Below are positions 1-41,948 of a stretch of DNA of 41,948 nucleotides, in pieces. Positions within the stretch are counted from its first letter, which is position 1; each line of letters begins with the position of its first letter. The stretch is taken from positions 1-41,948 of the IMG/VR virus record IMGVR_UViG_3300044726_000067. One strand, given 5' to 3'. This DNA is from a virus. The notes below the pieces were generated by a model that did not search any database, was not told where the DNA came from, and saw nothing but the letters and a program-made list of their open reading frames with translations. Position numbers and translations under genes: made by a program.

Positions 1-129
1 CCCGGACGTGGTGCAGGTGATGGTGAAGAACGGCGACAAGACATCGAACGCGATGCCGTTCACGTTCCACGCCGAGGCCGCGCAGCGTAAGGCGCCGCCC
101 AAGGCGAATAAGCGCAAGGGTAAGGGCGT
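1..129. repeat. Terminal direct repeat, left copy
   Basis: This segment is the same as the last 129 bases of the window (41820-41948) except at one base: T at 121 against C at 41940. The reading frame that runs off the right end continues here without interruption, so the repeat marks the joining point of a circular or terminally redundant molecule. The difference falls in the third position of a glycine codon and is silent. Confidence 0.97.
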
Positions 130-154
130 GAAGGCCAAGAGCAAGCGCCGCTAA
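1..154 (+). CDS. C-terminal end of IPT/TIG-like virion protein (continues from 41206)
   Basis: Open from the first base in the frame whose first full codon is at base 2, ending at TAA 152-154. It is the carboxyl end of the gene that starts at 41206. On the joined circle the whole gene is 768 bases (255 residues). The part here finishes the last beta strand of an immunoglobulin-like IPT/TIG fold (ending near AMPFTF) and then has a very basic tail of Ala, Pro, Lys and Arg of about 28 residues. Such a tail could contact DNA or a negatively charged capsid surface, but that is only inference. The next gene follows after ten bases with a good ribosome site (AAGGAG). Confidence 0.9.
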   Translation, partial: PDVVQVMVKNGDKTSNAMPFTFHAEAAQRKAPPKANKRKGKGVKAKSKRR

Positions 155-164
155 GGAGAACGCC

Positions 165-434
165 ATGGGCATGTCGGTTGTCACAGTCGCGACAGGCGGC
201 ATGCCTGTGGTCGAGAGCACCAATGGACGAGGCCTCCCAGTGACAGAGGCCGCAAACAAGTTCGGGATGGCGGTAACCAAGGTTGTGGGAAAGCCAGGGT
301 TGCCAGTGATTTTCGTGTCGCCGCCGCTGGCGCGGGCGACACGGCAAGCCGAGCCCGCAGATGCCGATCTACCAGATCGGGCCGACAACATGGTCGACCC
401 GAAATCCGAACGAGCGCGCGCCAGCACGATCTGA
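165..434 (+). CDS. Small repeat protein with G-[LM]-[PA]-V motifs, function unknown
   Basis: 89 residues, ATG at 165 preceded by AAGGAG at a good distance. The first 52 residues hold four spaced short motifs of the form Gly-(Leu/Met)-(Pro/Ala)-Val, consistent with a small repetitive beta structure. From memory, similar proteins sit just upstream of the scaffold and capsid genes in Rhizobiales phages. The last 37 residues, after a segment ending in SPPL, look unrelated and partly overlap the following gene by 74 bases in another frame, so the original stop codon may have been lost. No function is known; by position it may be a minor virion or head-assembly protein. Confidence 0.7.
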   Translation: MGMSVVTVATGGMPVVESTNGRGLPVTEAANKFGMAVTKVVGKPGLPVIFVSPPLARATRQAEPADADLPDRADNMVDPKSERARASTI

Positions 435-663
435 TCTTCCGCGCCCGTATGTGATCTCTGACGAGATCCCGCCGACCGAACAGGTCGACGGCCGGTTCTA
501 CACCAGCAAGGCCGCGTTCCGCGCGACCGGGCGCGCCCTCGGTTTGACCGAGGTCGGCAACGAGAAGCCGCGCCCTAAGCGCCGATTTACAGATCAGCGA
601 GCTGTAAAGGCGCAGCGCCAGCAAGCCATCAAAACAGCATTCGAAAAAATGCGGTCACGCTGA
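361..663 (+). CDS. Conserved small phage protein of the head operon, function unknown
   Basis: 100 residues, ATG at 361 without a clear ribosome site, which suggests coupling to the upstream gene it overlaps by 74 bases. A later GTG start at 451 is possible. The centre carries a motif like VDGRFYTSKAAFRATGRALG followed by LTEVGNE. I recognise this pattern (substrate-like core DGR.YTSK..FRA..+..G..EVGN) from small proteins encoded next to scaffold or capsid genes in podovirus-like phages. The C-terminus is basic. It ends 21 bases before the scaffold gene and is surely translated in the same operon. Its role in head assembly is inferred from place only. Confidence 0.8.
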   Translation: MPIYQIGPTTWSTRNPNERAPARSDLPRPYVISDEIPPTEQVDGRFYTSKAAFRATGRALGLTEVGNEKPRPKRRFTDQRAVKAQRQQAIKTAFEKMRSR

Positions 664-684
664 CCGCAAACGAAGGGAAGAGCC

Positions 685-1986
685 ATGACCGATACATCTG
701 CGCCTACCGCGCCGCCTCCGTCCGCGCCTGCACCAGCACCGGCGCAGAGCGAGGTCGTCATCAACCCGAACACGACGACGACCCCGACACCGATCGGAGC
801 GCAAACCCCCGATAAGCCCGCAGAGGCCGGGAGCCGCAGGGAAGCAATCCAGCGCGCGTTCAATCGTTCCCGTGACCCCGACGCGCCCAAGCCGAAAGCG
901 GCCGAGGCGAAGATCGGTCACAACCGGCCGCCCGAGGAGACCAGGGTCGAGCGCAAGGCGCCGCCCAGGGTCGATGACGACGAGGCGGCGAAGGTCGATT
1001 TGCGCAGGCGGCCATCAGATCAGCCGCGTAATCAGGGCCGGTTTGCGCCCCGCAATACTGCACAAAACGATCCGAATACTGCAACGGCGCAGGGTTCCCC
1101 GCAGGCAGGTGCGCCGCAGGTTCGCGGCGGCGTACCTGACGCTACTACATCCCAGTACCGCCAGCTGCCAGAGGGCACACCGTACCGCGACCCGCCGACC
1201 AGGATGGCGGACCACGCCAAGTCGGAGTGGCACGCGGCGCCGGAAAGTGTGCGCGGCGAGGTGCATCGCATGCACACCGAGTTCAGCCGCGCCTACAACG
1301 CCTTCAAGGGCGACCACGACGTCATGAACTCGATCCGCCAGTACCACGAGCTGGCGACAGCGCACGGCACCACGCTCGATCGGGCGCTCTCGAACTACGT
1401 TGGCATGGAGCAAAAACTGCGGTCGGACCCGGTCGGCGGGCTCGACATGATCGTCAACAATCTCAACCTGCAAACGCCGGACGGTCAGCGGATCTCGTTG
1501 CGCGACATCGCCTACCACGTCTTGTCGCAGACGCCGGACCAGCAAAAGGTTCTGCAAACCCAGAACCAGACCTCGGCGCTCTCGCACCAGCTGGGGCAGG
1601 TGCATCAGCAGAACCAGCATCTTGCGCAGCGGCTCGACCAGATGCAGTATGCGCAGCAGTTCAGTTACACCCGCAGTGAGGTCGACCGCTTTGCGGAAAC
1701 TCACCCACGGTTTGACGAACTAGGCGATCTGATCGAGTACGAACTGAAGTTCGGACACGATCTGGAGACTGCTTACAGGCGGGCCGACCTGCTTCGGCCA
1801 ACCCACGCGCCTCAGACGCGCACCCCGGCGGCTCAGACCCGCGCTCCTGACAGAAGCATTTCCGGTGCGCCGGAAAGCGTCTCCGCATCTGGCGGAGAGC
1901 GCCGACAGCGCAAGCCGGGGGAAAAGCCAGCTAGCCGCCGCGACGCCATCCAACGCGCGATCAATCGCGTCAATGGCGCCCTGTAA
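685..1986 (+). CDS. Probable scaffolding protein
   Basis: 433 residues, ATG at 685 behind GGGAAGAG. The N-terminal 150 residues are rich in Pro, Ala, Thr and charged residues and look disordered. The middle (about 170-330) is alpha-helical, with Gln-rich coiled coil around LGQVHQQNQHLAQRLDQM. The C-terminus is a strongly basic helical segment (SRRDAIQRAINR). A near copy of that segment (SRREAIQRAFNR) also occurs near the N-terminus, at about residues 50-61, so the protein has a repeated basic helix at both ends. Position directly before the major capsid gene, no recognisable enzyme motif, and helix-rich composition with a basic C-terminal helix all fit P22-type scaffolds, in which a basic terminal helix binds coat protein. 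Confidence 0.8.
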   Translation: MTDTSAPTAPPPSAPAPAPAQSEVVINPNTTTTPTPIGAQTPDKPAEAGSRREAIQRAFNRSRDPDAPKPKAAEAKIGHNRPPEETRVERKAPPRVDDDEAAKVDLRRRPSDQPRNQGRFAPRNTAQNDPNTATAQGSPQAGAPQVRGGVPDATTSQYRQLPEGTPYRDPPTRMADHAKSEWHAAPESVRGEVHRMHTEFSRAYNAFKGDHDVMNSIRQYHELATAHGTTLDRALSNYVGMEQKLRSDPVGGLDMIVNNLNLQTPDGQRISLRDIAYHVLSQTPDQQKVLQTQNQTSALSHQLGQVHQQNQHLAQRLDQMQYAQQFSYTRSEVDRFAETHPRFDELGDLIEYELKFGHDLETAYRRADLLRPTHAPQTRTPAAQTRAPDRSISGAPESVSASGGERRQRKPGEKPASRRDAIQRAINRVNGAL

Positions 1987-2009
1987 GCAAACCCGATCGG
2001 AGAACCGCC

Positions 2010-3032
2010 ATGCCAAATATTCAAGCGACATCTGCCTATCAACAAGTGCTGTCGATGGCCCTGGAAGAGCGTTCCAGCGGCTACGAGGATATGGTTTCCA
2101 ACAACAACGCGCTGCTCGCCGTGATGAAGCGCAAAGGCCTGTGGCAGACCTATTCAGGTCCGCGCATCAGGCAGACGCTGCAAGTCGGTAAGCAGGTTGC
2201 CCAGTGGTACTCAGGCTACGACCAGCTGCTGAACCCCGCGATCGATCTGTTCAATGACGCCTACTACGATCCCAAGATGGTCGTGGTGCCGATCGTGTTG
2301 TCGATGCAGGAGATCCTGAACAACCAGGGCGACAACCAGCTGATGGACGTCTACGACAGCTACATCGATGCTGCCGAGCGTTCACTGGAAGACACCATGG
2401 ACGCCGCGCTGTATGGCGACGGCACCGCCAACGGCGGCAAGGCGCTGACCGGCCTCGCGACTGCGGTGCCGATCATCACCAACACCGGCAACTACGGCGG
2501 CATCGATCGCGCCACCGCGATCATCTGGCAGACCAAGACCTACGACGCGCAGACCTATCTGCCGGCGGTCGGCACGCAGGTGAACGCCACCACCATCCGC
2601 CCGCTGCTCAACAGCATCATGACCAAGCATTCGCGCAATCGTGACTACGCGGATCTGATCATCATGTCGCCTGAGCATTACGCGGCGTATGACGCGGCGA
2701 CGATCGCGATCCAGCGTCAGACCAACGAGACATCGATGGGCAAGCTGGGTTTCAGCGCGCTCGAATATGTCGGCGGCGGTAAGCGCGCAGAGATCGTGCT
2801 CGACGGCGGCATTGGCTCGAACATGCCAGCGAACACCTCGTTCGGCCTGAACACCGACAGCTTCCGGCTCCGTTATCACCCGGAGCGCAACTTCGACAAG
2901 CTGTTCGACGGCGAAGGTCAGATGCCGATTGATAAGGACGCGATCGCGCAATTCATAGGTTGGATGGGCGAGCTAACGATGACAAATCCAATGTTCAATT
3001 GGCGTCTCATCGACAGCAACCCGGCCGCTTAA
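2010..3032 (+). CDS. Major capsid protein
   Basis: 340 residues, ATG at 2010 behind GGAGAACC. It forms the icosahedral shell. The sequence has the marks of an HK97-fold coat protein of the type found in rhizobial podovirus-like phages: an N-terminal helical segment with SMALEERSSGYEDMV, a central region with SLEDTMDAALYGDG, and a C-terminal part with VGGGKRAEIVLDGG, then RYHPERNFDKL and FIGWMGELTMTNP. Its size fits an unprocessed coat protein with separate scaffold. It sits between scaffold and head-tail genes. Two hairpins follow the gene, which may hold down transcription of the genes after it relative to the coat gene. Confidence 0.93.
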   Translation: MPNIQATSAYQQVLSMALEERSSGYEDMVSNNNALLAVMKRKGLWQTYSGPRIRQTLQVGKQVAQWYSGYDQLLNPAIDLFNDAYYDPKMVVVPIVLSMQEILNNQGDNQLMDVYDSYIDAAERSLEDTMDAALYGDGTANGGKALTGLATAVPIITNTGNYGGIDRATAIIWQTKTYDAQTYLPAVGTQVNATTIRPLLNSIMTKHSRNRDYADLIIMSPEHYAAYDAATIAIQRQTNETSMGKLGFSALEYVGGGKRAEIVLDGGIGSNMPANTSFGLNTDSFRLRYHPERNFDKLFDGEGQMPIDKDAIAQFIGWMGELTMTNPMFNWRLIDSNPAA

Positions 3033-3042
3033 CGATCGAGAT

Positions 3043-3123
3043 CGGAGGAGATCAGCTAGCCAGCATCTTCCCTCTCCTCCGGTAAGCGAGGCTGCCGCTC
3101 GTCCCCGAACAACGGGCGGCAGC
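3043..3123 (+). terminator. Two hairpins downstream of the capsid gene (possible attenuator)
   Basis: The 118-base gap after the capsid gene holds two inverted repeats. The first pairs CGGAGGAGA (3043-3051) with TCTCCTCCG (3073-3081). The second pairs GCTGCCGCTCG (3091-3101) with CGGGCGGCAGC (3113-3123), allowing one G-U pair. Neither has a run of T after it, so they may slow polymerase or protect the capsid mRNA end instead of being full terminators. Confidence 0.5.
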
Positions 3124-3150
3124 TTCATCCATCAACCTCTGGAGACAAGT

Positions 3151-3876
3151 ATGCCGATCGATCCTCGTAACCCAGACGCCAGTCTGGTGCCGATTTTCAA
3201 GAACTGGGCGCAGCCGAACCCGGCCAAGACCGCGCAGGCGGGCCGCCCGATGTATGATGACGTCGAGATCGTGGAGATCCGCTTTCCCGGCTCGCGCGCC
3301 GTGAGCGTGTTTCCCGCCACTGCGTTCTCGCACTGGGCGATCGACCCGAACAACGGCGGCCAGATCAAGGTCAGCTACGCGGAGCGGTTCGAGCGCCAGT
3401 ACCGTCAGTTCAAGATGCACGCGCAGCAGACCAAGACCGGCACGCCGCTGGAGCATGCGCCGTTCCTGACCGAGGCACGCCGCGCCGAGATGAAGGCGCT
3501 CAACATCTACACCGTCGAGGCGCTCGCCGACGTCGACGGCCAGGAGCTGAAGAACCTCGGCCACGGCGGCCGCGAGCTGAAGAACGCCGCGATCGAATAC
3601 ATCGCCAGCGCCCGCACCGGCGCCAACACCACGCAGCTCCAGGCCGAGCTGGAGGCGCTGCGCGCCAAGAACCAGGCCCTGGAGGATGACGTCACGGCGC
3701 TGAAGCAGAAGGCCGCCGCGGTGCCGGCGCCGGGCGCCGACGACTTCGACGACATGAGCCCGGACCAGCTGCGCGAATACATCGCCACCAACACCGGGCA
3801 CATGCCGCAGGGCAATCTCTCGCCCAAGACGCTGATGCGGATGGCGCGTGACGCGCGGCCGAGCAAGGCTGCCTGA
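3151..3876 (+). CDS. Head operon protein with helix-hairpin-helix-like segment and coiled coil
   Basis: 241 residues, ATG at 3151 behind CTGGAGACAAG. Three parts are visible. Residues 1-100 have an [14 protein letters not shown] type beta-rich core. Residues 108-152 read [20 protein letters not shown] followed by [15 protein letters not shown], which looks like a helix-hairpin-helix or SAM-like element (a 'progress to deeper element' pattern). Residues 159-190 form a short coiled coil ([24 protein letters not shown]), and the end resembles a SAP/HeH-type small helical motif ([15 protein letters not shown]). Place between capsid and adaptor genes suggests a head-completion or minor structural part that may touch DNA. 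TGATG overlap couples it to the next gene. Confidence 0.75.
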
Positions 3877-6092
3877 TGACCATCCTGACGGTCGTAAAAG
3901 ACGTCTGTGCCGCGGTCGGCGTTGCGACGCCGACCTCGCTGTTCGCGTCGATTGCGTCCAACAGGACCATGCAGGAGATGCTGGCGCTCGCCAACGAGAT
4001 GGCGCAGCGCATCGCCTACGACACCCGCGAGTGGGCGCAGCTAAAGAAGACGGCGACCTATGCCGGCGACGGTGCCGTCAGCCCCGTCGACGGCATCATG
4101 TACGGCACCACCGCGTTCAATCTGCCGGTCGACTTCAAGCGCATGCTGCTGACGGCGGAGGTGTGGCGCTCGACTGACACCATGACGCCGATGCTGTTCG
4201 TCTCGGACACCAACGAGTGGATGCGCCGTCGCGCCAGCACGACCGTCGACAGCAGCGGCGAATGGACGATCCTCAACGGGCAGATGCACATCTTCCCAAT
4301 GATGCCGGTCGGAGTGTCGGCGACTTTCGCCTACATCCACCGCAACTGCGTGGTGCTGACATCTGGCGGCTACGGCGACGCGTTCGTCAGCGACGGTGAC
4401 CGCTACATCCTCGACGAGCGCGTGCTGAAGCTGGGGATGATCTGGCAGTGGAAGGCGCAGAAGGGCAGTCCGTATGCCGAGGACATGGGCACCTACGGCG
4501 ACGCCTTAAACACTTCGTCTGGCGCTGACACGCCGGCCCCGATCCTGATCGGGCGCTCGACGATGTCGGAGCAGATGTCGACGCAGACACCGACGCACTT
4601 TAACGTCGCGCTGGGATTGCCGGGGCCGCCCGGACCGCAGGGGCCGCCCGGTGTCGACGGTGCGCCCGGCCCTCCTGGCGCTGATGGCGTTGACGGCACG
4701 CCCGGTGGTCCGCCAGGGCCGGCAGGTCCCGCAGGACCGGCTGGCGCTGATGGCGCGCCCGGCGCAACGGGCCCGCAGGGGCCGCCCGGCCTCCCTGGCG
4801 TGCCCGGGACGACACCCGGCACGGCGACGCCGCTGCCGAACGCGGCGACCGGCTTTGTCGGATCGGCGACGGCGTTCTCGCGCGAAGACCATCAGCACCC
4901 GCTTGTGCCGGATAACACCCGCGCCACGGTGACCTATGTCGACCAGCAGGACGCGCTGCGGGTCTTGAAGACCGGCGACAGTATGAGCGGGCACCTCAGC
5001 TTGCCGGTCGGGCCCGCCAGCACCAATGCGGTGCGCAAGGACTACGTCGACGGCGCGATCCTCGCCTACGCGGCGCCGTTCGATGCGATCGCCTACGGCG
5101 GCATGCAGCTCAACGGACTGTTCGACATCAGCCAAGAGCGCGCCATGACTGCGCTGGTCGGCAACGGTTACATCATGGATGGCTGGGCGCAATTTTCTAC
5201 TGCGCCGGTCGTGCTCTCCAGCGCGCAGACCATCAACGGTTTTAACGGCGGCAGCTTTCATCTGCGGGTCAACGTGCAGACGGCGAGCGCCACGCCCGCG
5301 GCCGCGCAGGTTTATCAATACATCGAAGGCTCGCGCATGGTCCGGCTGGGGTGGGGGTTTGCCAACCCAACGCCGATGACGATCGCGTTCTGGTCTAACC
5401 ATCATCGCCCCGGCCTCTACACGGGGGCGGTGCGCAACGGTAACAACACGCGGAGCTGCGCCTTCTCCTACACTCAGGCCGCAGCGGACACGCCGCAGTA
5501 CAATGTTGTGACAATCCCCGGCGACACCACTGGGGCTTGGTCGACCGGCAATACCCGCGGTGCGCTGGTGGTGTTTAGTCTTTCCGCAGCAGCGGCTGAG
5601 CTGGCCCCATCATTCGGCACTTGGGTGGCCGGCTCTTACGGTGGCGGTCCCGGACAGATCAACGGCGCAGCGGATACGAACGATGTCTTTCGCCTCGGCT
5701 GCGTTGCCTTTTTCCCCGGGACGGTGGCACCGACCGCGGCGCAGTCGACGCTGATCATGCGGCCGACCGAGCAAGAGATCGCGACGTGTCAGAGATATTG
5801 GCGCAAGACACGCGCGTTCGCTGGGATTGCATATAGCACAGCTAACGTAGCGGTTCTTGTTGAGCATAAAAATATGCGGGCCACTCCTACTAGCGGACAA
5901 ACTGCGCTGATAACAATAACAGACGTTTATGCGGCCAATCCAGTGCAAGCTAGTGCATCAGTTGTAGATGTGACTAACAGCGCAGATAGTGGACAGTATG
6001 GCCTTGGTACGTTCACCGGGTTGACTTCAGGCCGCTACTATACCTGTCATCAAAGTAGCTCTGGCTTTTTAGTTCTTGACGCGAGGCTGTGA
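3876..6092 (+). CDS. Head-tail adaptor fused to collagen-like stalk and tail-fibre domain
   Basis: 738 residues. Residues 1 to about 225 match the helical head-tail adaptor class (P22 gp4/T7 gp11 type): [15 protein letters not shown], then [21 protein letters not shown], and [15 protein letters not shown]. Residues 247 to about 314 are Gly-X-Y triplets ([19 protein letters not shown] and so on), a collagen-like triple helix with one break. Next come the [10 protein letters not shown] linker and the [20 protein letters not shown] repeat, both common in tail fibres. The last 330 residues form a beta-rich domain ending with [13 protein letters not shown], a motif of fibre heads. In P22 the adaptor ring and the receptor-binding protein are separate genes, so this fusion is unusual. 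Translation is coupled to the gene before it (TGATG) and to the one after. Confidence 0.85.
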
Positions 6093-6295
6093 TGGCAGAC
6101 TACGCCCTGACAGCGACAGAGTATGTAATCCGCACCGAGGATAGTGCGTGCATTCCACCTGACCCTGACAACCGCGACTGGGTCGAGTATCAGGCGTGGC
6201 TCGAAGACGGTGGCGTGCCCGACCCCTACGTTCCTCCTGCAACAACCAAGCCTGCGCCCGCGAAAGCAAAAGCAAAGCCGGGGAGAAAGCGGTGA
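6092..6295 (+). CDS. Small tail-fibre-associated protein
   Basis: 67 residues from ATG 6092 (GTG 6089 is an alternative). The start overlaps the stop of the fibre gene as TGATG. It carries the pattern IPPDPDNRDWVEYQAWLEDG followed by G-x-P-D-P-Y. This I/R-P-x-D-x-x-N-x-D-(W/Y)-x-x-Y-x-x-W-x-x-x-G-x-x-P-x-P pattern is known from short proteins encoded right after phage tail fibres, and from the ends of tail fibre assembly proteins. The C-terminus is a Lys/Ala/Pro tail. It probably helps fibre folding or is a small fibre component; this is inferred from place and motif. Confidence 0.8.
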   Translation: MADYALTATEYVIRTEDSACIPPDPDNRDWVEYQAWLEDGGVPDPYVPPATTKPAPAKAKAKPGRKR

Positions 6296-7959
6296 GCATC
6301 CACCAGCAATTCCGCCGGACGCCGGTGCCGCAGCAGGCGATGCAGCAGATGCAGGTGGCGCAGATCCCGGCGCCGAACCGCGGCATTATCGAGAGCGAGA
6401 ACCTTGCATTCATGCCGCCCGGCGCCTCGCTGGTGCAGGAGAATTGGGTCTCGACCATGCGCGGTGTGCGGCTGCGTGGCGGCTCTATCCGCTGGTGCGA
6501 CCTGCACGCGCTCGACACCACGGTGCCGCCGGTGCCGTCGCCACTGCGTCAGCCAGTGGTCTCGGCATTCGAGTACGTCAGCGGCAACATCCAGCGCATG
6601 TTCGCGGCGCAGCGCACCAAGCTGTTCGACGTCACCGCCGCCGGGCCGATCTTGGTCAAGGACAATCAGACGTCCGGCAATTACGCCGCCTCGCAGATGG
6701 CGAACGCCAGCGGCGACTATCTGACCGCGGTCAACGACGGCGGCGACTTTCCGCTGCGGTACGACGGCACGACGTGGACGGTGTTGGACGCCAACCAGAT
6801 CAGCGGGCCGGTCGGCTCGCGGGTCGAGCACGGCCGCAACCTCACCTACGTCTGGAAGTATCGTAACCGGCTGTTCTTCATCGAGGGCGCCTCGATGAAC
6901 GCGTGGTATCTGCCGCTCAACGCGATCAACGGCACGCTGGCCATGATCCCGCTGTCAGGCGCCGCAACCAAAGGCGGCCGGCTGCTGTTCGGTGCGACGT
7001 GGTCTTTGGATGCCGGCGACGGCATCGACGACAAGATCGTCATAGGGACCGACCTCGGAGAGTTGCTGATTTTCACGGGCAGCAACCCGGCTGACGCCGC
7101 GAACTGGCGCCAGGAGGGCCGCTACGAGGTGGCGCCGCCGCTGGGCATGAACGCGCACCACCCGATTGGCGGCGACCTGCTGCTGGCGACGGTCGAGGGC
7201 GTCGTGCCGGTGTCGGCAGCAATCTCCAAGGACAGCACCCAGCTCGAACTGGCAGCGATCACGCGCCCGATCAAAAACACATGGCGCGCGGAGATGTTGG
7301 AGAAGCGCCAGCACCCGTGGTCGATGGAGCGATGGGACGAGTATGGCGGGCTGTTCGTAACGTGGCCCTACGGCAAGCCCGGCGAGCAGCGATGCGGAGT
7401 GGTCAACATCTCGACCGGCGCGTGGTCGAAGATTGTCGGATGGGACGCGACCTGCTTCTGCCGGCTGCGCGGCGACATGTTCTTCGGCACGCAGGACGGC
7501 ATCATCATGCAGGCCGACCGCACTGGCTACGACGACGGCAACCACCGCAAGATCCCGTATGTCGCCACCCTGGTCGGTGGCTGGGAGCAATTCCGCACCG
7601 GCGGCGGCACTGTGGTGTGGCGGCAGGCGCGGGCATCGTTCTTCGCCAGCAACGGCGAGCCGTTCCAGCCGCAGCTGTCGGCGACCACCGACTACCTCAT
7701 CAAGATCCCGACGCCGCCGCCGGCCGGCGCCGATCCTGGTCTGCAAGACGTCTGGGACCAGGGGCTGTGGGATCAGGCCAAATGGGACCAGCCGTCGCTG
7801 GGCGTGCCGGTGGTGCGCAACACCGGCTGGGTGTCGATCGGCGAGACCGGCTACACCCATGCACCGATCATACAGGTGACGGTGGCGCAGCAGGCCACAC
7901 CGAAAGTCGAACTGATCGTAATCGCCGCGACCTACGAGCGCGCCGGTTACGCCGTCTGA
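6292..7959 (+). CDS. Tail hub / packaged-DNA stabilization protein (P22 gp10-like)
   Basis: 555 residues from GTG 6292, which overlaps the previous stop (GTGA) and has GGGAG at 6281. An upstream in-frame ATG at 6196 would bury the start inside the preceding gene and is not preferred. The sequence shows the stabilization-protein pattern: ENLAFMPPGASLVQENWVST near the N-terminus, followed by many short beta repeats (LKYRNRLFFIEGASMNAWY, GLFVTWPYGKPGEQR, LRGDMFFGTQDGIIMQAD). These fit a beta-propeller-like hub that closes the portal channel below the adaptor ring. Order after the adaptor gene is the same as in P22-like heads. Confidence 0.85.
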   Translation: MSIHQQFRRTPVPQQAMQQMQVAQIPAPNRGIIESENLAFMPPGASLVQENWVSTMRGVRLRGGSIRWCDLHALDTTVPPVPSPLRQPVVSAFEYVSGNIQRMFAAQRTKLFDVTAAGPILVKDNQTSGNYAASQMANASGDYLTAVNDGGDFPLRYDGTTWTVLDANQISGPVGSRVEHGRNLTYVWKYRNRLFFIEGASMNAWYLPLNAINGTLAMIPLSGAATKGGRLLFGATWSLDAGDGIDDKIVIGTDLGELLIFTGSNPADAANWRQEGRYEVAPPLGMNAHHPIGGDLLLATVEGVVPVSAAISKDSTQLELAAITRPIKNTWRAEMLEKRQHPWSMERWDEYGGLFVTWPYGKPGEQRCGVVNISTGAWSKIVGWDATCFCRLRGDMFFGTQDGIIMQADRTGYDDGNHRKIPYVATLVGGWEQFRTGGGTVVWRQARASFFASNGEPFQPQLSATTDYLIKIPTPPPAGADPGLQDVWDQGLWDQAKWDQPSLGVPVVRNTGWVSIGETGYTHAPIIQVTVAQQATPKVELIVIAATYERAGYAV

Positions 7960-7969
7960 GGAGAGAACA

Positions 7970-8452
7970 ATGGCGGCCGACGCACCAATTCCGACACCGA
8001 TCCCCGCGGCTGCCGCGGCGGATCCCGCCGCCGACACGGTCGCTGGCTCGCTCGATCAGTTCTACGATCCGGTCGGCGCGATGGGCGGACGGTTCGCGCC
8101 GGCTTACGTCCGCGGCTACGCGCCGTCCGAGGCGGCAGTGGCGGCGTGGCAGGCGAAGAACCGGCCGCTGGAGGGCATGGACCTCGACACCCTGCGCATG
8201 CCGGAGCAGTGGCGTCCACCGGCACAGGTCAATCCCTACGCTGGCGACGTCTACGGCTCAGGCCGCATCCCGGACCAGATGAGCTTCATCACGACCGGCA
8301 AGGGTCGGCTCGACGACAACATTCTGCGCTCGTGGTCACAGGGCGGACCGTATGACGTCGACGCGCGGCGCAACGCGATCGCCAAGCGCCTCACCGACAA
8401 CGAGGCGGCGCAGAAGGCATACACGCCGCCCAAGCAATGGTGGGAGATGTGA
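7970..8452 (+). CDS. Hypothetical virion-region protein
   Basis: 160 residues, ATG at 7970 behind GAGGAGAGAAC. The first 40 residues are Ala/Pro-rich; the rest is polar, with segments PEQWRPPAQVNPYAGDVYG and GPYDVDARRNAIAKRL. No family is recognised. It lies between the tail hub gene and the GNAT-fold gene and overlaps the latter, so it is most likely a minor virion or morphogenesis protein. It has no signal peptide or membrane span. Confidence 0.75.
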   Translation: MAADAPIPTPIPAAAAADPAADTVAGSLDQFYDPVGAMGGRFAPAYVRGYAPSEAAVAAWQAKNRPLEGMDLDTLRMPEQWRPPAQVNPYAGDVYGSGRIPDQMSFITTGKGRLDDNILRSWSQGGPYDVDARRNAIAKRLTDNEAAQKAYTPPKQWWEM

Positions 8453-8949
8453 CGTTCGAGCTGCTCTATGGGTACGACACGCTGGTCGCGAATTTCGTCG
8501 CGCAGCTGATCCCGCATTGCCGCCGAGGCTTCGGCGACACTGCGAAGGCGATCGGCGTGCTCGATGCCGACGGCCGTCTCGTCGCCGGTGTCGTCTACCA
8601 CAACTACGACCCCGAGGCGCAGATCATGGAGATGAGCGGCGCCTCGATCGATCCGCGCTGGATGACGCGGCGCGTGGTCGGCAGCACGTTCCAGTATCCG
8701 TTCTTGCAGTGCGGCTGTCAGATGGTGGTGATGCGTCTGCCGGCCGACAACGAACGCATGCTGCGGCAGTGCGCGGTGTTCAACTTCGTGTTCACCGAGC
8801 TGCCGCGACTGTTCGGGCGCGAGCGTGACGGCGTGGTTGCGACGCTGACGTTCGAGGACTGGGCGGCGAACAAATTCAACAAGCGGTTCAAGTGGCACAT
8901 CGACAACCGGTTGATCTATGCCCCTGAATACACCGAGGAGGCCGCGTGA
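8449..8949 (+). CDS. GNAT-fold acetyltransferase-like phage protein
   Basis: 166 residues if started at GTG 8449 (GTGA overlap with the preceding stop); ATG 8437 would add four residues. The protein begins with FELLYGYDTLVANFVAQLIP, then AIGVLDADGRLVAGVVYHNY, a pattern known from GNAT-like proteins in tail gene clusters of many alphaproteobacterial phages. Later parts (FNKRFKWHIDNRL near the end) fit the same family. Members are thought to have an acyltransferase fold, but a substrate is not known; a role in virion assembly or host protein modification is equally open. The classical R-x-x-G-x-G/A acetyl-CoA loop is not obvious, so activity is uncertain. Confidence 0.8.
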   Translation: MTFELLYGYDTLVANFVAQLIPHCRRGFGDTAKAIGVLDADGRLVAGVVYHNYDPEAQIMEMSGASIDPRWMTRRVVGSTFQYPFLQCGCQMVVMRLPADNERMLRQCAVFNFVFTELPRLFGRERDGVVATLTFEDWAANKFNKRFKWHIDNRLIYAPEYTEEAA

Positions 8950-9380
8950 TGCCTGACATGCGCAGTGCGATTGCGATGGCGATGATGGCGCAGCGCGGCG
9001 GAGGCGGCGGGGGCGGTATCCCTGCTCCGGGCGGAGCGCCGATGGGCGGCCCGCCACCCGGTGGCGGTGTCAATATCGGAGGACCGGCCGCCAGTGCGAT
9101 GATGGGGATGCAGCAAGCGGCACGGAACCGGCCGCTGCCACCACCCGGCAACACGCGCCCTGGCGGAGCGCCTCCGCTTGGCCCGGGCATGGACCGCTTC
9201 ATGCCGGGCGGCATGCCGACCCCCGAGGCGTCGACTGCGATGATGCAGGCGCAGATGGCTGCACCCAACCCGTACATGACGATGCCGGGCTCGCCGGCCT
9301 TAGCGATGGGCGGCATGGGAGCTCCACAGGCATCACCGGACATGCCCGTGCCGCCAATGCCGCCAGTGCCAGGAGCGTAA
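8949..9380 (+). CDS. Gly/Met/Pro-rich low-complexity protein
   Basis: 143 residues from ATG 8949, overlapping the previous stop as TGATG (GTG 8946 is an alternative). After a short helical start (DMRSAIAMAMMAQRG) the chain is almost all Gly, Pro, Met and Ala, with a run of seven Gly. It resembles disordered virion-associated segments. No enzyme or membrane motif is present. It is paired with a second low-complexity gene of the same length directly downstream, which suggests related roles, perhaps in ejection or as flexible head fillers (inference). Confidence 0.7.
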   Translation: MPDMRSAIAMAMMAQRGGGGGGGIPAPGGAPMGGPPPGGGVNIGGPAASAMMGMQQAARNRPLPPPGNTRPGGAPPLGPGMDRFMPGGMPTPEASTAMMQAQMAAPNPYMTMPGSPALAMGGMGAPQASPDMPVPPMPPVPGA

Positions 9381-9383
9381 CCG

Positions 9384-9818
9384 ATGGTCGACTATAGCTC
9401 GATGCTTCAAAAGTACTTGCCGCAGGCGAGTAACCAGCAAAGAAACCAGATCACGCAGGCGCTGATGAACATCCAAAATCCGCCGCCGCGCGCGATGATG
9501 CCGCCGCAGCCGAACGCCGCTGGCGTGCCGGCGCCGGGTGCAGGCACGCCAGGGCAGGCGCAGACCCCGGGAGCACCAACGCCACCGATCGGCGGGCCGC
9601 CTGGACCGATGGGGCCAGCCGCACCGCCGACGCCGGGACAAGGGCTGGCGCCGACGCCAGGGCTGATGCCGCAGTCGATGGGGCAGAGCATGCAGCCGGG
9701 CGGCATGACGCCGGGCGGACCGAACATGGCGCCGCCGCCGATCGTGGGTCAGCCGCCGGTGCCGCAGACGCCGAACATGGTGCCGCCTCCTGGGCTGGGC
9801 AGCGGGCAGGTCTATTGA
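9384..9818 (+). CDS. Pro/Gly-rich low-complexity protein with short helical head
   Basis: 144 residues, ATG at 9384, three bases after the previous stop. Residues 1-30 form a likely amphipathic helix pair (YSSMLQKYLPQASNQQRNQI), and the remainder is Pro, Gly, Met and Gln-rich, with repeated P-x-P-G units. It stands in the operon between the GNAT-like gene and the S74-domain protein. No known family. The ribosome site is weak (AGGAGC at 9370), fitting translational coupling. Confidence 0.7.
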   Translation: MVDYSSMLQKYLPQASNQQRNQITQALMNIQNPPPRAMMPPQPNAAGVPAPGAGTPGQAQTPGAPTPPIGGPPGPMGPAAPPTPGQGLAPTPGLMPQSMGQSMQPGGMTPGGPNMAPPPIVGQPPVPQTPNMVPPPGLGSGQVY

Positions 9819-9827
9819 GGGTGAGAC

Positions 9828-11315
9828 ATGGGTAAGCCATCACCGCCGTCACCGCCTAATCCGGTCGACACTGCGCGCGCCTCGACGTCGACCAATGTCG
9901 GCACGTCGATCACCAATGCGTATCTGGGCAACACCAACCAGATCACGCCGGACGGCAGTCTGACTTACGAGACGACCGGCGAGCACACCTGGGACGATCC
10001 CTACACCGGCTTATCGATAAAGATCCCGACGTTTACGGCGACGCAGAAGCTGTCGGACGCGCAGCAGGCGATCAAGGACCAGACCGACGCCGCCAAGGTC
10101 GGGCTCGCCGGCATGGCGAACTATCAGACCGGGCGCCTGTCCAATCTGATGAAAAGCGAGATCGATCTCAGCAAGGCGCCGACGCCCGGCGACCCCAGCG
10201 GGATCGGCAACATCCTCGCGCCTTCGACCTCGTTCGGCGCCGCCGGCGATCCGCAGGCCAGCCTCGGCGATTACGGCAAGCAACTCACCGAGTTCGGTGA
10301 CGCCGGCGCGATCACGAAAGATTACGGACCGGCAGACAACTTTTCTGCCGATCGCGGGCGCGTCGAGGAGGCGTTGTACGGGCGGCTCAATCCGCAGCTC
10401 CAGCGCGAGCGCGGCAACATCGAGCAGCGCCTCGCCGACCAGGGCATTCGCTACGGCAGTCAGGCCTACACGGCGGCGATGGATGACTACAATCGCCAAG
10501 CCAATGATCTGCGCCTCGGCGTGACCGCCGCCGGCGGCCAAGAGCAGCAGCGCATGATGGACATGGCTGCGCAGCGCGCCGGCTTTCAGAACGCCGCGCA
10601 GCAGCAGGACTTCACCCAAAAATACGGCCGCGCGCAGTTCGCCAACGAAGGGCAAAAGCAACAATTTCAGGAGACGCTCCAGGCTGGTCAGTTCGCCAAT
10701 GAAGCGCAGCGCAACAAGTTCACGCAGGAGGCAGCACGCGGCGAGTTCGCCAACGCCGGGCTGGCGCAGCAGGTCGCGCAGAAGCAGTCCGAGTTCAATG
10801 CGAAGAATATGGCGCGCAATCAATACATGTCGGAGCAGTACGCGCTCCGCAACCAGCCGATCAACGAAATCTCGGCTCTACTTAGCGGTTCACAGATTAA
10901 CAATCCAAACTTTGTGAATACGCCAAATAATCAAATCCCGACTACTGATGTCGCCGGCTTAATCAACACAAGATTTAGCCAGGACATGGACATTTATAAG
11001 CAGGAGAGCGCGAACTATAACGCGATGATGGGCGGTTTGATGGGGATGGCCGGCGGGATGATGAAAATGTCTGACCGCGCGCGCAAAGACGACATCCACA
11101 AGATCGCGACGGTGTTCTCGGCGAGTGATGACGGCGGCAGCAAGAAACTGCCGATCTACAGCTACACCTACAAAGACGATCCAGACAACACGCCTCAGAT
11201 CGGGCCGATGGCGCAAGACGTCGAGAAGATTGACCGCGGCGCAGTGCAGACGCATCGCGGCACCAAGTACATCGACGAGCAGCGAGTGATGGGCAACATT
11301 CTGAGGGCTGCGTAA
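9828..11315 (+). CDS. Virion protein with C-terminal peptidase S74 (self-cleaving chaperone) domain
   Basis: 495 residues, ATG at 9828 (GAGGGTGAGAC upstream). The N-terminus has the pattern NVGTSITNAYLGNTNQITPD, then GSLTYETTG, found in a family of tail-cluster proteins. Residues about 255-335 are Gln/Ala-rich with near repeats of a QFANE unit (three copies), likely a long helix. From about 414 the sequence SDRARKDDI, then LPIYSYTYKDDPDNTPQIGP and MAQDVEK, is that of peptidase S74 domains, which aid trimer folding and then cut themselves off. The Ser-Lys pair expected for cleavage is S415 and K420, five apart as in endosialidase. It may be a fibre or ejection-associated protein. Confidence 0.85.
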   Translation: MGKPSPPSPPNPVDTARASTSTNVGTSITNAYLGNTNQITPDGSLTYETTGEHTWDDPYTGLSIKIPTFTATQKLSDAQQAIKDQTDAAKVGLAGMANYQTGRLSNLMKSEIDLSKAPTPGDPSGIGNILAPSTSFGAAGDPQASLGDYGKQLTEFGDAGAITKDYGPADNFSADRGRVEEALYGRLNPQLQRERGNIEQRLADQGIRYGSQAYTAAMDDYNRQANDLRLGVTAAGGQEQQRMMDMAAQRAGFQNAAQQQDFTQKYGRAQFANEGQKQQFQETLQAGQFANEAQRNKFTQEAARGEFANAGLAQQVAQKQSEFNAKNMARNQYMSEQYALRNQPINEISALLSGSQINNPNFVNTPNNQIPTTDVAGLINTRFSQDMDIYKQESANYNAMMGGLMGMAGGMMKMSDRARKDDIHKIATVFSASDDGGSKKLPIYSYTYKDDPDNTPQIGPMAQDVEKIDRGAVQTHRGTKYIDEQRVMGNILRAA

Positions 11316-11316
11316 C

Positions 11317-14300
11317 ATGGCTGGAGAAGACGCAATCAGCTTCATCTTCGGTGGCAACACCGGACTGACGCAGGAAGAGCTGAAGAAACGCCGCGCGCGT
11401 GTCGCCGCCGAACTGGCACGGCAACACCCGTTCCCGAAAAATATCGGCGAGGGTCTGACCTATCTCGGCAACTCGATCGGCGATGTCGGGCTGGAGTGGA
11501 GACTGCGGCAGGCCGAGGCCGAGGCGCTGAAGCGTCAGCAGGGCATCGTGGGCGGAGCTCCGCCGGAAAGCGACGGCTCCAATCCGATCGCGCGCCCAAG
11601 CGATCGCCCGGTGGTGACGGTGGCTCCGCCGCCGGCGGCAGCGCCCGCAGCAGCACCTGCCGCGCGCCCGGTGCGGACTGTTCCGGTGCGGCCGTCCGTG
11701 GCGCCGTCGACCGAGACGGCGGCACCGCCGCCGGCGCTGGTCGATCCCAAAACTCCGGTGACCGTCGACACGGGCGACCCCGACGCCCCGGTGGTTGCGC
11801 CACGCATCGAGATGGTGAACCCGCCGCCCGACACCGCGCCTCCGCCGCCGGTCGAGACGGCGCCCGACACCGACAGCCCACCGCCTTTCTTTGAGGGCCG
11901 GCCTAACAATCAAGTGAGCCAGCCGCACCCGGCGCTCGCGGTGCCGCACCTGGGCGGGCCGCGGTTCTCGCCGCCGCCGACCAGGGCCGAGCAGATGTCA
12001 CAGCAGATGCGGCAGCCCGTGCCGGTGCCGCAGGCATCGCCCGACGCCTTTGGTGGACGGTTCGGCGGCGACCAGCTGCGTGCGATGGAAGGCGAGGGCG
12101 AGCCGGTCCCGTACTTCGGCGAGAGCGCGTCACTGCCGCGCGGCGTAGCGCAGCGGGAGCCGCTGCGGAGGACCGACCGGCTGCCGCTGCCACCGCAGCC
12201 AGAGTTTGCCGAGGAGGGCTCGCCGTTCAACTCGATGGACGCCGCCGCACCAGAGCTGCCGCCAGCGCCGCCGCCGATCGGCAGGGCGGCGCCGATGCCG
12301 CGACCGCGGCCGAACGTCGAAGGCGGGCTCAACACCCTCGATCGGCAGTCGGCGGCGCCCGCGCCACAACAGGTCGCGGACGGCGGCTATAACTCGATCG
12401 ACGCGCAGGCGGGCTTCCGGCGCCCGACCCCGGGCTACATGCAGGACGCGATCGCGCGCGCCACCCCAGACCCCGACCGGCAGGCCTACCTCGGCTCGCT
12501 GGCGGGGAGCGAGGCGCGCAGTGCCCGCGAGGTGTCACCGACCGGCGCCGCCGGGCCGTTCCAGTTCACCCGCGGCACCGGCAGGCAGTACGGCATCCCC
12601 GGCAACCGGCGCATGGATCTCGACGCCTCCGCGGCCGCCGCGAACCGGCTGACCGACGACAACGTCGCCGCGTTCGAGCGCATCAACGGCCGACCGCCCA
12701 GTCCGGCGGAGATGGCGGTGATGCACCAGCAGGGTGGCGTCACCGGTGCAAGAATGATCGCGGGCACCGGCAATGCACCGGCGCACAATCTGTCGGTTAA
12801 CCGGGTCGACCCGAACGCCTCGCCGCAGCAGGCGACCGCCAGGATCAAGGAATATTACGGCATGCCGGACGAGCCGCCTGGGGGTGGGGGCACGGCGCCG
12901 ACCCAGACCGTCAGCCAGCCGCCGCGGCAGGCGACCATGATCGGCGGCGGGCAGTCACAGGACCCCCGCGCCGCGATCGTGCAGGCGCTAGTCGATCAGC
13001 AGGGCGGCCCCCGTGAGGCCAGCCAGTCGTTCACCGACCCGTCTGGAGGCGGGCAGCAAAACCCTATTTTGGCGGACCTGACGGGTCCGCAGGCGACCCA
13101 GACTGGGGCATCCCCGACAGCGGGACGCTCGACGTCGACTTCGGCAGCTTCTGGTAATCTGCCGATCACGGTCAGCGACATCTCACCGATCCCGATCGCG
13201 CAGCGCGGGAGCTCGATGGGAGCACCGCCGGTGTCGTCTGACATGCAGCGTGGCCCGGCTGTGCCACAGGCGCCGGGCGTCGACCCGCGCGCCAATGAGC
13301 CAATCCCGGACACGGTCCAGCCGCCGCCGCTGGTGCCGCCCGGCCCGCGGCCAGAGCCGCCTACGCGGCTAGACCCGACCCCGGCGGAGCGGTACTGGCG
13401 GGCGGTCGAGCGTGATCCGTATGCCAGCGACACGACCAAGGCACACGCCAAAGAGGTCATTGCGCGTGAGGCGCATATCCGGGAGTGGAAGCAGAAGCAG
13501 GTCGACGACAACTACAACTATCTGCGCGGTCGCCACGACCACGACACTGACGAATACAACAAGCGGGTCCGCGAGGCGCCGAAAGAGGCGCTGGAGCAAC
13601 TCGCAATCCGGCTGAAGATCGCGAAGGATCAGGCCGACCTGCGCAATCAGCCGCTCGTATCCGCCAAGATGCAGGCCGACCTCGATAAGGTGCTGAAAGA
13701 ACTGAACGAGCCGCACCGTGTGTCGATTGCCGGGACGCAGTTCGAGCAGGCGCCGACGCGGCCGGGCCAGCAGCCGCAGCCGTACAAGGTATCCCCCGGA
13801 CTACCGCAGCCCAAGGAAGAGCCGCTGACGCAGCAGCAGTCTGAGGCACTGATATTTGTACAGCGCGTTAAGCCAGATTTGCGTGTGCTGGAGGATCTCG
13901 ATCACGGTGCTGTACTGGCAAACCCGACCGAGGCGTTCCGCGGCAATATCCCGTTGATCGGCAACATAACTGCAACGGACGCCTACCGCCGCGCCCGCAA
14001 CGCGGCGATAAACTTTGAAGGCGGCTTCATGAAGCTGGTCAGCGGCGCGGCGGTGTCGCCATCCGAGTACGGCCGCAACATGCCCGCCTTCCTGCCGTTG
14101 GCAGGCGACGACAAGAACGAGCTGATCGAGAAGACCGCCCGCCGCGAACGGTTCACCCGGGCTGTTGAGAGTGTGACCGGCCGCGCGGGGATGGAAAAAA
14201 TCCGCGAGCAGATGGACGCCGAAAACGACAATTATCGGTTCCGGGCCGAGGGCCGCAAAGACCCGGTGCATGTCCAGTCGATCGAGGAGGCACGCGGGCT

Positions 14301-14370
14301 GGTCCCGGGCCGCCGCATTATCCTGCCTGACGGCTCACCCGGGATCGTACCCCGGCGGCGGAGGGAGTAA
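11317..14370 (+). CDS. Large virion (ejection) protein with lytic transglycosylase domain
   Basis: 1,017 residues, ATG one base after the upstream stop. Residues 1-65 are helical and basic. Residues 80-365 are Pro-rich and probably disordered. Residues about 370-515 look like a soluble lytic transglycosylase domain: SLAGSEARSAREVSPTGAAG, PFQFTRGTGRQYGIPG, then PAEMAVMHQQGG. E399 is the expected catalytic glutamate. Another disordered part follows. The last 330 residues are helical (ALEQLAIRLKIAKDQADL and later segments). Such proteins are carried in the virion and cut peptidoglycan while DNA enters the cell. No other murein-cutting domain is visible in the genome, so it may also matter for lysis (inference). 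It is coupled to the next gene by TAATG. Confidence 0.85.
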   Translation: MAGEDAISFIFGGNTGLTQEELKKRRARVAAELARQHPFPKNIGEGLTYLGNSIGDVGLEWRLRQAEAEALKRQQGIVGGAPPESDGSNPIARPSDRPVVTVAPPPAAAPAAAPAARPVRTVPVRPSVAPSTETAAPPPALVDPKTPVTVDTGDPDAPVVAPRIEMVNPPPDTAPPPPVETAPDTDSPPPFFEGRPNNQVSQPHPALAVPHLGGPRFSPPPTRAEQMSQQMRQPVPVPQASPDAFGGRFGGDQLRAMEGEGEPVPYFGESASLPRGVAQREPLRRTDRLPLPPQPEFAEEGSPFNSMDAAAPELPPAPPPIGRAAPMPRPRPNVEGGLNTLDRQSAAPAPQQVADGGYNSIDAQAGFRRPTPGYMQDAIARATPDPDRQAYLGSLAGSEARSAREVSPTGAAGPFQFTRGTGRQYGIPGNRRMDLDASAAAANRLTDDNVAAFERINGRPPSPAEMAVMHQQGGVTGARMIAGTGNAPAHNLSVNRVDPNASPQQATARIKEYYGMPDEPPGGGGTAPTQTVSQPPRQATMIGGGQSQDPRAAIVQALVDQQGGPREASQSFTDPSGGGQQNPILADLTGPQATQTGASPTAGRSTSTSAASGNLPITVSDISPIPIAQRGSSMGAPPVSSDMQRGPAVPQAPGVDPRANEPIPDTVQPPPLVPPGPRPEPPTRLDPTPAERYWRAVERDPYASDTTKAHAKEVIAREAHIREWKQKQVDDNYNYLRGRHDHDTDEYNKRVREAPKEALEQLAIRLKIAKDQADLRNQPLVSAKMQADLDKVLKELNEPHRVSIAGTQFEQAPTRPGQQPQPYKVSPGLPQPKEEPLTQQQSEALIFVQRVKPDLRVLEDLDHGAVLANPTEAFRGNIPLIGNITATDAYRRARNAAINFEGGFMKLVSGAAVSPSEYGRNMPAFLPLAGDDKNELIEKTARRERFTRAVESVTGRAGMEKIREQMDAENDNYRFRAEGRKDPVHVQSIEEARGLVPGRRIILPDGSPGIVPRRRRE

Positions 14371-16352
14371 TGGTCGAGCGCACCGACGACCCCTGGGCAG
14401 AGTTTCGTGGCGGCGGAGAGCAGGCGGCGGAGCCGATCCCGAACCTGCCGTCACGCGAGAACCCGTGGGCGGACTTCACCACCGGCCCGCCGCCAAGCAC
14501 GCCACCGACAGCGCGCATCACCGTGCGCCCGCAGGGCGCGATGCAGACGTTCGAGGACGTCGCACGCTCCGCCTCCAATGCGGTGACGTTCGGCCAGATG
14601 GACCGCATCCGGGCAGGCATCGACGTCGCGACCGGCGACCAGCCGAACTATGACAAGGCGCTCGCTGACGCTGTCAGGAAGAGCAAGGAAGCCGAGACGG
14701 CGGCAGGCCCGTTCCTGACCTCGACCGGGCAAGCAATCGGCGGTCTGGTCGGCGGTGGGGCACTCCCGGCAGCCGGCGTCACCCTGATACGGCAGACCCA
14801 GCCGCTCGCGCTGAAGGCAATGGCGGGGCTGGCCGAGGGCGGGTTCTATGGCGCGGTGCAGGGCGCCGGTAACACCTACACCGGCAACCTGAATGACTAC
14901 GCCTCCAACGCGCTGATGGGCGGCGTGCTGGGTGGCGGGATTGGGTTGGGGGCGCCGGTCGTTGGCCGGGTCGGCAGCGCCGCCTACCACAAGCTGGCCA
15001 ACCGTGGCGCGTTCGGTGGGGTGCCAAAGCCACTGGCAGACGCCGCTCGCGCCGACGCGCAGGGGCTGGCCGTGGCTGCCAACACGCCCGGTGCCATGCT
15101 TCCTGACGCCGGGCCGTCGATGCTGGGCGTCACCCAAGGCGCATACGCGGGAGCGACCGGGCCGGGTAAGACCGCGCTGGAGGCCAGCCTGCGGGCACGC
15201 GATCGTGCGGTCCCGACCCAAGTTCGCGGTACGGTCAATCAACTGTTCGGCGGCTCCCCGATCCCGTCTCATGTCGAGGAGGGCATCCGCGGTCGCATGC
15301 AGGCGCTGGGCCCGCACTACGACCGCGCGCTCAATGCGGCAGGCCGGGTCGACACCGATCCGATCGCACTCTGGATCGAGGGTGAGATCGGCGGCACCAA
15401 AGGCCCGGCGCAGGCGGCGCTCCGGCAAGTGCGCGCCATGCTCGACATCCCGACCAACCCCGGCGTGCTCGACCCGCACCCGCGCGCCTTGCAGGCCACG
15501 CGCGAAGCCGTGCGCGACATGCGCGACAACCCAAACGCCGAGCCCGGCGTGCAGCGGGTTATGGGGAGGGTCTACGACCAGATCACCCGCGAGATGCAAG
15601 CCCGCATCCCCGGCATCCGCCAATTGGACAGTGCCTACGCCGAACTGGGCGCGCAGGAGCGCGCCATCCGCGCGCAGAGCGCAGGCGGAAGGATCTTCAA
15701 GACCGATCAAGGCACAGTGATCCGCCCGGTCGAAATGGCCGAGACGATGCTGGAGGCGGCGCAGCCAAAGGGCGTCAACATTGGCCCGTCCGCCGAGCCG
15801 CTGCGCCTGCGACAAGCCGCCCGCGACGAACTGGAGCGGGTGGTCGGCACGACCGGCAACAATCTCCAGAAGCTGAAAAGCATTCTCGGCGACATCGATA
15901 CTTGGAATGCCGACAAGCTGGGCGTGATGTTCGGTCCCGGCCGCGCCGTGGAATTATTGCGGGTACGCGATCGACTGCTCGACGAGCGCGAGGTTTATCA
16001 AAAGATCGTTCACGGCTCCAAGACCGCGCAGACAACTGCCTCCGCGGCCTCGCTCGATCCGGCGAAAGGCAAGATCCCGGTCGAGGCGACGCTATTTGGC
16101 GCCGGCACCCGCCTCACGCAGGAGGCGCTCGACGCCATGCGCGCTGGCACCAGCGCAGTAACCCGCGATCGCGTCGCGCAGATGATGGCGGCGACGTCTC
16201 AGCGGGAGAAGCAGGCGCTGGTGCAGCAGATGCTGGAGGCGCAGCCGAGCCGCGATCGGCGAGCCGACATCACGCGCTGGCTGATTGAGCACGGAATGAT
16301 TGGTGCGGGCACCGCGACCACTGCCCCGACAACGCGACCCGTAGGGAGATAG
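14370..16352 (+). CDS. Putative internal virion / ejection protein
   Basis: 660 residues, start overlapping the previous stop (TAATG). The N-terminus carries two PWA(E/D)F motifs and then ARITVRPQ, which is nearly repeated in the protein from 38649. Residues 110-205 are Gly/Ala-rich and hydrophobic in stretches (GQAIGGLVGGGALPAAGVTL, NALMGGVLGGGIGLGAPVVG), able to enter a membrane. The rest is long helical sequence with many Arg and Ala. A glycine-rich, membrane-prone part followed by helices is typical of podovirus ejection proteins that form a channel through the envelope. No enzyme motif is seen. Confidence 0.75.
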   Translation: MVERTDDPWAEFRGGGEQAAEPIPNLPSRENPWADFTTGPPPSTPPTARITVRPQGAMQTFEDVARSASNAVTFGQMDRIRAGIDVATGDQPNYDKALADAVRKSKEAETAAGPFLTSTGQAIGGLVGGGALPAAGVTLIRQTQPLALKAMAGLAEGGFYGAVQGAGNTYTGNLNDYASNALMGGVLGGGIGLGAPVVGRVGSAAYHKLANRGAFGGVPKPLADAARADAQGLAVAANTPGAMLPDAGPSMLGVTQGAYAGATGPGKTALEASLRARDRAVPTQVRGTVNQLFGGSPIPSHVEEGIRGRMQALGPHYDRALNAAGRVDTDPIALWIEGEIGGTKGPAQAALRQVRAMLDIPTNPGVLDPHPRALQATREAVRDMRDNPNAEPGVQRVMGRVYDQITREMQARIPGIRQLDSAYAELGAQERAIRAQSAGGRIFKTDQGTVIRPVEMAETMLEAAQPKGVNIGPSAEPLRLRQAARDELERVVGTTGNNLQKLKSILGDIDTWNADKLGVMFGPGRAVELLRVRDRLLDEREVYQKIVHGSKTAQTTASAASLDPAKGKIPVEATLFGAGTRLTQEALDAMRAGTSAVTRDRVAQMMAATSQREKQALVQQMLEAQPSRDRRADITRWLIEHGMIGAGTATTAPTTRPVGR

Positions 16353-16354
16353 CG

Positions 16355-18076
16355 ATGCCACGCGACGGCTCAGGTATTTACTCTCGCCCGCCCGGCACTG
16401 ACGGCGCTCCCGACACCACGATCGAGAGCGCGAAGTACAATGCGTTCGTCGCCGACATAGAGCAGGACGCTAACACTGCACGCCCAATCATCGCTGGCGG
16501 CACCGGTGCGAACAACGCGCGCGATGCAATGGTCACGCTGAAGGGCGAGATCACACAACAGCTCGTCGACAATTACGACATGTACCCGTTTATCTCCGGG
16601 TCATTCTATTCAACGACCGGCGCGACCGCGTCGCCGGTTGCCGGGCACGGGTTTGTCGGGATCTGCTACGCCGCCGACACCAACAATATGGTTCTGGAGG
16701 CGCGCGACCAGACCGACACGGTAGTGCCCGGCCGCAAGTATGCGCGCGAGAAGAAGTCCGGTGTGTGGGGTGCGTGGAAGGTCGACGGCCGCACGATTGT
16801 GGGCGACGCCGAGGGCATTGGTAGCGAAGCCGCCGATATGTTCTTCGGCGTCGAGGGCACCGCGCCGGCGTCCGCGTTTATCGTCAACAGCGAGAGCGAC
16901 AACAGCGGCACCGATTTGCTGCGCGTCACCAAGGCCGGTGCGTTCGAGGTTCGCGGTGTGCCGGGCGGCTACACGGTAGTAGGGCTACACAAATCTGCGA
17001 TCGGGATGGGGACTGGGATCACGGGCTACGATCCTACCGGCAAGGCCCGCTGGCTGATGTACATGGGCGACGGCTCCGCGGAGAGCGGCGCCAACGCGGG
17101 CAGCAATTTCGAGGTCCACCGCTATGACGACGCTGGCACCTATCTCGGTCGAGCGATGCAGATCGAGCGCAGCACCGGCAAGACGGCGGTCGGCCCGCTC
17201 GACGTTGGTGGCGACATCCGCGGGACCGGCCACGTCCGGGTGAACAACGACGTCACCCTTGGGATGGGGGTGGCCGCCGGCGGCGTGGTTTATTTTGGCA
17301 ACACCGGCGCACAGAGGATTGCTCACGACGGCACCCAATTTCAGGTGTACGGCGGTGACTTTAAGATCAACACCAACGCCATTGTCGGCGCACAGCTCCG
17401 GGTCGGAGCGAACGGTGCCGACGGCGTCATCCGCTTCACCAGCGGCGCCGGCGATCCGTACATCTACTACAACGGTAATTTCAATTTTAACGGCGGCGAC
17501 GTCTACACCGGCTCGCGGTTTATCAGCAACAGCGACATCCACTGCAATTCGAGCCTCGCCTTCGGTCCGGTCGGCACCGTCAAGTATATGCAGCTCACCG
17601 GCAGCAACCTGAACATCTACAACATGGTGGTTTCACCGAACGCCGGTCTGACCATGACCGGCGGGCAGATACTGCCGGTGTATAACGCCACGGGGATCGC
17701 TGCCGGGGCTGGCAATGCGGGCCTGGAGGTCAGGAGTAGTGGCAGTAACGACGCGTGGGTGTCGTTTCACCGCACTGGCGTGTTCGCCACTAACTTTGGG
17801 CTGTCGAGCGACCACAACCTCTGGCTTGGCGGCTGGTCGTTTGGCGCGGTCGCCTACAAGGTTCTCACGACGCGCGAGGTTGGCGCAGTCGTCAGTTCGT
17901 TCCGAACGGTCTACGCCGGCGACTTTGAGCACGTCTACCAAAACGGCATGCAGGAGCCCTACGGCTCGACGGCGGCCGTCAGCGGATGCCAGCAAGGCAA
18001 CGGCATCGCCACGTTCCGCTACCGCTATCATCAGATGCTTCAGAACGGCGCGTGGGCCAACATCGAGGCTTCGTAA
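16355..18076 (+). CDS. Tail fibre or tail spike protein
   Basis: 573 residues, ATG at 16355 behind GGGAGATAGCG. The N-terminus has the pattern DGSGIYSRPPGTDGAPDTTI, then SAKYNAFVADIEQDANTARP and IIAGGTGAN, common at the start of phage tail fibres. The central 400 residues are rich in Gly, Asn and Thr with repeating beta-like units (VYFGNTGAQRIAHDGTQFQV, YIYYNGNFNFNGG), fitting a trimeric beta-rich fibre. The C-terminal part ends FRYRYHQMLQNGAWANIEAS. It is a second candidate receptor-binding protein besides the adaptor-fibre fusion. No S74 domain of its own is present. Confidence 0.85.
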   Translation: MPRDGSGIYSRPPGTDGAPDTTIESAKYNAFVADIEQDANTARPIIAGGTGANNARDAMVTLKGEITQQLVDNYDMYPFISGSFYSTTGATASPVAGHGFVGICYAADTNNMVLEARDQTDTVVPGRKYAREKKSGVWGAWKVDGRTIVGDAEGIGSEAADMFFGVEGTAPASAFIVNSESDNSGTDLLRVTKAGAFEVRGVPGGYTVVGLHKSAIGMGTGITGYDPTGKARWLMYMGDGSAESGANAGSNFEVHRYDDAGTYLGRAMQIERSTGKTAVGPLDVGGDIRGTGHVRVNNDVTLGMGVAAGGVVYFGNTGAQRIAHDGTQFQVYGGDFKINTNAIVGAQLRVGANGADGVIRFTSGAGDPYIYYNGNFNFNGGDVYTGSRFISNSDIHCNSSLAFGPVGTVKYMQLTGSNLNIYNMVVSPNAGLTMTGGQILPVYNATGIAAGAGNAGLEVRSSGSNDAWVSFHRTGVFATNFGLSSDHNLWLGGWSFGAVAYKVLTTREVGAVVSSFRTVYAGDFEHVYQNGMQEPYGSTAAVSGCQQGNGIATFRYRYHQMLQNGAWANIEAS

Positions 18077-18607
18077 ATGGCAATCATCAATCACGGCAGA
18101 TGGGTGCGCTATCCGCGGCCGGCGGACACCCCCGACGACATCTCGCAGGGTGTCGTGTTTCTGCGTCGCGAAGGCGACGGCAAGGACTGGTACGTCCACC
18201 TCTACGGGAGAAAGATCGGCGACCCGCACAACCCGGCGCCCAAGGTCGATCCCAAGACGCTACTGCCGCTGGCGCAGCAGCCGCCCAGGCCCAAGGGCGT
18301 GTTCCAGAAGGACAGCATCAAGGGCGCCGCGCTGTTTCACGAGCACCTCGGCGTGCATATTGTCGGTGCGGTGACGCGCGACGAGACCGCGATCTTCCCG
18401 TTCAATCAGTATGTGTTCGAGATCACCGACAACGGCAGCAGAGATCCGCAGGCCGAGTTCGGCGGCAGAATATACGACCCGGTGAAGATCAAATTCGGAG
18501 ACCGGCCCGCGCCGACCGAGCCGCCTTCGTCGCCCGCGGTTGTGGCGCTGACCGAGGCGCTGGACGCGGCGCTGAAGCGGATCGAGGTGCTGGAGAAGCG
18601 GCGGTGA
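18077..18607 (+). CDS. Hypothetical protein following the tail fibre
   Basis: 176 residues, ATG directly after the previous stop. It has a beta-rich body (VVFLRREGDGKDWYVHLYGR, IFPFNQYVFEITDNGS) and a short C-terminal coiled coil (LTEALDAALKRIEVLEKRR). The gene follows the tail fibre and precedes the membrane-protein genes, with its stop overlapping the next GTG. It may be a fibre accessory protein. No family is recognised with certainty. Confidence 0.8.
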   Translation: MAIINHGRWVRYPRPADTPDDISQGVVFLRREGDGKDWYVHLYGRKIGDPHNPAPKVDPKTLLPLAQQPPRPKGVFQKDSIKGAALFHEHLGVHIVGAVTRDETAIFPFNQYVFEITDNGSRDPQAEFGGRIYDPVKIKFGDRPAPTEPPSSPAVVALTEALDAALKRIEVLEKRR

Positions 18608-18792
18608 ACAACGTCTCCGACAACCTTGCGAAGCAGGTTGTCGATAGTCTGCGCGCGACGCCGTTTGTGTTGGCGCTACTGGTGCTCAACGTGATCTCGC
18701 TGGCCGGCTTCGCCTTCATCCTGGTGGAGGTGTCGCAGGCGATGGAAAGGCGCGAAGCAATCATCGCGCGGTGCTTGGACAACAGAGGATAG
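18604..18792 (+). CDS. Small membrane protein, holin-like candidate
   Basis: 62 residues from GTG 18604, overlapping the preceding stop (GTGA). Residues 18-41 form one hydrophobic span (PFVLALLVLNVISLAGFAFI), followed by a charged cytoplasmic-type tail (MERREAIIARC). I recognise this type from lysis-region small membrane proteins of Bradyrhizobium-type phages and prophages. Position after the fibre genes and next to a second membrane protein makes holin or spanin-like work likely, but no signature proves it. Confidence 0.75.
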   Translation: MNNVSDNLAKQVVDSLRATPFVLALLVLNVISLAGFAFILVEVSQAMERREAIIARCLDNRG

Positions 18793-18796
18793 CGCC

Positions 18797-19006
18797 ATGA
18801 TTGAGAGCCTGGTTTATTTCGTGATCTACCTGATCGTGATCGGTTTGATTGCGTTTTTGCTGAACTACCTAGTGGACGCAATCCCGCTGCAAGAACCGTT
18901 TCGCAAGATCGCCAAGATCGCGATCATGGTGATCAGTGTGCTGATCCTGATCATCTTATTGTTAAGCCTGATCGGCATTGGCAGCCCTCTTCCACGACTA
19001 AGGTGA
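18797..19006 (+). CDS. Small two-span membrane protein (Thivi_2564-like)
   Basis: 69 residues, ATG at 18797 (AGAGGATAGCGCC upstream). Two hydrophobic spans flank a short loop with the motif NYLVDAIPLQEPFRKI. The pattern of a span, then Y-x-V-x-x-I-P-x-x-x-P-F, then a second span is that of the Thivi_2564 family of small membrane proteins, seen in proteobacteria and in phages. Together with the preceding protein it makes up the probable membrane part of the lysis module; which of them would act as holin cannot be told from sequence. Confidence 0.75.
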   Translation: MIESLVYFVIYLIVIGLIAFLLNYLVDAIPLQEPFRKIAKIAIMVISVLILIILLLSLIGIGSPLPRLR

Positions 19007-19009
19007 CCC

Positions 19010-19138
19010 GTGGCTGACGAACCCGAGAAGATCCCGGCGCCGCCGCTCGTTGTGATCGCGCTGACCATCCCCGATGGTGTGGATATCTCGATCATAATCA
19101 ATGGCGAGCAGTTTCTGGTTGAGCACGAAGACGATTAG
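19010..19138 (+). CDS. Very small acidic protein
   Basis: 42 residues from GTG 19010 with AAGGTGA directly upstream; the upstream gene's stop lies four bases before. The product is VADEPEKIPAPPLVVIALTI, then an acidic end with HEDD. It holds two short beta-like segments. It is placed between the membrane-protein genes and the exported protein gene. The ribosome site and tight packing support expression. No function is known. Confidence 0.55.
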   Translation: MADEPEKIPAPPLVVIALTIPDGVDISIIINGEQFLVEHEDD

Positions 19139-19185
19139 GTAATACCCTGCTGCCGCGCCTTTCCGGCGCAGCAACAGGAGCCATC

Positions 19186-19896
19186 ATGAAACGCCTTCTA
19201 TTCGCGGCGCTGCTTGCGCTCGCGACCGTGCCTGCACACGCCGTCGACATCAATATCCTGACCGTCACCGGCACCTGGGTCGACATCGATCCCAATGCAC
19301 TGCCCGGCTCTTCGGGCCTCGGCACCAGCTCCATCCGCTGGGGCCAGCCCACCAACCAGCCACAATCCGGCTACGACTTCGCCGGTAACGCCCCGCAAAC
19401 CTTCGCGCTGGGCAGCGGAGCAACCCTCGGCACCTTCACCCACATCAACAACCCCATCAACGCCGGGAGCTCAATCACGGGGGCGACGCTCGCCCTTCAG
19501 ATCAGCTTTACGGCGCCTGACTTGTTCGTGGGCACGAAGATAATGAACTCTCAGTTCATCTTCTCGCACAACGAGACGTCCAATGTCGGCGGCAATAACT
19601 GCTGCCCCGACATCGTCACGGCGGTGCTGAACCCCGCTCAGACCGACCTCTTCAGCTTCAACGGTATCGACTACGCCTTTGGCGTCACCGGCTTCCAGGT
19701 CGGCAACACCAACTTTGTGCAGTTCTCCTCCCCAGAGGGTGGCACGAACCAAGCCTTCCTGCGCGGCACGTTTGCTGATGTCACCCAGTTCGCAGTCCCC
19801 GGCCCTGTGGTCGGCGCCGGCATCCCTGGCATCATCGCTGCGTGCGCCGGGCTCGTTGCCCTTGCGCGTCGCCGGCGGCGACAGGCGGCCATCTAA
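19186..19896 (+). CDS. Exported choice-of-anchor K domain protein with C-terminal sorting tail
   Basis: 236 residues, ATG at 19186 behind ACAGGAG. A signal peptide (MKRLLFAALLALATVPAHA) is followed by a beta-rich domain with the features of the choice-of-anchor K family: SIRWGQP, SGYDFAG, LGTFTHINNPI, an ET(P/S)N segment (HNETSN), a Cys pair, and SSPEGGTNQAFL. The end is a short tail: VPGPVVGAGIPG, a hydrophobic span, and an Arg cluster (ARRRRRQ). Such tails, of the PEP-CTERM type, are normally processed by exosortase-like systems in envelopes of bacteria. It is unusual for a phage and lies at the very end of the late operon before two terminators, as an added gene (moron) would. A role in changing the host surface is inference. 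Confidence 0.85.
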   Translation: MKRLLFAALLALATVPAHAVDINILTVTGTWVDIDPNALPGSSGLGTSSIRWGQPTNQPQSGYDFAGNAPQTFALGSGATLGTFTHINNPINAGSSITGATLALQISFTAPDLFVGTKIMNSQFIFSHNETSNVGGNNCCPDIVTAVLNPAQTDLFSFNGIDYAFGVTGFQVGNTNFVQFSSPEGGTNQAFLRGTFADVTQFAVPGPVVGAGIPGIIAACAGLVALARRRRRQAAI

Positions 19897-19900
19897 AGCA

Positions 19901-19987
19901 AACGCCCCGGGCGGAGGGGTCCTCCCGGGGCGTTGCTCTACTGACACAACAAACGGAGCGCCGGAAAAATACCCCGGCGCTCTTTTT
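19901..19987 (+). terminator. Tandem terminators at the end of the late operon
   Basis: The first hairpin pairs AACGCCCCGGG (19901-19911) with CCCGGGGCGTT (19924-19934). The second pairs GAGCGCCGG (19956-19964) with CCGGCGCTC (19974-19982) and is followed by TTTTT (19983-19987), a standard Rho-independent terminator for + strand transcripts. The - strand operon ends at 19995, so the pair may also stop transcripts from the other side. Confidence 0.88.
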
Positions 19988-19994
19988 GCGTCAA

Positions 19995-20375
19995 TCAGCT
20001 TGGTCCCACCAGGATCGATGGCGGTGCCGGCAGGATGACACCGATCGGGCGCCACATGTGCAGGCAGTGCGGGTGGAGGTTGATGCGCGTGAGGCGCGGC
20101 GGATGATACTGGATCACGGTTTCATCCTCGGTCCAGAACAAGTCTTTCACGAAGCACATCTCGTTCCATGTCGGTGTTTGTCTCTTCGACACGCTAACGT
20201 GCTCCCAGCCATAGCCCTCGTCACGCACGAGGCCGGTCGATGCCATGACAAGCAGCTTGGTGCCTTTCGGCCCTCTCAAAGCGAAAGCGCCCATCATCCC
20301 GTAGTCGGGTGTGGAGCCGTACTCACCCTCGCGGATGCGCGCCTTCTCCAGAAGTGGTGGTGGCGTTGCTCTCAT
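19995..20375 (-). CDS. DUF7694-like protein
   Basis: 126 residues, ATG at 20375 preceded by the repeated leader AGGCAGGGATAGTC. The sequence has the pattern of a phage and prophage domain of unknown function: GSTPDYGMMGAF, GWEHVSVS, PTWNEMCFVKDLFW, IQYHPP, then INLHPHCLHMWRP. I recall this as DUF7694. The conserved His, Trp and Cys residues suggest a metal site or a binding pocket, but no activity is known. It is the last gene of the - strand cluster. Its first ten codons are nearly repeated at 21063-21090 at the start of another gene. Confidence 0.8.
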   Translation of the reverse strand: MRATPPPLLEKARIREGEYGSTPDYGMMGAFALRGPKGTKLLVMASTGLVRDEGYGWEHVSVSKRQTPTWNEMCFVKDLFWTEDETVIQYHPPRLTRINLHPHCLHMWRPIGVILPAPPSILVGPS

Positions 20376-20387
20376 GACTATCCCTGC

Positions 20388-20594
20388 CTACTGATTTGGG
20401 TTCTTGCGTTTGCGCTTATCGGGTTTCAGCCGAAGTTCAACGGGGCCGTCCTGGGCGTACATGGCGGCGTAGTGAGCAGCCTCCGCTAGGGTGTGCTCTC
20501 TGTCGCGTCCCCATGCGCTCGCCACAACGATGCCGTCTTGAACGACCTCGTATTCGTATTCCTGCGGCTTCACGATCTTAATCCCGACTGCCAT
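20388..20594 (-). CDS. Small basic-tailed hypothetical protein
   Basis: 68 residues from ATG 20594, the first start after the repeated leader (GGCAGGGATAAAGGGA). The body has IVKPQEYEYEVVQDGIVVAS and TLAEAAHYAAMYAQDG, and the end is strongly basic (KPDKRKRKNPNQ). A longer reading frame reaching to 20786 would run through the next gene and lacks a ribosome site. The fold may be a small double-stranded-beta type (DUF-like), but no family is assigned. Its stop lies inside the leader of the following gene. Confidence 0.7.
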   Translation of the reverse strand: MAVGIKIVKPQEYEYEVVQDGIVVASAWGRDREHTLAEAAHYAAMYAQDGPVELRLKPDKRKRKNPNQ

Positions 20595-20617
20595 TCCCTT
20601 TATCCCTGCCTGACTGA

Positions 20618-20821
20618 TTACCGTTGGTCGTAATCTTCCATCCACACCAGAGCGTCCGCCTGACCTGAAAACACTAGCCACGCCGCATGGAGGCGCTTTA
20701 GTCCGTAGCGCGATCCAAGGGGGCGCGATGGCACCCATCGCCCGCTCGGCAACTCGGTTTTGTTTCGCCCCATCACGGAGAACCATTCCGGCGATGCGTA
20801 GTATATCTGCGTTGGTTTCAT
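20618..20821 (-). CDS. Small hypothetical protein
   Basis: 67 residues, ATG at 20821 placed right after the repeated leader GGCAGGGATAAGA. The protein is aromatic-rich (IYYASPEWFSVMG, HAAWLVFSGQADALVWMED). It could be a small globular inhibitor-type protein, but nothing specific is seen. It belongs to the row of - strand early or accessory genes which each carry the same leader. Confidence 0.65.
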   Translation of the reverse strand: MKPTQIYYASPEWFSVMGRNKTELPSGRWVPSRPLGSRYGLKRLHAAWLVFSGQADALVWMEDYDQR

Positions 20822-20845
20822 CTTATCCCTGCCTACTGGTTAACC

Positions 20846-21088
20846 TCAGTACGTCTCGTCTATGCCTCTACCTTCGTTGGCCTTGGCGAGCCGCTTTGTG
20901 TAGTCGTCCAGCCGGTTGAGCTTGTCCAAGACGATGGTGTTGGGCATATGAAACCCCTCCTTGCCGCCACGCTCTCTGTCGTGGAAGTAGGAGCCGAACT
21001 TTCCCTGCCGGATTTCATATCGCCTGCTCATTTTATCCCTGCCTGACTGTCGCCCCGTCTCTAGAAGTGATGGCGGTGTTGCTCTCAT
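20846..21088 (-). CDS. Small hypothetical protein with duplicated 5' end
   Basis: 80 residues if started at ATG 21088, which has a good ribosome site (TAGGTGAT). A second start at 21031 directly after the repeated leader gives 61 residues beginning MSRRYEIRQGKFGSYFHD. The first ten residues from 21088, MRATPPSLLE, nearly equal those of the DUF7694-like protein at 20375 (MRATPPPLLE). The body from residue 20 (IRQGKFGS) even resembles the next part of that protein (IREGEYGS). The gene may be a mosaic of a broken paralogue and another small gene. Which start is used cannot be settled here. Confidence 0.6.
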   Translation of the reverse strand: MRATPPSLLETGRQSGRDKMSRRYEIRQGKFGSYFHDRERGGKEGFHMPNTIVLDKLNRLDDYTKRLAKANEGRGIDETY

Positions 21089-21097
21089 GATTATCAC

Positions 21098-21367
21098 CTA
21101 TGGGCTGTGATTTGCGTCGAGCACAGCGCCAAGCCTGTCCATAAGCGCCAGCATCGTGTTCGCATCGAAATCACCATTGCCATATCCTAGCCGGTGATAA
21201 TCCACGGCATCAGCCGCCGCCTTAAGGATGGCGGCCATGCCGTTAACAGAAACACGAAGCCGCCTGATCTCGTTTGCGGCTTCTGCAATGTCGGCGTTCC
21301 TCAATAGGTGCGGCGGGTTGACCTGGAGGCTCATCAGTAGCCGATCAACGATGTCAATATCAGCCAT
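21098..21367 (-). CDS. Small helical phage protein
   Basis: 89 residues, ATG at 21367, overlapping the upstream gene end by eight bases (ATGGCTGA). The pattern is DIVDRLLMSLQVNPPHLLRN, then ADIAEAANEIRRLRVSV, with a later DANTMLALMDRLGAVLD. Short proteins with the D-I-V-(D/E)-R-L start and A-A-x-E-I-x-R-L-R are common in phages and prophages. No function has been set for them. Translation is coupled to the gene before. Confidence 0.75.
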   Translation of the reverse strand: MADIDIVDRLLMSLQVNPPHLLRNADIAEAANEIRRLRVSVNGMAAILKAAADAVDYHRLGYGNGDFDANTMLALMDRLGAVLDANHSP

Positions 21368-21803
21368 GGTCGAACCGCCAGTAACCGTACACGCAGCGGC
21401 CGCGGGCCCGTCGCGGGTCGCAGGTATCGTAGATCACGCCGTCGATCACGGCGCAGTAGTGCTTGCTCAGTGACACGACCAGCCGGCCGTTTGGCAGCTC
21501 GCCCTCGGCGAGATGGACCGTGCAGCCGGCGCCGATCGCCATGGTCGGCACCCAGGTGAAACCCAACTCCACCATGTAGTCCCGAAACCACTTGCGGCGG
21601 ACATTGATGCCGCCCGAGGCGGAACGCCCCCGCTTGGGCGTCCGCTTGCTGGCACGCTGGGTGGCATTGCCCAGCGCAAGCCGATCGTAGACCTGGAGGT
21701 AGGGCAGCCCGGCGACGATGGCGATTGAGCGCGCCACGCAGTCGCCGGCGCGGCCTTTGAAGCCGGCCTCGGCCCGGCCGCCGTCTGAGAAGATGTAGTC
21801 CAT
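21360..21803 (-). CDS. Conserved phage protein, possible papain-like fold
   Basis: 147 residues, ATG at 21803 overlapping the upstream stop as TGATG. Visible motifs are GDCVARSIAIVAGLPYLQVY near the N-terminus, then LPNGRLVVSLSKHYCAVIDG and VIYDTCDPRRARGRCVYGYW. A G-D-C-V-x-R-(A/S)-I-A motif with a helix, followed by H-x-x-A-V-x-D-G-x-x-x-D-T, is what a papain-like Cys-His-Asp arrangement would look like (C22 and the H of SKHYC). Homologues are widespread in phages as unknown proteins. I infer the fold from order and spacing only; activity is not shown. Confidence 0.8.
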   Translation of the reverse strand: MDYIFSDGGRAEAGFKGRAGDCVARSIAIVAGLPYLQVYDRLALGNATQRASKRTPKRGRSASGGINVRRKWFRDYMVELGFTWVPTMAIGAGCTVHLAEGELPNGRLVVSLSKHYCAVIDGVIYDTCDPRRARGRCVYGYWRFDHG

Positions 21804-22108
21804 CAGCGCCCACCCTCCGCTTCGTGAGCCGCCTGCTCGATCTCGTAGAGCAGGTTGCCGTCGATTGCGCTGAACAGCTGCTGGCTCTTCATGGTGTAGT
21901 CGATGGCGAAGCCGGTGCGCTGCTGAACGTAGTCAGCGGTTTCCTCGACGATCCTGTCGACCTGCGCGGCGAGCAGGACGAGGTCGGCGCGCACCGCATT
22001 GATCTCGGCGGTGCCAGGGTGGCGGTCCAGCTTGGCTGGCACCACGCTGGCGAAGAACGCCGCCAGCTCGCGATAGAGTTTCACTAAGTCGTTGTGTCGG
22101 TCGTCCAT
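21803..22108 (-). CDS. Small helical hypothetical protein
   Basis: 101 residues, starting at ATG 22108 with the conserved leader AACAACGGAGCAACCCA just upstream. A longer frame beginning at 22135 lies in the leader itself and is not preferred. The protein is helical (LYRELAAFFASVVPAKLDRH, ADLVLLAAQVDRIVEETADY). It is the first gene behind the operator-promoter at 22135-22163, so its cluster is likely controlled by the same regulator as the other two operator-bearing units. Confidence 0.75.
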   Translation of the reverse strand: MDDRHNDLVKLYRELAAFFASVVPAKLDRHPGTAEINAVRADLVLLAAQVDRIVEETADYVQQRTGFAIDYTMKSQQLFSAIDGNLLYEIEQAAHEAEGGR

Positions 22109-22134
22109 TGGGTTGCTCCGTTGTTGACGAAGCA

Positions 22135-22163
22135 CTGGTAGGACAAGTTGTCCGGGCTGTCAA
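22135..22163 (-). promoter_or_regulatory. Promoter with operator palindrome in spacer
   Basis: On the - strand: TTGACA (22163-22158), a 17-base spacer, TACCAG (22140-22135). The spacer and -10 edge hold CCGGACA-ACT-TGTCCTA (22155-22139), a near match to the palindrome at 32307-32323. It would drive the gene at 22108 and those after it. The -35 overlaps the stop codon of the 59-residue gene upstream. Confidence 0.75.
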
Positions 22164-22339
22164 TCGGTCCGCGAAACCTTTTTGATGCGCTCCACGATCT
22201 TGTCGAGGTCGTGCTTGTTCTGCTCCGTCTGGGTATCGCGAACGATCTCGATGCAGCGCAGCCGCTCCATTGCGACGGCGGCCTCGATGATACGGTCAAA
22301 GTGATTGCCGAGAACGTCAACTAAATCCTGCTTGGCCAT
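22160..22339 (-). CDS. Small helical protein, 59 residues
   Basis: ATG at 22339 has a strong ribosome site (AGGAGA) seven bases upstream; the stop is TGA at 22162-22160. The product begins AKQDLVDVLGNHFDRIIEAA and goes on with charged helical sequence (CIEIVRDTQTEQNKHDLDKI). It is probably a small helical dimer. No family is known. Its coding sequence covers the promoter element at 22158-22163 that serves the next unit. Confidence 0.7.
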   Translation of the reverse strand: MAKQDLVDVLGNHFDRIIEAAVAMERLRCIEIVRDTQTEQNKHDLDKIVERIKKVSRTD

Positions 22340-22348
22340 TGCCTTCTC

Positions 22349-22585
22349 CTATCGCGCGCCCGGCACGACGCAGCGCGGGTTGCCATCGTAGTCCCATGTC
22401 AGCTGCAACGGCATGGTGCAGCGCCACTCGGAACGCAGGCACACGCCCGAGGGCGCGAACCGCAGGCAGACGAACGCCGCCCGCTGTCCCTCCAGCGGTG
22501 GCGGTGGCGGCGGCACCGGGCGATCGAGCGGCAGGATCGTGCAGCCAGCGCAGGCGGCCGCAAGCAGCGCAGCGTATCTGGACAT
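22349..22585 (-). CDS. Putative small lipoprotein
   Basis: 78 residues from ATG 22585, with TTTGGAGG upstream. The N-terminus MSRYAALLAAACAGC reads as a short signal peptide with a lipobox-like LAAAC/ACAGC ending in Cys at 12 or 15. A Pro run (RPVPPPPPP) and then a Cys-containing body (FVCLRFAPSGVCLRSEWRC) follow. Outer-membrane spanin subunits are small Pro-rich lipoproteins, so an o-spanin-like role is possible, though the gene lies far from the membrane proteins at 18.6-19.0 kb and on the other strand. Entry exclusion is another option. Confidence 0.65.
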   Translation of the reverse strand: MSRYAALLAAACAGCTILPLDRPVPPPPPPLEGQRAAFVCLRFAPSGVCLRSEWRCTMPLQLTWDYDGNPRCVVPGAR

Positions 22586-22606
22586 GGGCGCCTCCAAAGC
22601 AAAAAG

Positions 22607-22664
22607 GCTGGGGAGGCGAGGGGGCCTCCCCAGCAAGTCCCCGCGGCGGGTGAAAACCGCGGGG
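22607..22664 (-). terminator. Tandem hairpins, - strand terminator
   Basis: For - strand transcripts leaving the gene at 22681, a hairpin CCCCGCGG/CCGCGGGG (arms 22639-22646 and 22657-22664) is followed by a second one with arms GCTGGGGAGG (22607-22616) and CCTCCCCAGC (22625-22634). After the second comes a run of T (22605-22601 read on the - strand). This is a good Rho-independent terminator ahead of the lipoprotein gene. Confidence 0.8.
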
Positions 22665-22680
22665 GGTATCAGGTGACTGC

Positions 22681-23592
22681 TCACCACCCGAATTTCTCGG
22701 CGCAGATCGGGCCGATGCCGCGCTCGATGCTGCCATCGTTGAGCAGCGTCTGGCCGCAGATCGCGCATTGCGACCACGCCTTACCGAACGCGACCGCGGC
22801 GATCTCCGGGTTGCCGGCGCAGTCCAGCACCGCCGCCTGCTCGACCGGCGTACACTCGAACCGGGCGTGAAACTTGCCACCCTTGATATGGCCGAGTTTT
22901 TTGCCTTCCGGTGTCTTGGCGAACAGCATGCCCTCCCACTGGCTGCCAGCCGAACCCGGCGTGAACATCACGTCGACCGCCTCGGCGAGCGAGCGCAGCT
23001 TCAGCGGCTTCTTGAACACGCCCTTCTGGCCCTTGCGGTGCGCCCGTTCGACCGCGTGGGCGAACGCCGTCTCGATCTTGGAGACGTCGACTGCGGGGGC
23101 GGCGGCGACCCGCGCCGCCTTGGCGGCAGTGCGGGCAGCGTCACGGGCGAGGCCGTTGCGCACGAGACCCATCTGCTTCTCGGTGAGCGAGCCGAACTTG
23201 TGCAGCCCGGCGAGCAGGGAGGCGGCAACGTCCCAGCGCGGCGCGGTGGCGACCAGCCACTCGGCCTCGGCCCGGTTCTCTGCCTTCCACGCCTCGACGG
23301 CGTCGAGGGCGCGGGCTTCCTTGCGGGCGGCGGCCTGCTCGCGCGCCTTGGCGCGGGCCGGGGCGGCGTTCTTGAAGGTCAGCTTGCCCGTGCCTTCGCA
23401 CTTGAAGCAGCTGCCGACCGCGCGACCGGACCAGCCAGTGAAACGCCCGGTGCCGCCGCACTTGGGACAATCCTCTTGGATGCGGTCGGTGACCGGCTTG
23501 AACCCAGCCGGCAGCTGGGGCTGCGGGCGCGGCTCGAAACCACCGGAGAGGAGGTCGGAAAGGTCGTCATTGAGGTCGTCGCGGTTGGTCAT
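22681..23592 (-). CDS. Zinc-binding protein: CxxCxGxG finger plus DUF6011-like C-terminus
   Basis: 303 residues, ATG at 23592 behind the leader core CAGCAACGGAGACGTGCC. Residues 42-70 carry two C-x-x-C-x-G-x-G units (CPKCGGTG and CFKCEGTG), a DnaJ-like zinc finger. A long Ala/Arg-rich helical part follows. The C-terminal part has CAICGQTLLNDGSIERGIGP followed by ICAEKFGW, the treble-clef type motif known as DUF6011. Proteins of this build occur in phages and plasmids and may bind nucleic acid. The gene has its own operator-promoter at 23618-23647 and its own terminator, so it is a single-gene unit. Confidence 0.85.
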   Translation of the reverse strand: MTNRDDLNDDLSDLLSGGFEPRPQPQLPAGFKPVTDRIQEDCPKCGGTGRFTGWSGRAVGSCFKCEGTGKLTFKNAAPARAKAREQAAARKEARALDAVEAWKAENRAEAEWLVATAPRWDVAASLLAGLHKFGSLTEKQMGLVRNGLARDAARTAAKAARVAAAPAVDVSKIETAFAHAVERAHRKGQKGVFKKPLKLRSLAEAVDVMFTPGSAGSQWEGMLFAKTPEGKKLGHIKGGKFHARFECTPVEQAAVLDCAGNPEIAAVAFGKAWSQCAICGQTLLNDGSIERGIGPICAEKFGW

Positions 23593-23617
23593 GGCACGTC
23601 TCCGTTGCTGATGACCC

Positions 23618-23647
23618 CTTGTAGGACAGCCTGCCCTACCATGTCAA
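23618..23647 (-). promoter_or_regulatory. Promoter with operator palindrome in spacer
   Basis: On the - strand: TTGACA (23647-23642), 18-base spacer, TACAAG (23623-23618). The palindrome TAGGGCA-GGC-TGTCCTA (23638-23622) fills the spacer. The layout is the same as at 22135 and 32303. It drives the gene starting at 23592. Confidence 0.78.
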
Positions 23648-24042
23648 GTGGTCCTACTTGCCTTTTTCTGTTGCGGCCTAGGCTCCAGCTCCGGTTCCGG
23701 CGGGTCGCCTTTGGCGTCCACATAGGCGTCGAGCTCGTCTTCGACCGCCTCCAGCATCGTGGCGATCATCGAGGCACGGGTATCCTCAGGCACGCTGCTG
23801 TCGTCCATGATCGCGTTCTGCATGTCGAGCAGGCACTGTGCGCCGCGGAAGAATGCCCAACGCAGCACAAACAGCTTGATGCGACTAATGCCGGCCGGCG
23901 CGTTGGCTACGATGTAGCGGGTGTAGCCGGCGTCAACCAATCGATTGGCCCTGATGTAGCGCACCGCGCGGCGGGCGACCTCGCCCCTGGTAAACAGGTC
24001 GTACTGATCGTCATCGCCATCATCGTCCGGGTCGAAGACCAT
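23644..24042 (-). CDS. Hypothetical protein
   Basis: 132 residues from ATG 24042, which overlaps the upstream stop (TGATG; GTG 24045 would add one residue). The N-terminus is strongly acidic (FDPDDDGDDDQYDLFTRG), the middle is helical and hydrophobic (RIKLFVLRWAFFRGAQCLLD), and the end is basic. An acidic start on a small early protein can mimic DNA, but this is only a thought. No family is known. Its stop touches the -35 of the next unit's promoter. Confidence 0.75.
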   Translation of the reverse strand: MVFDPDDDGDDDQYDLFTRGEVARRAVRYIRANRLVDAGYTRYIVANAPAGISRIKLFVLRWAFFRGAQCLLDMQNAIMDDSSVPEDTRASMIATMLEAVEDELDAYVDAKGDPPEPELEPRPQQKKASRTT

Positions 24043-24263
24043 CACGCGGGCTCCTGTGGATCGTTCGGGTCGGGGATGCCCTTGAACACGTCGTTGATAG
24101 CCTGCGCCAGCGCCTGCGCCAGCAGCGGGTGGCCGCCGAGATACAACACGACCTCGACCACGACGCCGTTATGGTCGGTGACGTCGAGCTGCACCGGACT
24201 GCCCAGCCCGCCGATGTTGTGGGCGGCGACGTGATAGACGTCGTGGATGTCGATGTGCGTCAT
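24042..24263 (-). CDS. Small hypothetical protein
   Basis: 73 residues, ATG at 24263 with the leader core GCAACGGAGCC upstream. Features are a His-rich start (MTHIDIHDVYHVAAHNIGG) and a beta-helix body (VVVEVVLYLGGHPLLAQALA). The gene diverges from the regulator gene at 24318 across a 54-base control region. No function is recognised. Confidence 0.75.
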   Translation of the reverse strand: MTHIDIHDVYHVAAHNIGGLGSPVQLDVTDHNGVVVEVVLYLGGHPLLAQALAQAINDVFKGIPDPNDPQEPA

Positions 24264-24283
24264 AGCGGCTCCGTTGCTGCAAA

Positions 24284-24317
24284 TTGACAATGACATAAAA
24301 GACACTAGTTTGTCACT
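24284..24317 (+). promoter_or_regulatory. Promoter-like sequence for a possibly leaderless regulator mRNA
   Basis: TTGACA at 24284-24289, a 16-base spacer and TAGTTT at 24306-24311 lie so close to ATG 24318 that transcription would begin at or next to the start codon. No ribosome site is present between them. The segment GACACTAGTTTGTC (24301-24314) has GACA/TGTC arms like the operators elsewhere in the genome. Confidence 0.5.
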
Positions 24318-24512
24318 ATGCCAATACACCAGCACGTCAAAGATTTGCTGCGCGAGATCGAGGCTTACTGTCGTAGGAAACAGATCACGCGCACCGATTT
24401 CTCCAACCGCATCACCGGCGGCGGGCATCTGGTTCGGAGAATGTATCTCGGACAACAGCCGCGGCTGTCGACGATCGACCGCATCCGGCGTTACATGAAA
24501 GAGCACCCGTGA
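24318..24512 (+). CDS. Small DNA-binding regulator (repressor candidate)
   Basis: 64 residues, ATG at 24318. The chain HVKDLLREIEAYCRRKQITR, then TDFSNRITGGGHLVRRMYLG, fits a small helix-turn-helix protein of a kind I know from Rhizobiales (an N-terminal helix, a turn around the S-N-R-I, and L-x-R-x-x-x-G). It ends with a further helix (STIDRIRRYMKEHP). The promoter sits directly before the ATG without a ribosome site, as for leaderless repressor mRNAs. It diverges from the - strand operon. It may be the protein that binds the GGACA-N3-TGTCC operators; the HTH protein at 32409 is the other candidate. Confidence 0.75.
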   Translation: MPIHQHVKDLLREIEAYCRRKQITRTDFSNRITGGGHLVRRMYLGQQPRLSTIDRIRRYMKEHP

Positions 24513-24979
24513 ACCCTGAATGGTCTAAGGACATGGTCGACCGCTTTACTGCGCTCTGCCTGATGCGTGACGCCGGTTCCTATGTCGTGATCGCCGCGAC
24601 CCTGACCGCGGAGTTCGGTATCCACGTCACCAAGAACGCCTGTATCGGCAAGGCCAGGAGGCTGGGCGTGACCAACGGCAACGGTCACGATCGCCACGCC
24701 GCCAGCAGGCGCAAGAAGCCAAAACCCAAGCCGCGCAAGAAGCCGAACGAGCGGCCCGGCCGCAAGCCGGTGACCAGCGAGCGCGCCGCACCGACACCGC
24801 CGCCGCCATCAGTCAGCCTGCCGGGGCAATTGTCACTGTTCCAGCTGGGCCCGCGCGACTGTCATTGGCCATACGGCGACGGCCCGTTCACGTTCTGCGG
24901 CGTACCCACGCACCAGACCGGCGGCCCGTACTGTTCTGAGCATCACCGTGTAGCATTCCCCGGGCTGTACCGCCGATGA
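24509..24979 (+). CDS. GcrA-like cell-cycle regulator
   Basis: 156 residues from GTG 24509, overlapping the previous stop (GTGA). The N-terminal 55 residues match the GcrA DNA-binding fold: W5, then VDRFTALCLMRDAGSYVVIA, and KNACIGKARRLGV. A basic Lys/Arg/Pro linker follows. The C-terminal part has CHWPYGDGPFTFCG and YCSEHHRVAFPG, the Cys/His pattern at the GcrA end. In alphaproteobacteria GcrA binds sigma70 and acts at CcrM-methylated GANTC promoters. A phage copy could redirect host RNA polymerase to phage genes or to S-phase functions. Adjacent genes are replication and nuclease genes, which supports early expression. Confidence 0.9.
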   Translation: MNPEWSKDMVDRFTALCLMRDAGSYVVIAATLTAEFGIHVTKNACIGKARRLGVTNGNGHDRHAASRRKKPKPKPRKKPNERPGRKPVTSERAAPTPPPPSVSLPGQLSLFQLGPRDCHWPYGDGPFTFCGVPTHQTGGPYCSEHHRVAFPGLYRR

Positions 24980-25347
24980 GCATATCCGCCAAGGACTATC
25001 GCAATAGCGGCAGCGAGCACGACATGCAGGCGGCGCTGCTGATGCACCTCACGCTGTTCGCGCGGCGGGACAGCTGGTGCATCGCGATCCCCAACGCCGG
25101 CCAGCGCACCCCACACGCGGCCCGGCGTCTGAAGGTCGAGGGCATGACGGCGGGCGTCCCCGATCTCTGCATCCTGATACCAGACGGCAAGGTGATCTGG
25201 GTCGAGCTGAAGACCGGCAAGGGCCGGCAGGGGCCGGCGCAGAAAAACTTCCAGAAGTTCTGCGAGCAAACCGGCCACACCTACCTGATGCCGCGCTCGC
25301 TCGACGAGGCGATCGGCATGCTGACCAAGATTGGGATCCTGACGTGA
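24976..25347 (+). CDS. VRR-NUC domain nuclease
   Basis: 123 residues, ATG overlapping the previous stop (ATGA). It contains a typical VRR-NUC core: SEHDMQAALL near the start, the IPNAG and GVPDLCIL segments (D63), and VELKTGKG (E77, K79), followed by a Q-x-x-F region and the final helix. This PD-(D/E)XK-type family cuts branched DNA, such as Holliday junctions or flaps. The catalytic residues look complete. It most likely takes part in phage replication, recombination or resolving DNA before packaging. Confidence 0.88.
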   Translation: MSISAKDYRNSGSEHDMQAALLMHLTLFARRDSWCIAIPNAGQRTPHAARRLKVEGMTAGVPDLCILIPDGKVIWVELKTGKGRQGPAQKNFQKFCEQTGHTYLMPRSLDEAIGMLTKIGILT

Positions 25348-25580
25348 ACGTGACGCAAGACGCCGCGATACGCGCCCTGGCGCGCAGGCTCTCCGACGTG
25401 CTGAAGGGCGAGCGCCTGAACGTCGCGATCCTGGCGCAGGCGATCGTGCTGTCCTACTCGATCTCGCGGGTGCGCGCCGACCGCCGCGACATGATCATGG
25501 AGGCCGCGATCGCCGTGGTCATGGGGCTGGCGAACCTGCCCGACTTTCCCGACGACACGCCAGAGGAGCCGCTGCAATAA
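25344..25580 (+). CDS. Small hypothetical protein
   Basis: 78 residues from GTG 25344, overlapping the previous stop (GTGA). Helical sequence: AIRALARRLSDVLKGERLNV, AILAQAIVLSYSISRV, then AAIAVVMGLANLPDFPDDTP. A longer frame upstream to 25077 runs across the nuclease gene and is a shadow. The gene is packed between nuclease genes and is probably a helper of replication, but nothing is known. Confidence 0.7.
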   Translation: MNVTQDAAIRALARRLSDVLKGERLNVAILAQAIVLSYSISRVRADRRDMIMEAAIAVVMGLANLPDFPDDTPEEPLQ

Positions 25581-25595
25581 AGTGGGAAGGGCGCG

Positions 25596-26096
25596 ATGAA
25601 GGACGAGAACGGTGACAACCTGTTTGACTACGCCGCGCGCCGCGCCAGGGCGGAGGCAGCGAAGAAATCCGCGATGGAGCAGGTTGAAGACAACGCCAAC
25701 GAGCAGTGGAAGCTGTTCGTGACCCAGCTTGCGGTACAGCAACTCACGATCAAGCGGCGCATCACCACCGACGACATCCGCGACGCCTATCTCGCGTCAG
25801 ACATTGCCGACAAGCCGACCACGCACGACTGGCGGGCGCTGGGGCCGCTGATGCTGGGCCTTTCCAAGATGGGCTACTGCCACAAGGACAAAGAGTTTAT
25901 TCCCTCGATCCGCCGCTCCCGGCACAACGGTCCGATGCAAGTCTGGATCAGCGACATCTACAGAGGAAATTCAAATGGTCCCGACCTATCGCCGCCACAG
26001 CCCATCGAGCCTCAACCTGTTCGCGGCGGAGCCGGCGATGTTCACGCTGGAGAGGATCCTCGGCGAGAAGCAGCCGGTGGGCGTTCCCGCCCATAG
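25596..26096 (+). CDS. Hypothetical protein overlapping the RecB-like nuclease gene
   Basis: 166 residues, ATG at 25596 with GGGAAGGGCGCG upstream. Residues 30-125 look like a real globular domain (WKLFVTQLAVQQLTIKRRIT, DDIRDAYLASDI, LMLGLSKMGYCHKDKEFIPS, MQVWISDIYRG), perhaps a small winged-helix type. From about residue 127 the chain overlaps the next gene by 122 bases and becomes low-complexity (Pro, Gly, Arg), so it is probably an extension made when an original stop near 25970 was lost. Function unknown; it could load or regulate the nuclease. Confidence 0.7.
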   Translation: MKDENGDNLFDYAARRARAEAAKKSAMEQVEDNANEQWKLFVTQLAVQQLTIKRRITTDDIRDAYLASDIADKPTTHDWRALGPLMLGLSKMGYCHKDKEFIPSIRRSRHNGPMQVWISDIYRGNSNGPDLSPPQPIEPQPVRGGAGDVHAGEDPRREAAGGRSRP

Positions 26097-26709
26097 AGGC
26101 GTCGCGATCGAGGACGGTGTCACGCACGGGTTGATAAACCCTAAGGCGGTACTGCGCGACTGCATCGAGATCGCACACAGGAAATACGACGCGCTCACTT
26201 GTTTGTCCGGCGACCCGCGCCGCGACCGCTACCGGGAGACGATCGCCAGCATGGTGATCACGGCGCTGGAGGAGATGCGCAAATACGGCATTCCCTCCCG
26301 CACGCAGGGCGCAGTGGAGTGGCACCCCGGCGGACTGGAGCTCCCGATCTACGGCATCTTTGACTACGAGTGGTCCCAGCACGGCATCATCGCGGATTTA
26401 AAAACGACCGAAAAAATGCCGTCCGAGATTAAGATCCCGCACGCCCGGCAGGTCGCGCTCTACGCGACGTCAGACAACATGGATGCGCGGCTGGTTTATG
26501 TGACGCCGAAAAAGTTCGAGCCGTACAAGCTGGAGAACATCAAGGAGCACCGCACCGCGCTGCTGCGCATCGCGCAGACCGTCGAGCGTTTCCTTGCACT
26601 GTCGGACGACCCTGACTTTTTCGTCAGCATCACGATGCCGGACCTCGACAGTTTCTACTGGAGCGAGCCCGCGGCGCGACAGCTTGCGTATCAATATTGG
26701 GGTGTCTAG
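25975..26709 (+). CDS. RecB/Cas4-type PD-(D/E)XK exonuclease
   Basis: 244 residues, ATG at 25975 behind AGAGGAAAT. The catalytic region reads PIYGIFDYEWSQHGIIADLK with D130, D141 and K143 in the D-x(n)-D/E-x-K order, followed by the helper motif RQVALYA (Q159, Y163) characteristic of RecB-family nucleases. A His is found in the N-terminal third (PAHRG). The usual iron-sulphur cysteines of Cas4 are missing (few Cys). Phage enzymes of this type act with a single-strand binding or annealing protein in recombination, and the next gene is a probable ssDNA-binding protein. Confidence 0.88.
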   Translation: MVPTYRRHSPSSLNLFAAEPAMFTLERILGEKQPVGVPAHRGVAIEDGVTHGLINPKAVLRDCIEIAHRKYDALTCLSGDPRRDRYRETIASMVITALEEMRKYGIPSRTQGAVEWHPGGLELPIYGIFDYEWSQHGIIADLKTTEKMPSEIKIPHARQVALYATSDNMDARLVYVTPKKFEPYKLENIKEHRTALLRIAQTVERFLALSDDPDFFVSITMPDLDSFYWSEPAARQLAYQYWGV

Positions 26710-26789
26710 GATCGACGTTCAAAGCAATTCCCGGCTATCCGGGTTTGGTTGGCAGCGAGCCTCTCGCGGCACACTACGGAGTATACGAT

Positions 26790-27551
26790 ATGTCTAGCCT
26801 TGGTTTCACTTACGACGCGCCGGTCGGCGACTTCACCCCCATCATCAAATACGACGCCAAGTCGGGCCTGATCACTCGCATTGAGCGGGTGCAGACCGCC
26901 GCGGGCTGGCAGAACGAGCCGGTCAACATTACCGACGAGTTCAAGGCGCTGGTGGATCTGGAAAATGTGGAGGTGGGCCCGATCAATTTTAACACCGGGG
27001 GCGCACCCTCGTTTTTAATGGTGCGCCGCGACGATGTCGTCGCCGGTAAGACTGCACTGCCTGCCGCACCAGACACCAACCACAAGTCCGGCGTGCGGTT
27101 TATGCTGAAGCTGGCCAAAGGCTGCGGCGGCGAGCGGCCGGTGCGCGAGCTGGCGCAGAACAGCCGGGCGTTTCTCACCGGCTTCGACGCGCTCAACAAG
27201 CAGTACCTCGCCGAGAAAGACGCCCACCCCGGGCAATTGCCGGTGATCGCGCTCGACGGCAAGCCGGTGCCGGTCAAGACCGGCTCCGGGCTGCGCAGCA
27301 GCACCAACTTCCATCCCAAGTTCAAGATCATCGCCTGGGGGCCGCGCGGCGACTTGGTCTACGTTCCCAAGACGCTGGCGTCGCGGATGGCGCAGGCGGA
27401 GAACGGCGCGGCCGGGAATGGCCGGGAAAAGCCGGGAAATGGCGCGGGCATTTCCGGCGACAACTGGGATGCTGCACCCGCGACCGGCGCGCAGCGCGCG
27501 GAGGCGCCCAGGGTCGACACCTCGACGGTTGCTGCCGACGATTTCGGTTGA
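26790..27551 (+). CDS. Probable single-strand DNA-binding protein
   Basis: 253 residues from ATG 26790, with ACGGAG upstream; a frame reaching to 26697 has no good start. Segments: GFTYDAPVGDFTPIIKYDAK, FKALVDLENVEVGPINFNTG, HKSGVRFMLKLAKGCGG, SGLRSSTNFHPKFKIIAW. I know this type as a conserved unknown protein in alphaproteobacterial phages and prophages. Placement between a recombination nuclease and the primase-helicase, a beta-rich core and an acidic, flexible C-terminus (ending VAADDFG) all fit an SSB-like role of the T7 gp2.5 kind. That assignment is inference. The low-complexity tail (about 205-253) holds repeated GNGREKPGNGAG. Confidence 0.75.
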   Translation: MSSLGFTYDAPVGDFTPIIKYDAKSGLITRIERVQTAAGWQNEPVNITDEFKALVDLENVEVGPINFNTGGAPSFLMVRRDDVVAGKTALPAAPDTNHKSGVRFMLKLAKGCGGERPVRELAQNSRAFLTGFDALNKQYLAEKDAHPGQLPVIALDGKPVPVKTGSGLRSSTNFHPKFKIIAWGPRGDLVYVPKTLASRMAQAENGAAGNGREKPGNGAGISGDNWDAAPATGAQRAEAPRVDTSTVAADDFG

Positions 27552-27562
27552 GCGATACGAAT

Positions 27563-27592
27563 AATCCCCCGGCCGGTGAGGGCCGGGGGATT
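27563..27592 (+). terminator. Hairpin after the ssDNA-binding gene
   Basis: A perfect 12-base stem, AATCCCCCGGCC (27563-27574) with GGCCGGGGGATT (27581-27592), loop GGTGAG. No T run follows on the + strand (AAGG), so termination may be partial. The remaining 70 bases before the primase gene show no other clear element. Confidence 0.65.
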
Positions 27593-27665
27593 AAGGTATC
27601 CACGCTAGAACGTATGCTGCAACCCTGATGGGGGAATGCCTAATGATTATAAGGCTTAATGCGCC

Positions 27666-29762
27666 GTGCGCAACCGTTTGGGCGCGCCCATGACGGTCCC
27701 GGCATTCAGTCCTGATTTCGCCGCCTACTACCAGTGGGCGGAGATGTACCGCACCACCGGATTGCAGGTGATCCCGGCCTATTCCCCGGACGAGGCGCCC
27801 AAGGCGTGGAAACGGCCCAAGCTGTCGGAGTGGGTGCCATTACAGGGCGAATTGGCAACCCAAGACAAGTGGGACCGCTGGTACGGCGTCGACGGCGAGC
27901 ACGTCAAACGCCGCAACATGGGCATCATCACCGGGGCGTGCAGCGGCAACGTCTGGGTGCTCGACCTCGATATCCACAAGAACAAGGACGCGCTGGCGTG
28001 GTGGCGGGCGCTGCTGGCGGTCGAGAACAACGGCATCGAGCCGGAGACGGTGCGGCAGGTTACCGGCGGCGGCGGTGTCCAGATCCTGTTCCGGGCCCCG
28101 CCTGGGGTGGTGGTGCCGACCTGCAAGACCGCGATCGGCGTCGACGTCCGCGGGCAGGGTGGCTTCGCGGTGATGCCGCCCTCCATGCACGAGAGCGGCC
28201 GCGAGTATGTGTGGGCTCCCGGCTTTGCGCCGTGGGAGATCGAGGTCGCCATGGCGCCGCAGTGGCTGCTCGACGCCGTGTTCGATCTGGTCGACGACCA
28301 CACTGCGGCCGCCGGCGAGCGGACGCCGGACCCGGCGACGGTAACCGACGAGTTCGGGTCGGTGATCGACGGCCGCGAAACCAAGATGCGGAACGTAGTC
28401 TGGCATGCGGTGCTGGAGCTGTACCGCGCCAGCGAGATCCGGCCGCACGAGGCCAAGTGGCCAGAGCACTGTGAGGACGCCTACCGGCAGTACGAGGTGT
28501 GGGTCGGCGGGCGAGGCCCGATTGCGGACAAGGTGACCGCACTTGAAGCGGATGGGCGGGGCCGGACGGAGTTCTGGCGCAAGTTCCGGCGGGCCATGAA
28601 GCAGTGGGGGTCGCCCCGGATGGTCGAGGCCGCGGCCCGGCCGAACCCGAAGGGCGAGAGCCCCCCTCCGCCGGTAGGGGGTTCGCGCCCTTCGTCGACC
28701 ACGGGCGCTAATTCCCCAGGAATTAGCACCCGTGGCACGAACTACGAACTACTCGACGTGCGGGAGATCAAGGCGTTGCCGGATCCGGTGTGGCTGATCG
28801 ATGGGCTGGTGAGCGAGCAGTCGATGGGGTTCATCTATGGGCCACCGGCCAGCCTAAAGACCTTCATTGCGCTGGATTTGGCGCTCTCGATCACGACCGG
28901 GCTGGCGACGTGGTGGAACCGGCCGATCCAGCGCCGCGGTGCAGTGATCTACGTTTCGTCCGAGGGTCAGGCGAACCTAAAATTTCGCATCATGGCGTGG
29001 GAGGCAAACCGCAAGACCGTGGCGGATGCTGCACCGTTTTATCTGCTGCGGCAGACCCTCAACTTCATGAAGCCAGAGGATGTCGGCAAGCTGCTGGCGA
29101 CGATTGAGGAGGCAGCAGCGCGGGCAGCGTGTCCGATCGCAGCGGTGTTCGTCGACACGGTATCGCGGGTGCTGCCCGGCGCGGAAGAGAACCAGCAGAA
29201 GGACATGACGCTATTCATCGCGGCGTGTGACGCAATCCGGCAGCGGTTCTCGACGGTGGTTTTTGGGGTTCACCACGTCAACAAGAGCGGCGAGTTCCGG
29301 GGCTCGACAGTGATGCCCGGTGCGGGGGATTTCCTGATCGAGGTACGGCGCGAGCCCGGCGACATGACCGGCTCGATCGTGGCCAAGAAGATCAAGGACG
29401 CCGAGGATGGGTGGGAGCAGGGGTTCGAGGTCAAGACGATGGCGGTCGGCTCGCTGGGGCTCCAGACCTCGCTGGCGGTCGATCCCACGGCGACGGTGAA
29501 ACAGGATAGCGGCTGGCCTGAGCGGACAATCTGTCAAGAGATCCTCACCGGGATCGAGGAGCAGTGGCGCAAGGGGGCGCCGTGGTGTTTTGCGTCCAAT
29601 ACGCCGCGATCGGCGGTCCGGAACGTGATGCGTAAGTGGCGGCTCGACCGCAAGCTGGTGATCGAAATTCTGGAAACATGGACGGTCAACGGCATCATCG
29701 AGGAGCAGGTTTTTGACGTCAAAAATCACATATCGGGATACCGCAAACTGACCGATATCTAG
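27666..29762 (+). CDS. Primase-polymerase / RepA-type helicase
   Basis: 698 residues from GTG 27666; ATG 27690 would give 690 residues, and neither has a strong ribosome site. Residues 1-225 are a bifunctional primase-polymerase (AEP) domain: NVWVLDLDIHKNK with metal ligands D100 and D102, TGGGGVQILFRAPPG, then VDVRGQGGFAVMPPS. The conserved His of the family's GG-x-H motif appears to be Gln (Q139). A Pro/Ser-rich linker (about 330-360) leads to an AAA-type RecA-like ATPase: IYGPPASLKTFIALDLALSI (Walker A, K398), VIYVSSEGQ, AAVFVDTVSR and GVHHVNKSGEFRGS. Together these make primer synthesis and unwinding in one chain, and an iteron array follows directly. No family A or B DNA polymerase was found in the genome. 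Confidence 0.92.
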   Translation: MRNRLGAPMTVPAFSPDFAAYYQWAEMYRTTGLQVIPAYSPDEAPKAWKRPKLSEWVPLQGELATQDKWDRWYGVDGEHVKRRNMGIITGACSGNVWVLDLDIHKNKDALAWWRALLAVENNGIEPETVRQVTGGGGVQILFRAPPGVVVPTCKTAIGVDVRGQGGFAVMPPSMHESGREYVWAPGFAPWEIEVAMAPQWLLDAVFDLVDDHTAAAGERTPDPATVTDEFGSVIDGRETKMRNVVWHAVLELYRASEIRPHEAKWPEHCEDAYRQYEVWVGGRGPIADKVTALEADGRGRTEFWRKFRRAMKQWGSPRMVEAAARPNPKGESPPPPVGGSRPSSTTGANSPGISTRGTNYELLDVREIKALPDPVWLIDGLVSEQSMGFIYGPPASLKTFIALDLALSITTGLATWWNRPIQRRGAVIYVSSEGQANLKFRIMAWEANRKTVADAAPFYLLRQTLNFMKPEDVGKLLATIEEAAARAACPIAAVFVDTVSRVLPGAEENQQKDMTLFIAACDAIRQRFSTVVFGVHHVNKSGEFRGSTVMPGAGDFLIEVRREPGDMTGSIVAKKIKDAEDGWEQGFEVKTMAVGSLGLQTSLAVDPTATVKQDSGWPERTICQEILTGIEEQWRKGAPWCFASNTPRSAVRNVMRKWRLDRKLVIEILETWTVNGIIEEQVFDVKNHISGYRKLTDI
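28662..28733. other. Two inverted repeats inside the primase-helicase linker
   Basis: Inverted repeat one: CCCCCT (28662-28667) with AGGGGG (28676-28681). Inverted repeat two: ACGGGCGCTAATTCC (28701-28715) with GGAATTAGCACCCGT (28719-28733), 14 of 15 bases pairing around CCA. Both lie in the segment that encodes the flexible linker between the two domains, where the protein can tolerate sequence demands of other origin. Confidence 0.7.
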
Positions 29763-29926
29763 GCGAAAGTAACTTGGAGTAAGAATATACCTACCTGTAA
29801 CACGTTGACATCGTTGGCGAAAGTAACTGGCGAAGGTGGCGAAAGTAACTGCGTAAGTCGTTGATTTACAAGCGAAAGTAAGGTCACTCCCTACGGGAGC
29901 AAGGGCGTCACTTTCGCCGCCCTTGC
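29762..29926. repeat. Iteron-like array, candidate replication origin
   Basis: The 204-base gap between the primase-helicase gene and the next gene holds direct repeats GGCGAAAGTAACT at 29762-29774, 29816-29828 and 29838-29850, a shorter GCGAAAGTAA at 29872-29881 and the first part GGCGAAGGT at 29829-29837. An inverted copy ACTTTCGCC (29910-29918) lies in the loop of a hairpin with arms GCAAGGGCG (29899-29907) and CGCCCTTGC (29918-29926). A further hairpin CTCCC/GGGAG lies at 29887-29899. Repeats of this kind directly after a replication initiator or helicase gene are typical of origins. Confidence 0.8.
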
Positions 29927-29966
29927 CGGGTAGTATGGAGCAAGCTGCACAACCAAAGGAGCGGTC

Positions 29967-30131
29967 ATGGAAGATTTAGGAACACGAAAACGGAAATGCT
30001 GGGTGGAACTGGATCATGCACGGCGCGAGGTCTGGCGACTGAGCCGGGAACGGCAGATCGCCGACGAGATCGTCGAGCGGCTCGAAGCGGAGTGGACGGC
30101 GTTGCGGCGAGAGGAGAAGGCTCATGTCTAA
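29967..30131 (+). CDS. Small basic helical protein
   Basis: 54 residues, ATG at 29967 behind AAAGGAGCGGTC. The chain is highly charged and helical (RRKCWVELDHARREVWRLSR, then IVERLEAEWTALRREEK). The stop overlaps the next start (ATGTCTAA). It might be a small DNA-binding or coiled-coil protein working with the neighbouring replication genes. No family match is known to me. Confidence 0.65.
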   Translation: MEDLGTRKRKCWVELDHARREVWRLSRERQIADEIVERLEAEWTALRREEKAHV

Positions 30132-30741
30132 AATGGCAGACAAGGCGGCGCAGGCCGAGGCCCACCCCAACCGCTGGGACAAGAGCCACGGCACCTACCT
30201 CGTGGGGCAGGCGGCGGTCGACGGCGCCGACGCGCAGGCGATCGCTTGCGAGGAGTTCTGGGGCCCGGGTCGGCTCCGCCTCCTGGTCGACGACCAGCTG
30301 CGGGAGAAATTCGACAGGCAAAGATACCGCTACGCCCAGGCGATCCAGGGCGGCGAGCTCATCGACGTCCAGCGCGAGGCCGCCAGGATGACCCTGGCCT
30401 GGAAGACCCTCGACAAGGCCGCCCGCGCTGCCGGGCACTGGCGCAGACCTGCCGAGGTCTGGGAAACCACCCTCTCGGACGGCACCGTGGTGGCGATCGT
30501 GCAAACCCTGGTGGACGCCAAGGCGGTGCGGACCGAGGGCCGACAGGTCGCGCTCTACTCGCTGGAGGAGATCGCCCGCCTGATCGAGGGCTACCCGGGC
30601 GTGGTCAAGGCGAAGCAGCTCTGGCCGGGCGCCAGGGTCGAGCCCGTGCGCAAGTCGATCGCCGACCCGCTCGACGCCATCGACAAGGCCACCGGGCTCG
30701 ACAGCCCGCTGGAGGGGGGCGGCGACCCGCTGCCGTTTTAG
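30124..30741 (+). CDS. Conserved hypothetical protein of the replication region
   Basis: 205 residues, ATG 30124 with GAGGAGAAGG upstream. Segments: HPNRWDKSHGTYLVGQAAVD, LVDDQLREKFDRQRYRYAQA, MTLAWKTLDKAARAAGHWRR, WETTLSDGTVVAIVQTLVDA, LYSLEEIARLIEGYPGVVKA. The last of these with its helix pattern resembles proteins that sit next to replication genes in Rhizobiales prophages. No enzyme motif is seen. It is a soluble helical protein and its function is not known. Confidence 0.8.
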   Translation: MSKMADKAAQAEAHPNRWDKSHGTYLVGQAAVDGADAQAIACEEFWGPGRLRLLVDDQLREKFDRQRYRYAQAIQGGELIDVQREAARMTLAWKTLDKAARAAGHWRRPAEVWETTLSDGTVVAIVQTLVDAKAVRTEGRQVALYSLEEIARLIEGYPGVVKAKQLWPGARVEPVRKSIADPLDAIDKATGLDSPLEGGGDPLPF

Positions 30742-30743
30742 CC

Positions 30744-31229
30744 ATGCGCTATCGCTCTGAGTGGATCTGGCTGTTTTTGGGGACGCTGTTGGTCCTGGTC
30801 GCGATCTTCGCTACGGCGTGGACGAAAAGCAGCGCCCTAAAAACCGAGGGCAGCTTTTCGTCCCCCAGGACAAATGAAGAACGCACAAACCGCACAAACC
30901 GCACAAACCGCACAAATGTGCCGAATGTGCCGAATGTGCCGAATGTGCCGACCAATGTGCCGAATGTGCCGACCGCATATGCCCCGGAGCCGCCAGACCC
31001 GGTCGCCTTCCAGCAGCGGTGGTCGCCGGTGAGCCCGGTGCCGACGGCGCGGCCGATCGTGCCGGATCTGCCGACCCGCACCAGCGAGGCTCCTGAGCCG
31101 CCTGAGAGGGTGGCCAGGGTCAAGGCGCTCCAGCAGAGGAATTATCGCAAAAACCGTGGGGTCTGCGCTGTCCACGGTTTACGGAAAGTTTACAGCGCAA
31201 ACAAACGGAGCTGGCGATGCAGACGATAA
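30744..31229 (+). CDS. Membrane-anchored protein with 9-base tandem repeats
   Basis: 161 residues from ATG 30744 (two bases after the previous stop). A longer frame to 30246 runs over the preceding gene. Residues 7-27 are a membrane span (WIWLFLGTLLVLVAIFATAW). The next 50 residues hold TNR units repeated four times and then NVP units, exactly matching 9-base DNA repeats. A Pro-rich stretch and a basic C-terminus (NRGVCAVHGLRKVYSANKRS) with two Cys follow. The short repeat could change copy number by slippage in multiples of three codons and so keep the frame. Its job is unknown; an inner-membrane spanin or exclusion protein would be possible. Confidence 0.7.
   Translation: MRYRSEWIWLFLGTLLVLVAIFATAWTKSSALKTEGSFSSPRTNEERTNRTNRTNRTNVPNVPNVPNVPTNVPNVPTAYAPEPPDPVAFQQRWSPVSPVPTARPIVPDLPTRTSEAPEPPERVARVKALQQRNYRKNRGVCAVHGLRKVYSANKRSWRCRR
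30882..30971 (+). repeat. 9-base tandem repeats
   Basis: Four units of CGCACAAA(C/T) at 30882-30917 run into four units of AATGTGCCG at 30915-30950, with two more at 30954-30971 after ACC. The period is three codons, so the repeat keeps the reading frame of the membrane-anchored protein. Confidence 0.9.
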
Positions 31230-31585
31230 CAAACGGTGGCTATAGTTCAGAAGAGGATAAGAAGCAGAGCGATGACCCGCGTATTGTACAGTATAGGGAG
31301 GGGCTGCGGGCTATGGCGGAGATCCAGCAGGAGAAGGATATTCTCCAAAAGCAGCACGACGAGACGGTGACCCGGTGCAAGGGGACGCAGGTCGAGCTCG
31401 ACGCGCTGAACTTGGCCTACCAGCGCCTCCTGGGCGAGATCGAGCAGTACCGCCGGGAGCGTGACGAGGCGGTGACCAAGCAGGCCGAGACGGCGGCAAT
31501 CTTCTCGGCGGTGCTGGAGCTGATGATCAAGCACCGCCCGCCACAGCCGACCGAGGAAGTAAAGCAAAACCTCTCAGAGGTCTGA
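31217..31585 (+). CDS. Coiled-coil hypothetical protein
   Basis: 122 residues, ATG at 31217, overlapping the previous gene by 13 bases (GGAGCTGGCG upstream). Residues 20-95 form a long coiled coil (IVQYREGLRAMAEIQQEKDI, LQKQHDETVTRCKGTQVELD, IEQYRRERDEAVTKQAETAA). The chain is charged and has no membrane span. It is the last gene of the + strand early unit and is closed by a strong hairpin. It could pair with the membrane-anchored protein upstream. Confidence 0.75.
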   Translation: MQTITNGGYSSEEDKKQSDDPRIVQYREGLRAMAEIQQEKDILQKQHDETVTRCKGTQVELDALNLAYQRLLGEIEQYRRERDEAVTKQAETAAIFSAVLELMIKHRPPQPTEEVKQNLSEV

Positions 31586-31640
31586 CCGACCTCTGAGAGG
31601 TTGCACGGTGAACCGGTCTGGCGGCTTAGGCCGCCAGATC
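31568..31640. terminator. Terminator hairpins between converging units
   Basis: A perfect 15-base stem, AACCTCTCAGAGGTC (31568-31582) with GACCTCTGAGAGGTT (31588-31602), ends the + strand unit. A second stem, GGTCTGGCGGC (31615-31625) with GCCGCCAGATC (31630-31640), lies at the stop of the - strand gene at 31626. The two units run into each other here, so the pair probably serves both directions. Confidence 0.82.
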
Positions 31641-31916
31641 CTTGCCGGACCGGGCCGCCACCCGCAGGGTGCGGACCGGCGTCACCACGGTGTGCGCCTG
31701 CACAAACTGCCGGCTGAGGTGCTCGCGGACGGCGTCCATGTCGAGCGTCTCGCGGGTGCTCTCGGACACCGAGAGCCGGAACCGCTCGCCCTCGTAGGCG
31801 CCGGGGCCGAGGTCGGCGAGCGCCGCCTTCAGCGCCTTCTCCGCGATCGCCAGTTCGGCGACCCGCGCCTTCAGGATCCCGTAGTCGTCGATCAGCTTCT
31901 GTAGGTTGGTGGTCAT
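31626..31916 (-). CDS. Conserved small helical phage protein
   Basis: 96 residues, ATG at 31916 with the leader core GTAACAACGGAGCAACGACC. N-terminal coiled coil (LQKLIDDYGILKARVAELAI), then GAYEGERFRLSVSESTRETL and DMDAVREHLSRQFVQAHTVV. The pattern Y-E-G-x-x-(F/Y)-R-x-(S/T)-V-S-x-S-x-R-x-T-L-D is familiar from small proteins in phages and plasmids. Its function is unknown. It is the last gene of the three-gene - strand unit. Confidence 0.75.
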   Translation of the reverse strand: MTTNLQKLIDDYGILKARVAELAIAEKALKAALADLGPGAYEGERFRLSVSESTRETLDMDAVREHLSRQFVQAHTVVTPVRTLRVAARSGKDLAA

Positions 31917-31932
31917 GGTCGTTGCTCCGTTG

Positions 31933-32073
31933 TTACCAAAGCCAAATAAGGACAGTTACGATTGCGTTCGTGGTGATCACGTCCATCACCTGACCGCGCA
32001 GGGCCTGCGCGATCGAGAGGGCGCCTAGCCCCCCGATCGACGCCAGGAATATGAGGTCGATTGCGAGGGCCAT
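31933..32073 (-). CDS. Small membrane protein, 46 residues
   Basis: Starts at ATG 32073, overlapping the upstream stop (ATGA). It is almost entirely hydrophobic: ALAIDLIFLASIGGLGALSI, then a short loop, then TTNAIVTVLIWLW. Two membrane spans are likely. The longer frame to 32151 falls within the upstream gene. Small two-span proteins next to early regulators can act in superinfection exclusion; there is no direct proof here. Confidence 0.65.
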   Translation of the reverse strand: MALAIDLIFLASIGGLGALSIAQALRGQVMDVITTNAIVTVLIWLW

Positions 32074-32276
32074 CACGCGGCCTCCGGCGGGGGCACCGGG
32101 CTGGCTTCCCACTTGGCGAGGCGGGCGGCGCAACGGGCGCAGACGCGCCAAGCGCCGGATTTGAATTGCTCGCGGCTAACCGTGATGTGGGCGCGGCGGC
32201 TGCTGCAGACCGGCGGGGCGCCAGGGGCGCCGCGGGCCAGGTGTGCGATCGCTTGGTTGTTTACGTTGCTGGTCAT
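32073..32276 (-). CDS. Small Cys-containing protein (zinc-ribbon-like)
   Basis: 67 residues, ATG at 32276 with the leader CAACAACGGAGCAAGCAA. It has C24 and a later C-x-x-C (VCARCAARLAKW), in a setting like V-C-S-S-R-R-A-H-I-T-V-S that resembles short phage zinc-binding proteins. It is the first gene behind the strongest of the operator-promoters (32303-32331) and faces the HTH gene, an arrangement like an early switch. Confidence 0.7.
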   Translation of the reverse strand: MTSNVNNQAIAHLARGAPGAPPVCSSRRAHITVSREQFKSGAWRVCARCAARLAKWEASPVPPPEAA

Positions 32277-32302
32277 TTGCTTGCTCCGTTGTTGATGACC
32301 CT

Positions 32303-32331
32303 CATTTAGGACACGCTGTCCTACCTGTCAA
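32303..32331 (-). promoter_or_regulatory. Promoter with perfect operator palindrome in spacer
   Basis: On the - strand: TTGACA (32331-32326), 17-base spacer, TAAATG (32308-32303). The spacer holds the perfect palindrome TAGGACA-GCG-TGTCCTA (32323-32307). A repressor on this site would block polymerase directly. It drives the gene at 32276. Confidence 0.82.
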
Positions 32332-32338
32332 GGACAAA

Positions 32339-32367
32339 TTGACAGCGCGGACAGTCTGGCCCATATT
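32339..32367 (+). promoter_or_regulatory. Promoter for the HTH gene
   Basis: TTGACA (32339-32344), 17-base spacer, CATATT (32362-32367). The -35 lies eight bases from the -35 of the opposing promoter, so the two divergent promoters cannot both be filled easily. A GGACAG half site is in the spacer (32349-32354). Confidence 0.78.
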
Positions 32368-32395
32368 TGACCAATCCTGACCAACCCCTGACCAA
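32368..32395 (+). promoter_or_regulatory. Three phased TGACCAA repeats (operator candidate)
   Basis: TGACCAA stands at 32368-32374, 32378-32384 and 32389-32395, that is, at 10 and 11 base steps on the same helix face. They start right after the -10 of the HTH-gene promoter and end before its ribosome site, a proper place for an autoregulatory site. Confidence 0.7.
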
Positions 32396-32408
32396 AGCGG
32401 AGCCGTAA

Positions 32409-32663
32409 ATGACTGAAAACAATGAAGATTGGCAGATGCAGCGATCAATGTCGCCAAAGGCCTACGAACGCACAATCGACATCCTGGGGCTCAATCAGGC
32501 GTCCGCGGGACGCTATTTGGGCGTGTCGGCGCGCACGTCTCGCCGGTACGTCTCAGGCGACGCCGTAATCCCTGCCGTAACGGTCCTGTTTCTGCGATCG
32601 TGCATCGCCCACAAGGTCACGCCGGTGGTCCCAAAACTGAAGCGCGGCACGCGGCAGAACTAA
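32409..32663 (+). CDS. Small helix-turn-helix regulator
   Basis: 84 residues, ATG at 32409 behind GCGGAGCCGTAA. The core MSPKAYERTIDILGLNQASA, then GRYLGVSARTSRRYVSGDAV, is a clear XRE/Cro-like helix-turn-helix (helix two NQASAGRYLG, recognition helix around SARTSRRYVSG), followed by a C-terminal helix (IPAVTVLFLRSCIAHK). Phage and plasmid repressors or Cro-like proteins have this build. It has its own promoter with phased repeats in its leader and a hairpin at its end, so it is a separately controlled unit. It probably controls the switch between the - strand unit and itself. Confidence 0.85.
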   Translation: MTENNEDWQMQRSMSPKAYERTIDILGLNQASAGRYLGVSARTSRRYVSGDAVIPAVTVLFLRSCIAHKVTPVVPKLKRGTRQN

Positions 32664-32700
32664 TGGAGGAAACTCCGATTTTTTAGCGAGTTTCCTCCAT
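32663..32700 (+). terminator. Hairpin at the end of the HTH gene
   Basis: A perfect 13-base stem, ATGGAGGAAACTC (32663-32675) with GAGTTTCCTCCAT (32688-32700), around a T-rich loop. It starts at the stop codon of the HTH gene. No T run follows, but position and strength suggest that it separates the regulator gene from the late region. Confidence 0.7.
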
Positions 32701-32722
32701 ACCCCCTAAACCTAGGTCCACC

Positions 32723-32752
32723 TTGACGTTGCAACGCTAGGGCGCGCATAAA
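32723..32752 (+). promoter_or_regulatory. Late-region promoter candidate
   Basis: TTGACG (32723-32728), 18-base spacer, CATAAA (32747-32752), about 50 bases ahead of the first gene of the long + strand late region. No other good promoter-like sequence is apparent ahead of the terminase genes. Confidence 0.5.
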
Positions 32753-32802
32753 CTCCAGGTTCGGAGCATGCGCGCCCTTTGCGTGCGCGCGGGGCTGCTC
32801 GA

Positions 32803-32997
32803 ATGGCAAATATGAAAATAATCAGCATGTACTCGGCCAGCGAGGCCGAGTTGCGTGCTGATACCCGCGCCGAACTGCGCGAGGTCGCAGCGATGTTGAG
32901 CCTACAAATCAATGAGTTGATCGAGATTGCGCAGCGGCTGCGCGTCGATGTCGATCGGCTGATGCAGGAGGGGGGTACCCCAAAGCTAAATGGCTAA
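32803..32997 (+). CDS. Small helical protein at the head of the late operon
   Basis: 64 residues from ATG 32803; ATG 32812 and GTG 32779 are other options, and none has a strong ribosome site. The chain is helical: SEAELRADTRAELREVAAML, SLQINELIEIAQRLRVDVDR, LMQEGG. Its stop overlaps the next start (ATGGCTAA). It might be a small regulator or part of the packaging system. It is not recognised. Confidence 0.6.
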   Translation: MANMKIISMYSASEAELRADTRAELREVAAMLSLQINELIEIAQRLRVDVDRLMQEGGTPKLNG

Positions 32998-33235
32998 AAC
33001 GCAAGCAGATTTGCGCTCGCTCTGTCGGGCCTTCACTGAGAGCACGGTGCGAACCGTGACAGGGATCGCAGAGAACAGTCTCGACGAGGACACGCGGCTG
33101 CGCGCGATCACCATGCTGTGGGAACGCGGCTGGGGTCGACCGGCGCAACCACACACCGGCGCTGATGGTGAGAGCGACATCCGCATCACCATCCGACAAA
33201 TCATGGAAGGCAGCACAAAGAAGGAAACAAAATGA
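32990..33235 (+). CDS. Small protein upstream of terminase (small terminase candidate)
   Basis: 81 residues, ATG at 32990. The pattern TVTGIAENSLDEDTRLRAIT, then MLWERGWGRPAQPHTG and DIRITIRQIMEG, is known from short proteins coded near the terminase in alphaproteobacterial phages and prophages. The A-I-x-x-L-x-(E/D)-R-G-W-G-(R/K)-P segment is the mark. Small terminase subunits are helical DNA-binding proteins of about this or larger size, so this or the 94-residue protein at 35717 could fill that job. No proof is seen. Confidence 0.75.
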   Translation: MAKTQADLRSLCRAFTESTVRTVTGIAENSLDEDTRLRAITMLWERGWGRPAQPHTGADGESDIRITIRQIMEGSTKKETK

Positions 33236-33489
33236 GCGAGAAGTTTCCACAGCCCTGGCAGATCATTCACTGCGGTCCCGGCGCCTTTGTCGTGCTCGAC
33301 GCTAACGATCGTCGACTGTTCTGCATCCAGGCCGATGAAGGCGACGGCGTTGTTGCAGACGGCGAGGACGACGAAGATCTCGTTCCGCCAACCGTGCTGT
33401 ACTGGAGCGATGACGCGACCGACGACGACGCGCTGATGAGCTTCGTCGCTCGCCGGCTCATCACCAAAGTGAAGGCGCCAGTCAGGTGA
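33232..33489 (+). CDS. Hypothetical acidic protein
   Basis: 85 residues, ATG overlapping the previous stop (ATGA). Segments: PWQIIHCGPGAFVVLDANDR, RLFCIQADEGDGV, then an acidic part (DGEDDEDLVPP) and DDDALMSFVARRLI. A beta-sheet plus final helix is likely. It stands in the compact row of small genes before terminase. Function unknown. Confidence 0.75.
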   Translation: MSEKFPQPWQIIHCGPGAFVVLDANDRRLFCIQADEGDGVVADGEDDEDLVPPTVLYWSDDATDDDALMSFVARRLITKVKAPVR

Positions 33490-33578
33490 CGCTGCAACTG
33501 TGGATGATGCTGTCGTTCGTTGCGGGCTTCATCGCATGCATCGCAACGATCGTGCTCCTCGCGCGTCCGAGGTACTGA
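33486..33578 (+). CDS. 30-residue membrane micropeptide
   Basis: Starts at GTG 33486 inside the previous stop (GTGA) and stops at 33576-33578, where the next ATG overlaps (TGATG). The product LQLWMMLSFVAGFIACIATI, then VLLARPRY, is one membrane span with a short basic tail. The double overlap with genes on both sides argues for a translated gene, since the row has no gap without it. Confidence 0.6.
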   Translation: MTLQLWMMLSFVAGFIACIATIVLLARPRY

Positions 33579-33733
33579 TGCGACGGTGGCCGCTGATCAG
33601 GCATGTCCGATATTTTTACGCGCGCTGGCGCGTCAATCAGCACTACGCCATGTGGGGCAGCGTTGGCGCGTTGCCGGTTCACGCTGACAAGGATTACGAA
33701 GTGCTCGACGCGATCTGGCGAGGCGAGCGATGA
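33578..33733 (+). CDS. Small conserved phage protein, 51 residues
   Basis: ATG at 33578, coupled to both neighbours (TGATG before, ATGA after). The sequence RRWPLIRHVRYFYARWRVNQ, then HYAMWGSVGALPVHADKDYE and LDAIWRGE, is a pattern I know from short proteins coded directly before terminase in rhizobial and related phages. It is basic and aromatic and may be a small packaging partner. An in-frame extension upstream to 33500 has no good start. Confidence 0.75.
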   Translation: MRRWPLIRHVRYFYARWRVNQHYAMWGSVGALPVHADKDYEVLDAIWRGER

Positions 33734-35094
33734 TCGACATCACGCTGCCTCACAACGGATGGACGCCGCGGCCGCATCAGCTGGCGCTGTGGAAGTATCT
33801 GCAAGCCGGCGGTAAGCGCGCGATCGCGATCTGGCACCGGCGCGCCGGCAAAGACGAGGTCGCGCTGCATCACACCGCAGTTGCGGCGGTGAAGCGTGTC
33901 GCCTCGTACTGGCATTGCCTGCCTGAGTTTGAGCAGGCCAGAAAAGCCATATGGAGTGCGGTCAATGCGCATACCGGGAAGAGACGCATCGAGGAGTGTT
34001 TCCCTCCAGATTTCATCGAGAGCGTCAACGAAGGGTCCATGTTTATCCGCTTCAAAAACGGAAGCACGTTCCAATGCATTGGCAGTGACCGCTACGACGC
34101 CACAGTCGGTGCAGGTGTCGCAGGAATTGTGTACTCCGAGTACAGCCTCGCGAACCCTTCAGCGTGGGCATATCACCGGCCAATGGTCGAAGAGAACCAA
34201 GGCTGGGTGGCGTTCATCACTACTCCCAGAGGACGCAATCACGCATTTTCACTTTTCAACTACGCCCAACAATCTCCCGAGTGGTTCGCCGAGCTCCTCA
34301 CCGTCAAGGACACTGGTGCCCTATCAGACGCGGCTCTTGACGAAACGCTGAGGGAGTACACCGCGCTGTACGGCGCGGACGCTGGCGAGGCCAGCTTCCT
34401 GCAAGAATACATGTGCTCGTTCACGGCCGCGGTGCTGGGCGCGTTCTATGCGCGCGAGATGGCAGACGTGCGCAGGGAAGAGCGCATCGCGCCGATCGAG
34501 CCCTTACCCGGCGAGCCCGTGCATCGTGCCTGGGACATTGGCACGCGCGACGACACCTGCATCTGGTGGTTCAGTGTGCGCGGCGGACAGGTCTACATCT
34601 ACGACGTGCTGGCGACGTCAGGCGTTGGCGTCGAGTGGTATCGCGACGAGATCGATCGCCGCGAGACCGATCGCGGCTGGGTGCATGGCGACGACTGGGT
34701 GCCGCAAGATGCCAAGGTTCTGGAGTGGGGATCGGGACGCACTCGTGTCGAGACTATGCAGAGCCTGGGTCTGCATCCGCGGCTGGCTCCTGCGGCCTCG
34801 TTCAACGACGGCATCAACGCCGCCAGACGCACGCTCCCGCTCTGCGTATTTCATCCGCGCTGCGAAGAGGTCGGATTGGCGGCGCTCGAACAATACAGAA
34901 GGGAATGGGACGATGAAAAGAAAGCGTTCCGCGCGAGCCACGTTCACGATTGGACGTCGCACCCGGCGGACGCGTTTCGGTACTTGGCGCTGAGCTGGAT
35001 ACGCGCGCCGTTGCGTGTGGTCGAGCCGCCAGCGCAGGAGGGCTGGCACATCCCGCCACCGCCCGAGCGTCGACGGGGAGGCATCCGGCTATGA
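33730..35094 (+). CDS. terL: Terminase large subunit
   Basis: 454 residues, ATG overlapping the previous stop. It is the packaging motor and nuclease. The N-terminal ATPase has a terminase-type Walker A, HRRAGKD (K41), and Walker B GIVYSE (E137), followed by the coupling motif FITTPRGRNH. The C-terminal RNase H-like nuclease starts with RAWDIGTRDD (D269) and ends with HDWTSHPADAFRYLAL (D414). The length is typical for phage large terminases. It comes before the portal gene, as usual. Packaging type (headful or site-specific) cannot be told from this sequence alone, though the closed contig fits a circularly permuted or short-repeat genome. Confidence 0.95.
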   Translation: MIDITLPHNGWTPRPHQLALWKYLQAGGKRAIAIWHRRAGKDEVALHHTAVAAVKRVASYWHCLPEFEQARKAIWSAVNAHTGKRRIEECFPPDFIESVNEGSMFIRFKNGSTFQCIGSDRYDATVGAGVAGIVYSEYSLANPSAWAYHRPMVEENQGWVAFITTPRGRNHAFSLFNYAQQSPEWFAELLTVKDTGALSDAALDETLREYTALYGADAGEASFLQEYMCSFTAAVLGAFYAREMADVRREERIAPIEPLPGEPVHRAWDIGTRDDTCIWWFSVRGGQVYIYDVLATSGVGVEWYRDEIDRRETDRGWVHGDDWVPQDAKVLEWGSGRTRVETMQSLGLHPRLAPAASFNDGINAARRTLPLCVFHPRCEEVGLAALEQYRREWDDEKKAFRASHVHDWTSHPADAFRYLALSWIRAPLRVVEPPAQEGWHIPPPPERRRGGIRL

Positions 35095-35375
35095 AGCAGT
35101 ACAAGAAGCGCGCGGCCCGGCGCATCGTGCGCAAGTCACGCAAGGTGTTGTCCAAGCTGGATGTGAGCTGGGACGAGGCTGTATCGACGCTGGCTGCCGC
35201 CATGGTCGAGGCGATCTGGCACGAGGGCGGCGACCGCGACGACGCCAGGGCTACCGCCGACATTGTCCACTACATGGTCTGCGCCGGGCTCGACGTCTGG
35301 TATGACGCCGAGGACAAGAACAAGCTGCCGAACGTGGTGCAGTTTCGGCGCAAAAAGAAGTATTTCCGATCATGA
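35091..35375 (+). CDS. Small basic hypothetical protein
   Basis: 94 residues from ATG 35091, overlapping terminase stop (ATGA). The N-terminus is highly basic (KQYKKRAARRIVRKSRKVL), the centre helical (AVSTLAAAMVEAIWHEGGDR, then HYMVCAGLDVWYDAE), and the end basic again (RRKKKYFRS). It could bind nucleic acid. The gene lies in the operon between terminase and portal. No family is recognised. Confidence 0.75.
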   Translation: MKQYKKRAARRIVRKSRKVLSKLDVSWDEAVSTLAAAMVEAIWHEGGDRDDARATADIVHYMVCAGLDVWYDAEDKNKLPNVVQFRRKKKYFRS

Positions 35376-35692
35376 GCATGCAATCGTCATCACAGCGGGA
35401 CGCGATCGTCGAGGCGTTGATGGCGATCCGCAAGCCTGACCCTGAGTTCAACTACACCATGATGCAGAACTGGCTGCGCACGAACCCTGAAGGGTTCGAG
35501 GGCTACGCCGAGGGGCAGCCAATGCCGAGCAACCGGCTGGGCCCGTTCGCGGCGCCGGGCGCGACACAACGCTACATCGACAGCCTGACCAACGCGCCGT
35601 TCTCCGACCAGCAGATCATCGAGCGAGATCCACACGCCGCTGGCGAGAACTGGATACCGTTCAGCGCGGAGGTAGGGGCCGGCTATGAGTAG
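35372..35692 (+). CDS. Hypothetical protein between terminase and portal
   Basis: 106 residues, ATG overlapping the previous stop (ATGA). Polar chain with segments ALMAIRKPDPEFNYTMMQNW, LRTNPEGFEGYAEGQPMP and PFSDQQIIERDPHAAGENWI. It begins with a small helix and is otherwise poorly structured. It may be a virion-associated or packaging helper protein. No domain is known. Confidence 0.75.
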   Translation: MSMQSSSQRDAIVEALMAIRKPDPEFNYTMMQNWLRTNPEGFEGYAEGQPMPSNRLGPFAAPGATQRYIDSLTNAPFSDQQIIERDPHAAGENWIPFSAEVGAGYE

Positions 35693-35716
35693 GCTCAAAC
35701 TGGAAAGGTTGCGACG

Positions 35717-36001
35717 ATGACGATCAAGCGTGCCGAGCCCAAGACCGCACTGACGTTCGAGGAAGAGATCACCGCGGCATTCATGCATTACGTTCGCGGC
35801 ATCGCGCAGCAGGACATCGCCATCATGATGGGCGGCGTCAACGGCGGCCGCGTCAATGAAGCCTGCCTCGCCATCAAGGGCGCGCTCGCCGCCAACCGGC
35901 GCAAGGTGCGAACCGAATACCGTGTCGAGCGGTCACACCGGCCTACGGCCGAACACGTTGCGGAGATGCTGGCGCTGAACGGGGACGCACCAAATGGCTG
36001 A
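35717..36001 (+). CDS. Helix-turn-helix-like protein before portal (small terminase candidate)
   Basis: 94 residues, ATG at 35717, with AAAGG upstream. The segment AAFMHYVRGIAQQDIAIMMG, then GVNGGRVNEACLAIKGAL, reads like a helix-turn-helix (helix, Q-Q-D-I-A as first helix of the motif, N-G-G-R-V-N-E-A as the second). The same Q-x-D-(I/L)-A-x-x-x-x-V-N-x-G-R-V-x-E-A pattern occurs in short DNA-binding-like proteins near terminase in many phages. A DNA-binding small terminase or late regulator would suit. Stop overlaps the portal start. Confidence 0.75.
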   Translation: MTIKRAEPKTALTFEEEITAAFMHYVRGIAQQDIAIMMGGVNGGRVNEACLAIKGALAANRRKVRTEYRVERSHRPTAEHVAEMLALNGDAPNG

Positions 36002-38321
36002 TCCAACGCCCGGCAAGCCGGTTGAGAACGACATCCGCCACGACGATCTGGAGTTCAATCCGGCGCTGGAGCCGCGCAAGTCGAAGGCGTGGCTGAACAT
36101 GTTGCAGGAGAGCGAAGACGCGTTCCAGCCGTGGAACGATCACTGCGACCGCATCGACAAGCAGTTCGCCAACCTGGAGCGGCTGTCGATGATGGCGCGC
36201 GACAAAGAGTTCCAGATGTTCTGGGCCAACGTCGAAGTGATCAGGCCGGCAATCCTGGCGAAGCCGCCGCGGCCGGTGGTGGTGACGAAGTTCAAGGACC
36301 GTCGCCCGGTCTATCAGGCCGCGGCCGAGGTGATGGAGCGATGCACCACGGTGGCGTTCGACATCGCGCGCATCGAGGATCTGATGCTGCTGGTGCGTGA
36401 CGATCTGGTGATGGCATCACGCGGTGTTGCGTGGTGCCGCTACGAGAGCGCCCGCGGCGACAGCTACTACGAGCACGAGAAGGTCTGCATCGACTTCAAG
36501 CAGCGTCGCGACTTCCTGCACAGCATCTCGCGATCGTGGCCCGAGGTCACCTGGGTCGCGGCCGCGAGCTACCTGACGCGCGCGCAGGCGCGTAAGCGGT
36601 TCCGCAAGCACTCAGGCGACGCCTACCAGGACGCCGAGTACAAGGTCGACAAGGACAGCAAAGAGATCGGCGGCGCCGACAGTCGCGAGCGCGCAAAATT
36701 CTGGGAGATCTGGTCGAAGACCGAACGCCGCGTGGTGTGGGTCGCGCAGGGCTGCGAGAAGATCCTCGATGAGGACGAGCCGCACCTCGACCTCGAATGC
36801 TTTTTCCCGTGTCCCAAGCCGGCCTACGGCGTGGTGCAGCGCGGCTCGCTGGTGCCGGTGCCGGACGTGTTGCAGTATCGCGACCAGCTGGAGGAGCTGA
36901 ACCTGCTGACCAGCCGCATCCACGCGCTGTCAGACGCGCTGGAGGTCAAAGGGTTCTACCCAAGCGGCGGCGCTGAGCTCGCATCCGCGATCGAGACCGC
37001 GATCAAGACCAAGACGCCCGGCCGCATGCTGATACCGATCGCAAATTGGGCCGCCTTCGGCGGCACCAAGGAAGTGATCGTGTGGATACCGATCGAGGCG
37101 ATCGCGCAGACCATCACCGCGCTGGTGGCGCTGCGAAAACAAATCATTGAAGACATTTATCAGATCATGGGGCTGTCCGACATCATGCGCGGCGCCAGCG
37201 ATGCGCGCGAGACGCTGGGTGCGCAGCAGCTGAAGAGCCAGTTCGGGTCGAGCCGCATCCGTGACAAGCAGACCGAGATGGTTCGCATGTCGAAGGATCT
37301 GGTCGGCATCACCGCCGAGATCATCTGCCAGAGCTACAGCCCGGTTACCATCATCGAGATGAGCCAGACGCAGCTGCCGACGCAGGCGATGCGTGACAAG
37401 CAGATCCAGCAGTTGCAGATGCAACTCGGCAACCAGCAGCTCGCGATGCAAAAACTACAACAGCTGCCGCAGGCGCAGCAGATGGCGCAGCAGAACCCGC
37501 AGCAGGCACAGGAGCTGATGCAGAAGGGCCAGCAGCTGCTGCAACACGGCCAGGACGCGATCAAGAAGATCCTGGCCAAGCCAACGATCGAGCAGGTGCT
37601 GACGCTGTTCGAGAACACCCGCGCCAAGTCATTCATCTTCGACATCGAGACCGACAGCACGATCATGATCGACGAGAACGCGGAGAAGCAACGCCGCGGC
37701 GAGTATCTCGCGGCATTGTCGGCGCTGCTACCGCAGCTGGCTCAGATGCTGGCGGCCGAGCCCAAGGCCGCGGAGTTCTGCGGCGAGCTCTTGAAGTTCG
37801 CCACCGCGCCGTTCCGTGCCGGCCGCCAGTTCGAAGGCGCGATCGACGAGCTGGTCGAGAACATGAAGCAGAAGGCCGACCAGCCCAAGCCAGACGATCC
37901 GATCACCGCGCAGAACAAGGCCGCGATGCAGATCGAGACCATGAAGAACGATCGCGCCAAGGAGCGCGACAAGGCGGAGATGGCGCTGAAGGCTACCGAG
38001 CTGAAGCAGCGTGACGAACACGAGAAGCTAAAGATCTCCAGCCAGGAGCGCATCAAGGCCGCCGAGCTGCGGGCGAAGCAGCAGGACGACGAGGCGCGTG
38101 CGCAGCTGACCAACAGCAAGGCGATGCAGCAACGCGAGAAGCATCAGGCTGACATGTTCGGCAAGGACCAGGACATCCAGGTCGCGCAGCAGAAGGCCGA
38201 GATCGCCCGGCAGGCGGCCGAGGACCGCAGGATGGACATGGCGGCGCGGCAGAGCGAGCGCCTCGCCGCGCAGCAGTTCAAGCAGTCGCAGCAGGTGACG
38301 CCGTACTTCGGAGGGCACTGA
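35994..38321 (+). CDS. Portal protein
   Basis: 775 residues, ATG 35994 overlapping the upstream gene. Twelve copies form the ring for DNA entry. N-terminal and central parts have the P22 gp1-like build: WANVEVIRPAILAKPPRPVV, DLVMASRGVAWCRYESARGD, AKFWEIWSKTERRVVWVAQG, QYRDQLEELNLLTSRIHALS (wing and stem), then RKQIIEDIYQIMGLSDIMRG and ETLGAQQLKSQFGSSRIRDK. Past residue 460 the chain is Gln-rich and helical to the end, with strong coiled coil (DKAEMALKATELKQRDEHEK). This very long C-terminal part would make a barrel inside the head, as in P22. The size is like P22 portal (725 residues). Confidence 0.95.
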   Translation: MADPTPGKPVENDIRHDDLEFNPALEPRKSKAWLNMLQESEDAFQPWNDHCDRIDKQFANLERLSMMARDKEFQMFWANVEVIRPAILAKPPRPVVVTKFKDRRPVYQAAAEVMERCTTVAFDIARIEDLMLLVRDDLVMASRGVAWCRYESARGDSYYEHEKVCIDFKQRRDFLHSISRSWPEVTWVAAASYLTRAQARKRFRKHSGDAYQDAEYKVDKDSKEIGGADSRERAKFWEIWSKTERRVVWVAQGCEKILDEDEPHLDLECFFPCPKPAYGVVQRGSLVPVPDVLQYRDQLEELNLLTSRIHALSDALEVKGFYPSGGAELASAIETAIKTKTPGRMLIPIANWAAFGGTKEVIVWIPIEAIAQTITALVALRKQIIEDIYQIMGLSDIMRGASDARETLGAQQLKSQFGSSRIRDKQTEMVRMSKDLVGITAEIICQSYSPVTIIEMSQTQLPTQAMRDKQIQQLQMQLGNQQLAMQKLQQLPQAQQMAQQNPQQAQELMQKGQQLLQHGQDAIKKILAKPTIEQVLTLFENTRAKSFIFDIETDSTIMIDENAEKQRRGEYLAALSALLPQLAQMLAAEPKAAEFCGELLKFATAPFRAGRQFEGAIDELVENMKQKADQPKPDDPITAQNKAAMQIETMKNDRAKERDKAEMALKATELKQRDEHEKLKISSQERIKAAELRAKQQDDEARAQLTNSKAMQQREKHQADMFGKDQDIQVAQQKAEIARQAAEDRRMDMAARQSERLAAQQFKQSQQVTPYFGGH

Positions 38322-38322
38322 C

Positions 38323-38652
38323 GTGGACGATCGGTGGAAGGTTGGCGAGATGGCTGCGCTCGACACCTACGAGCCGGTGCCGGGCAACATTGACCTCACG
38401 ATCCGGCCGCGGGTTGTGAACCCGGACGGCAGCGTCAGCACGGTGCGCTCGATGAGCTTCAACGAAGACGGCCGCGAGGTGCTGGTGCCGACCGTGAGTG
38501 ACGACGGCCGCATCATGACCAACGAGGAGGCGATCGAGCTCTACCGCAACAGCGGCCGGCACCTCGGAATGTTCAAGACGCCGGAGGAGGCGACGGCATA
38601 CGCCAAGCGGCTCAGCGCGGAGCAGGCGCAACGGTATGGGGTGGGCAGATGA
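38323..38652 (+). CDS. Small virion-type protein with conserved DGR/EVL domain
   Basis: 109 residues from GTG 38323, two bases after portal stop. The domain reads GNIDLTIRPRVVNPDGSVST, VRSMSFNEDGREVLVPTVSD, DGRIMTNEEAIELYRNSGRH and LGMFKTPEEATAYAKRLSAE. I know this pattern from small proteins and domain modules in internal virion proteins of podovirus-like phages. Its N-terminus (W-K-V-G-E-M-A-A-L-D-T-Y-E) is almost repeated at the N-terminus of the next protein. It is likely carried within the head or at the portal. Confidence 0.85.
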   Translation: MDDRWKVGEMAALDTYEPVPGNIDLTIRPRVVNPDGSVSTVRSMSFNEDGREVLVPTVSDDGRIMTNEEAIELYRNSGRHLGMFKTPEEATAYAKRLSAEQAQRYGVGR

Positions 38653-40460
38653 GCAACTGGTGGGGCTTCGGCGAGACCGCAGCGCAGGACAATTACGAAG
38701 AGCTGCCGCCACCGACGACGCGCATCACGGTGCGGCCGCAGCGGCCGATCGAGTGGCCGCAGGATGCCCCGACCGAGGAGGAGCGCCGGATCGCGGAGTA
38801 TGTCACGGCGCTGCAACCGCCGCCCAAGCGGGAGGCGCCGCCGCCGATCCAGCCCAGCGTCTATGACACGCAGCAGTTCATGCTGCGACCACCAAAGGCA
38901 ATCGAGGTGCCGCTGAACCGGCCGCAACAGGCGGAGGCGCGTTCGATCGAGCCGACGCTGCGCGAGCGTGGCGCGCAGACAATGATGGGCGAGAGCCCAT
39001 CGACGACACGGGCCCGCCTCGTGCGCACATTGATGGGGACTACCGGAGTTGGCGAGACTGGCCTAGGCGCGGTCGACTTTGTGCCGTTCCTCGGGTCGGC
39101 GCTGGGCTCGCAGGAGGAGGCGGCGAAGGGCGACTATCAGATGGCTGCCGTCAACGCGATGCCGGGCGGCAAGCCCGCGCGCAAGGCGACAGGTGCGTTA
39201 AAGAAGGTGGTTGCGGAGGCGCTGACGCCGTCCAAGATACCAGAGCGCAATGTCGGGTTCGCGCCGGGCTCAGTGCTCGACCCGGCGACTGCGCCGGTTG
39301 CGCCGCTGCCGCCCGGTAGTCTGGCGGCGCCGTATGTAATGAACCCGGTGCGGGTCGCGAACCCCGGCGTCTACAAGCGCCCAGACGTAATCGCGCGCGA
39401 GGCGGCGGCAAATGTCGTGCCAGAGCACCCGGCGCTGAAGGCGTTGTTCGGCGTCACGCGCGACGACCTCTACCAGATCAGTCAGCAGGGCAGGCGGCAG
39501 GGCAACGTCACCGAGCCCAACATCTGGATGCCCAACAAGCCCGGGAAGCCAAACGAGGCCGCACTGGCGGTGATGAATGAGCCAAATGCGCGGCGGCTTG
39601 TCGACACGCTGGCGGAGGCCCGCAAGTACGAGGGCTTAGAGAAGGGCATGGTGCCTTGGTACGTCATGGACCCGCTGTATCAGCGCATGGAGAGGCTGGT
39701 CGGGCCTGAGCGTGCCGCGAAGGAATACCATGACTTCAATATGAGCATGACGCCGTTCTCGGCGGGCTCCAGCGTCCCGATGGAGATTAACCGCGGCACC
39801 GCCGCCAACATGATGCGGGTGCAGGGTCAGTACCCGACCTTCCAGCAGTGGGGCGGCCTAGCCGATTACAAGCGCGGGCCAGACTTTCCGGAGGAGCTGC
39901 GTGGCGTCAAAGGCATGATGGGGCACGGCGGTCAGGCCAAGGCGGTGGCGCGCTACATGGCGACCGGCAAGCATGGCTACGGCACCGACAGTGTGAAGAT
40001 CAATTTGTACTCCGGCGCGTCAGGCGTGCCGGAGACGGGTTTCCAGACCCGCTGGGCGGTGCCTGACGCACACTACACCCGCGCACTCGGCGTGCCCGAT
40101 GCACGCACGTTCAAGGACTATGACAACTTCATGGGCGGCACCGAGTATCGGCAGATCGGGCCGTGGTATCGAGAGGCCGTTGCCGAGCCACTTGGCATTG
40201 AGGCGGTGCCTGCGCAGGCGTTGCAGTGGGGCACCTATGGACTGGAGACTGGCGTCAAGACCAAGATCGGCGCCGGCAAGCTGGAATTGATTTCGCAGGC
40301 GATCTGGGACCGCGCTGCAAAGTTAGGGATCGACCCCAAAAAACTGCGAGACGATGTATTGGAGGGTAAAGCACATGCGATTTGGCTGCTGGGTGCGTTG
40401 GTCCCGGCAGGGATGATGGGCGGGCTGGCCGCGCAGGATAACTACGACGATAAGCTGTAA
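38649..40460 (+). CDS. Internal virion / ejection-type protein (DUF7178-like part)
   Basis: 603 residues, ATG overlapping the previous stop (ATGA). The N-terminus (residues 1-30) has GFGETAAQDNYEELPPP and TRITVRPQ, both motifs shared with other virion proteins of this genome. Residues 60-230 are Pro/Ala-rich with one hydrophobic stretch. Residues about 330-540 (VPWYVMDPLYQRMERLVGPE, then PFSAGSSVPMEINRGTAANM, GGQAKAVARYMATGKHG, WAVPDAHYTRALGVPDARTF) resemble a phage domain I recall as DUF7178. The end, AAQDNYDDKL, repeats the N-terminal motif. It is probably ejected with DNA. An enzyme activity is not seen. Confidence 0.75.
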   Translation: MSNWWGFGETAAQDNYEELPPPTTRITVRPQRPIEWPQDAPTEEERRIAEYVTALQPPPKREAPPPIQPSVYDTQQFMLRPPKAIEVPLNRPQQAEARSIEPTLRERGAQTMMGESPSTTRARLVRTLMGTTGVGETGLGAVDFVPFLGSALGSQEEAAKGDYQMAAVNAMPGGKPARKATGALKKVVAEALTPSKIPERNVGFAPGSVLDPATAPVAPLPPGSLAAPYVMNPVRVANPGVYKRPDVIAREAAANVVPEHPALKALFGVTRDDLYQISQQGRRQGNVTEPNIWMPNKPGKPNEAALAVMNEPNARRLVDTLAEARKYEGLEKGMVPWYVMDPLYQRMERLVGPERAAKEYHDFNMSMTPFSAGSSVPMEINRGTAANMMRVQGQYPTFQQWGGLADYKRGPDFPEELRGVKGMMGHGGQAKAVARYMATGKHGYGTDSVKINLYSGASGVPETGFQTRWAVPDAHYTRALGVPDARTFKDYDNFMGGTEYRQIGPWYREAVAEPLGIEAVPAQALQWGTYGLETGVKTKIGAGKLELISQAIWDRAAKLGIDPKKLRDDVLEGKAHAIWLLGALVPAGMMGGLAAQDNYDDKL

Positions 40461-40477
40461 CTCCAGAGGAGAGCCAC

Positions 40478-41209
40478 ATGGCCCAAAGCGCACTAACCGT
40501 TACGCCGCCGAACCCGACGCCGCCAACCAACATGACGTTCGTGGGGGCGACGCCGCCGAACCCGCCGAACTACACCAAGACGACGTACAACGACCTGACC
40601 AACTGGGGCGGCAACACGCCGACCTCGCCGCCGCCGTACTACGACGACGGCGCCGCCGGGCCGCTGACGGCATTCGCTGCCAACAAGGCGGCGCTGGCGT
40701 CAGGGTCGGGCGCGAGCGCAGGTGGCACCGAGGGCACCTATCCTGGCGCCGCCGGCGTCACGCCGCCGAACGTCAACTTCAACGGCGCGGTGCCGGCGTC
40801 GACCAGCGTACCGCACGAGGCCGCCGGCACCGAGGTAGTGGTGACATCACCCGGCTCGAACGCGAATTTTCCGACCGCGCAGGTGTCGGTGCTGGGCAGC
40901 TACACCGCGACGCCGAACCGCGACCATGCGTCGAGCCTGAGCCCCGGCACCAACGCGGCGCTGACCTCGATCACGCCCGGATCGAGCGTCTCCGGTGTCG
41001 GCACGACAACCCTTGGCGCGACCGGGACCAATTTCACCAAGCAGAGCGTTATCTGGGTGAACGGCGTGCCTCAGAACACGACGTTCAATTCCGCGACAAG
41101 CCTGACCGCGCCTGCGGTGACCAAGAAGACCTCCGCAGGGCCGTGGCCGGTGACTGTCGTAACCGGAGGGGTCGTTGTAACGGCTCCGCAGACATGGACG
41201 TTCACATGA
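40478..41209 (+). CDS. Virion surface protein with IPT/TIG-like domain
   Basis: 243 residues, ATG 40478 behind GAGGAGAGCC. The first 150 residues are rich in Pro, Thr, Asn, Ala and Gly. The last 85 residues (SITPGSSVSGVGTTTLGATG, then TNFTKQSVIWVNGVPQNTTF) follow the IPT/TIG pattern of an Ig-like beta sandwich (P-G-S...G..F...S-V-(I/V)-W-V-N-G). Such domains often decorate phage heads or tails and bind carbohydrate weakly. It is paired with a second IPT/TIG-like gene just downstream, and both lie between portal and scaffold genes, which points to head decoration. Confidence 0.8.
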   Translation: MAQSALTVTPPNPTPPTNMTFVGATPPNPPNYTKTTYNDLTNWGGNTPTSPPPYYDDGAAGPLTAFAANKAALASGSGASAGGTEGTYPGAAGVTPPNVNFNGAVPASTSVPHEAAGTEVVVTSPGSNANFPTAQVSVLGSYTATPNRDHASSLSPGTNAALTSITPGSSVSGVGTTTLGATGTNFTKQSVIWVNGVPQNTTFNSATSLTAPAVTKKTSAGPWPVTVVTGGVVVTAPQTWTFT

Positions 41210-41948
41210 GCACGAAAAACTATGAGCAGGAGAGGGCGCCTCCACACGATAACGACGCCGTCATGCATGACGGCGGCGACGATCGGCTGCTGATCGACAA
41301 GCCGTTCGACTTCATCGAGCGCACGCGGCCAGAGGACCGAGTGCCCGCGGAGGGTTTCCACGGGCAGATCACCCGCGACAACGTCAACCCGAACATTCCG
41401 AGCGCACCGCACGGCGAGGGGCAGATCGTCGACCCCAACACACTGGGCATGCCGCAAGGGATCGAGGGTGTGCCGGCACCACAGGTGCAGCAGCAAGACC
41501 CAACTGCACCGCACGGGTCGGGCACAGCCGCCAGTATCAACGAGCCTCCGGGTTCGACGATCGGCAGCGAGAACCCTGGTGGGCCGGGGGGCCCACCGGC
41601 GGGAGGCGGCGGACAGCCGGGCGGCGAGACGCAGACGCCGACTATCACGGCGCTGGAGCCGGATGAGTGTACGATCGGCGAGGAGACGTTCGATCTGTTT
41701 GTCAGCGGCACCAACTTCACCGAGGACAGCGTGATCGTGTTCGCCGGCCAGGACGAGCCCACTGACTTGGAAGATGACGGCACACTGTCGACCGGCATCA
41801 ACATGGACGTGTGGCACGGCCCGGACGTGGTGCAGGTGATGGTGAAGAACGGCGACAAGACATCGAACGCGATGCCGTTCACGTTCCACGCCGAGGCCGC
41901 GCAGCGTAAGGCGCCGCCCAAGGCGAATAAGCGCAAGGGCAAGGGCGT
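41206..41948 (+). CDS. Second IPT/TIG-like virion protein (runs off the end; continues at 1-154)
   Basis: Starts at ATG 41206, overlapping the previous stop (ATGA). With the part at 1-154 it is 255 residues. The N-terminal 140 residues are Pro/Gly/Asp-rich (GGPGGPPAGGGGQPGGE). Then comes an Ig-like IPT/TIG domain (ITALEPDECTIGEETFDLFV, SGTNFTEDSVIVFAGQD, VVQVMVKNGDKTSNAMPFTF). It shares the SGTNFT-x-x-S-V-I core with the protein upstream, so they are paralogues or share a repeated module. The C-terminal tail is basic. Confidence 0.85.
   Translation, partial: MSTKNYEQERAPPHDNDAVMHDGGDDRLLIDKPFDFIERTRPEDRVPAEGFHGQITRDNVNPNIPSAPHGEGQIVDPNTLGMPQGIEGVPAPQVQQQDPTAPHGSGTAASINEPPGSTIGSENPGGPGGPPAGGGGQPGGETQTPTITALEPDECTIGEETFDLFVSGTNFTEDSVIVFAGQDEPTDLEDDGTLSTGINMDVWHGPDVVQVMVKNGDKTSNAMPFTFHAEAAQRKAPPKANKRKGKG
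41820..41948. repeat. Terminal direct repeat, right copy
   Basis: Same as bases 1-129 but for C at 41940 (T at 121). It shows that the sequence closes on itself with a unit of about 41,819 bases. Confidence 0.97.

Follow-up and report, generated by a model that had tools for sequence, protein, structure and literature searches.

A head-tail adaptor gene fused to a collagen-like fibre in a viral genome and its relatives

Adhesins of phages are normally separate, tail-docked proteins, an arrangement in which the number of fibres and their swapping are easily varied. Where a collagen fibre is part of the same chain as a ring subunit, the symmetries of ring (12) and fibre (3) are necessarily coupled in a fixed way, and the tip that meets the host is in direct connection with the genome-retaining ring. 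A gene for such a chain appears at positions 3876-6092 of the window, the whole 41,948-nucleotide stretch of soil phage DNA analysed here (IMG/VR virus record IMGVR_UViG_3300044726_000067), and raises the questions of whether the fusion is genuine, what its two parts are and how its product might be placed in the virion. The two ends of the window (1-129 and 41820-41948) repeat each other directly over 129 bases with a single mismatch, and across this repeat two further contigs (L001 and L002) bridge its end to its start; the window is thus very likely a complete genome.

The gene is a single uninterrupted open reading frame of 738 residues, from ATG to TGA on the plus strand, and all of its parts are given on that strand. 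A head-tail adaptor domain (residues 1-227; 3876-4556), recognised by phrog_6013, an AF2 model and Foldseek comparison with the PDB, is followed by a linker (residues 228-246; 4557-4613) that holds in-frame ATG codons at 4563 (M230) and 4575 (M234) and, directly before the collagen, an FNVAL-type motif reading FNVALGLPG. Next come a collagen-like stalk (residues 247-313; 4614-4814), the fibre-linker motif SREDHQHP (residues 335-342; 4878-4901) and a fibre head (residues ~400-738; 5073-6089). The stalk has 22 Gly-X-Y triplets at residues 247-279 and 281-313, interrupted once by an extra Gly; it matches PF01391 in Pfam (E=9.6e-8; score 32.1 bits, cut-off 27.2), and its longest perfect run is 12 triplets, whereas 5000 shuffled versions of the protein never exceeded 7. 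The order and the coordinates of these domains, as given in a first-pass annotation made from the letters alone, were right as judged by the reading frame, the phrog_6013 and PF01391 matches and the position of the motif.

The same fused frame is present in three further IMG/VR contigs. One (L003) is 100% identical to the window across the fused gene, and another (L002) is also fused, its sole indel being a 12-base gap at 1488-1499 in another gene. The third (L001) is a variant strain that differs at 17 of 5240 sites without any indel and is still fused; nine of the differences fall inside the fused gene, all of them in the collagen part, and eight of these nine are synonymous. The intactness of this variant together with its largely synonymous changes makes a frameshift error very unlikely, and the synonymous excess fits a collagen that is read in the adaptor frame.

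The N-terminal part belongs to a family of 'tail proteins' (phrog_6013, E=2.3e-36, residues 1-227 against positions 1-214 of a 228-position family). Comparisons of sequence profiles gave at most a match just below threshold: the window protein gave no match to the Pfam family SU10_adaptor (PF24175) at E<=0.1, the homologue in L071 fell just under the cut-off of the same family (E=1.6e-5, 25.9 bits, cut-off 27.0), hhalign of the adaptor profile found nothing significant against T7 gp11 (E=0.05) or P22 gp4 (E=0.31 over 17 columns), and a sequence-only PDB search with adaptor profile A1 returned designed proteins alone (E>1). The assignment as an adaptor is therefore made from the predicted fold, the protein family and the order of the genes. 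An AF2 model of residues 1-246, built from 41 sequences, has a pLDDT of 81.6, with residues 217-246 at low confidence and predicted to be disordered. Foldseek matched this model to 11 PDB chains at E<=1e-3 (best E=5.7e-7), all of them portal-tail components of phages, namely cyanophage A4, Pa223, SU10, VP1, crAss001, KHP30 and LME-1, while N4, PhiM1 and T7 were matched more weakly; the SU10 adaptor (7z47) was found at E=2.7e-6 and that of T7 (6r21) at E=0.026. TM values of about 0.5 and a high rmsd against the PDB adaptors indicate a likeness of fold class, that of a helix bundle with a beta dock domain, and not close kinship.

The gene order agrees with this assignment, the fused gene being placed between the capsid gene and a nozzle-like gene as in RHph_I3_18, Mwe-JY13 and many relatives. 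The major capsid protein is encoded at 2010-3032 (+; phrog_9953, E=6e-80) and the portal protein at 35994-38321 (+; phrog_12082, E=1e-176), and a conserved gene of unknown function (phrog_20268; 3151-3876, +) lies directly upstream, its stop overlapping the start of the fused gene (TGATG). The nozzle or neck protein candidate occupies 6292-7959 (+), with GTG at 6292 and not 6196 as its likely start. It matches phrog_5107, named 'amidase', at E=2e-117, and its profile found no match in a sequence-only PDB search; the gene order and the annotation of its RHph_I3_18 homologue as 'neck protein' nevertheless suggest a tail nozzle. Taken together, the model, family and order support a head-tail adaptor of the SU10/T7/VP1/Pa223 kind, so that the earlier reading of the N-terminus as an adaptor is borne out by its predicted fold. 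The P22-like type proposed with it is not: a P22 gp4-like adaptor was rejected on the hhalign result above and because P22 is absent among the 50 listed fold matches of the model. The P22 adaptor gp4 and tailspike gp9 do hold the same functional slot in gene order, but P22 adaptors are devoid of the fibre-dock domain (PMC9509320). As tblastn detects a single adaptor copy in the window genome, the fused gene should supply the ring.

The head is a widespread fibre-head module with DARL at its end. Its anchors across the 79 loci retrieved include collagen stalks, the 'FDFPxxP..GQ' kind, the MPRDGS.. type (as in the window at 16355-18076) and others; the motif SREDHQHP is likewise common to fibres on other anchors. 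A homologue of the head in L154, where this motif reads SREDHVHP, matches the 'tail fiber' family phrog_4492 at E=5e-34. A model of residues 313-738 has a mean pLDDT of 67, with better values at about 410-620, and at this confidence the part from about residue 431 to 614 (5166-5717, +) resembles carbohydrate-binding module (CBM) families 4, 11, 22 and 61 (Foldseek E 1.8e-5 to 6e-4, TMt 0.5-0.6). A CBM-like jelly roll is thus predicted within the head, and this resemblance makes receptor binding by the head of the fused protein likely. Kinship to Cry/Vip toxins and enteropeptidase, the top Foldseek matches, was rejected at TM <=0.25, and these hits probably reflect shared jelly-roll modules. 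A small ORF of 67 residues directly downstream (6092-6295, +; phrog_20370, E=3.2e-14) moves with the fibre cassette, its family occurring also after a separate fibre gene in L175 and after a collagen fibre in L210, and is possibly a fibre assembly factor.

Relatives were collected by scanning viral contigs with three different adaptors and the head, and their adaptor genes were classed by what comes next. Among the matches listed, 107 distinct adaptor genes were classed (3 more are unclassed or incomplete), in counts that do not represent natural frequencies as the two largest scans comprise the best 80 matches each. Most of these (84/107) stand alone, with the nozzle-like gene next and nothing between. 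A separate, overlapping collagen-fibre gene comes next in 16, two adaptors terminate in a short peg of collagen, and five are fused, namely those of the window species, L040, L063, L071 and L087. The same domain order, for which a search had been proposed earlier, thus exists in L001-L003 and in a second lineage, while no report of an adaptor-fibre or collagen-fibre fusion was found in the open-access PMC literature.

The split pairs, found in soil podoviruses such as L005, L010, L059, L175 and L210 among others, share with the window the homologous adaptor, the FNVAL-type motif and the collagen stalk, but are two overlapping genes in different frames, the fibre gene being in most cases preceded by a strong ribosome site. 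In the 16 distinct cases the fibre start precedes the adaptor stop, mostly by 7-33 nucleotides, so that one small indel would be enough for fusion. A programmed frameshift in the split phages was weighed and set aside, since some of them read the fibre at +1 relative to the adaptor and others at -1, which makes a conserved frameshift unlikely. Two of the split fibres (L175 and L201) have the same head as the fused gene, and L175 also has the same small ORF before its nozzle-like gene. Judged by sequence, the window gene is this cassette of collagen stalk, head and small ORF with two frames joined, since split relatives carry the same elements; it encodes an already existing attachment in covalent form. 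Stand-alone adaptors are found in all five prophage relatives in genome contigs (Aminobacter, Mesorhizobium) and in cultured phage relatives, a distribution that points to the stand-alone gene as the ancestral state. The relatives also suggest a host among the Hyphomicrobiales. As split and fused states occur side by side in relatives, the effect of tethering on assembly and on the triggering of DNA release can be directly asked.

The end of the adaptor changes with the presence of a fibre. An [AS][YF]P end peptide (for example AYPWPVPT) is present in 71 of the 84 adaptors that have no collagen fibre next to them (L007, L015 and L022 among them), in 0 of 16 split adaptors and in 0 of 7 that are fused or short. 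Its absence in the split class alone gives a Fisher P of 5e-11, a significance that is inflated by relatedness. Nearly all of the genes in the split, short and fused classes retain the FNVAL-type motif before the collagen. These patterns suggest that the adaptor end peptide and the FNVAL opening of the fibre may do linked jobs.

The fused genes fall in two lineages, the second comprising L040, L063, L071 and L087. In the adaptor tree, the window species pairs at starred support with L004, a non-fused, fibre-free sister phage whose nozzle-like gene directly follows a stand-alone adaptor, and the other fused genes sit within a separate starred clade. Given the starred branches, the distribution of fused genes requires no fewer than three switches between the fused and the non-fused state, and the adaptor tree alone does not separate repeated gain of the fusion from one gain with several losses. 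Between the fused genes of L040 and L063 the adaptor part shows dS ~1.3 and dN 0.09 (dN/dS ~0.07, Nei-Gojobori), the same method gives dN/dS values of 0.18 for the linker and 0.29 for the collagen, and the fused frame is kept. The high dS with a retained frame indicates that their fusion is old and maintained, with purifying selection acting on the fused genes of this sister lineage. The gene in the window is thus a real, recurrent and evolutionarily maintained fusion of an SU10/T7-type adaptor, as assigned by its predicted fold, with a collagen fibre that bears a CBM-like head.

Two members of the second lineage carry tandem paralogous adaptors, a short one followed by the fused one (L040 2030-2872 and 2869-6681; L063 6001-6837 and 6837-9401). 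The short adaptors, of 278-280 residues, contain 7-8 Gly-X-Y triplets before a coiled-coil-like tail, whereas the long adaptor-fibres have 1270 or 854 residues and a C-terminal S74 chaperone domain. An attractive reading of these pairs, though not a result, would be a ring of mixed composition with long fibres on only some of its subunits.

Solved structures provide a frame for the placement of the fused protein. In SU10 and P-SCSP1u, 12 adaptor subunits carry six fibre trimers, each touching two adaptors, and the C-terminal embracing part of the adaptor reaches toward the portal (PMC9509320, PMC10575957). The window protein is like that of SU10, a Kuravirus, in adaptor fold and in having the fibres directly on the adaptor ring, since the long tail fibres gp12/gp13 of SU10 attach directly to the ring of gp11 (PMC9509320). 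SU10 differs in making its fibres as separate proteins, of which there are six per dodecamer, each gripped by the fibre-dock loops of two neighbouring adaptors, whereas the stalk and head of the window protein sit on the adaptor chain itself. T7-like phages (T7 gp11/gp12/gp17; P-SCSP1u, PMC10575957) are alike in the order of adaptor and nozzle-like genes, with a weaker fold match; their fibre is separate, with a jelly-roll/helix anchor and no collagen.

We propose that, in a single polypeptide, some 216 N-terminal residues would form one subunit of the dodecameric ring of adaptors below the portal, and the C-terminus would bear the collagen-like stalk and the probable carbohydrate-binding head. 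A flexible linker of 30 residues would let the tails of neighbouring subunits come together and wind into collagen triple helices, each with a trimeric head at its end; the adhesin would in this way be covalently tied to the neck ring and not docked on it. The exit of the fibre from the ring may lie on the neck side, given that the C-terminal part of solved adaptors reaches toward the portal. An intact adaptor-fibre chain in the ring, with the adhesin covalently attached, is considered probable. Trimer formation by the fused protein would be expected from collagen chemistry, and the copy number, a guess from 12 divided by 3, would most likely be four trimers per ring or fewer. The six separate trimers borne by solved T7/SU10-type adaptors speak against this arrangement. 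The fuller proposal, of a covalent neck-ring adhesin with at most four fixed fibres per 12-fold ring together with a mixed ring that sets the fibre number in the sister lineage, is put forward tentatively. The first-pass annotation had allowed up to twelve fibres, which clashes with its own count of trimers, as 12 chains would give four unless free chains join. Its claim of a different tail design would come down to the covalent link; fibres on the ring itself are already known from T7/SU10-type phages (PMC9509320, PMC10575957), and split relatives exist.

Free chains would be available if the gene made two products, the full-length adaptor-fibre and a free fibre started at M230 or M234; such chains could complete trimers with one tethered chain each and place six to twelve fibres on twelve adaptors. 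M230 and M234 lie 12 and 8 residues before FNVAL, near the 9 to 17 at which separate fibres start, and M234 is preceded at three bases by GGAG, with a moderate Shine-Dalgarno energy of -5.4 kcal/mol (median -2.5 for internal ATGs). The ribosome-site strength of M230 is, however, at background, and the starts of split fibres are in all but one case far stronger, mostly at -9.5 to -13.8 kcal/mol, with the one exception at -3.3. All four fused genes of the second lineage are moreover free of ATG between codon 205 and the collagen, so that a free fibre started from ATG is hardly possible there, and two products appear unlikely in the window as well.

Cleavage in the linker after assembly, leaving an ordinary adaptor and a docked fibre, would be in keeping with the predicted disorder of residues 217-246 and with retention of the FNVAL motif, which is N-terminal in separate fibres. 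No cleavage motif was recognised in the window linker, linker sequences differ between the fused lineages and the recurrence of the fusion would be left unexplained; cleavage is judged somewhat less likely still. A reduction of the adaptor part to an anchor domain, with the ring made by another protein, draws on the short-pegged second adaptor directly upstream of the fused one in L040 and L063, and is highly improbable given the single adaptor copy in the window and the purifying selection on the adaptor residues of fused copies. That a sequencing or assembly error joined two genes, a doubt raised with the first reading and conceivable in that the overlapping gene pair of relatives is one indel from fusion, is excluded as far as assemblies allow, since three other contigs including a distinct strain concur and a second fused lineage has long diverged.

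The intact adaptor-fibre would probably not be the sole adhesin of the phage, for a further tail fibre candidate with a phrog_24210 anchor lies at 16355-18076, and the gene after it, which extends up to 18607, has a weak fibre-assembly match. A Gln-rich virion structural protein (9828-11315; phrog_6121), annotated also in RHph_I3_18, has a C-terminal S74 chaperone domain, which is unusual as the protein does not resemble a fibre. Shortly downstream of the nozzle-like gene lies an acyltransferase-like gene (8437-8949; phrog_4470), and an N-acyltransferase is found at the equivalent position in RHph_I3_18 and ppBjS10J-1.

Follow-up and report, generated by a model that had tools for sequence, protein, structure and literature searches.

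Introduction

Bacterial chromosomes are known to encode exosortase substrates, whose function is mostly obscure. PEP-CTERM proteins have been linked to exopolysaccharide and to floc formation (PMC1569441, PMC9850573, PMC9012009). In the case of phage T5, the exported protein Llp prevents secondary infection as well as non-productive adsorption to debris, and superinfection-exclusion (SE) genes come after the receptor-binding module in T5 and in other coliphages (PMC9586334). A further point of comparison is the peptide-binding domain (PBD) of the RTX adhesins MpIBP and FrhA, which binds C-terminal tripeptides with an optimum at -Tyr-Thr-Asp (PMC12077191). Phage envelope effectors and exosortase substrates are each already known, separately. 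Phages with exosortase substrates as recurrent, tail-swapping cargo were not described in the literature that we searched (open-access papers), the nearest being a comment that hot-spring viruses contain TIGR03118 proteins acquired horizontally (PMC11003980).

Here, we analysed an IMG/VR virus record of 41,948 bases, in the following called the window. It comes from a soil phage and has genes for head, portal, terminase, tail and primase. A preliminary description had placed a choice-of-anchor K protein with a PEP-CTERM-like sorting tail at 19186-19896. This observation is confirmed and its interpretation is partly supported. Three points go beyond it: the ectodomain is, by fold and homology, an adhesin peptide-binding domain, the carrier phages look virulent, and the phenomenon is widespread, with exchangeable tails.

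Results

Architecture of the encoded protein

The signal peptide, read by eye from the sequence, is MKRLLFAALLALATVPAHA and is followed by V (Table 1). No Cys comes after it, so that the lipobox of a unimolecular spanin is absent. The tail VPGPVVGAGIPGIIAACAGLVALARRRRRQAAI lies at the extreme C-terminus and follows the pattern VPGPxxGAGIPG / hydrophobic / Arg; both the sequence and the AlphaFold model put a TM helix and then a basic cluster at this end.

The anchor-K-like domain and the PEP-CTERM-like tail proposed earlier were both recovered by HMM search, and the absence of such matches, named at the time as grounds for abandoning the idea, was thus not found. In detail, NF038131 (choice_anch_K) matched residues 26-190 with 110.2 bits (curated cut-off 30, E 1e-31), and NF038125 (THxN PEP-CTERM) matched residues 6-232 with 97 bits (cut-off 85, E 1.2e-27), spanning profile positions 7-245 of 246, tail included. 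No family match was obtained in Pfam or PHROG. The near-invariant Pro-Glu-Pro motif is absent from the protein, which has VPGP in its place and no Glu. Because of the HMM scores and the conservation of the tail in other phages described below, a chance origin is excluded.

Table 1. Positions of the features in the window.
Feature	Position	Strand	Remarks
Tail-fibre gene (anchor marker T573), upstream of slot	16355..18076	+	phrog_24210, 3.1e-15
Three small genes between tail genes and cargo gene	18604..19138	+	include 42-aa ORF
One-TM protein gene	18604-18792	+	no Pfam family
Multi-TM holin-like protein gene	18797-19006	+	no Pfam family
Leader hairpin	19146..19178	+	-21 kcal/mol for 19139-19195
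Cargo gene CDS	19186..19896	+	ATG start, 236 aa, secreted choice-of-anchor K / THxN protein, C-terminal sorting-type tail
Signal peptide	19186..19242	+	residues 1-19, AHA before V, no lipobox Cys; read from sequence
Ectodomain, RTX-adhesin peptide-binding-domain fold	19243..19794	+	AlphaFold model, VIA Z, phmmer
Tail VPGPVVGAGIPG + hydrophobic helix + RRRRR	19795..19893	+	same tail in at least 119 viral-contig stretches
First stem-loop 3' of cargo gene	19902..19938	.	G+C-rich, weak T tail
Second stem-loop	19951..19988	.	terminator-like, between convergent transcription units
First leftward gene, opposite cargo gene at convergent junction	19995..20375	-	
GcrA homologue	24533..24979	+	PF07750, 75.9 bits

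In the AlphaFold model the beta-rich ectodomain is predicted confidently, whereas confidence in the C-terminal helix is low. With Foldseek, only one group of structures was reached at E < 0.001, the peptide-binding domains of MpIBP and FrhA, and VIA-align against 6x6q/5k8g/9ybq gave Z values of 17.9-18.6 over 177-179 residues (185 in one row); the best of the remaining structures reached 5.1. Sequence alone pointed to the same domains (phmmer against the MpIBP/FrhA PBD, E 4e-14), and no match to the protein was found in a viral structure library. The matched PBD is a single contiguous block of about 200 residues with other sequence on both sides in the chain, as would be expected if it is the ligand-binding domain that buds from an Ig-like split domain. 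Overall, the modelled ectodomain is by fold and by homology an RTX-adhesin peptide-binding domain. Adhesin domains of this kind are characterised by Ca2+-dependent binding of C-terminal tripeptides, a specificity that the phage domain may keep; a tripeptide-binding domain need not act on phage receptors.

Genomic setting

The cargo gene is, as the preliminary description had it, the last of the late operon, being the final rightward gene before convergent leftward genes. The terminators of its own that it was also credited with are a fair description in that terminator-like stem-loops are present behind the gene, but these occupy the natural end of the late operon as a whole. The scan found the second one (about 19951-19988) to be terminator-like on the minus strand; on the plus strand, five T (T5) come next. 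Neither a good promoter nor a sigma-54 site was found upstream of the gene. The 3' arm of the leader hairpin (19139-19195) extends into its Shine-Dalgarno sequence, and judging from this arrangement translation of the gene could be regulated there. The GC content of the gene is 0.633, compared to 0.644 for the phage, and its GC3 is 0.81 (phage 0.81-0.84).

Two other genes of the window should be mentioned. At 22349-22585 (-), a 78-aa Pro-rich protein without a Pfam family begins with a lipobox-like LLAAAC and is possibly an outer-membrane spanin. The gene at 6196-7959 falls into PHROG 5107, an amidase; in Rhizobium phage RHph_I3_18 the counterpart bears a neck-protein annotation, and the amidase label may be wrong.

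Recurrence in one slot among related phages

Related contigs were gathered by portal and structural-protein searches, and 30 were read over their full or almost full length; with the window counted, the clade set comprises 31 records of sufficient sequence. Secreted proteins with exosortase-type tails, one or two each, are encoded in 14 of these 31 records. Four fragments (L134, L139, L150 and L037) likewise encode tailed secreted proteins. Most carriers have the gene behind small TM genes, at a distance of 1.6-3.7 kb from the start of the tail-fibre gene, and one- and multi-TM genes occupy the equivalent position in relatives; in four records (G016, G037, G043, G044) the distance is 5-10 kb. 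In several relatives the cargo gene stands at the end of the leftward operon, opposite the late operon, and the window differs from them in that its cargo gene closes the late operon itself. As the gene is found there in either operon, the convergent junction appears to be the insertion slot. The time of expression of the cargo gene may differ between phages.

The carrier label changes about 5-6 times on the capsid (MCP) tree. Such sporadic presence between conserved genes is that of a moron, and the earlier suggestion of an added gene holds. Taken together, this is a phage-owned, moron-like cargo gene for what is probably a cell-envelope protein. Among the tails of the relatives, a cistern-family PEP-CTERM model is over its cut-off in three phages and the canonical PEPxxWA-CTERM model in L150, and canonical PExxxW tails are present in L150 and G017. 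Small Rz1-like lipoproteins are separately encoded beside the tailed-protein gene in relatives. One integrase-bearing relative without a tailed protein (G023) encodes a 48-aa signal-sequence peptide in the same slot (rotated 2095-2241, -).

Tyrosine or serine recombinases were found in none of the 14 carriers and in 8 of 18 other phages (17 records, 7 of them with a recombinase, plus RHph_I3_18), which gives a Fisher p of 0.004 when relatedness is ignored. Being without integrases, the carriers look virulent, which argues against lysogenic conversion.

A tail class spread over viral contigs

The pattern VPGPxxGAGxPG, equivalent to 19 specified bases, was scanned over the IMG/VR contigs and occurs in at least 119 viral-contig stretches. 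All 80 loci that were read have it as an in-frame C-terminal tail, 27-48 residues before the stop, and nearly all complete ORFs among them start with a signal peptide. Several tail-bearing contigs lie outside the clade of the window and have portal, terminase, primase or tail-spike genes of their own. The residues V, P, G, P, G, A, G, P and G of the tail are invariant across unrelated ectodomains, and most of the VPGPxxGAG proteins have no match to a CTERM model. The canonical pattern PExxxWAMM was found in 84 viral-contig stretches, some of which may be prophage flanks.

In bacteria, VPGPxxGAG was found in 0 of 249 genomes of one order and in 0 of 44 others, with 5 of 5 positive-control phages recovered. 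By these counts the class is strongly phage-enriched within the sample, and the true hosts may be outside it. A tail profile run on 398 genomes of the phylum gave weak matches, the best of which was spurious when read, and tblastn with the tail only found no match in phages and plasmids. The window protein as a whole has no relative among isolated phages and plasmids (tblastn), and none came up in two peptide-pattern scans of IMG/VR. Its cellular homologues are two proteins from Burkholderiales MAGs (37-39% identity) with the tail VPEPATLGLIG..RRRKR.

Exchange and uniformity of tails

Clustering of the ectodomains gave 51 groups, the largest being A with 35 and B with 32 members, and tail classes are mixed in these two as well as in the next five. 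Family A has 23 VPGPxxGAG and 12 PExxxWxM tails; in family B there are 25 VPGPxxGAG, 4 PExxxWxM, 2 VPLPA and 1 other. Beyond the tail, family A has no NCBIfam match and family B no Pfam match, and single family B members likewise matched nothing in NCBIfam beyond the tail. The fold of family B gave weak CBM/lectin-like matches (Z 7.9, below the safe level). The alignment of family B shows LGGQNW..NDGPDSFF and an invariant CxxC.

Every record with two to three tailed proteins has a single tail class: 8 are VPGPxxGAG-like, about 9 PExxxW and 2 PLPA, counts which include two near-duplicate pairs and two records (L316, L342) that were assigned by eye, the regular expression having picked up a PVP ahead of the motif. 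The two to three genes are clustered, for instance in L316 (2802-6177) and L139 (15107-16456), and likewise in L303, L304, L325, L328, L342 and L343, and the clustered proteins are mostly of differing ectodomain families. At L439:1157-1930 there is a hybrid tail, VPGPTVGAVPEPATWAMM..., in which a VPGPxxGA start passes straight into a PEP-CTERM tail; it looks like a trace of tail exchange.

Exchange of tails between ectodomains, together with one class per record, is what chiefly indicates that a class-specific host factor reads the tail. It fits with tails that are matched to one sorting enzyme per host.

Host and sorting enzyme

GcrA is not known from outside the Alphaproteobacteria, and the GcrA gene of the phage therefore points to an alphaproteobacterial host. 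This backs the host of the preliminary description at the level of the class. The order that it named, Rhizobiales, is suggested only by the nearest isolates, Rhizobium phage RHph_I3_18 and Bradyrhizobium phage ppBjS10J-1; among prophages, the closest major capsid protein shares 54% identity. Exosortase is present in 14 of 249 genomes of the sampled order, and choice_anch_K occurs there only in two very long open frames. A profile from 13 exosortase loci detected no homologue among the phage sequences, and any sorting enzyme must consequently come from the host. No cognate enzyme for the VPGPxxGAG tail was found.

Discussion

The explanation that we put forward, with doubt slightly outweighing confidence for the whole of it, is an envelope protein of the lytic infection that is sorted by an exosortase-like host enzyme and lowers phage adsorption. 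In a probably strictly lytic infection, the host Sec system would export the protein, and the C-terminal helix and Arg cluster would hold it at the inner membrane; export and the membrane stop follow from the protein architecture. A host exosortase-type sorting protease would then recognise the VPGPxxGAG motif, a step suggested by the behaviour of the tail, and would place the protein on the cell surface or the exopolysaccharide. There, the ligand-binding ectodomain could occupy or remodel surface structures, so that fewer further phages adsorb, be they competitors or own progeny meeting infected cells and debris. The outcome would be a lytic conversion, functionally like that of phage T5 Llp. 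Of these steps, placement at the surface is likely and cleavage by an exosortase-like enzyme is probable; blocking of adsorption is possible, and distinctly more tentative. Against this explanation speak the absence of the VPGPxxGAG tail from the sampled bacterial genomes, the low frequency of exosortases in the sampled order, the missing Glu of the motif and the failure of most VPGPxxGAG proteins to match a CTERM model. The exclusion of other phages envisaged in the preliminary description is plausible on this analysis, and display on released envelopes found no support.

The main rival, unlikely in our view but to be taken seriously, is an action on the extracellular matrix. Phage adhesins or lectins would cross-link host PEP-CTERM proteins or compete with them, and through altered flocs or biofilm infected cells would be retained or progeny released. 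Such an action is favoured by the ties of PEP-CTERM proteins to exopolysaccharide and flocs (PMC1569441, PMC9850573, PMC9012009), by the adhesin domain of the window protein and by the lectin-like resemblance of family B. However, virulent-looking carriers would have little time to build a matrix, no enzymatic domain was found, and the family B matches are below the safe level. It is rather improbable that the tail is a generic C-terminal stop-transfer anchor that needs no sorting enzyme and leaves the protein in the inner membrane, facing the periplasm. Although most VPGPxxGAG proteins match no CTERM domain model and about 290 bacterial genomes yielded no instance of the motif, nine residues invariant across unrelated ectodomains exceed what a membrane anchor needs. 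The occurrence of canonical PEP-CTERM tails in its place on identical ectodomain families and the uniform class per record also speak against such an anchor. Titration or inhibition of the host sorting enzyme by excess substrate, with depletion of host surface proteins, would agree with a substrate-like tail on many unrelated ectodomains and with its matching per record; yet the ectodomains are conserved families and not filler, and the tail alone would be enough, which makes this very improbable.

A role in the adjoining lysis cassette, as a unimolecular spanin or disruptin, is suggested by the signal peptide and C-terminal TM segment, which recall u-spanin topology, and by the small holin-like TM genes that precede the cargo gene. 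This possibility is only marginally less remote than titration, and the spanin reading was rejected: the window protein and the clade carriers that were read have no lipobox, the ectodomain has an adhesin fold, relatives have their separate Rz1-like lipoproteins alongside, and the gene is missing from about half of the clade. Lastly, bacterial chromosomes are known to encode these domain families (NCBIfam models, MAG homologues), which could hint at host DNA contamination or a mis-assembled host segment, a concern already raised in the preliminary description. It is refuted by the related phage records, many of which carry a comparable gene in the same slot; moreover, GC3 is phage-like and unrelated tail-bearing contigs carry phage hallmark genes. 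We give contamination practically no weight.

Returning to the sorted envelope protein, we lean slightly towards a broader view, in which a general surface-display cassette of ligand-binding ectodomains and exchangeable, enzyme-matched tails is carried by many unrelated phages whose bacterial hosts have exosortases. The tails would include the phage-enriched VPGPxxGAGxPG class without a known cognate enzyme. If true, a virus would use host protein sorting to convert the surface of cells that it is about to kill, and these proteins would form a new class of phage envelope effector. The tail would define a new CTERM class and allow a search for its enzyme; used as a sequence marker, it may reveal the sorting system of uncultured hosts. 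As the same ectodomain comes with different tails, the phages would also provide a natural experiment on exosortase specificity.

Compared to known systems, the window protein resembles PEP-CTERM / exosortase (EpsH) substrates, in particular the NF038125 THxN family (Haft et al. 2006, PMC1569441), in its signal peptide, beta-rich ectodomain, proline motif, TM helix and Arg cluster. Unlike these, it is phage-encoded, VPGPxxGAG replaces PEP, the gene is the last of a phage operon and no sigma-54 site was found upstream. T5 Llp/Cor (PMC9586334) is alike as a small exported phage protein with its gene beside receptor-binding genes in a virulent phage, and for the latter two reasons Llp is the closest functional precedent; Llp is, however, a lipoprotein acting on a TonB-dependent transporter, whereas the window protein has a larger ligand-binding domain and an exosortase-type tail. 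With the PBD of MpIBP (6x6q, 5k8g) and FrhA (9y9w, 9ybq) it shares the fold (Z about 18), the sequence similarity given above and the conserved THxN and HNET segments. In those adhesins, giant proteins secreted by the type I route, the PBD is inserted into a split domain, whereas in the window it is a free-standing, secreted 20-kDa protein with its own anchor.

Follow-up and report, generated by a model that had tools for sequence, protein, structure and literature searches.

The divergent control region and its setting

The window analysed here is the whole 41,948-base stretch of an IMG/VR virus record, and its gene order is typical of a tailed phage. A divergent control region lies between a short leftward operon and the gene for HTH84, an 84-residue HTH protein. 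The main features of the window are the following.

24263–19995, − strand: second leftward block
24.3–31.6 kb, rightward: early/replication genes, including a 64-residue HTH-like protein (HTH64), a GcrA homologue, VRR-NUC, PDDEXK and a primase-polymerase
31568–31602, − strand: terminator-like hairpin closing the short leftward operon
32276–31626, − strand: short leftward operon, facing away from HTH84
31626–31916, − strand: L96, 96 residues, kept in the leftward operon of relatives
31933–32073, − strand: 46-residue protein, by eye resembling a membrane segment
32073–32276, − strand: first leftward gene, 67 residues, no Pfam, PHROG or NCBIfam match
32303–32331, − strand: leftward promoter, TTGACA (32331→32326), 17 nt, TAAATG (32308→32303); a consensus match only
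32309–32321, − strand: operator O_L, GGACAGCGTGTCC on the − strand, filling the 17-nt spacer of the leftward promoter
32339–32367, + strand: rightward promoter, TTGACA (32339–32344), 17 nt, CATATT (32362–32367)
32349–32361, + strand: operator O_R, GGACAGTCTGGCC, one arm mismatch, within the 17-nt spacer of the rightward promoter
32368–32395, + strand: three TGACCAA repeats (at 32368, 32378 and 32389) between the −10 box and the start codon
32409–32663, + strand: HTH84, 84-residue HTH ORF, proposed Aca1-like (auto)repressor
32663–32700, + strand: perfect 13-bp inverted repeat directly 3′ of HTH84, with a T-rich loop containing six T
32990, rightward: probable small terminase (weak match)
33730, rightward: terminase large subunit
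35994, rightward: portal, followed by structural genes

Each strand carries one TTGACA box, as an earlier note on this DNA had observed. The gap between the boxes is 7 nt rather than the eight bases given there, and they point apart, the promoters diverging back-to-back instead of lying face-to-face. The rightward TTGACA-17-CATATT is the sole sigma-70-like site between 30 and 35 kb in a consensus scan (0.8 expected by chance); the −10 matches TAAATG and TACCAG are weak. A perfect palindrome, AGGACA-CGC-TGTCCT (32308–32322), had been placed within one of the promoters and is indeed inside the leftward one, the spacer of which reads GGTA-GGACA-GCG-TGTCC. The rightward spacer reads GCGC-GGACA-GTC-TGGCC and contains the operator GGACA-N3-TGGCC, which has one mismatch relative to GGACA-N3-TGTCC. 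A repeat search shows the region as a 28-nt imperfect inverted repeat whose arms are 7 nt apart, which amounts to two symmetric copies of one promoter-operator. Since the spacer of the second promoter holds its own operator copy, the separate operators proposed earlier for each direction are not present: both promoters hold the same operator type.

The inverted repeat 3′ of HTH84 folds as RNA with an energy of −21.1 kcal/mol (z −6.5) and is a candidate terminator or attenuator, separating HTH84 from the packaging genes. The gap from HTH84 to the next gene is 140 nt, with this strong hairpin between them, and a second perfect 11-bp inverted repeat (32739–32778) lies in the same gap. Elsewhere in the window, a second divergent control region (24263–24512) heads the rightward early operon. 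A TTGACA at 24284 (+) precedes the HTH64 ORF (24318–24512) there, and the region contains TGACA...TGTCA repeats that differ in kind from the 32.3-kb operators. The GcrA cell-cycle regulator homologue (24509–24979; Pfam E 3e-21), present in several relatives too, suggests an alphaproteobacterial host. Short tandem repeats of 9 nt (30882–30945) within ORF 30744–31229 yield repeated TNR/NVP residues.

Operators elsewhere in the window and in relatives

Comparison of the window with itself showed that the left promoter recurs at 22106–22163, and pattern searches added the copy at 23647.

23618–23647, − strand: third operator-promoter, TTGACA-5-GGGCAGGCTGTCC-TACAAG, heading a 303-residue gene (23592–22681)
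22135–22163, − strand: fourth operator-promoter, TTGACA-4-GGACAACTTGTCC-TACCAG, heading the gene 22108–21803 and the genes after it

The register of the operator in both promoters is the same as at 32.3 kb. The operator stands 4–5 nt downstream of TTGACA in four of the nine TTGACA hexamers of the window, and TTGACA-N4/5-operator (≤1 mismatch) occurs four times in the window versus zero times in 400 Markov-1 simulated windows, which average 11 TTGACA each. Three leftward units (32276–31626, 23592 onward and 22108 onward) are the predicted targets of HTH84. No other viral contig gave a near-exact match to the left operator-promoter, and the operator string did not turn up in a literature search.

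Relatives were sampled as 80 loci recovered via the portal protein. Homologues of HTH84 lie upstream of the terminase genes in many of these loci and were found in 20 of the 21 records searched. The operator-promoter architecture, which the earlier note had advised looking for in related phages, recurs in G001, G002, G007, G010, G012, G013 and G020/G021. G001, with an HTH protein 74% identical, keeps the left operator and promoter and has GGACA-N3-TGACC as its right operator. In G002 two TTGACA boxes 6 nt apart accompany GGTCA-N3-TGTCC and AGTCA-N3-TGTCC (divergent pair 40860/40867), and a further operator-promoter copy is located at 27274; G007 has two leftward operator copies. Both sides carry GGACC-N3-GGTCC in G010 and G012, GGCCA-N3-TGGCC in G013, and TGAC(A/T)-N3-TGTCG or close variants in G020 and G021. 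The operators are identical or nearly so within one phage and different between phages. Conservation of the architecture, with its sequence shifting in step on both sides, is what one would predict for a repressor and its operators. No clear operator pair was found in G005, G016 and G019; the automatic operator-pair search missed several pairs recognised by eye, and some relatives have one or more genes between the operator and HTH84.

Close DNA relatives of the window were absent among phage records, and tblastn and pattern searches found no HTH84 in phage records or GTDB contigs. Two isolated portal relatives have other layouts: RHph_I3_18, with an integrase and a repressor-C/HTH pair, and ppBjS10J-1, with an HTH pair. 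Two HTH84-family ORFs stand in tandem in L032 (1476–1990) and in L079 (3447–4033), possibly a duplicated repressor. A distant, oppositely oriented (minus-strand) cousin of HTH84 occurs in L027, L033 and L074/L075; the L027 and L075 records are integrase-bearing portal relatives.

The TGACCAA repeats stand ahead of the HTH84 ORF at steps of 10 and 11 bases, just as described earlier. The word occurs 14 times in the window versus 2.8 expected, and none of 200 simulated windows contained a 7-mer three times at 9–12-nt steps. Because the real window also holds several other short tandem repeats, neutral tandem duplication is a possible origin of the triplet. The operator half-site has TGACC as one of its variants, and from the right arm of O_R (TGGCC, 32357) through the three repeats the spacing runs 11-10-11 bp; the TGACC repeats may act as weak half-sites on one helix face that strengthen autorepression. 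Conservation of the repeats in relatives, on which the earlier note had staked its reading, fails for TGACCAA, the triplet being present in the window alone and in no relative examined, but holds for the operators. The array was rejected as the key operator owing to its absence from the relatives examined. A scan of viral contigs for it returned mostly unrelated tandem repeats, with an HTH84-like ORF near two of 119 loci.

HTH84 and its match to the operators

Pfam gives HTH84 a sub-threshold match to Xre-like-HTH. Against solved structures, an HTH84 profile built from 26 relatives matches Aca1 best (E 1.3e-4), followed by a HigA-like protein and MqsA. The AlphaFold2 model contains five helices (pLDDT 91). 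Aca2, SO3848, MqsA, Aca10, HigA2 and Aca1 head its structural alignments, nearly tied at Z 8.3–9.7, and Foldseek E-values are weak (best 0.017). HTH84 has an Aca-like small-HTH fold, a match that many other HTH folds approach with similar scores, and is probably dimeric. Every Aca promoter is reported to carry an inverted repeat within the core promoter, mutation of which relieves repression (PMC9410906); HTH84 and several of its relatives likewise have an inverted repeat inside the core promoter leading to their own gene. We call HTH84 Aca-like, and not Aca, because an NCBIfam search recognised no Acr family in the leftward genes (unfamiliar Acrs would escape it) and HTH84 lies outside their operon. 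Searches of the PADLOC anti-defence library with HTH84, HTH64 and three leftward genes gave no match.

Resemblance to MqsA and HigA in both profile and fold would also suit an antitoxin of a toxin–antitoxin pair that autoregulates its own operon. We consider this very improbable, as no toxin family was recognised among the neighbours scanned (a set that leaves out the 64-residue gene at 32803), the next gene is set off by the gap and hairpin described above, and operators occur as far as 10 kb away.

Recognition-helix distance correlates with operator half-site distance across 14 phages, some with hand-picked operators (r = 0.44, p = 0.0007), and does so given TerL distance (partial r = 0.36, p = 0.004; n = 14), whereas the correlation for the full-length HTH protein is lost under TerL control (p = 0.14). 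When 2.9 million viral contigs were scanned at the DNA level alone, the pattern TTGACA-N4/5-GGWCA-N3-TGWCC-TA returned 48 stretches, compared with four for a palindrome-swapped control (GGWGA...TCWCC). An HTH84-family ORF lies within 1.5 kb at 13 of 45 new loci versus two of 119 TGACCAA-scan loci (Fisher p = 8e-7), the latter being an imperfect control in that they are not promoter-like; 32 of the 45 have no such ORF within this distance. None of the four palindrome-swapped loci has an HTH84, a set too small for comparison.

These results bear on whether another regulator, either a host protein or HTH64, binds the operators, with HTH84 merely nearby. Host CtrA provides a precedent in alphaproteobacterial phages (PMC9437464), and the window also encodes the GcrA homologue and HTH64. 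HTH64, which has a divergent region of its own 8 kb from HTH84, was detected in seven of 21 records, some of which are fragments, and operator pairs are also found in records without detectable HTH64. Together with the co-occurrence of operators with HTH84-family genes and their covariation with its recognition helix, this makes another regulator unlikely.

Among the loci from the DNA-only scan, L244 packs seven rightward operator-promoters into 8.3 kb, and an HTH84-like ORF comes immediately after one of these. The same stretch (3100–11412) holds three leftward copies as well; the sites are mostly TTGACC-TATA-GGWCA-N3-TGWCC-TATAT, with the upstream half-sites overlapping the −35 box, and most of the rightward ones head small ORFs of no known kind. 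In L286 (11003–11962) an ArdC anti-restriction gene directly follows an operator-promoter, and an ORF weakly resembling HTH84 stands just upstream. Since the same operator also heads genes for an LPD29-domain protein (L242), a RadC-like protein (L253) and a homologue of L96 (L259), it is plausible that the leftward genes of the window have early or counter-defence functions.

Regulatory reading and comparison with known systems

The earlier note had likened the region to a repressor/antirepressor switch. A predicted repressor-controlled divergent switch headed by the HTH84 gene is well supported, by the shared operators, their conservation, the covariation and the DNA-only co-occurrence. The region is not evidently a lysogeny switch, and this part of the likeness is not supported: no antirepressor was identified, and two opposing divergent repressors at the same operators were not encountered, HTH84 being the only one at 32.3 kb. 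The remark that no integrase was found is borne out, with no tyrosine integrase, serine recombinase or ParA-type AAA_31 in the window and no integrase, serine recombinase or ParA in the 12 longer records with a close HTH84 (the window and eleven others). Recombinases occur in seven of nine portal relatives without a close HTH84, versus none of these 12 (Fisher p = 3e-4), in a comparison of records that are not independent and may be fragments. HTH84 could nevertheless be the immunity repressor of a temperate phage, acting in lysogeny or superinfection immunity, with the integrase lost or not needed. As among heteroimmune phages, the specificity of the operators varies from one phage to another; the repressor is linked to the operators, and the use of one operator type at several promoters is reminiscent of stoperator-type systems. 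HTH84, however, leads into packaging/late genes, and given the recombinase distribution and the missing opposing repressor we judge a lysogeny switch to be quite unlikely.

The reading we prefer, with a probability of roughly two in three, makes the region the master operator of a phage repressor regulon, in which HTH84 would act as an Aca1-like autorepressor and switch off leftward early genes at scattered positions. HTH84 would bind the 13-bp palindrome GGACA-N3-TGTCC between the −35 and −10 boxes, both in the rightward promoter that drives HTH84 itself and in three leftward ones (32331, 23647 and 22163); given this position of the operator, binding would exclude RNA polymerase. The TTGACA promoters would fire immediately at the start of infection. 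HTH84 made from the rightward promoter would then accumulate, turn the leftward early genes (possibly counter-defence genes) off and limit its own synthesis by negative autoregulation. The analysis itself established the sites, their registers, conservation, covariation, co-occurrence and predicted fold; binding, repression, dimerisation and timing are inferred, as are the assignment of the leftward genes to the early class and any part played by TGACCAA.

More tentatively, an Aca1-type repressor may serve non-integrating phages as a regulator of early genes across the whole genome; its operator, at a constant place in the promoter spacer, would diversify with the recognition helix, mark dispersed counter-defence genes in many unrelated phages and be usable as DNA bait for finding such genes. 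If so, Aca-like repression extends beyond acr-aca operons, and a single small protein would set the timing of a number of scattered early operons in phages where no integrase was detected. Uncharacterised genes of early or counter-defence function could then be searched for by the operator sequence, and the repressor–operator pairs that occur in nature (GGACA, GGACC, GGCCA and CGACA types) would form a ready family for studying co-evolution of a 5-bp half-site and a recognition helix.

Aca1 of Pseudomonas phage JBD30 is, like HTH84, a small HTH protein (Z 8.3–8.5 in the model alignment). Its published sites, GGCACACTGTGCC and TAGGCACAATGTGCCTA, have the 5-N3-5 geometry seen here, and its probe contains GGCAC-ACT-GTGCC and TAGGCAC-AAT-GTGCCTA (PMC9410881); the layout of the window operator, TAGGACA-N3-TGTCCTA, equals that of the latter. 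Both operators are 13-bp palindromes with 5-bp arms, a 3-bp centre and GG...CC outer bases within the core promoter. Aca1 lies in the acr operon that it represses, whereas HTH84 opens the opposite transcript, on the late side; its operator is also found at promoters 8.7–10.2 kb away, and no acr gene was recognised. MqsA and HigA resemble HTH84 in profile and in the fold of their antitoxin HTH domain; HTH84 differs from them in having no zinc-binding N-terminal domain, no recognised toxin, and operators spread over the phage genome. As in lambda-type OL/OR, operators cover back-to-back promoters and distant promoters and an HTH gene is first in the rightward direction, but the window has one repressor with no cI-like partner, no integrase was found in it, and its 13-bp operator is short and occurs once per promoter. 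A shared promoter/regulator sequence also heads many small early genes in archaeal viruses, where such sequences served to find anti-defence genes (PMC11065993); those promoters are archaeal, whereas here a sigma-70-like promoter with an embedded palindrome is paired with an Aca1-like protein in a bacterial virus. The Aca-like repressor and the spacer operator are thus of known kinds, and what is new is their arrangement: a repressor outside the operon that it is predicted to control, a mirrored operator pair with dispersed operators in a fixed register, and a specificity matched within each phage and diversified between phages.

Follow-up and report, generated by a model that had tools for sequence, protein, structure and literature searches.

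A short peptide, best written W-x-M-G-x-L-A-x-Q-D-x-Y, recurs at the free ends of otherwise unlike proteins that are encoded beside the portal gene in one lineage of phage heads. We think that it is probably a docking signal, specific to this lineage, that targets ejected cargo to the capsid. There are no proteomics or binding data, and this reading rests on sequences alone. What we observe is the peptide itself, its terminal place, its restriction to one genomic slot and one head lineage, the unlikeness of the proteins that carry it, the lack of it where the same domains occur in phages with other heads, and the action of selection on its amino acids.

The motif and its distribution

The window, by which we mean the whole stretch of DNA that we analysed, comprises positions 1-41,948 of IMG/VR record IMGVR_UViG_3300044726_000067, and the region under study is 38323-40460. 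All window features that are given here as start..end are on the plus strand. The portal gene (35994..38321; 775 aa; PHROG 12082 portal, E 1.3e-176), which marks the motif-bearing head lineage, is directly followed on its 3' side by two genes for putative cargo proteins, which are coupled through an ATGA overlap. The first gene (38323..38652, with a GTG start and GGAGGG 5' of it) encodes a 109-aa protein, in which an N-terminal copy of the motif, WKVGEMAALDTYEPVP (38335..38382), is followed from residue 21 by a domain that runs GNIDL...STVRSMSFNEDG (38383..38646). The second gene (38649..40460), whose ATG start overlaps the preceding stop, encodes a 603-aa protein with one copy at its N-terminus, WGFGETAAQDNYEELP (38661..38708), and another at its extreme C-terminus, MGGLAAQDNYDDKL (40416..40457). 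Between these copies lie a long, poorly conserved, and probably disordered linker (38709..39281) and a conserved helical core (39282..40383, approximately residues 212-578), to which DUF7178-type cargo is distantly related.

The original prediction had described W..GE.AA.D.YE..P at the two adjacent N-termini and its recurrence (AAQDNYDDKL) at the C-terminus of the larger protein, and all three copies are indeed there. The wording of the motif can be improved, however: the M and L positions matter, while the "E" and the trailing "E..P" are weak. That both carriers are virion proteins, as was also claimed, is an inference from their place beside the portal gene.

The cargo region of this lineage is closed by a gene for a MAQS/TIG-like protein (40478..41209), which lacks the motif and which we used as a boundary marker. 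Two candidate partners for the motif are encoded near the left end of the window: the major capsid protein (2010..3032; PHROG 9953, E 6e-80) and a probable scaffold (685..1986; PHROG 25516, virion structural), whose role is inferred from its place 5' of the capsid gene and from its basic C-terminus. The late gene cluster seems to span both ends of the window, with the terminase, portal, cargo, and MAQS genes on the right (33730-41948) and the scaffold and coat genes on the left (1-3032), so the record looks circularly permuted.

To rank the copies, we scored all 67,568 ten-residue words in the six frames of the window with a weight matrix that was built only from the copies in other phages. 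The C-terminal copy of the 603-aa protein ranked first (35.2) and its N-terminal copy ranked second (25.4). The copy in the 109-aa protein (core VGEMAALDTY, 38341-38370) ranked sixth (9.9); it is a diverged copy. We also considered IGNITATDAY in a 1017-aa virion protein (13957, score 15.6), but it is internal and is probably a chance match.

Our first DNA pattern, W..GE.AA.D.Y, matched 14 contigs in IMG/VR; several of the matches were the starts of other proteins beside a related portal, and one was a C-terminus. Alignment of the portal gave 80 loci with a related portal, and in many of these, genes between the portal and MAQS genes bear MGxLAxQDxY at the start, at the end, or at both. Altogether we collected about 146 distinct copies of [M]GxLAxQDxY, nearly all of them near the start or stop of proteins encoded between the portal and the scaffold or capsid. 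Conservation in relatives had been named as a test of the original prediction, and dozens of relatives do carry the motif at the free ends of unlike proteins.

These counts are far above what shuffled sequences give. The motif is present in the N-terminal 60 residues of 27 of 135 distinct cargo ORFs (versus 0.10 expected) and in the C-terminal 30 residues of 21 of 122 (versus 0.045 expected). Its presence in non-virion proteins would have refuted the prediction, but among the other ORFs of the portal loci, no N-terminus had it (0/960), and the three C-terminal matches outside of the cargo proved to be cargo genes whose start was misplaced upstream, inside the portal gene. The copies at the two ends are also recognised by each other's matrix. 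Above 12 bits, the matrix from N-terminal copies detected 29 of 122 cargo C-termini versus 3 of 915 others (the same three misannotated cargo genes), and the matrix from C-terminal copies detected 33 of 135 cargo N-termini versus 0 of 960 others. Because the pattern that picked the copies behind these matrices holds G, A, and Y constant, no independent support comes from those columns. The pattern makes no demand on position -2, where W is nonetheless enriched (18 of 45 N-terminal copies), nor on positions 6 and 11, where Q and P are.

A second search did not use the portal as its entry point. Scanning the DNA of all of IMG/VR for MGxLAxQDxY gave 110 stretches, of which we kept 80, with 88 matches: 55 were within 9 residues of the stop, 25 were near the N-terminus, 5 more were N-terminal with a misjudged start, and 3 were internal. 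The same family of portal, coat, scaffold, or MAQS protein was encoded at 73 of the 80 loci. The N-terminal place is not exclusive, as C-terminal copies are equally common or commoner. A search of cellular genomes for the portal found none. Across 257 Gb of genome sequence from bacteria and archaea, a stricter motif pattern matched 8 times, and no relatives of the phage genes stood at any of these loci; five of the matches read as the motif, but none of the five is C-terminal, so they look like chance matches. Some limits apply: the contigs are metagenomic, our ORF calling was simple and some starts are wrong, and carriers that are kin are not independent.

Head type, peptide, and competing explanations

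How might such a signal work? We suggest that the cargo, whose genes fill a variable slot that separates the portal gene from the scaffold and coat genes, bears the motif on flexible tails at its N-terminus, its C-terminus, or both. While the procapsid assembles, these tails would bind a conserved inner component of the head (the portal, the scaffold, or the inner surface of the coat), and unrelated enzymes would thereby be enclosed with the DNA. The enclosed enzymes would then be ejected into the cell, where they may act early, in host takeover. Packaging, the partner, ejection, and early action are all inferred, and the presence of the carriers inside the virion is itself inferred from gene position and kinship.

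The same cargo domains occur beside other heads without the motif, so what the motif follows is the head type, not the enzyme. There was no copy at the 26 loci where homologues of the GNIDL domain lie beside other portals, nor at four loci (L005-L008) that have other heads and a protein about 67% identical to the window's core. Sulfitobacter phage phiGT1 encodes an ART-type relative of the lineage's cargo between its portal and scaffold, and this too lacks the motif. This linkage to head type is what a docking signal would predict and what a catalytic or host-binding motif would not. The idea of docking, which was the heart of the original prediction, is thus strengthened, with the partner and packaging still unproved. 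The motif tails of both window proteins (residues 5-15 of the 109-aa protein and the C-terminal residues 583-603 of the 603-aa protein among them) were modelled with low confidence (pLDDT <50), as expected for a short linear motif.

Relatives of the portal, scaffold, and coat also occur in RHph_I3_18 and other phages that lack the motif, which counts against our reading. We considered whether the motif mimics the C-terminus of the coat, which contains WMGELT (FIGWMGELTxxNPxFNWR), but RHph_I3_18 keeps this segment just as well and has no motif-bearing cargo, so the segment and the motif do not go together.

It is conceivable, although we consider it unlikely, that the motif joins cargo to cargo, with an N-terminal copy bound to a C-terminal one in an internal assembly or an ejection channel, and that it does not bind the portal, scaffold, or coat at all. 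Carriers with a copy at each end are frequent (44 of the 98 distinct motif proteins), and neighbouring cargo genes each have a copy. But carriers with one copy are common as well (31 have it only at the C-terminus and 23 only at the N-terminus), slots with a single carrier occur, and a partner in the head accounts better for the link with one head type.

The terminal place of the motif and the flexibility of the tails would also suit a cleavage or maturation site for a head protease, with the tails removed after assembly, much as gp21 removes the targeting sequences of T4 (PMC9026906). We think this quite improbable. Most C-terminal copies have only 1-9 residues between them and the stop, where a cut would scarcely shorten the protein, and we saw no prohead protease among the annotated genes of the window, although this was not a full search.

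AAQDNY resembles the start of the ssrA tags of alphaproteobacteria (AANDNY-like), which we take to be the part that binds the adaptor. Because of this likeness, one might imagine that the motif acts after ejection via a host factor such as the SspB adaptor, but we give that very little credence. At the position of the ssrA Asn, N-terminal copies have Q 27, L 6, T 4, P 2, and S 2 times out of 45 and C-terminal copies have Q in 30 of 36, and Asn is not among these commonest residues. A tether of the ssrA/SspB type should have an AAND-like core with Asn, and the motif, with Q there, does not qualify. Furthermore, the strongly kept MGxL has no counterpart in ssrA, and the tie to head type would go unexplained.

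Finally, the modularity of the slot is plain, and a core is common to the two largest families of carriers, so the copies might be alike merely through common descent or as short DNA homology for swapping cargo cassettes, with no function for the peptide, but this is hardly tenable given how many synonymous codons are used at the fixed residues, that the flanks are unconserved and hold little information, and that copies stand at both ends of unlike proteins. In fact all synonymous codons occur at fixed residues (for Ala4, GCC 64, GCG 55, GCA 16, and GCT 11 times in 146 copies), and the window's own three copies differ at synonymous positions. A DNA-level repeat is ruled out by this codon use, and because synonymous codons vary, selection acts on the peptide and not on the DNA.

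Carriers and the two cargo proteins

The docking signal remains our preferred explanation, and under it the carriers would be head cargo of many kinds. By sequence, the 98 distinct motif proteins make up 16 families, or about 11 without the evident chance matches. Such matches account for a few of the 98, and some C-terminal copies were inherited along with a common C-terminal domain, so these are not 98 independent gains. When the carriers are aligned, they have almost nothing in common save the two motifs. Matches to known families include DUF7178 (12 members), ART-PolyVal (6), LPD23 (4), and putative metallopeptidases; one carrier (L057) has both LPD23 and a metallopeptidase. There were also PHROG matches to endolysin-like proteins for a few carriers and a weak DarB-like match for a single one. 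Searches with PADLOC and NCBIfam gave nothing convincing, and neither of the window's cargo proteins had a match in Pfam.

Some proteins encoded in the same slot have no copy, which counts against docking. Among in-slot ORFs of at least 150 residues, 24 of 66 lack the motif; most of these look like appendage or decoration proteins or are spurious, and a few have degenerate copies. At four loci (L079, L102, L114, and L119), motif-less in-slot proteins of 389-1036 aa are encoded 3' of the portal gene and have a common FG..VYLRRW-like C-terminus. Perhaps appendage proteins have a terminal tag of another kind, and this is it.

The GNIDL domain, which takes up about 86 aa of the 109-aa protein, is strongly conserved as well as widespread among ejection and DNA-transfer proteins of unrelated phages. 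It is found at 53-65% identity inside proteins that are annotated as DNA transfer, IVP-C-like, or structural, and the best matches have 63-65% identity across 78-81% of the 109-aa protein. We saw it in 19 phage records and in loci L029-L054, where it is N-terminal, internal, or C-terminal in the protein that contains it. It matched no Pfam model, and a comparison of structures gave no significant match and no clear fold from the PDB.

In the 603-aa protein, the linker of about 190 residues is variable, with a pLDDT of around 25 for most of residues 55-219. A near-identical phage (L004/L021) encodes a version of 588 aa, in which 15 residues of the linker are missing and both motifs are kept. 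The kinship of the core to DUF7178-type proteins rests on a profile alignment (hhalign probability 97.5%, E 8e-12). The AlphaFold2 model of the core has a mean pLDDT of 48.6 and had no significant match in the PDB; a second look found a weak match to the MUTYH glycosylase (Z 2.4), which is no more than a lead. We also note that VPDAH (40059-40073, residues 471-475), in which V, D, and H are invariant, matches TVDTHAF of the DUF7178-type relatives, and that this stretch calls to mind the VDTH signature of HhH-GPD DNA glycosylases.

Known signals and a possible general rule

The original prediction stated that no such signal was known to be described. This holds for the motif itself, as we found no description of MGxLAxQDxY in the open-licence literature, but not for the kind of signal. 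The internal proteins IPI-IPIII of T4 have a ten-residue N-terminal capsid targeting sequence (CTS; Mullaney and Black 1996, via PMC9026906). In both cases a terminal peptide of about ten residues is common to the unlike, fast-changing head cargo of one phage group, and the T4 cargo is ejected into the host; judged as a functional class, by a short peptide common to the unlike cargo of one phage group, the motif qualifies. The differences are that the sequence is not the same, that our motif is also C-terminal and is often at both ends, that the annotated genes of the window give no sign of its removal by a protease, and that the present phage is smaller and has a separate scaffold-like protein. 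(The T4 protein Alt is processed at both ends; PMC9026906.) So the principle is known from the T4 CTS, while in the open-licence literature we could find no description of the motif, of its use at both ends, or of its restriction to one lineage.

The Dar proteins of phage P1 (DarA, Hdf, and DdrB) are carried in the head and protect the incoming DNA, and one of our carriers resembles them through its weak DarB-like match. In DarA, folded domains make the contact with the coat and Pro cleaves the N-terminus; no common short motif is mentioned there (PMC12810830). Polyvalent proteins form a class for which packaging and injection have been predicted (Iyer et al. 2017, PMC5512222). Among our carriers, several have domains of this class (ART-PolyVal, LPD23, metallopeptidase) and are likewise encoded beside head genes, and some, such as the one at L057, combine several effector domains in one protein, whereas the window's two proteins have no Pfam match. 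In the passages that we searched, that work describes domains and reports no common short terminal packaging peptide. The 109-aa protein resembles ejection proteins of the P22, T7, or N4 type, in that its GNIDL domain is homologous to the one in DNA transfer or IVP-C-like proteins, which is the criterion for that likeness; unlike the present lineage, those homologues lack the motif.

Detailed knowledge of how phages choose the cargo of their heads is confined to a few models, T4 among them. If a portable ten-residue tag at either end does the choosing here, then unknown effectors that are delivered from the head could be identified by sequence alone across the lineage, the window's proteins included. 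The motif would also be a ready-made tag to try for loading chosen reporter proteins into heads, and the recruitment of polyvalent proteins to the virion would become a directly testable question.

More tentatively, since we rather doubt that it holds so widely, terminal address tags that are specific to head type could be a general rule for phage cargo. Each lineage would have its own peptide (MGxLAxQDxY in the present one), which the portal, scaffold, or coat of that lineage would read, and gaining this tag at either end would turn any enzyme into head cargo. Where other lineages have homologous cargo at this locus, they may use tags of their own, such as GLLDD in Microcystis phage MJing1 or an N-terminus of about 50 residues in Roseobacter phage CRP-901.

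In MJing1 (L242, 2796-5002), two unlike neighbours between the portal and the scaffold have GLLDDAP and GLLDDYP at their N-termini and have similar GLL-acidic C-termini; possibly the GLLDD peptide is the tag of another lineage. In CRP-901 (L246), gp68 and gp66 (10172-11542 and 12321-13880) have in common only about 50 N-terminal residues (34% identity, E 8e-4), and their C-termini look alike. At 5168-9327 of the same locus, gp72 and gp73 are alike mainly in their last 108 or so residues (37%, E 1e-18).
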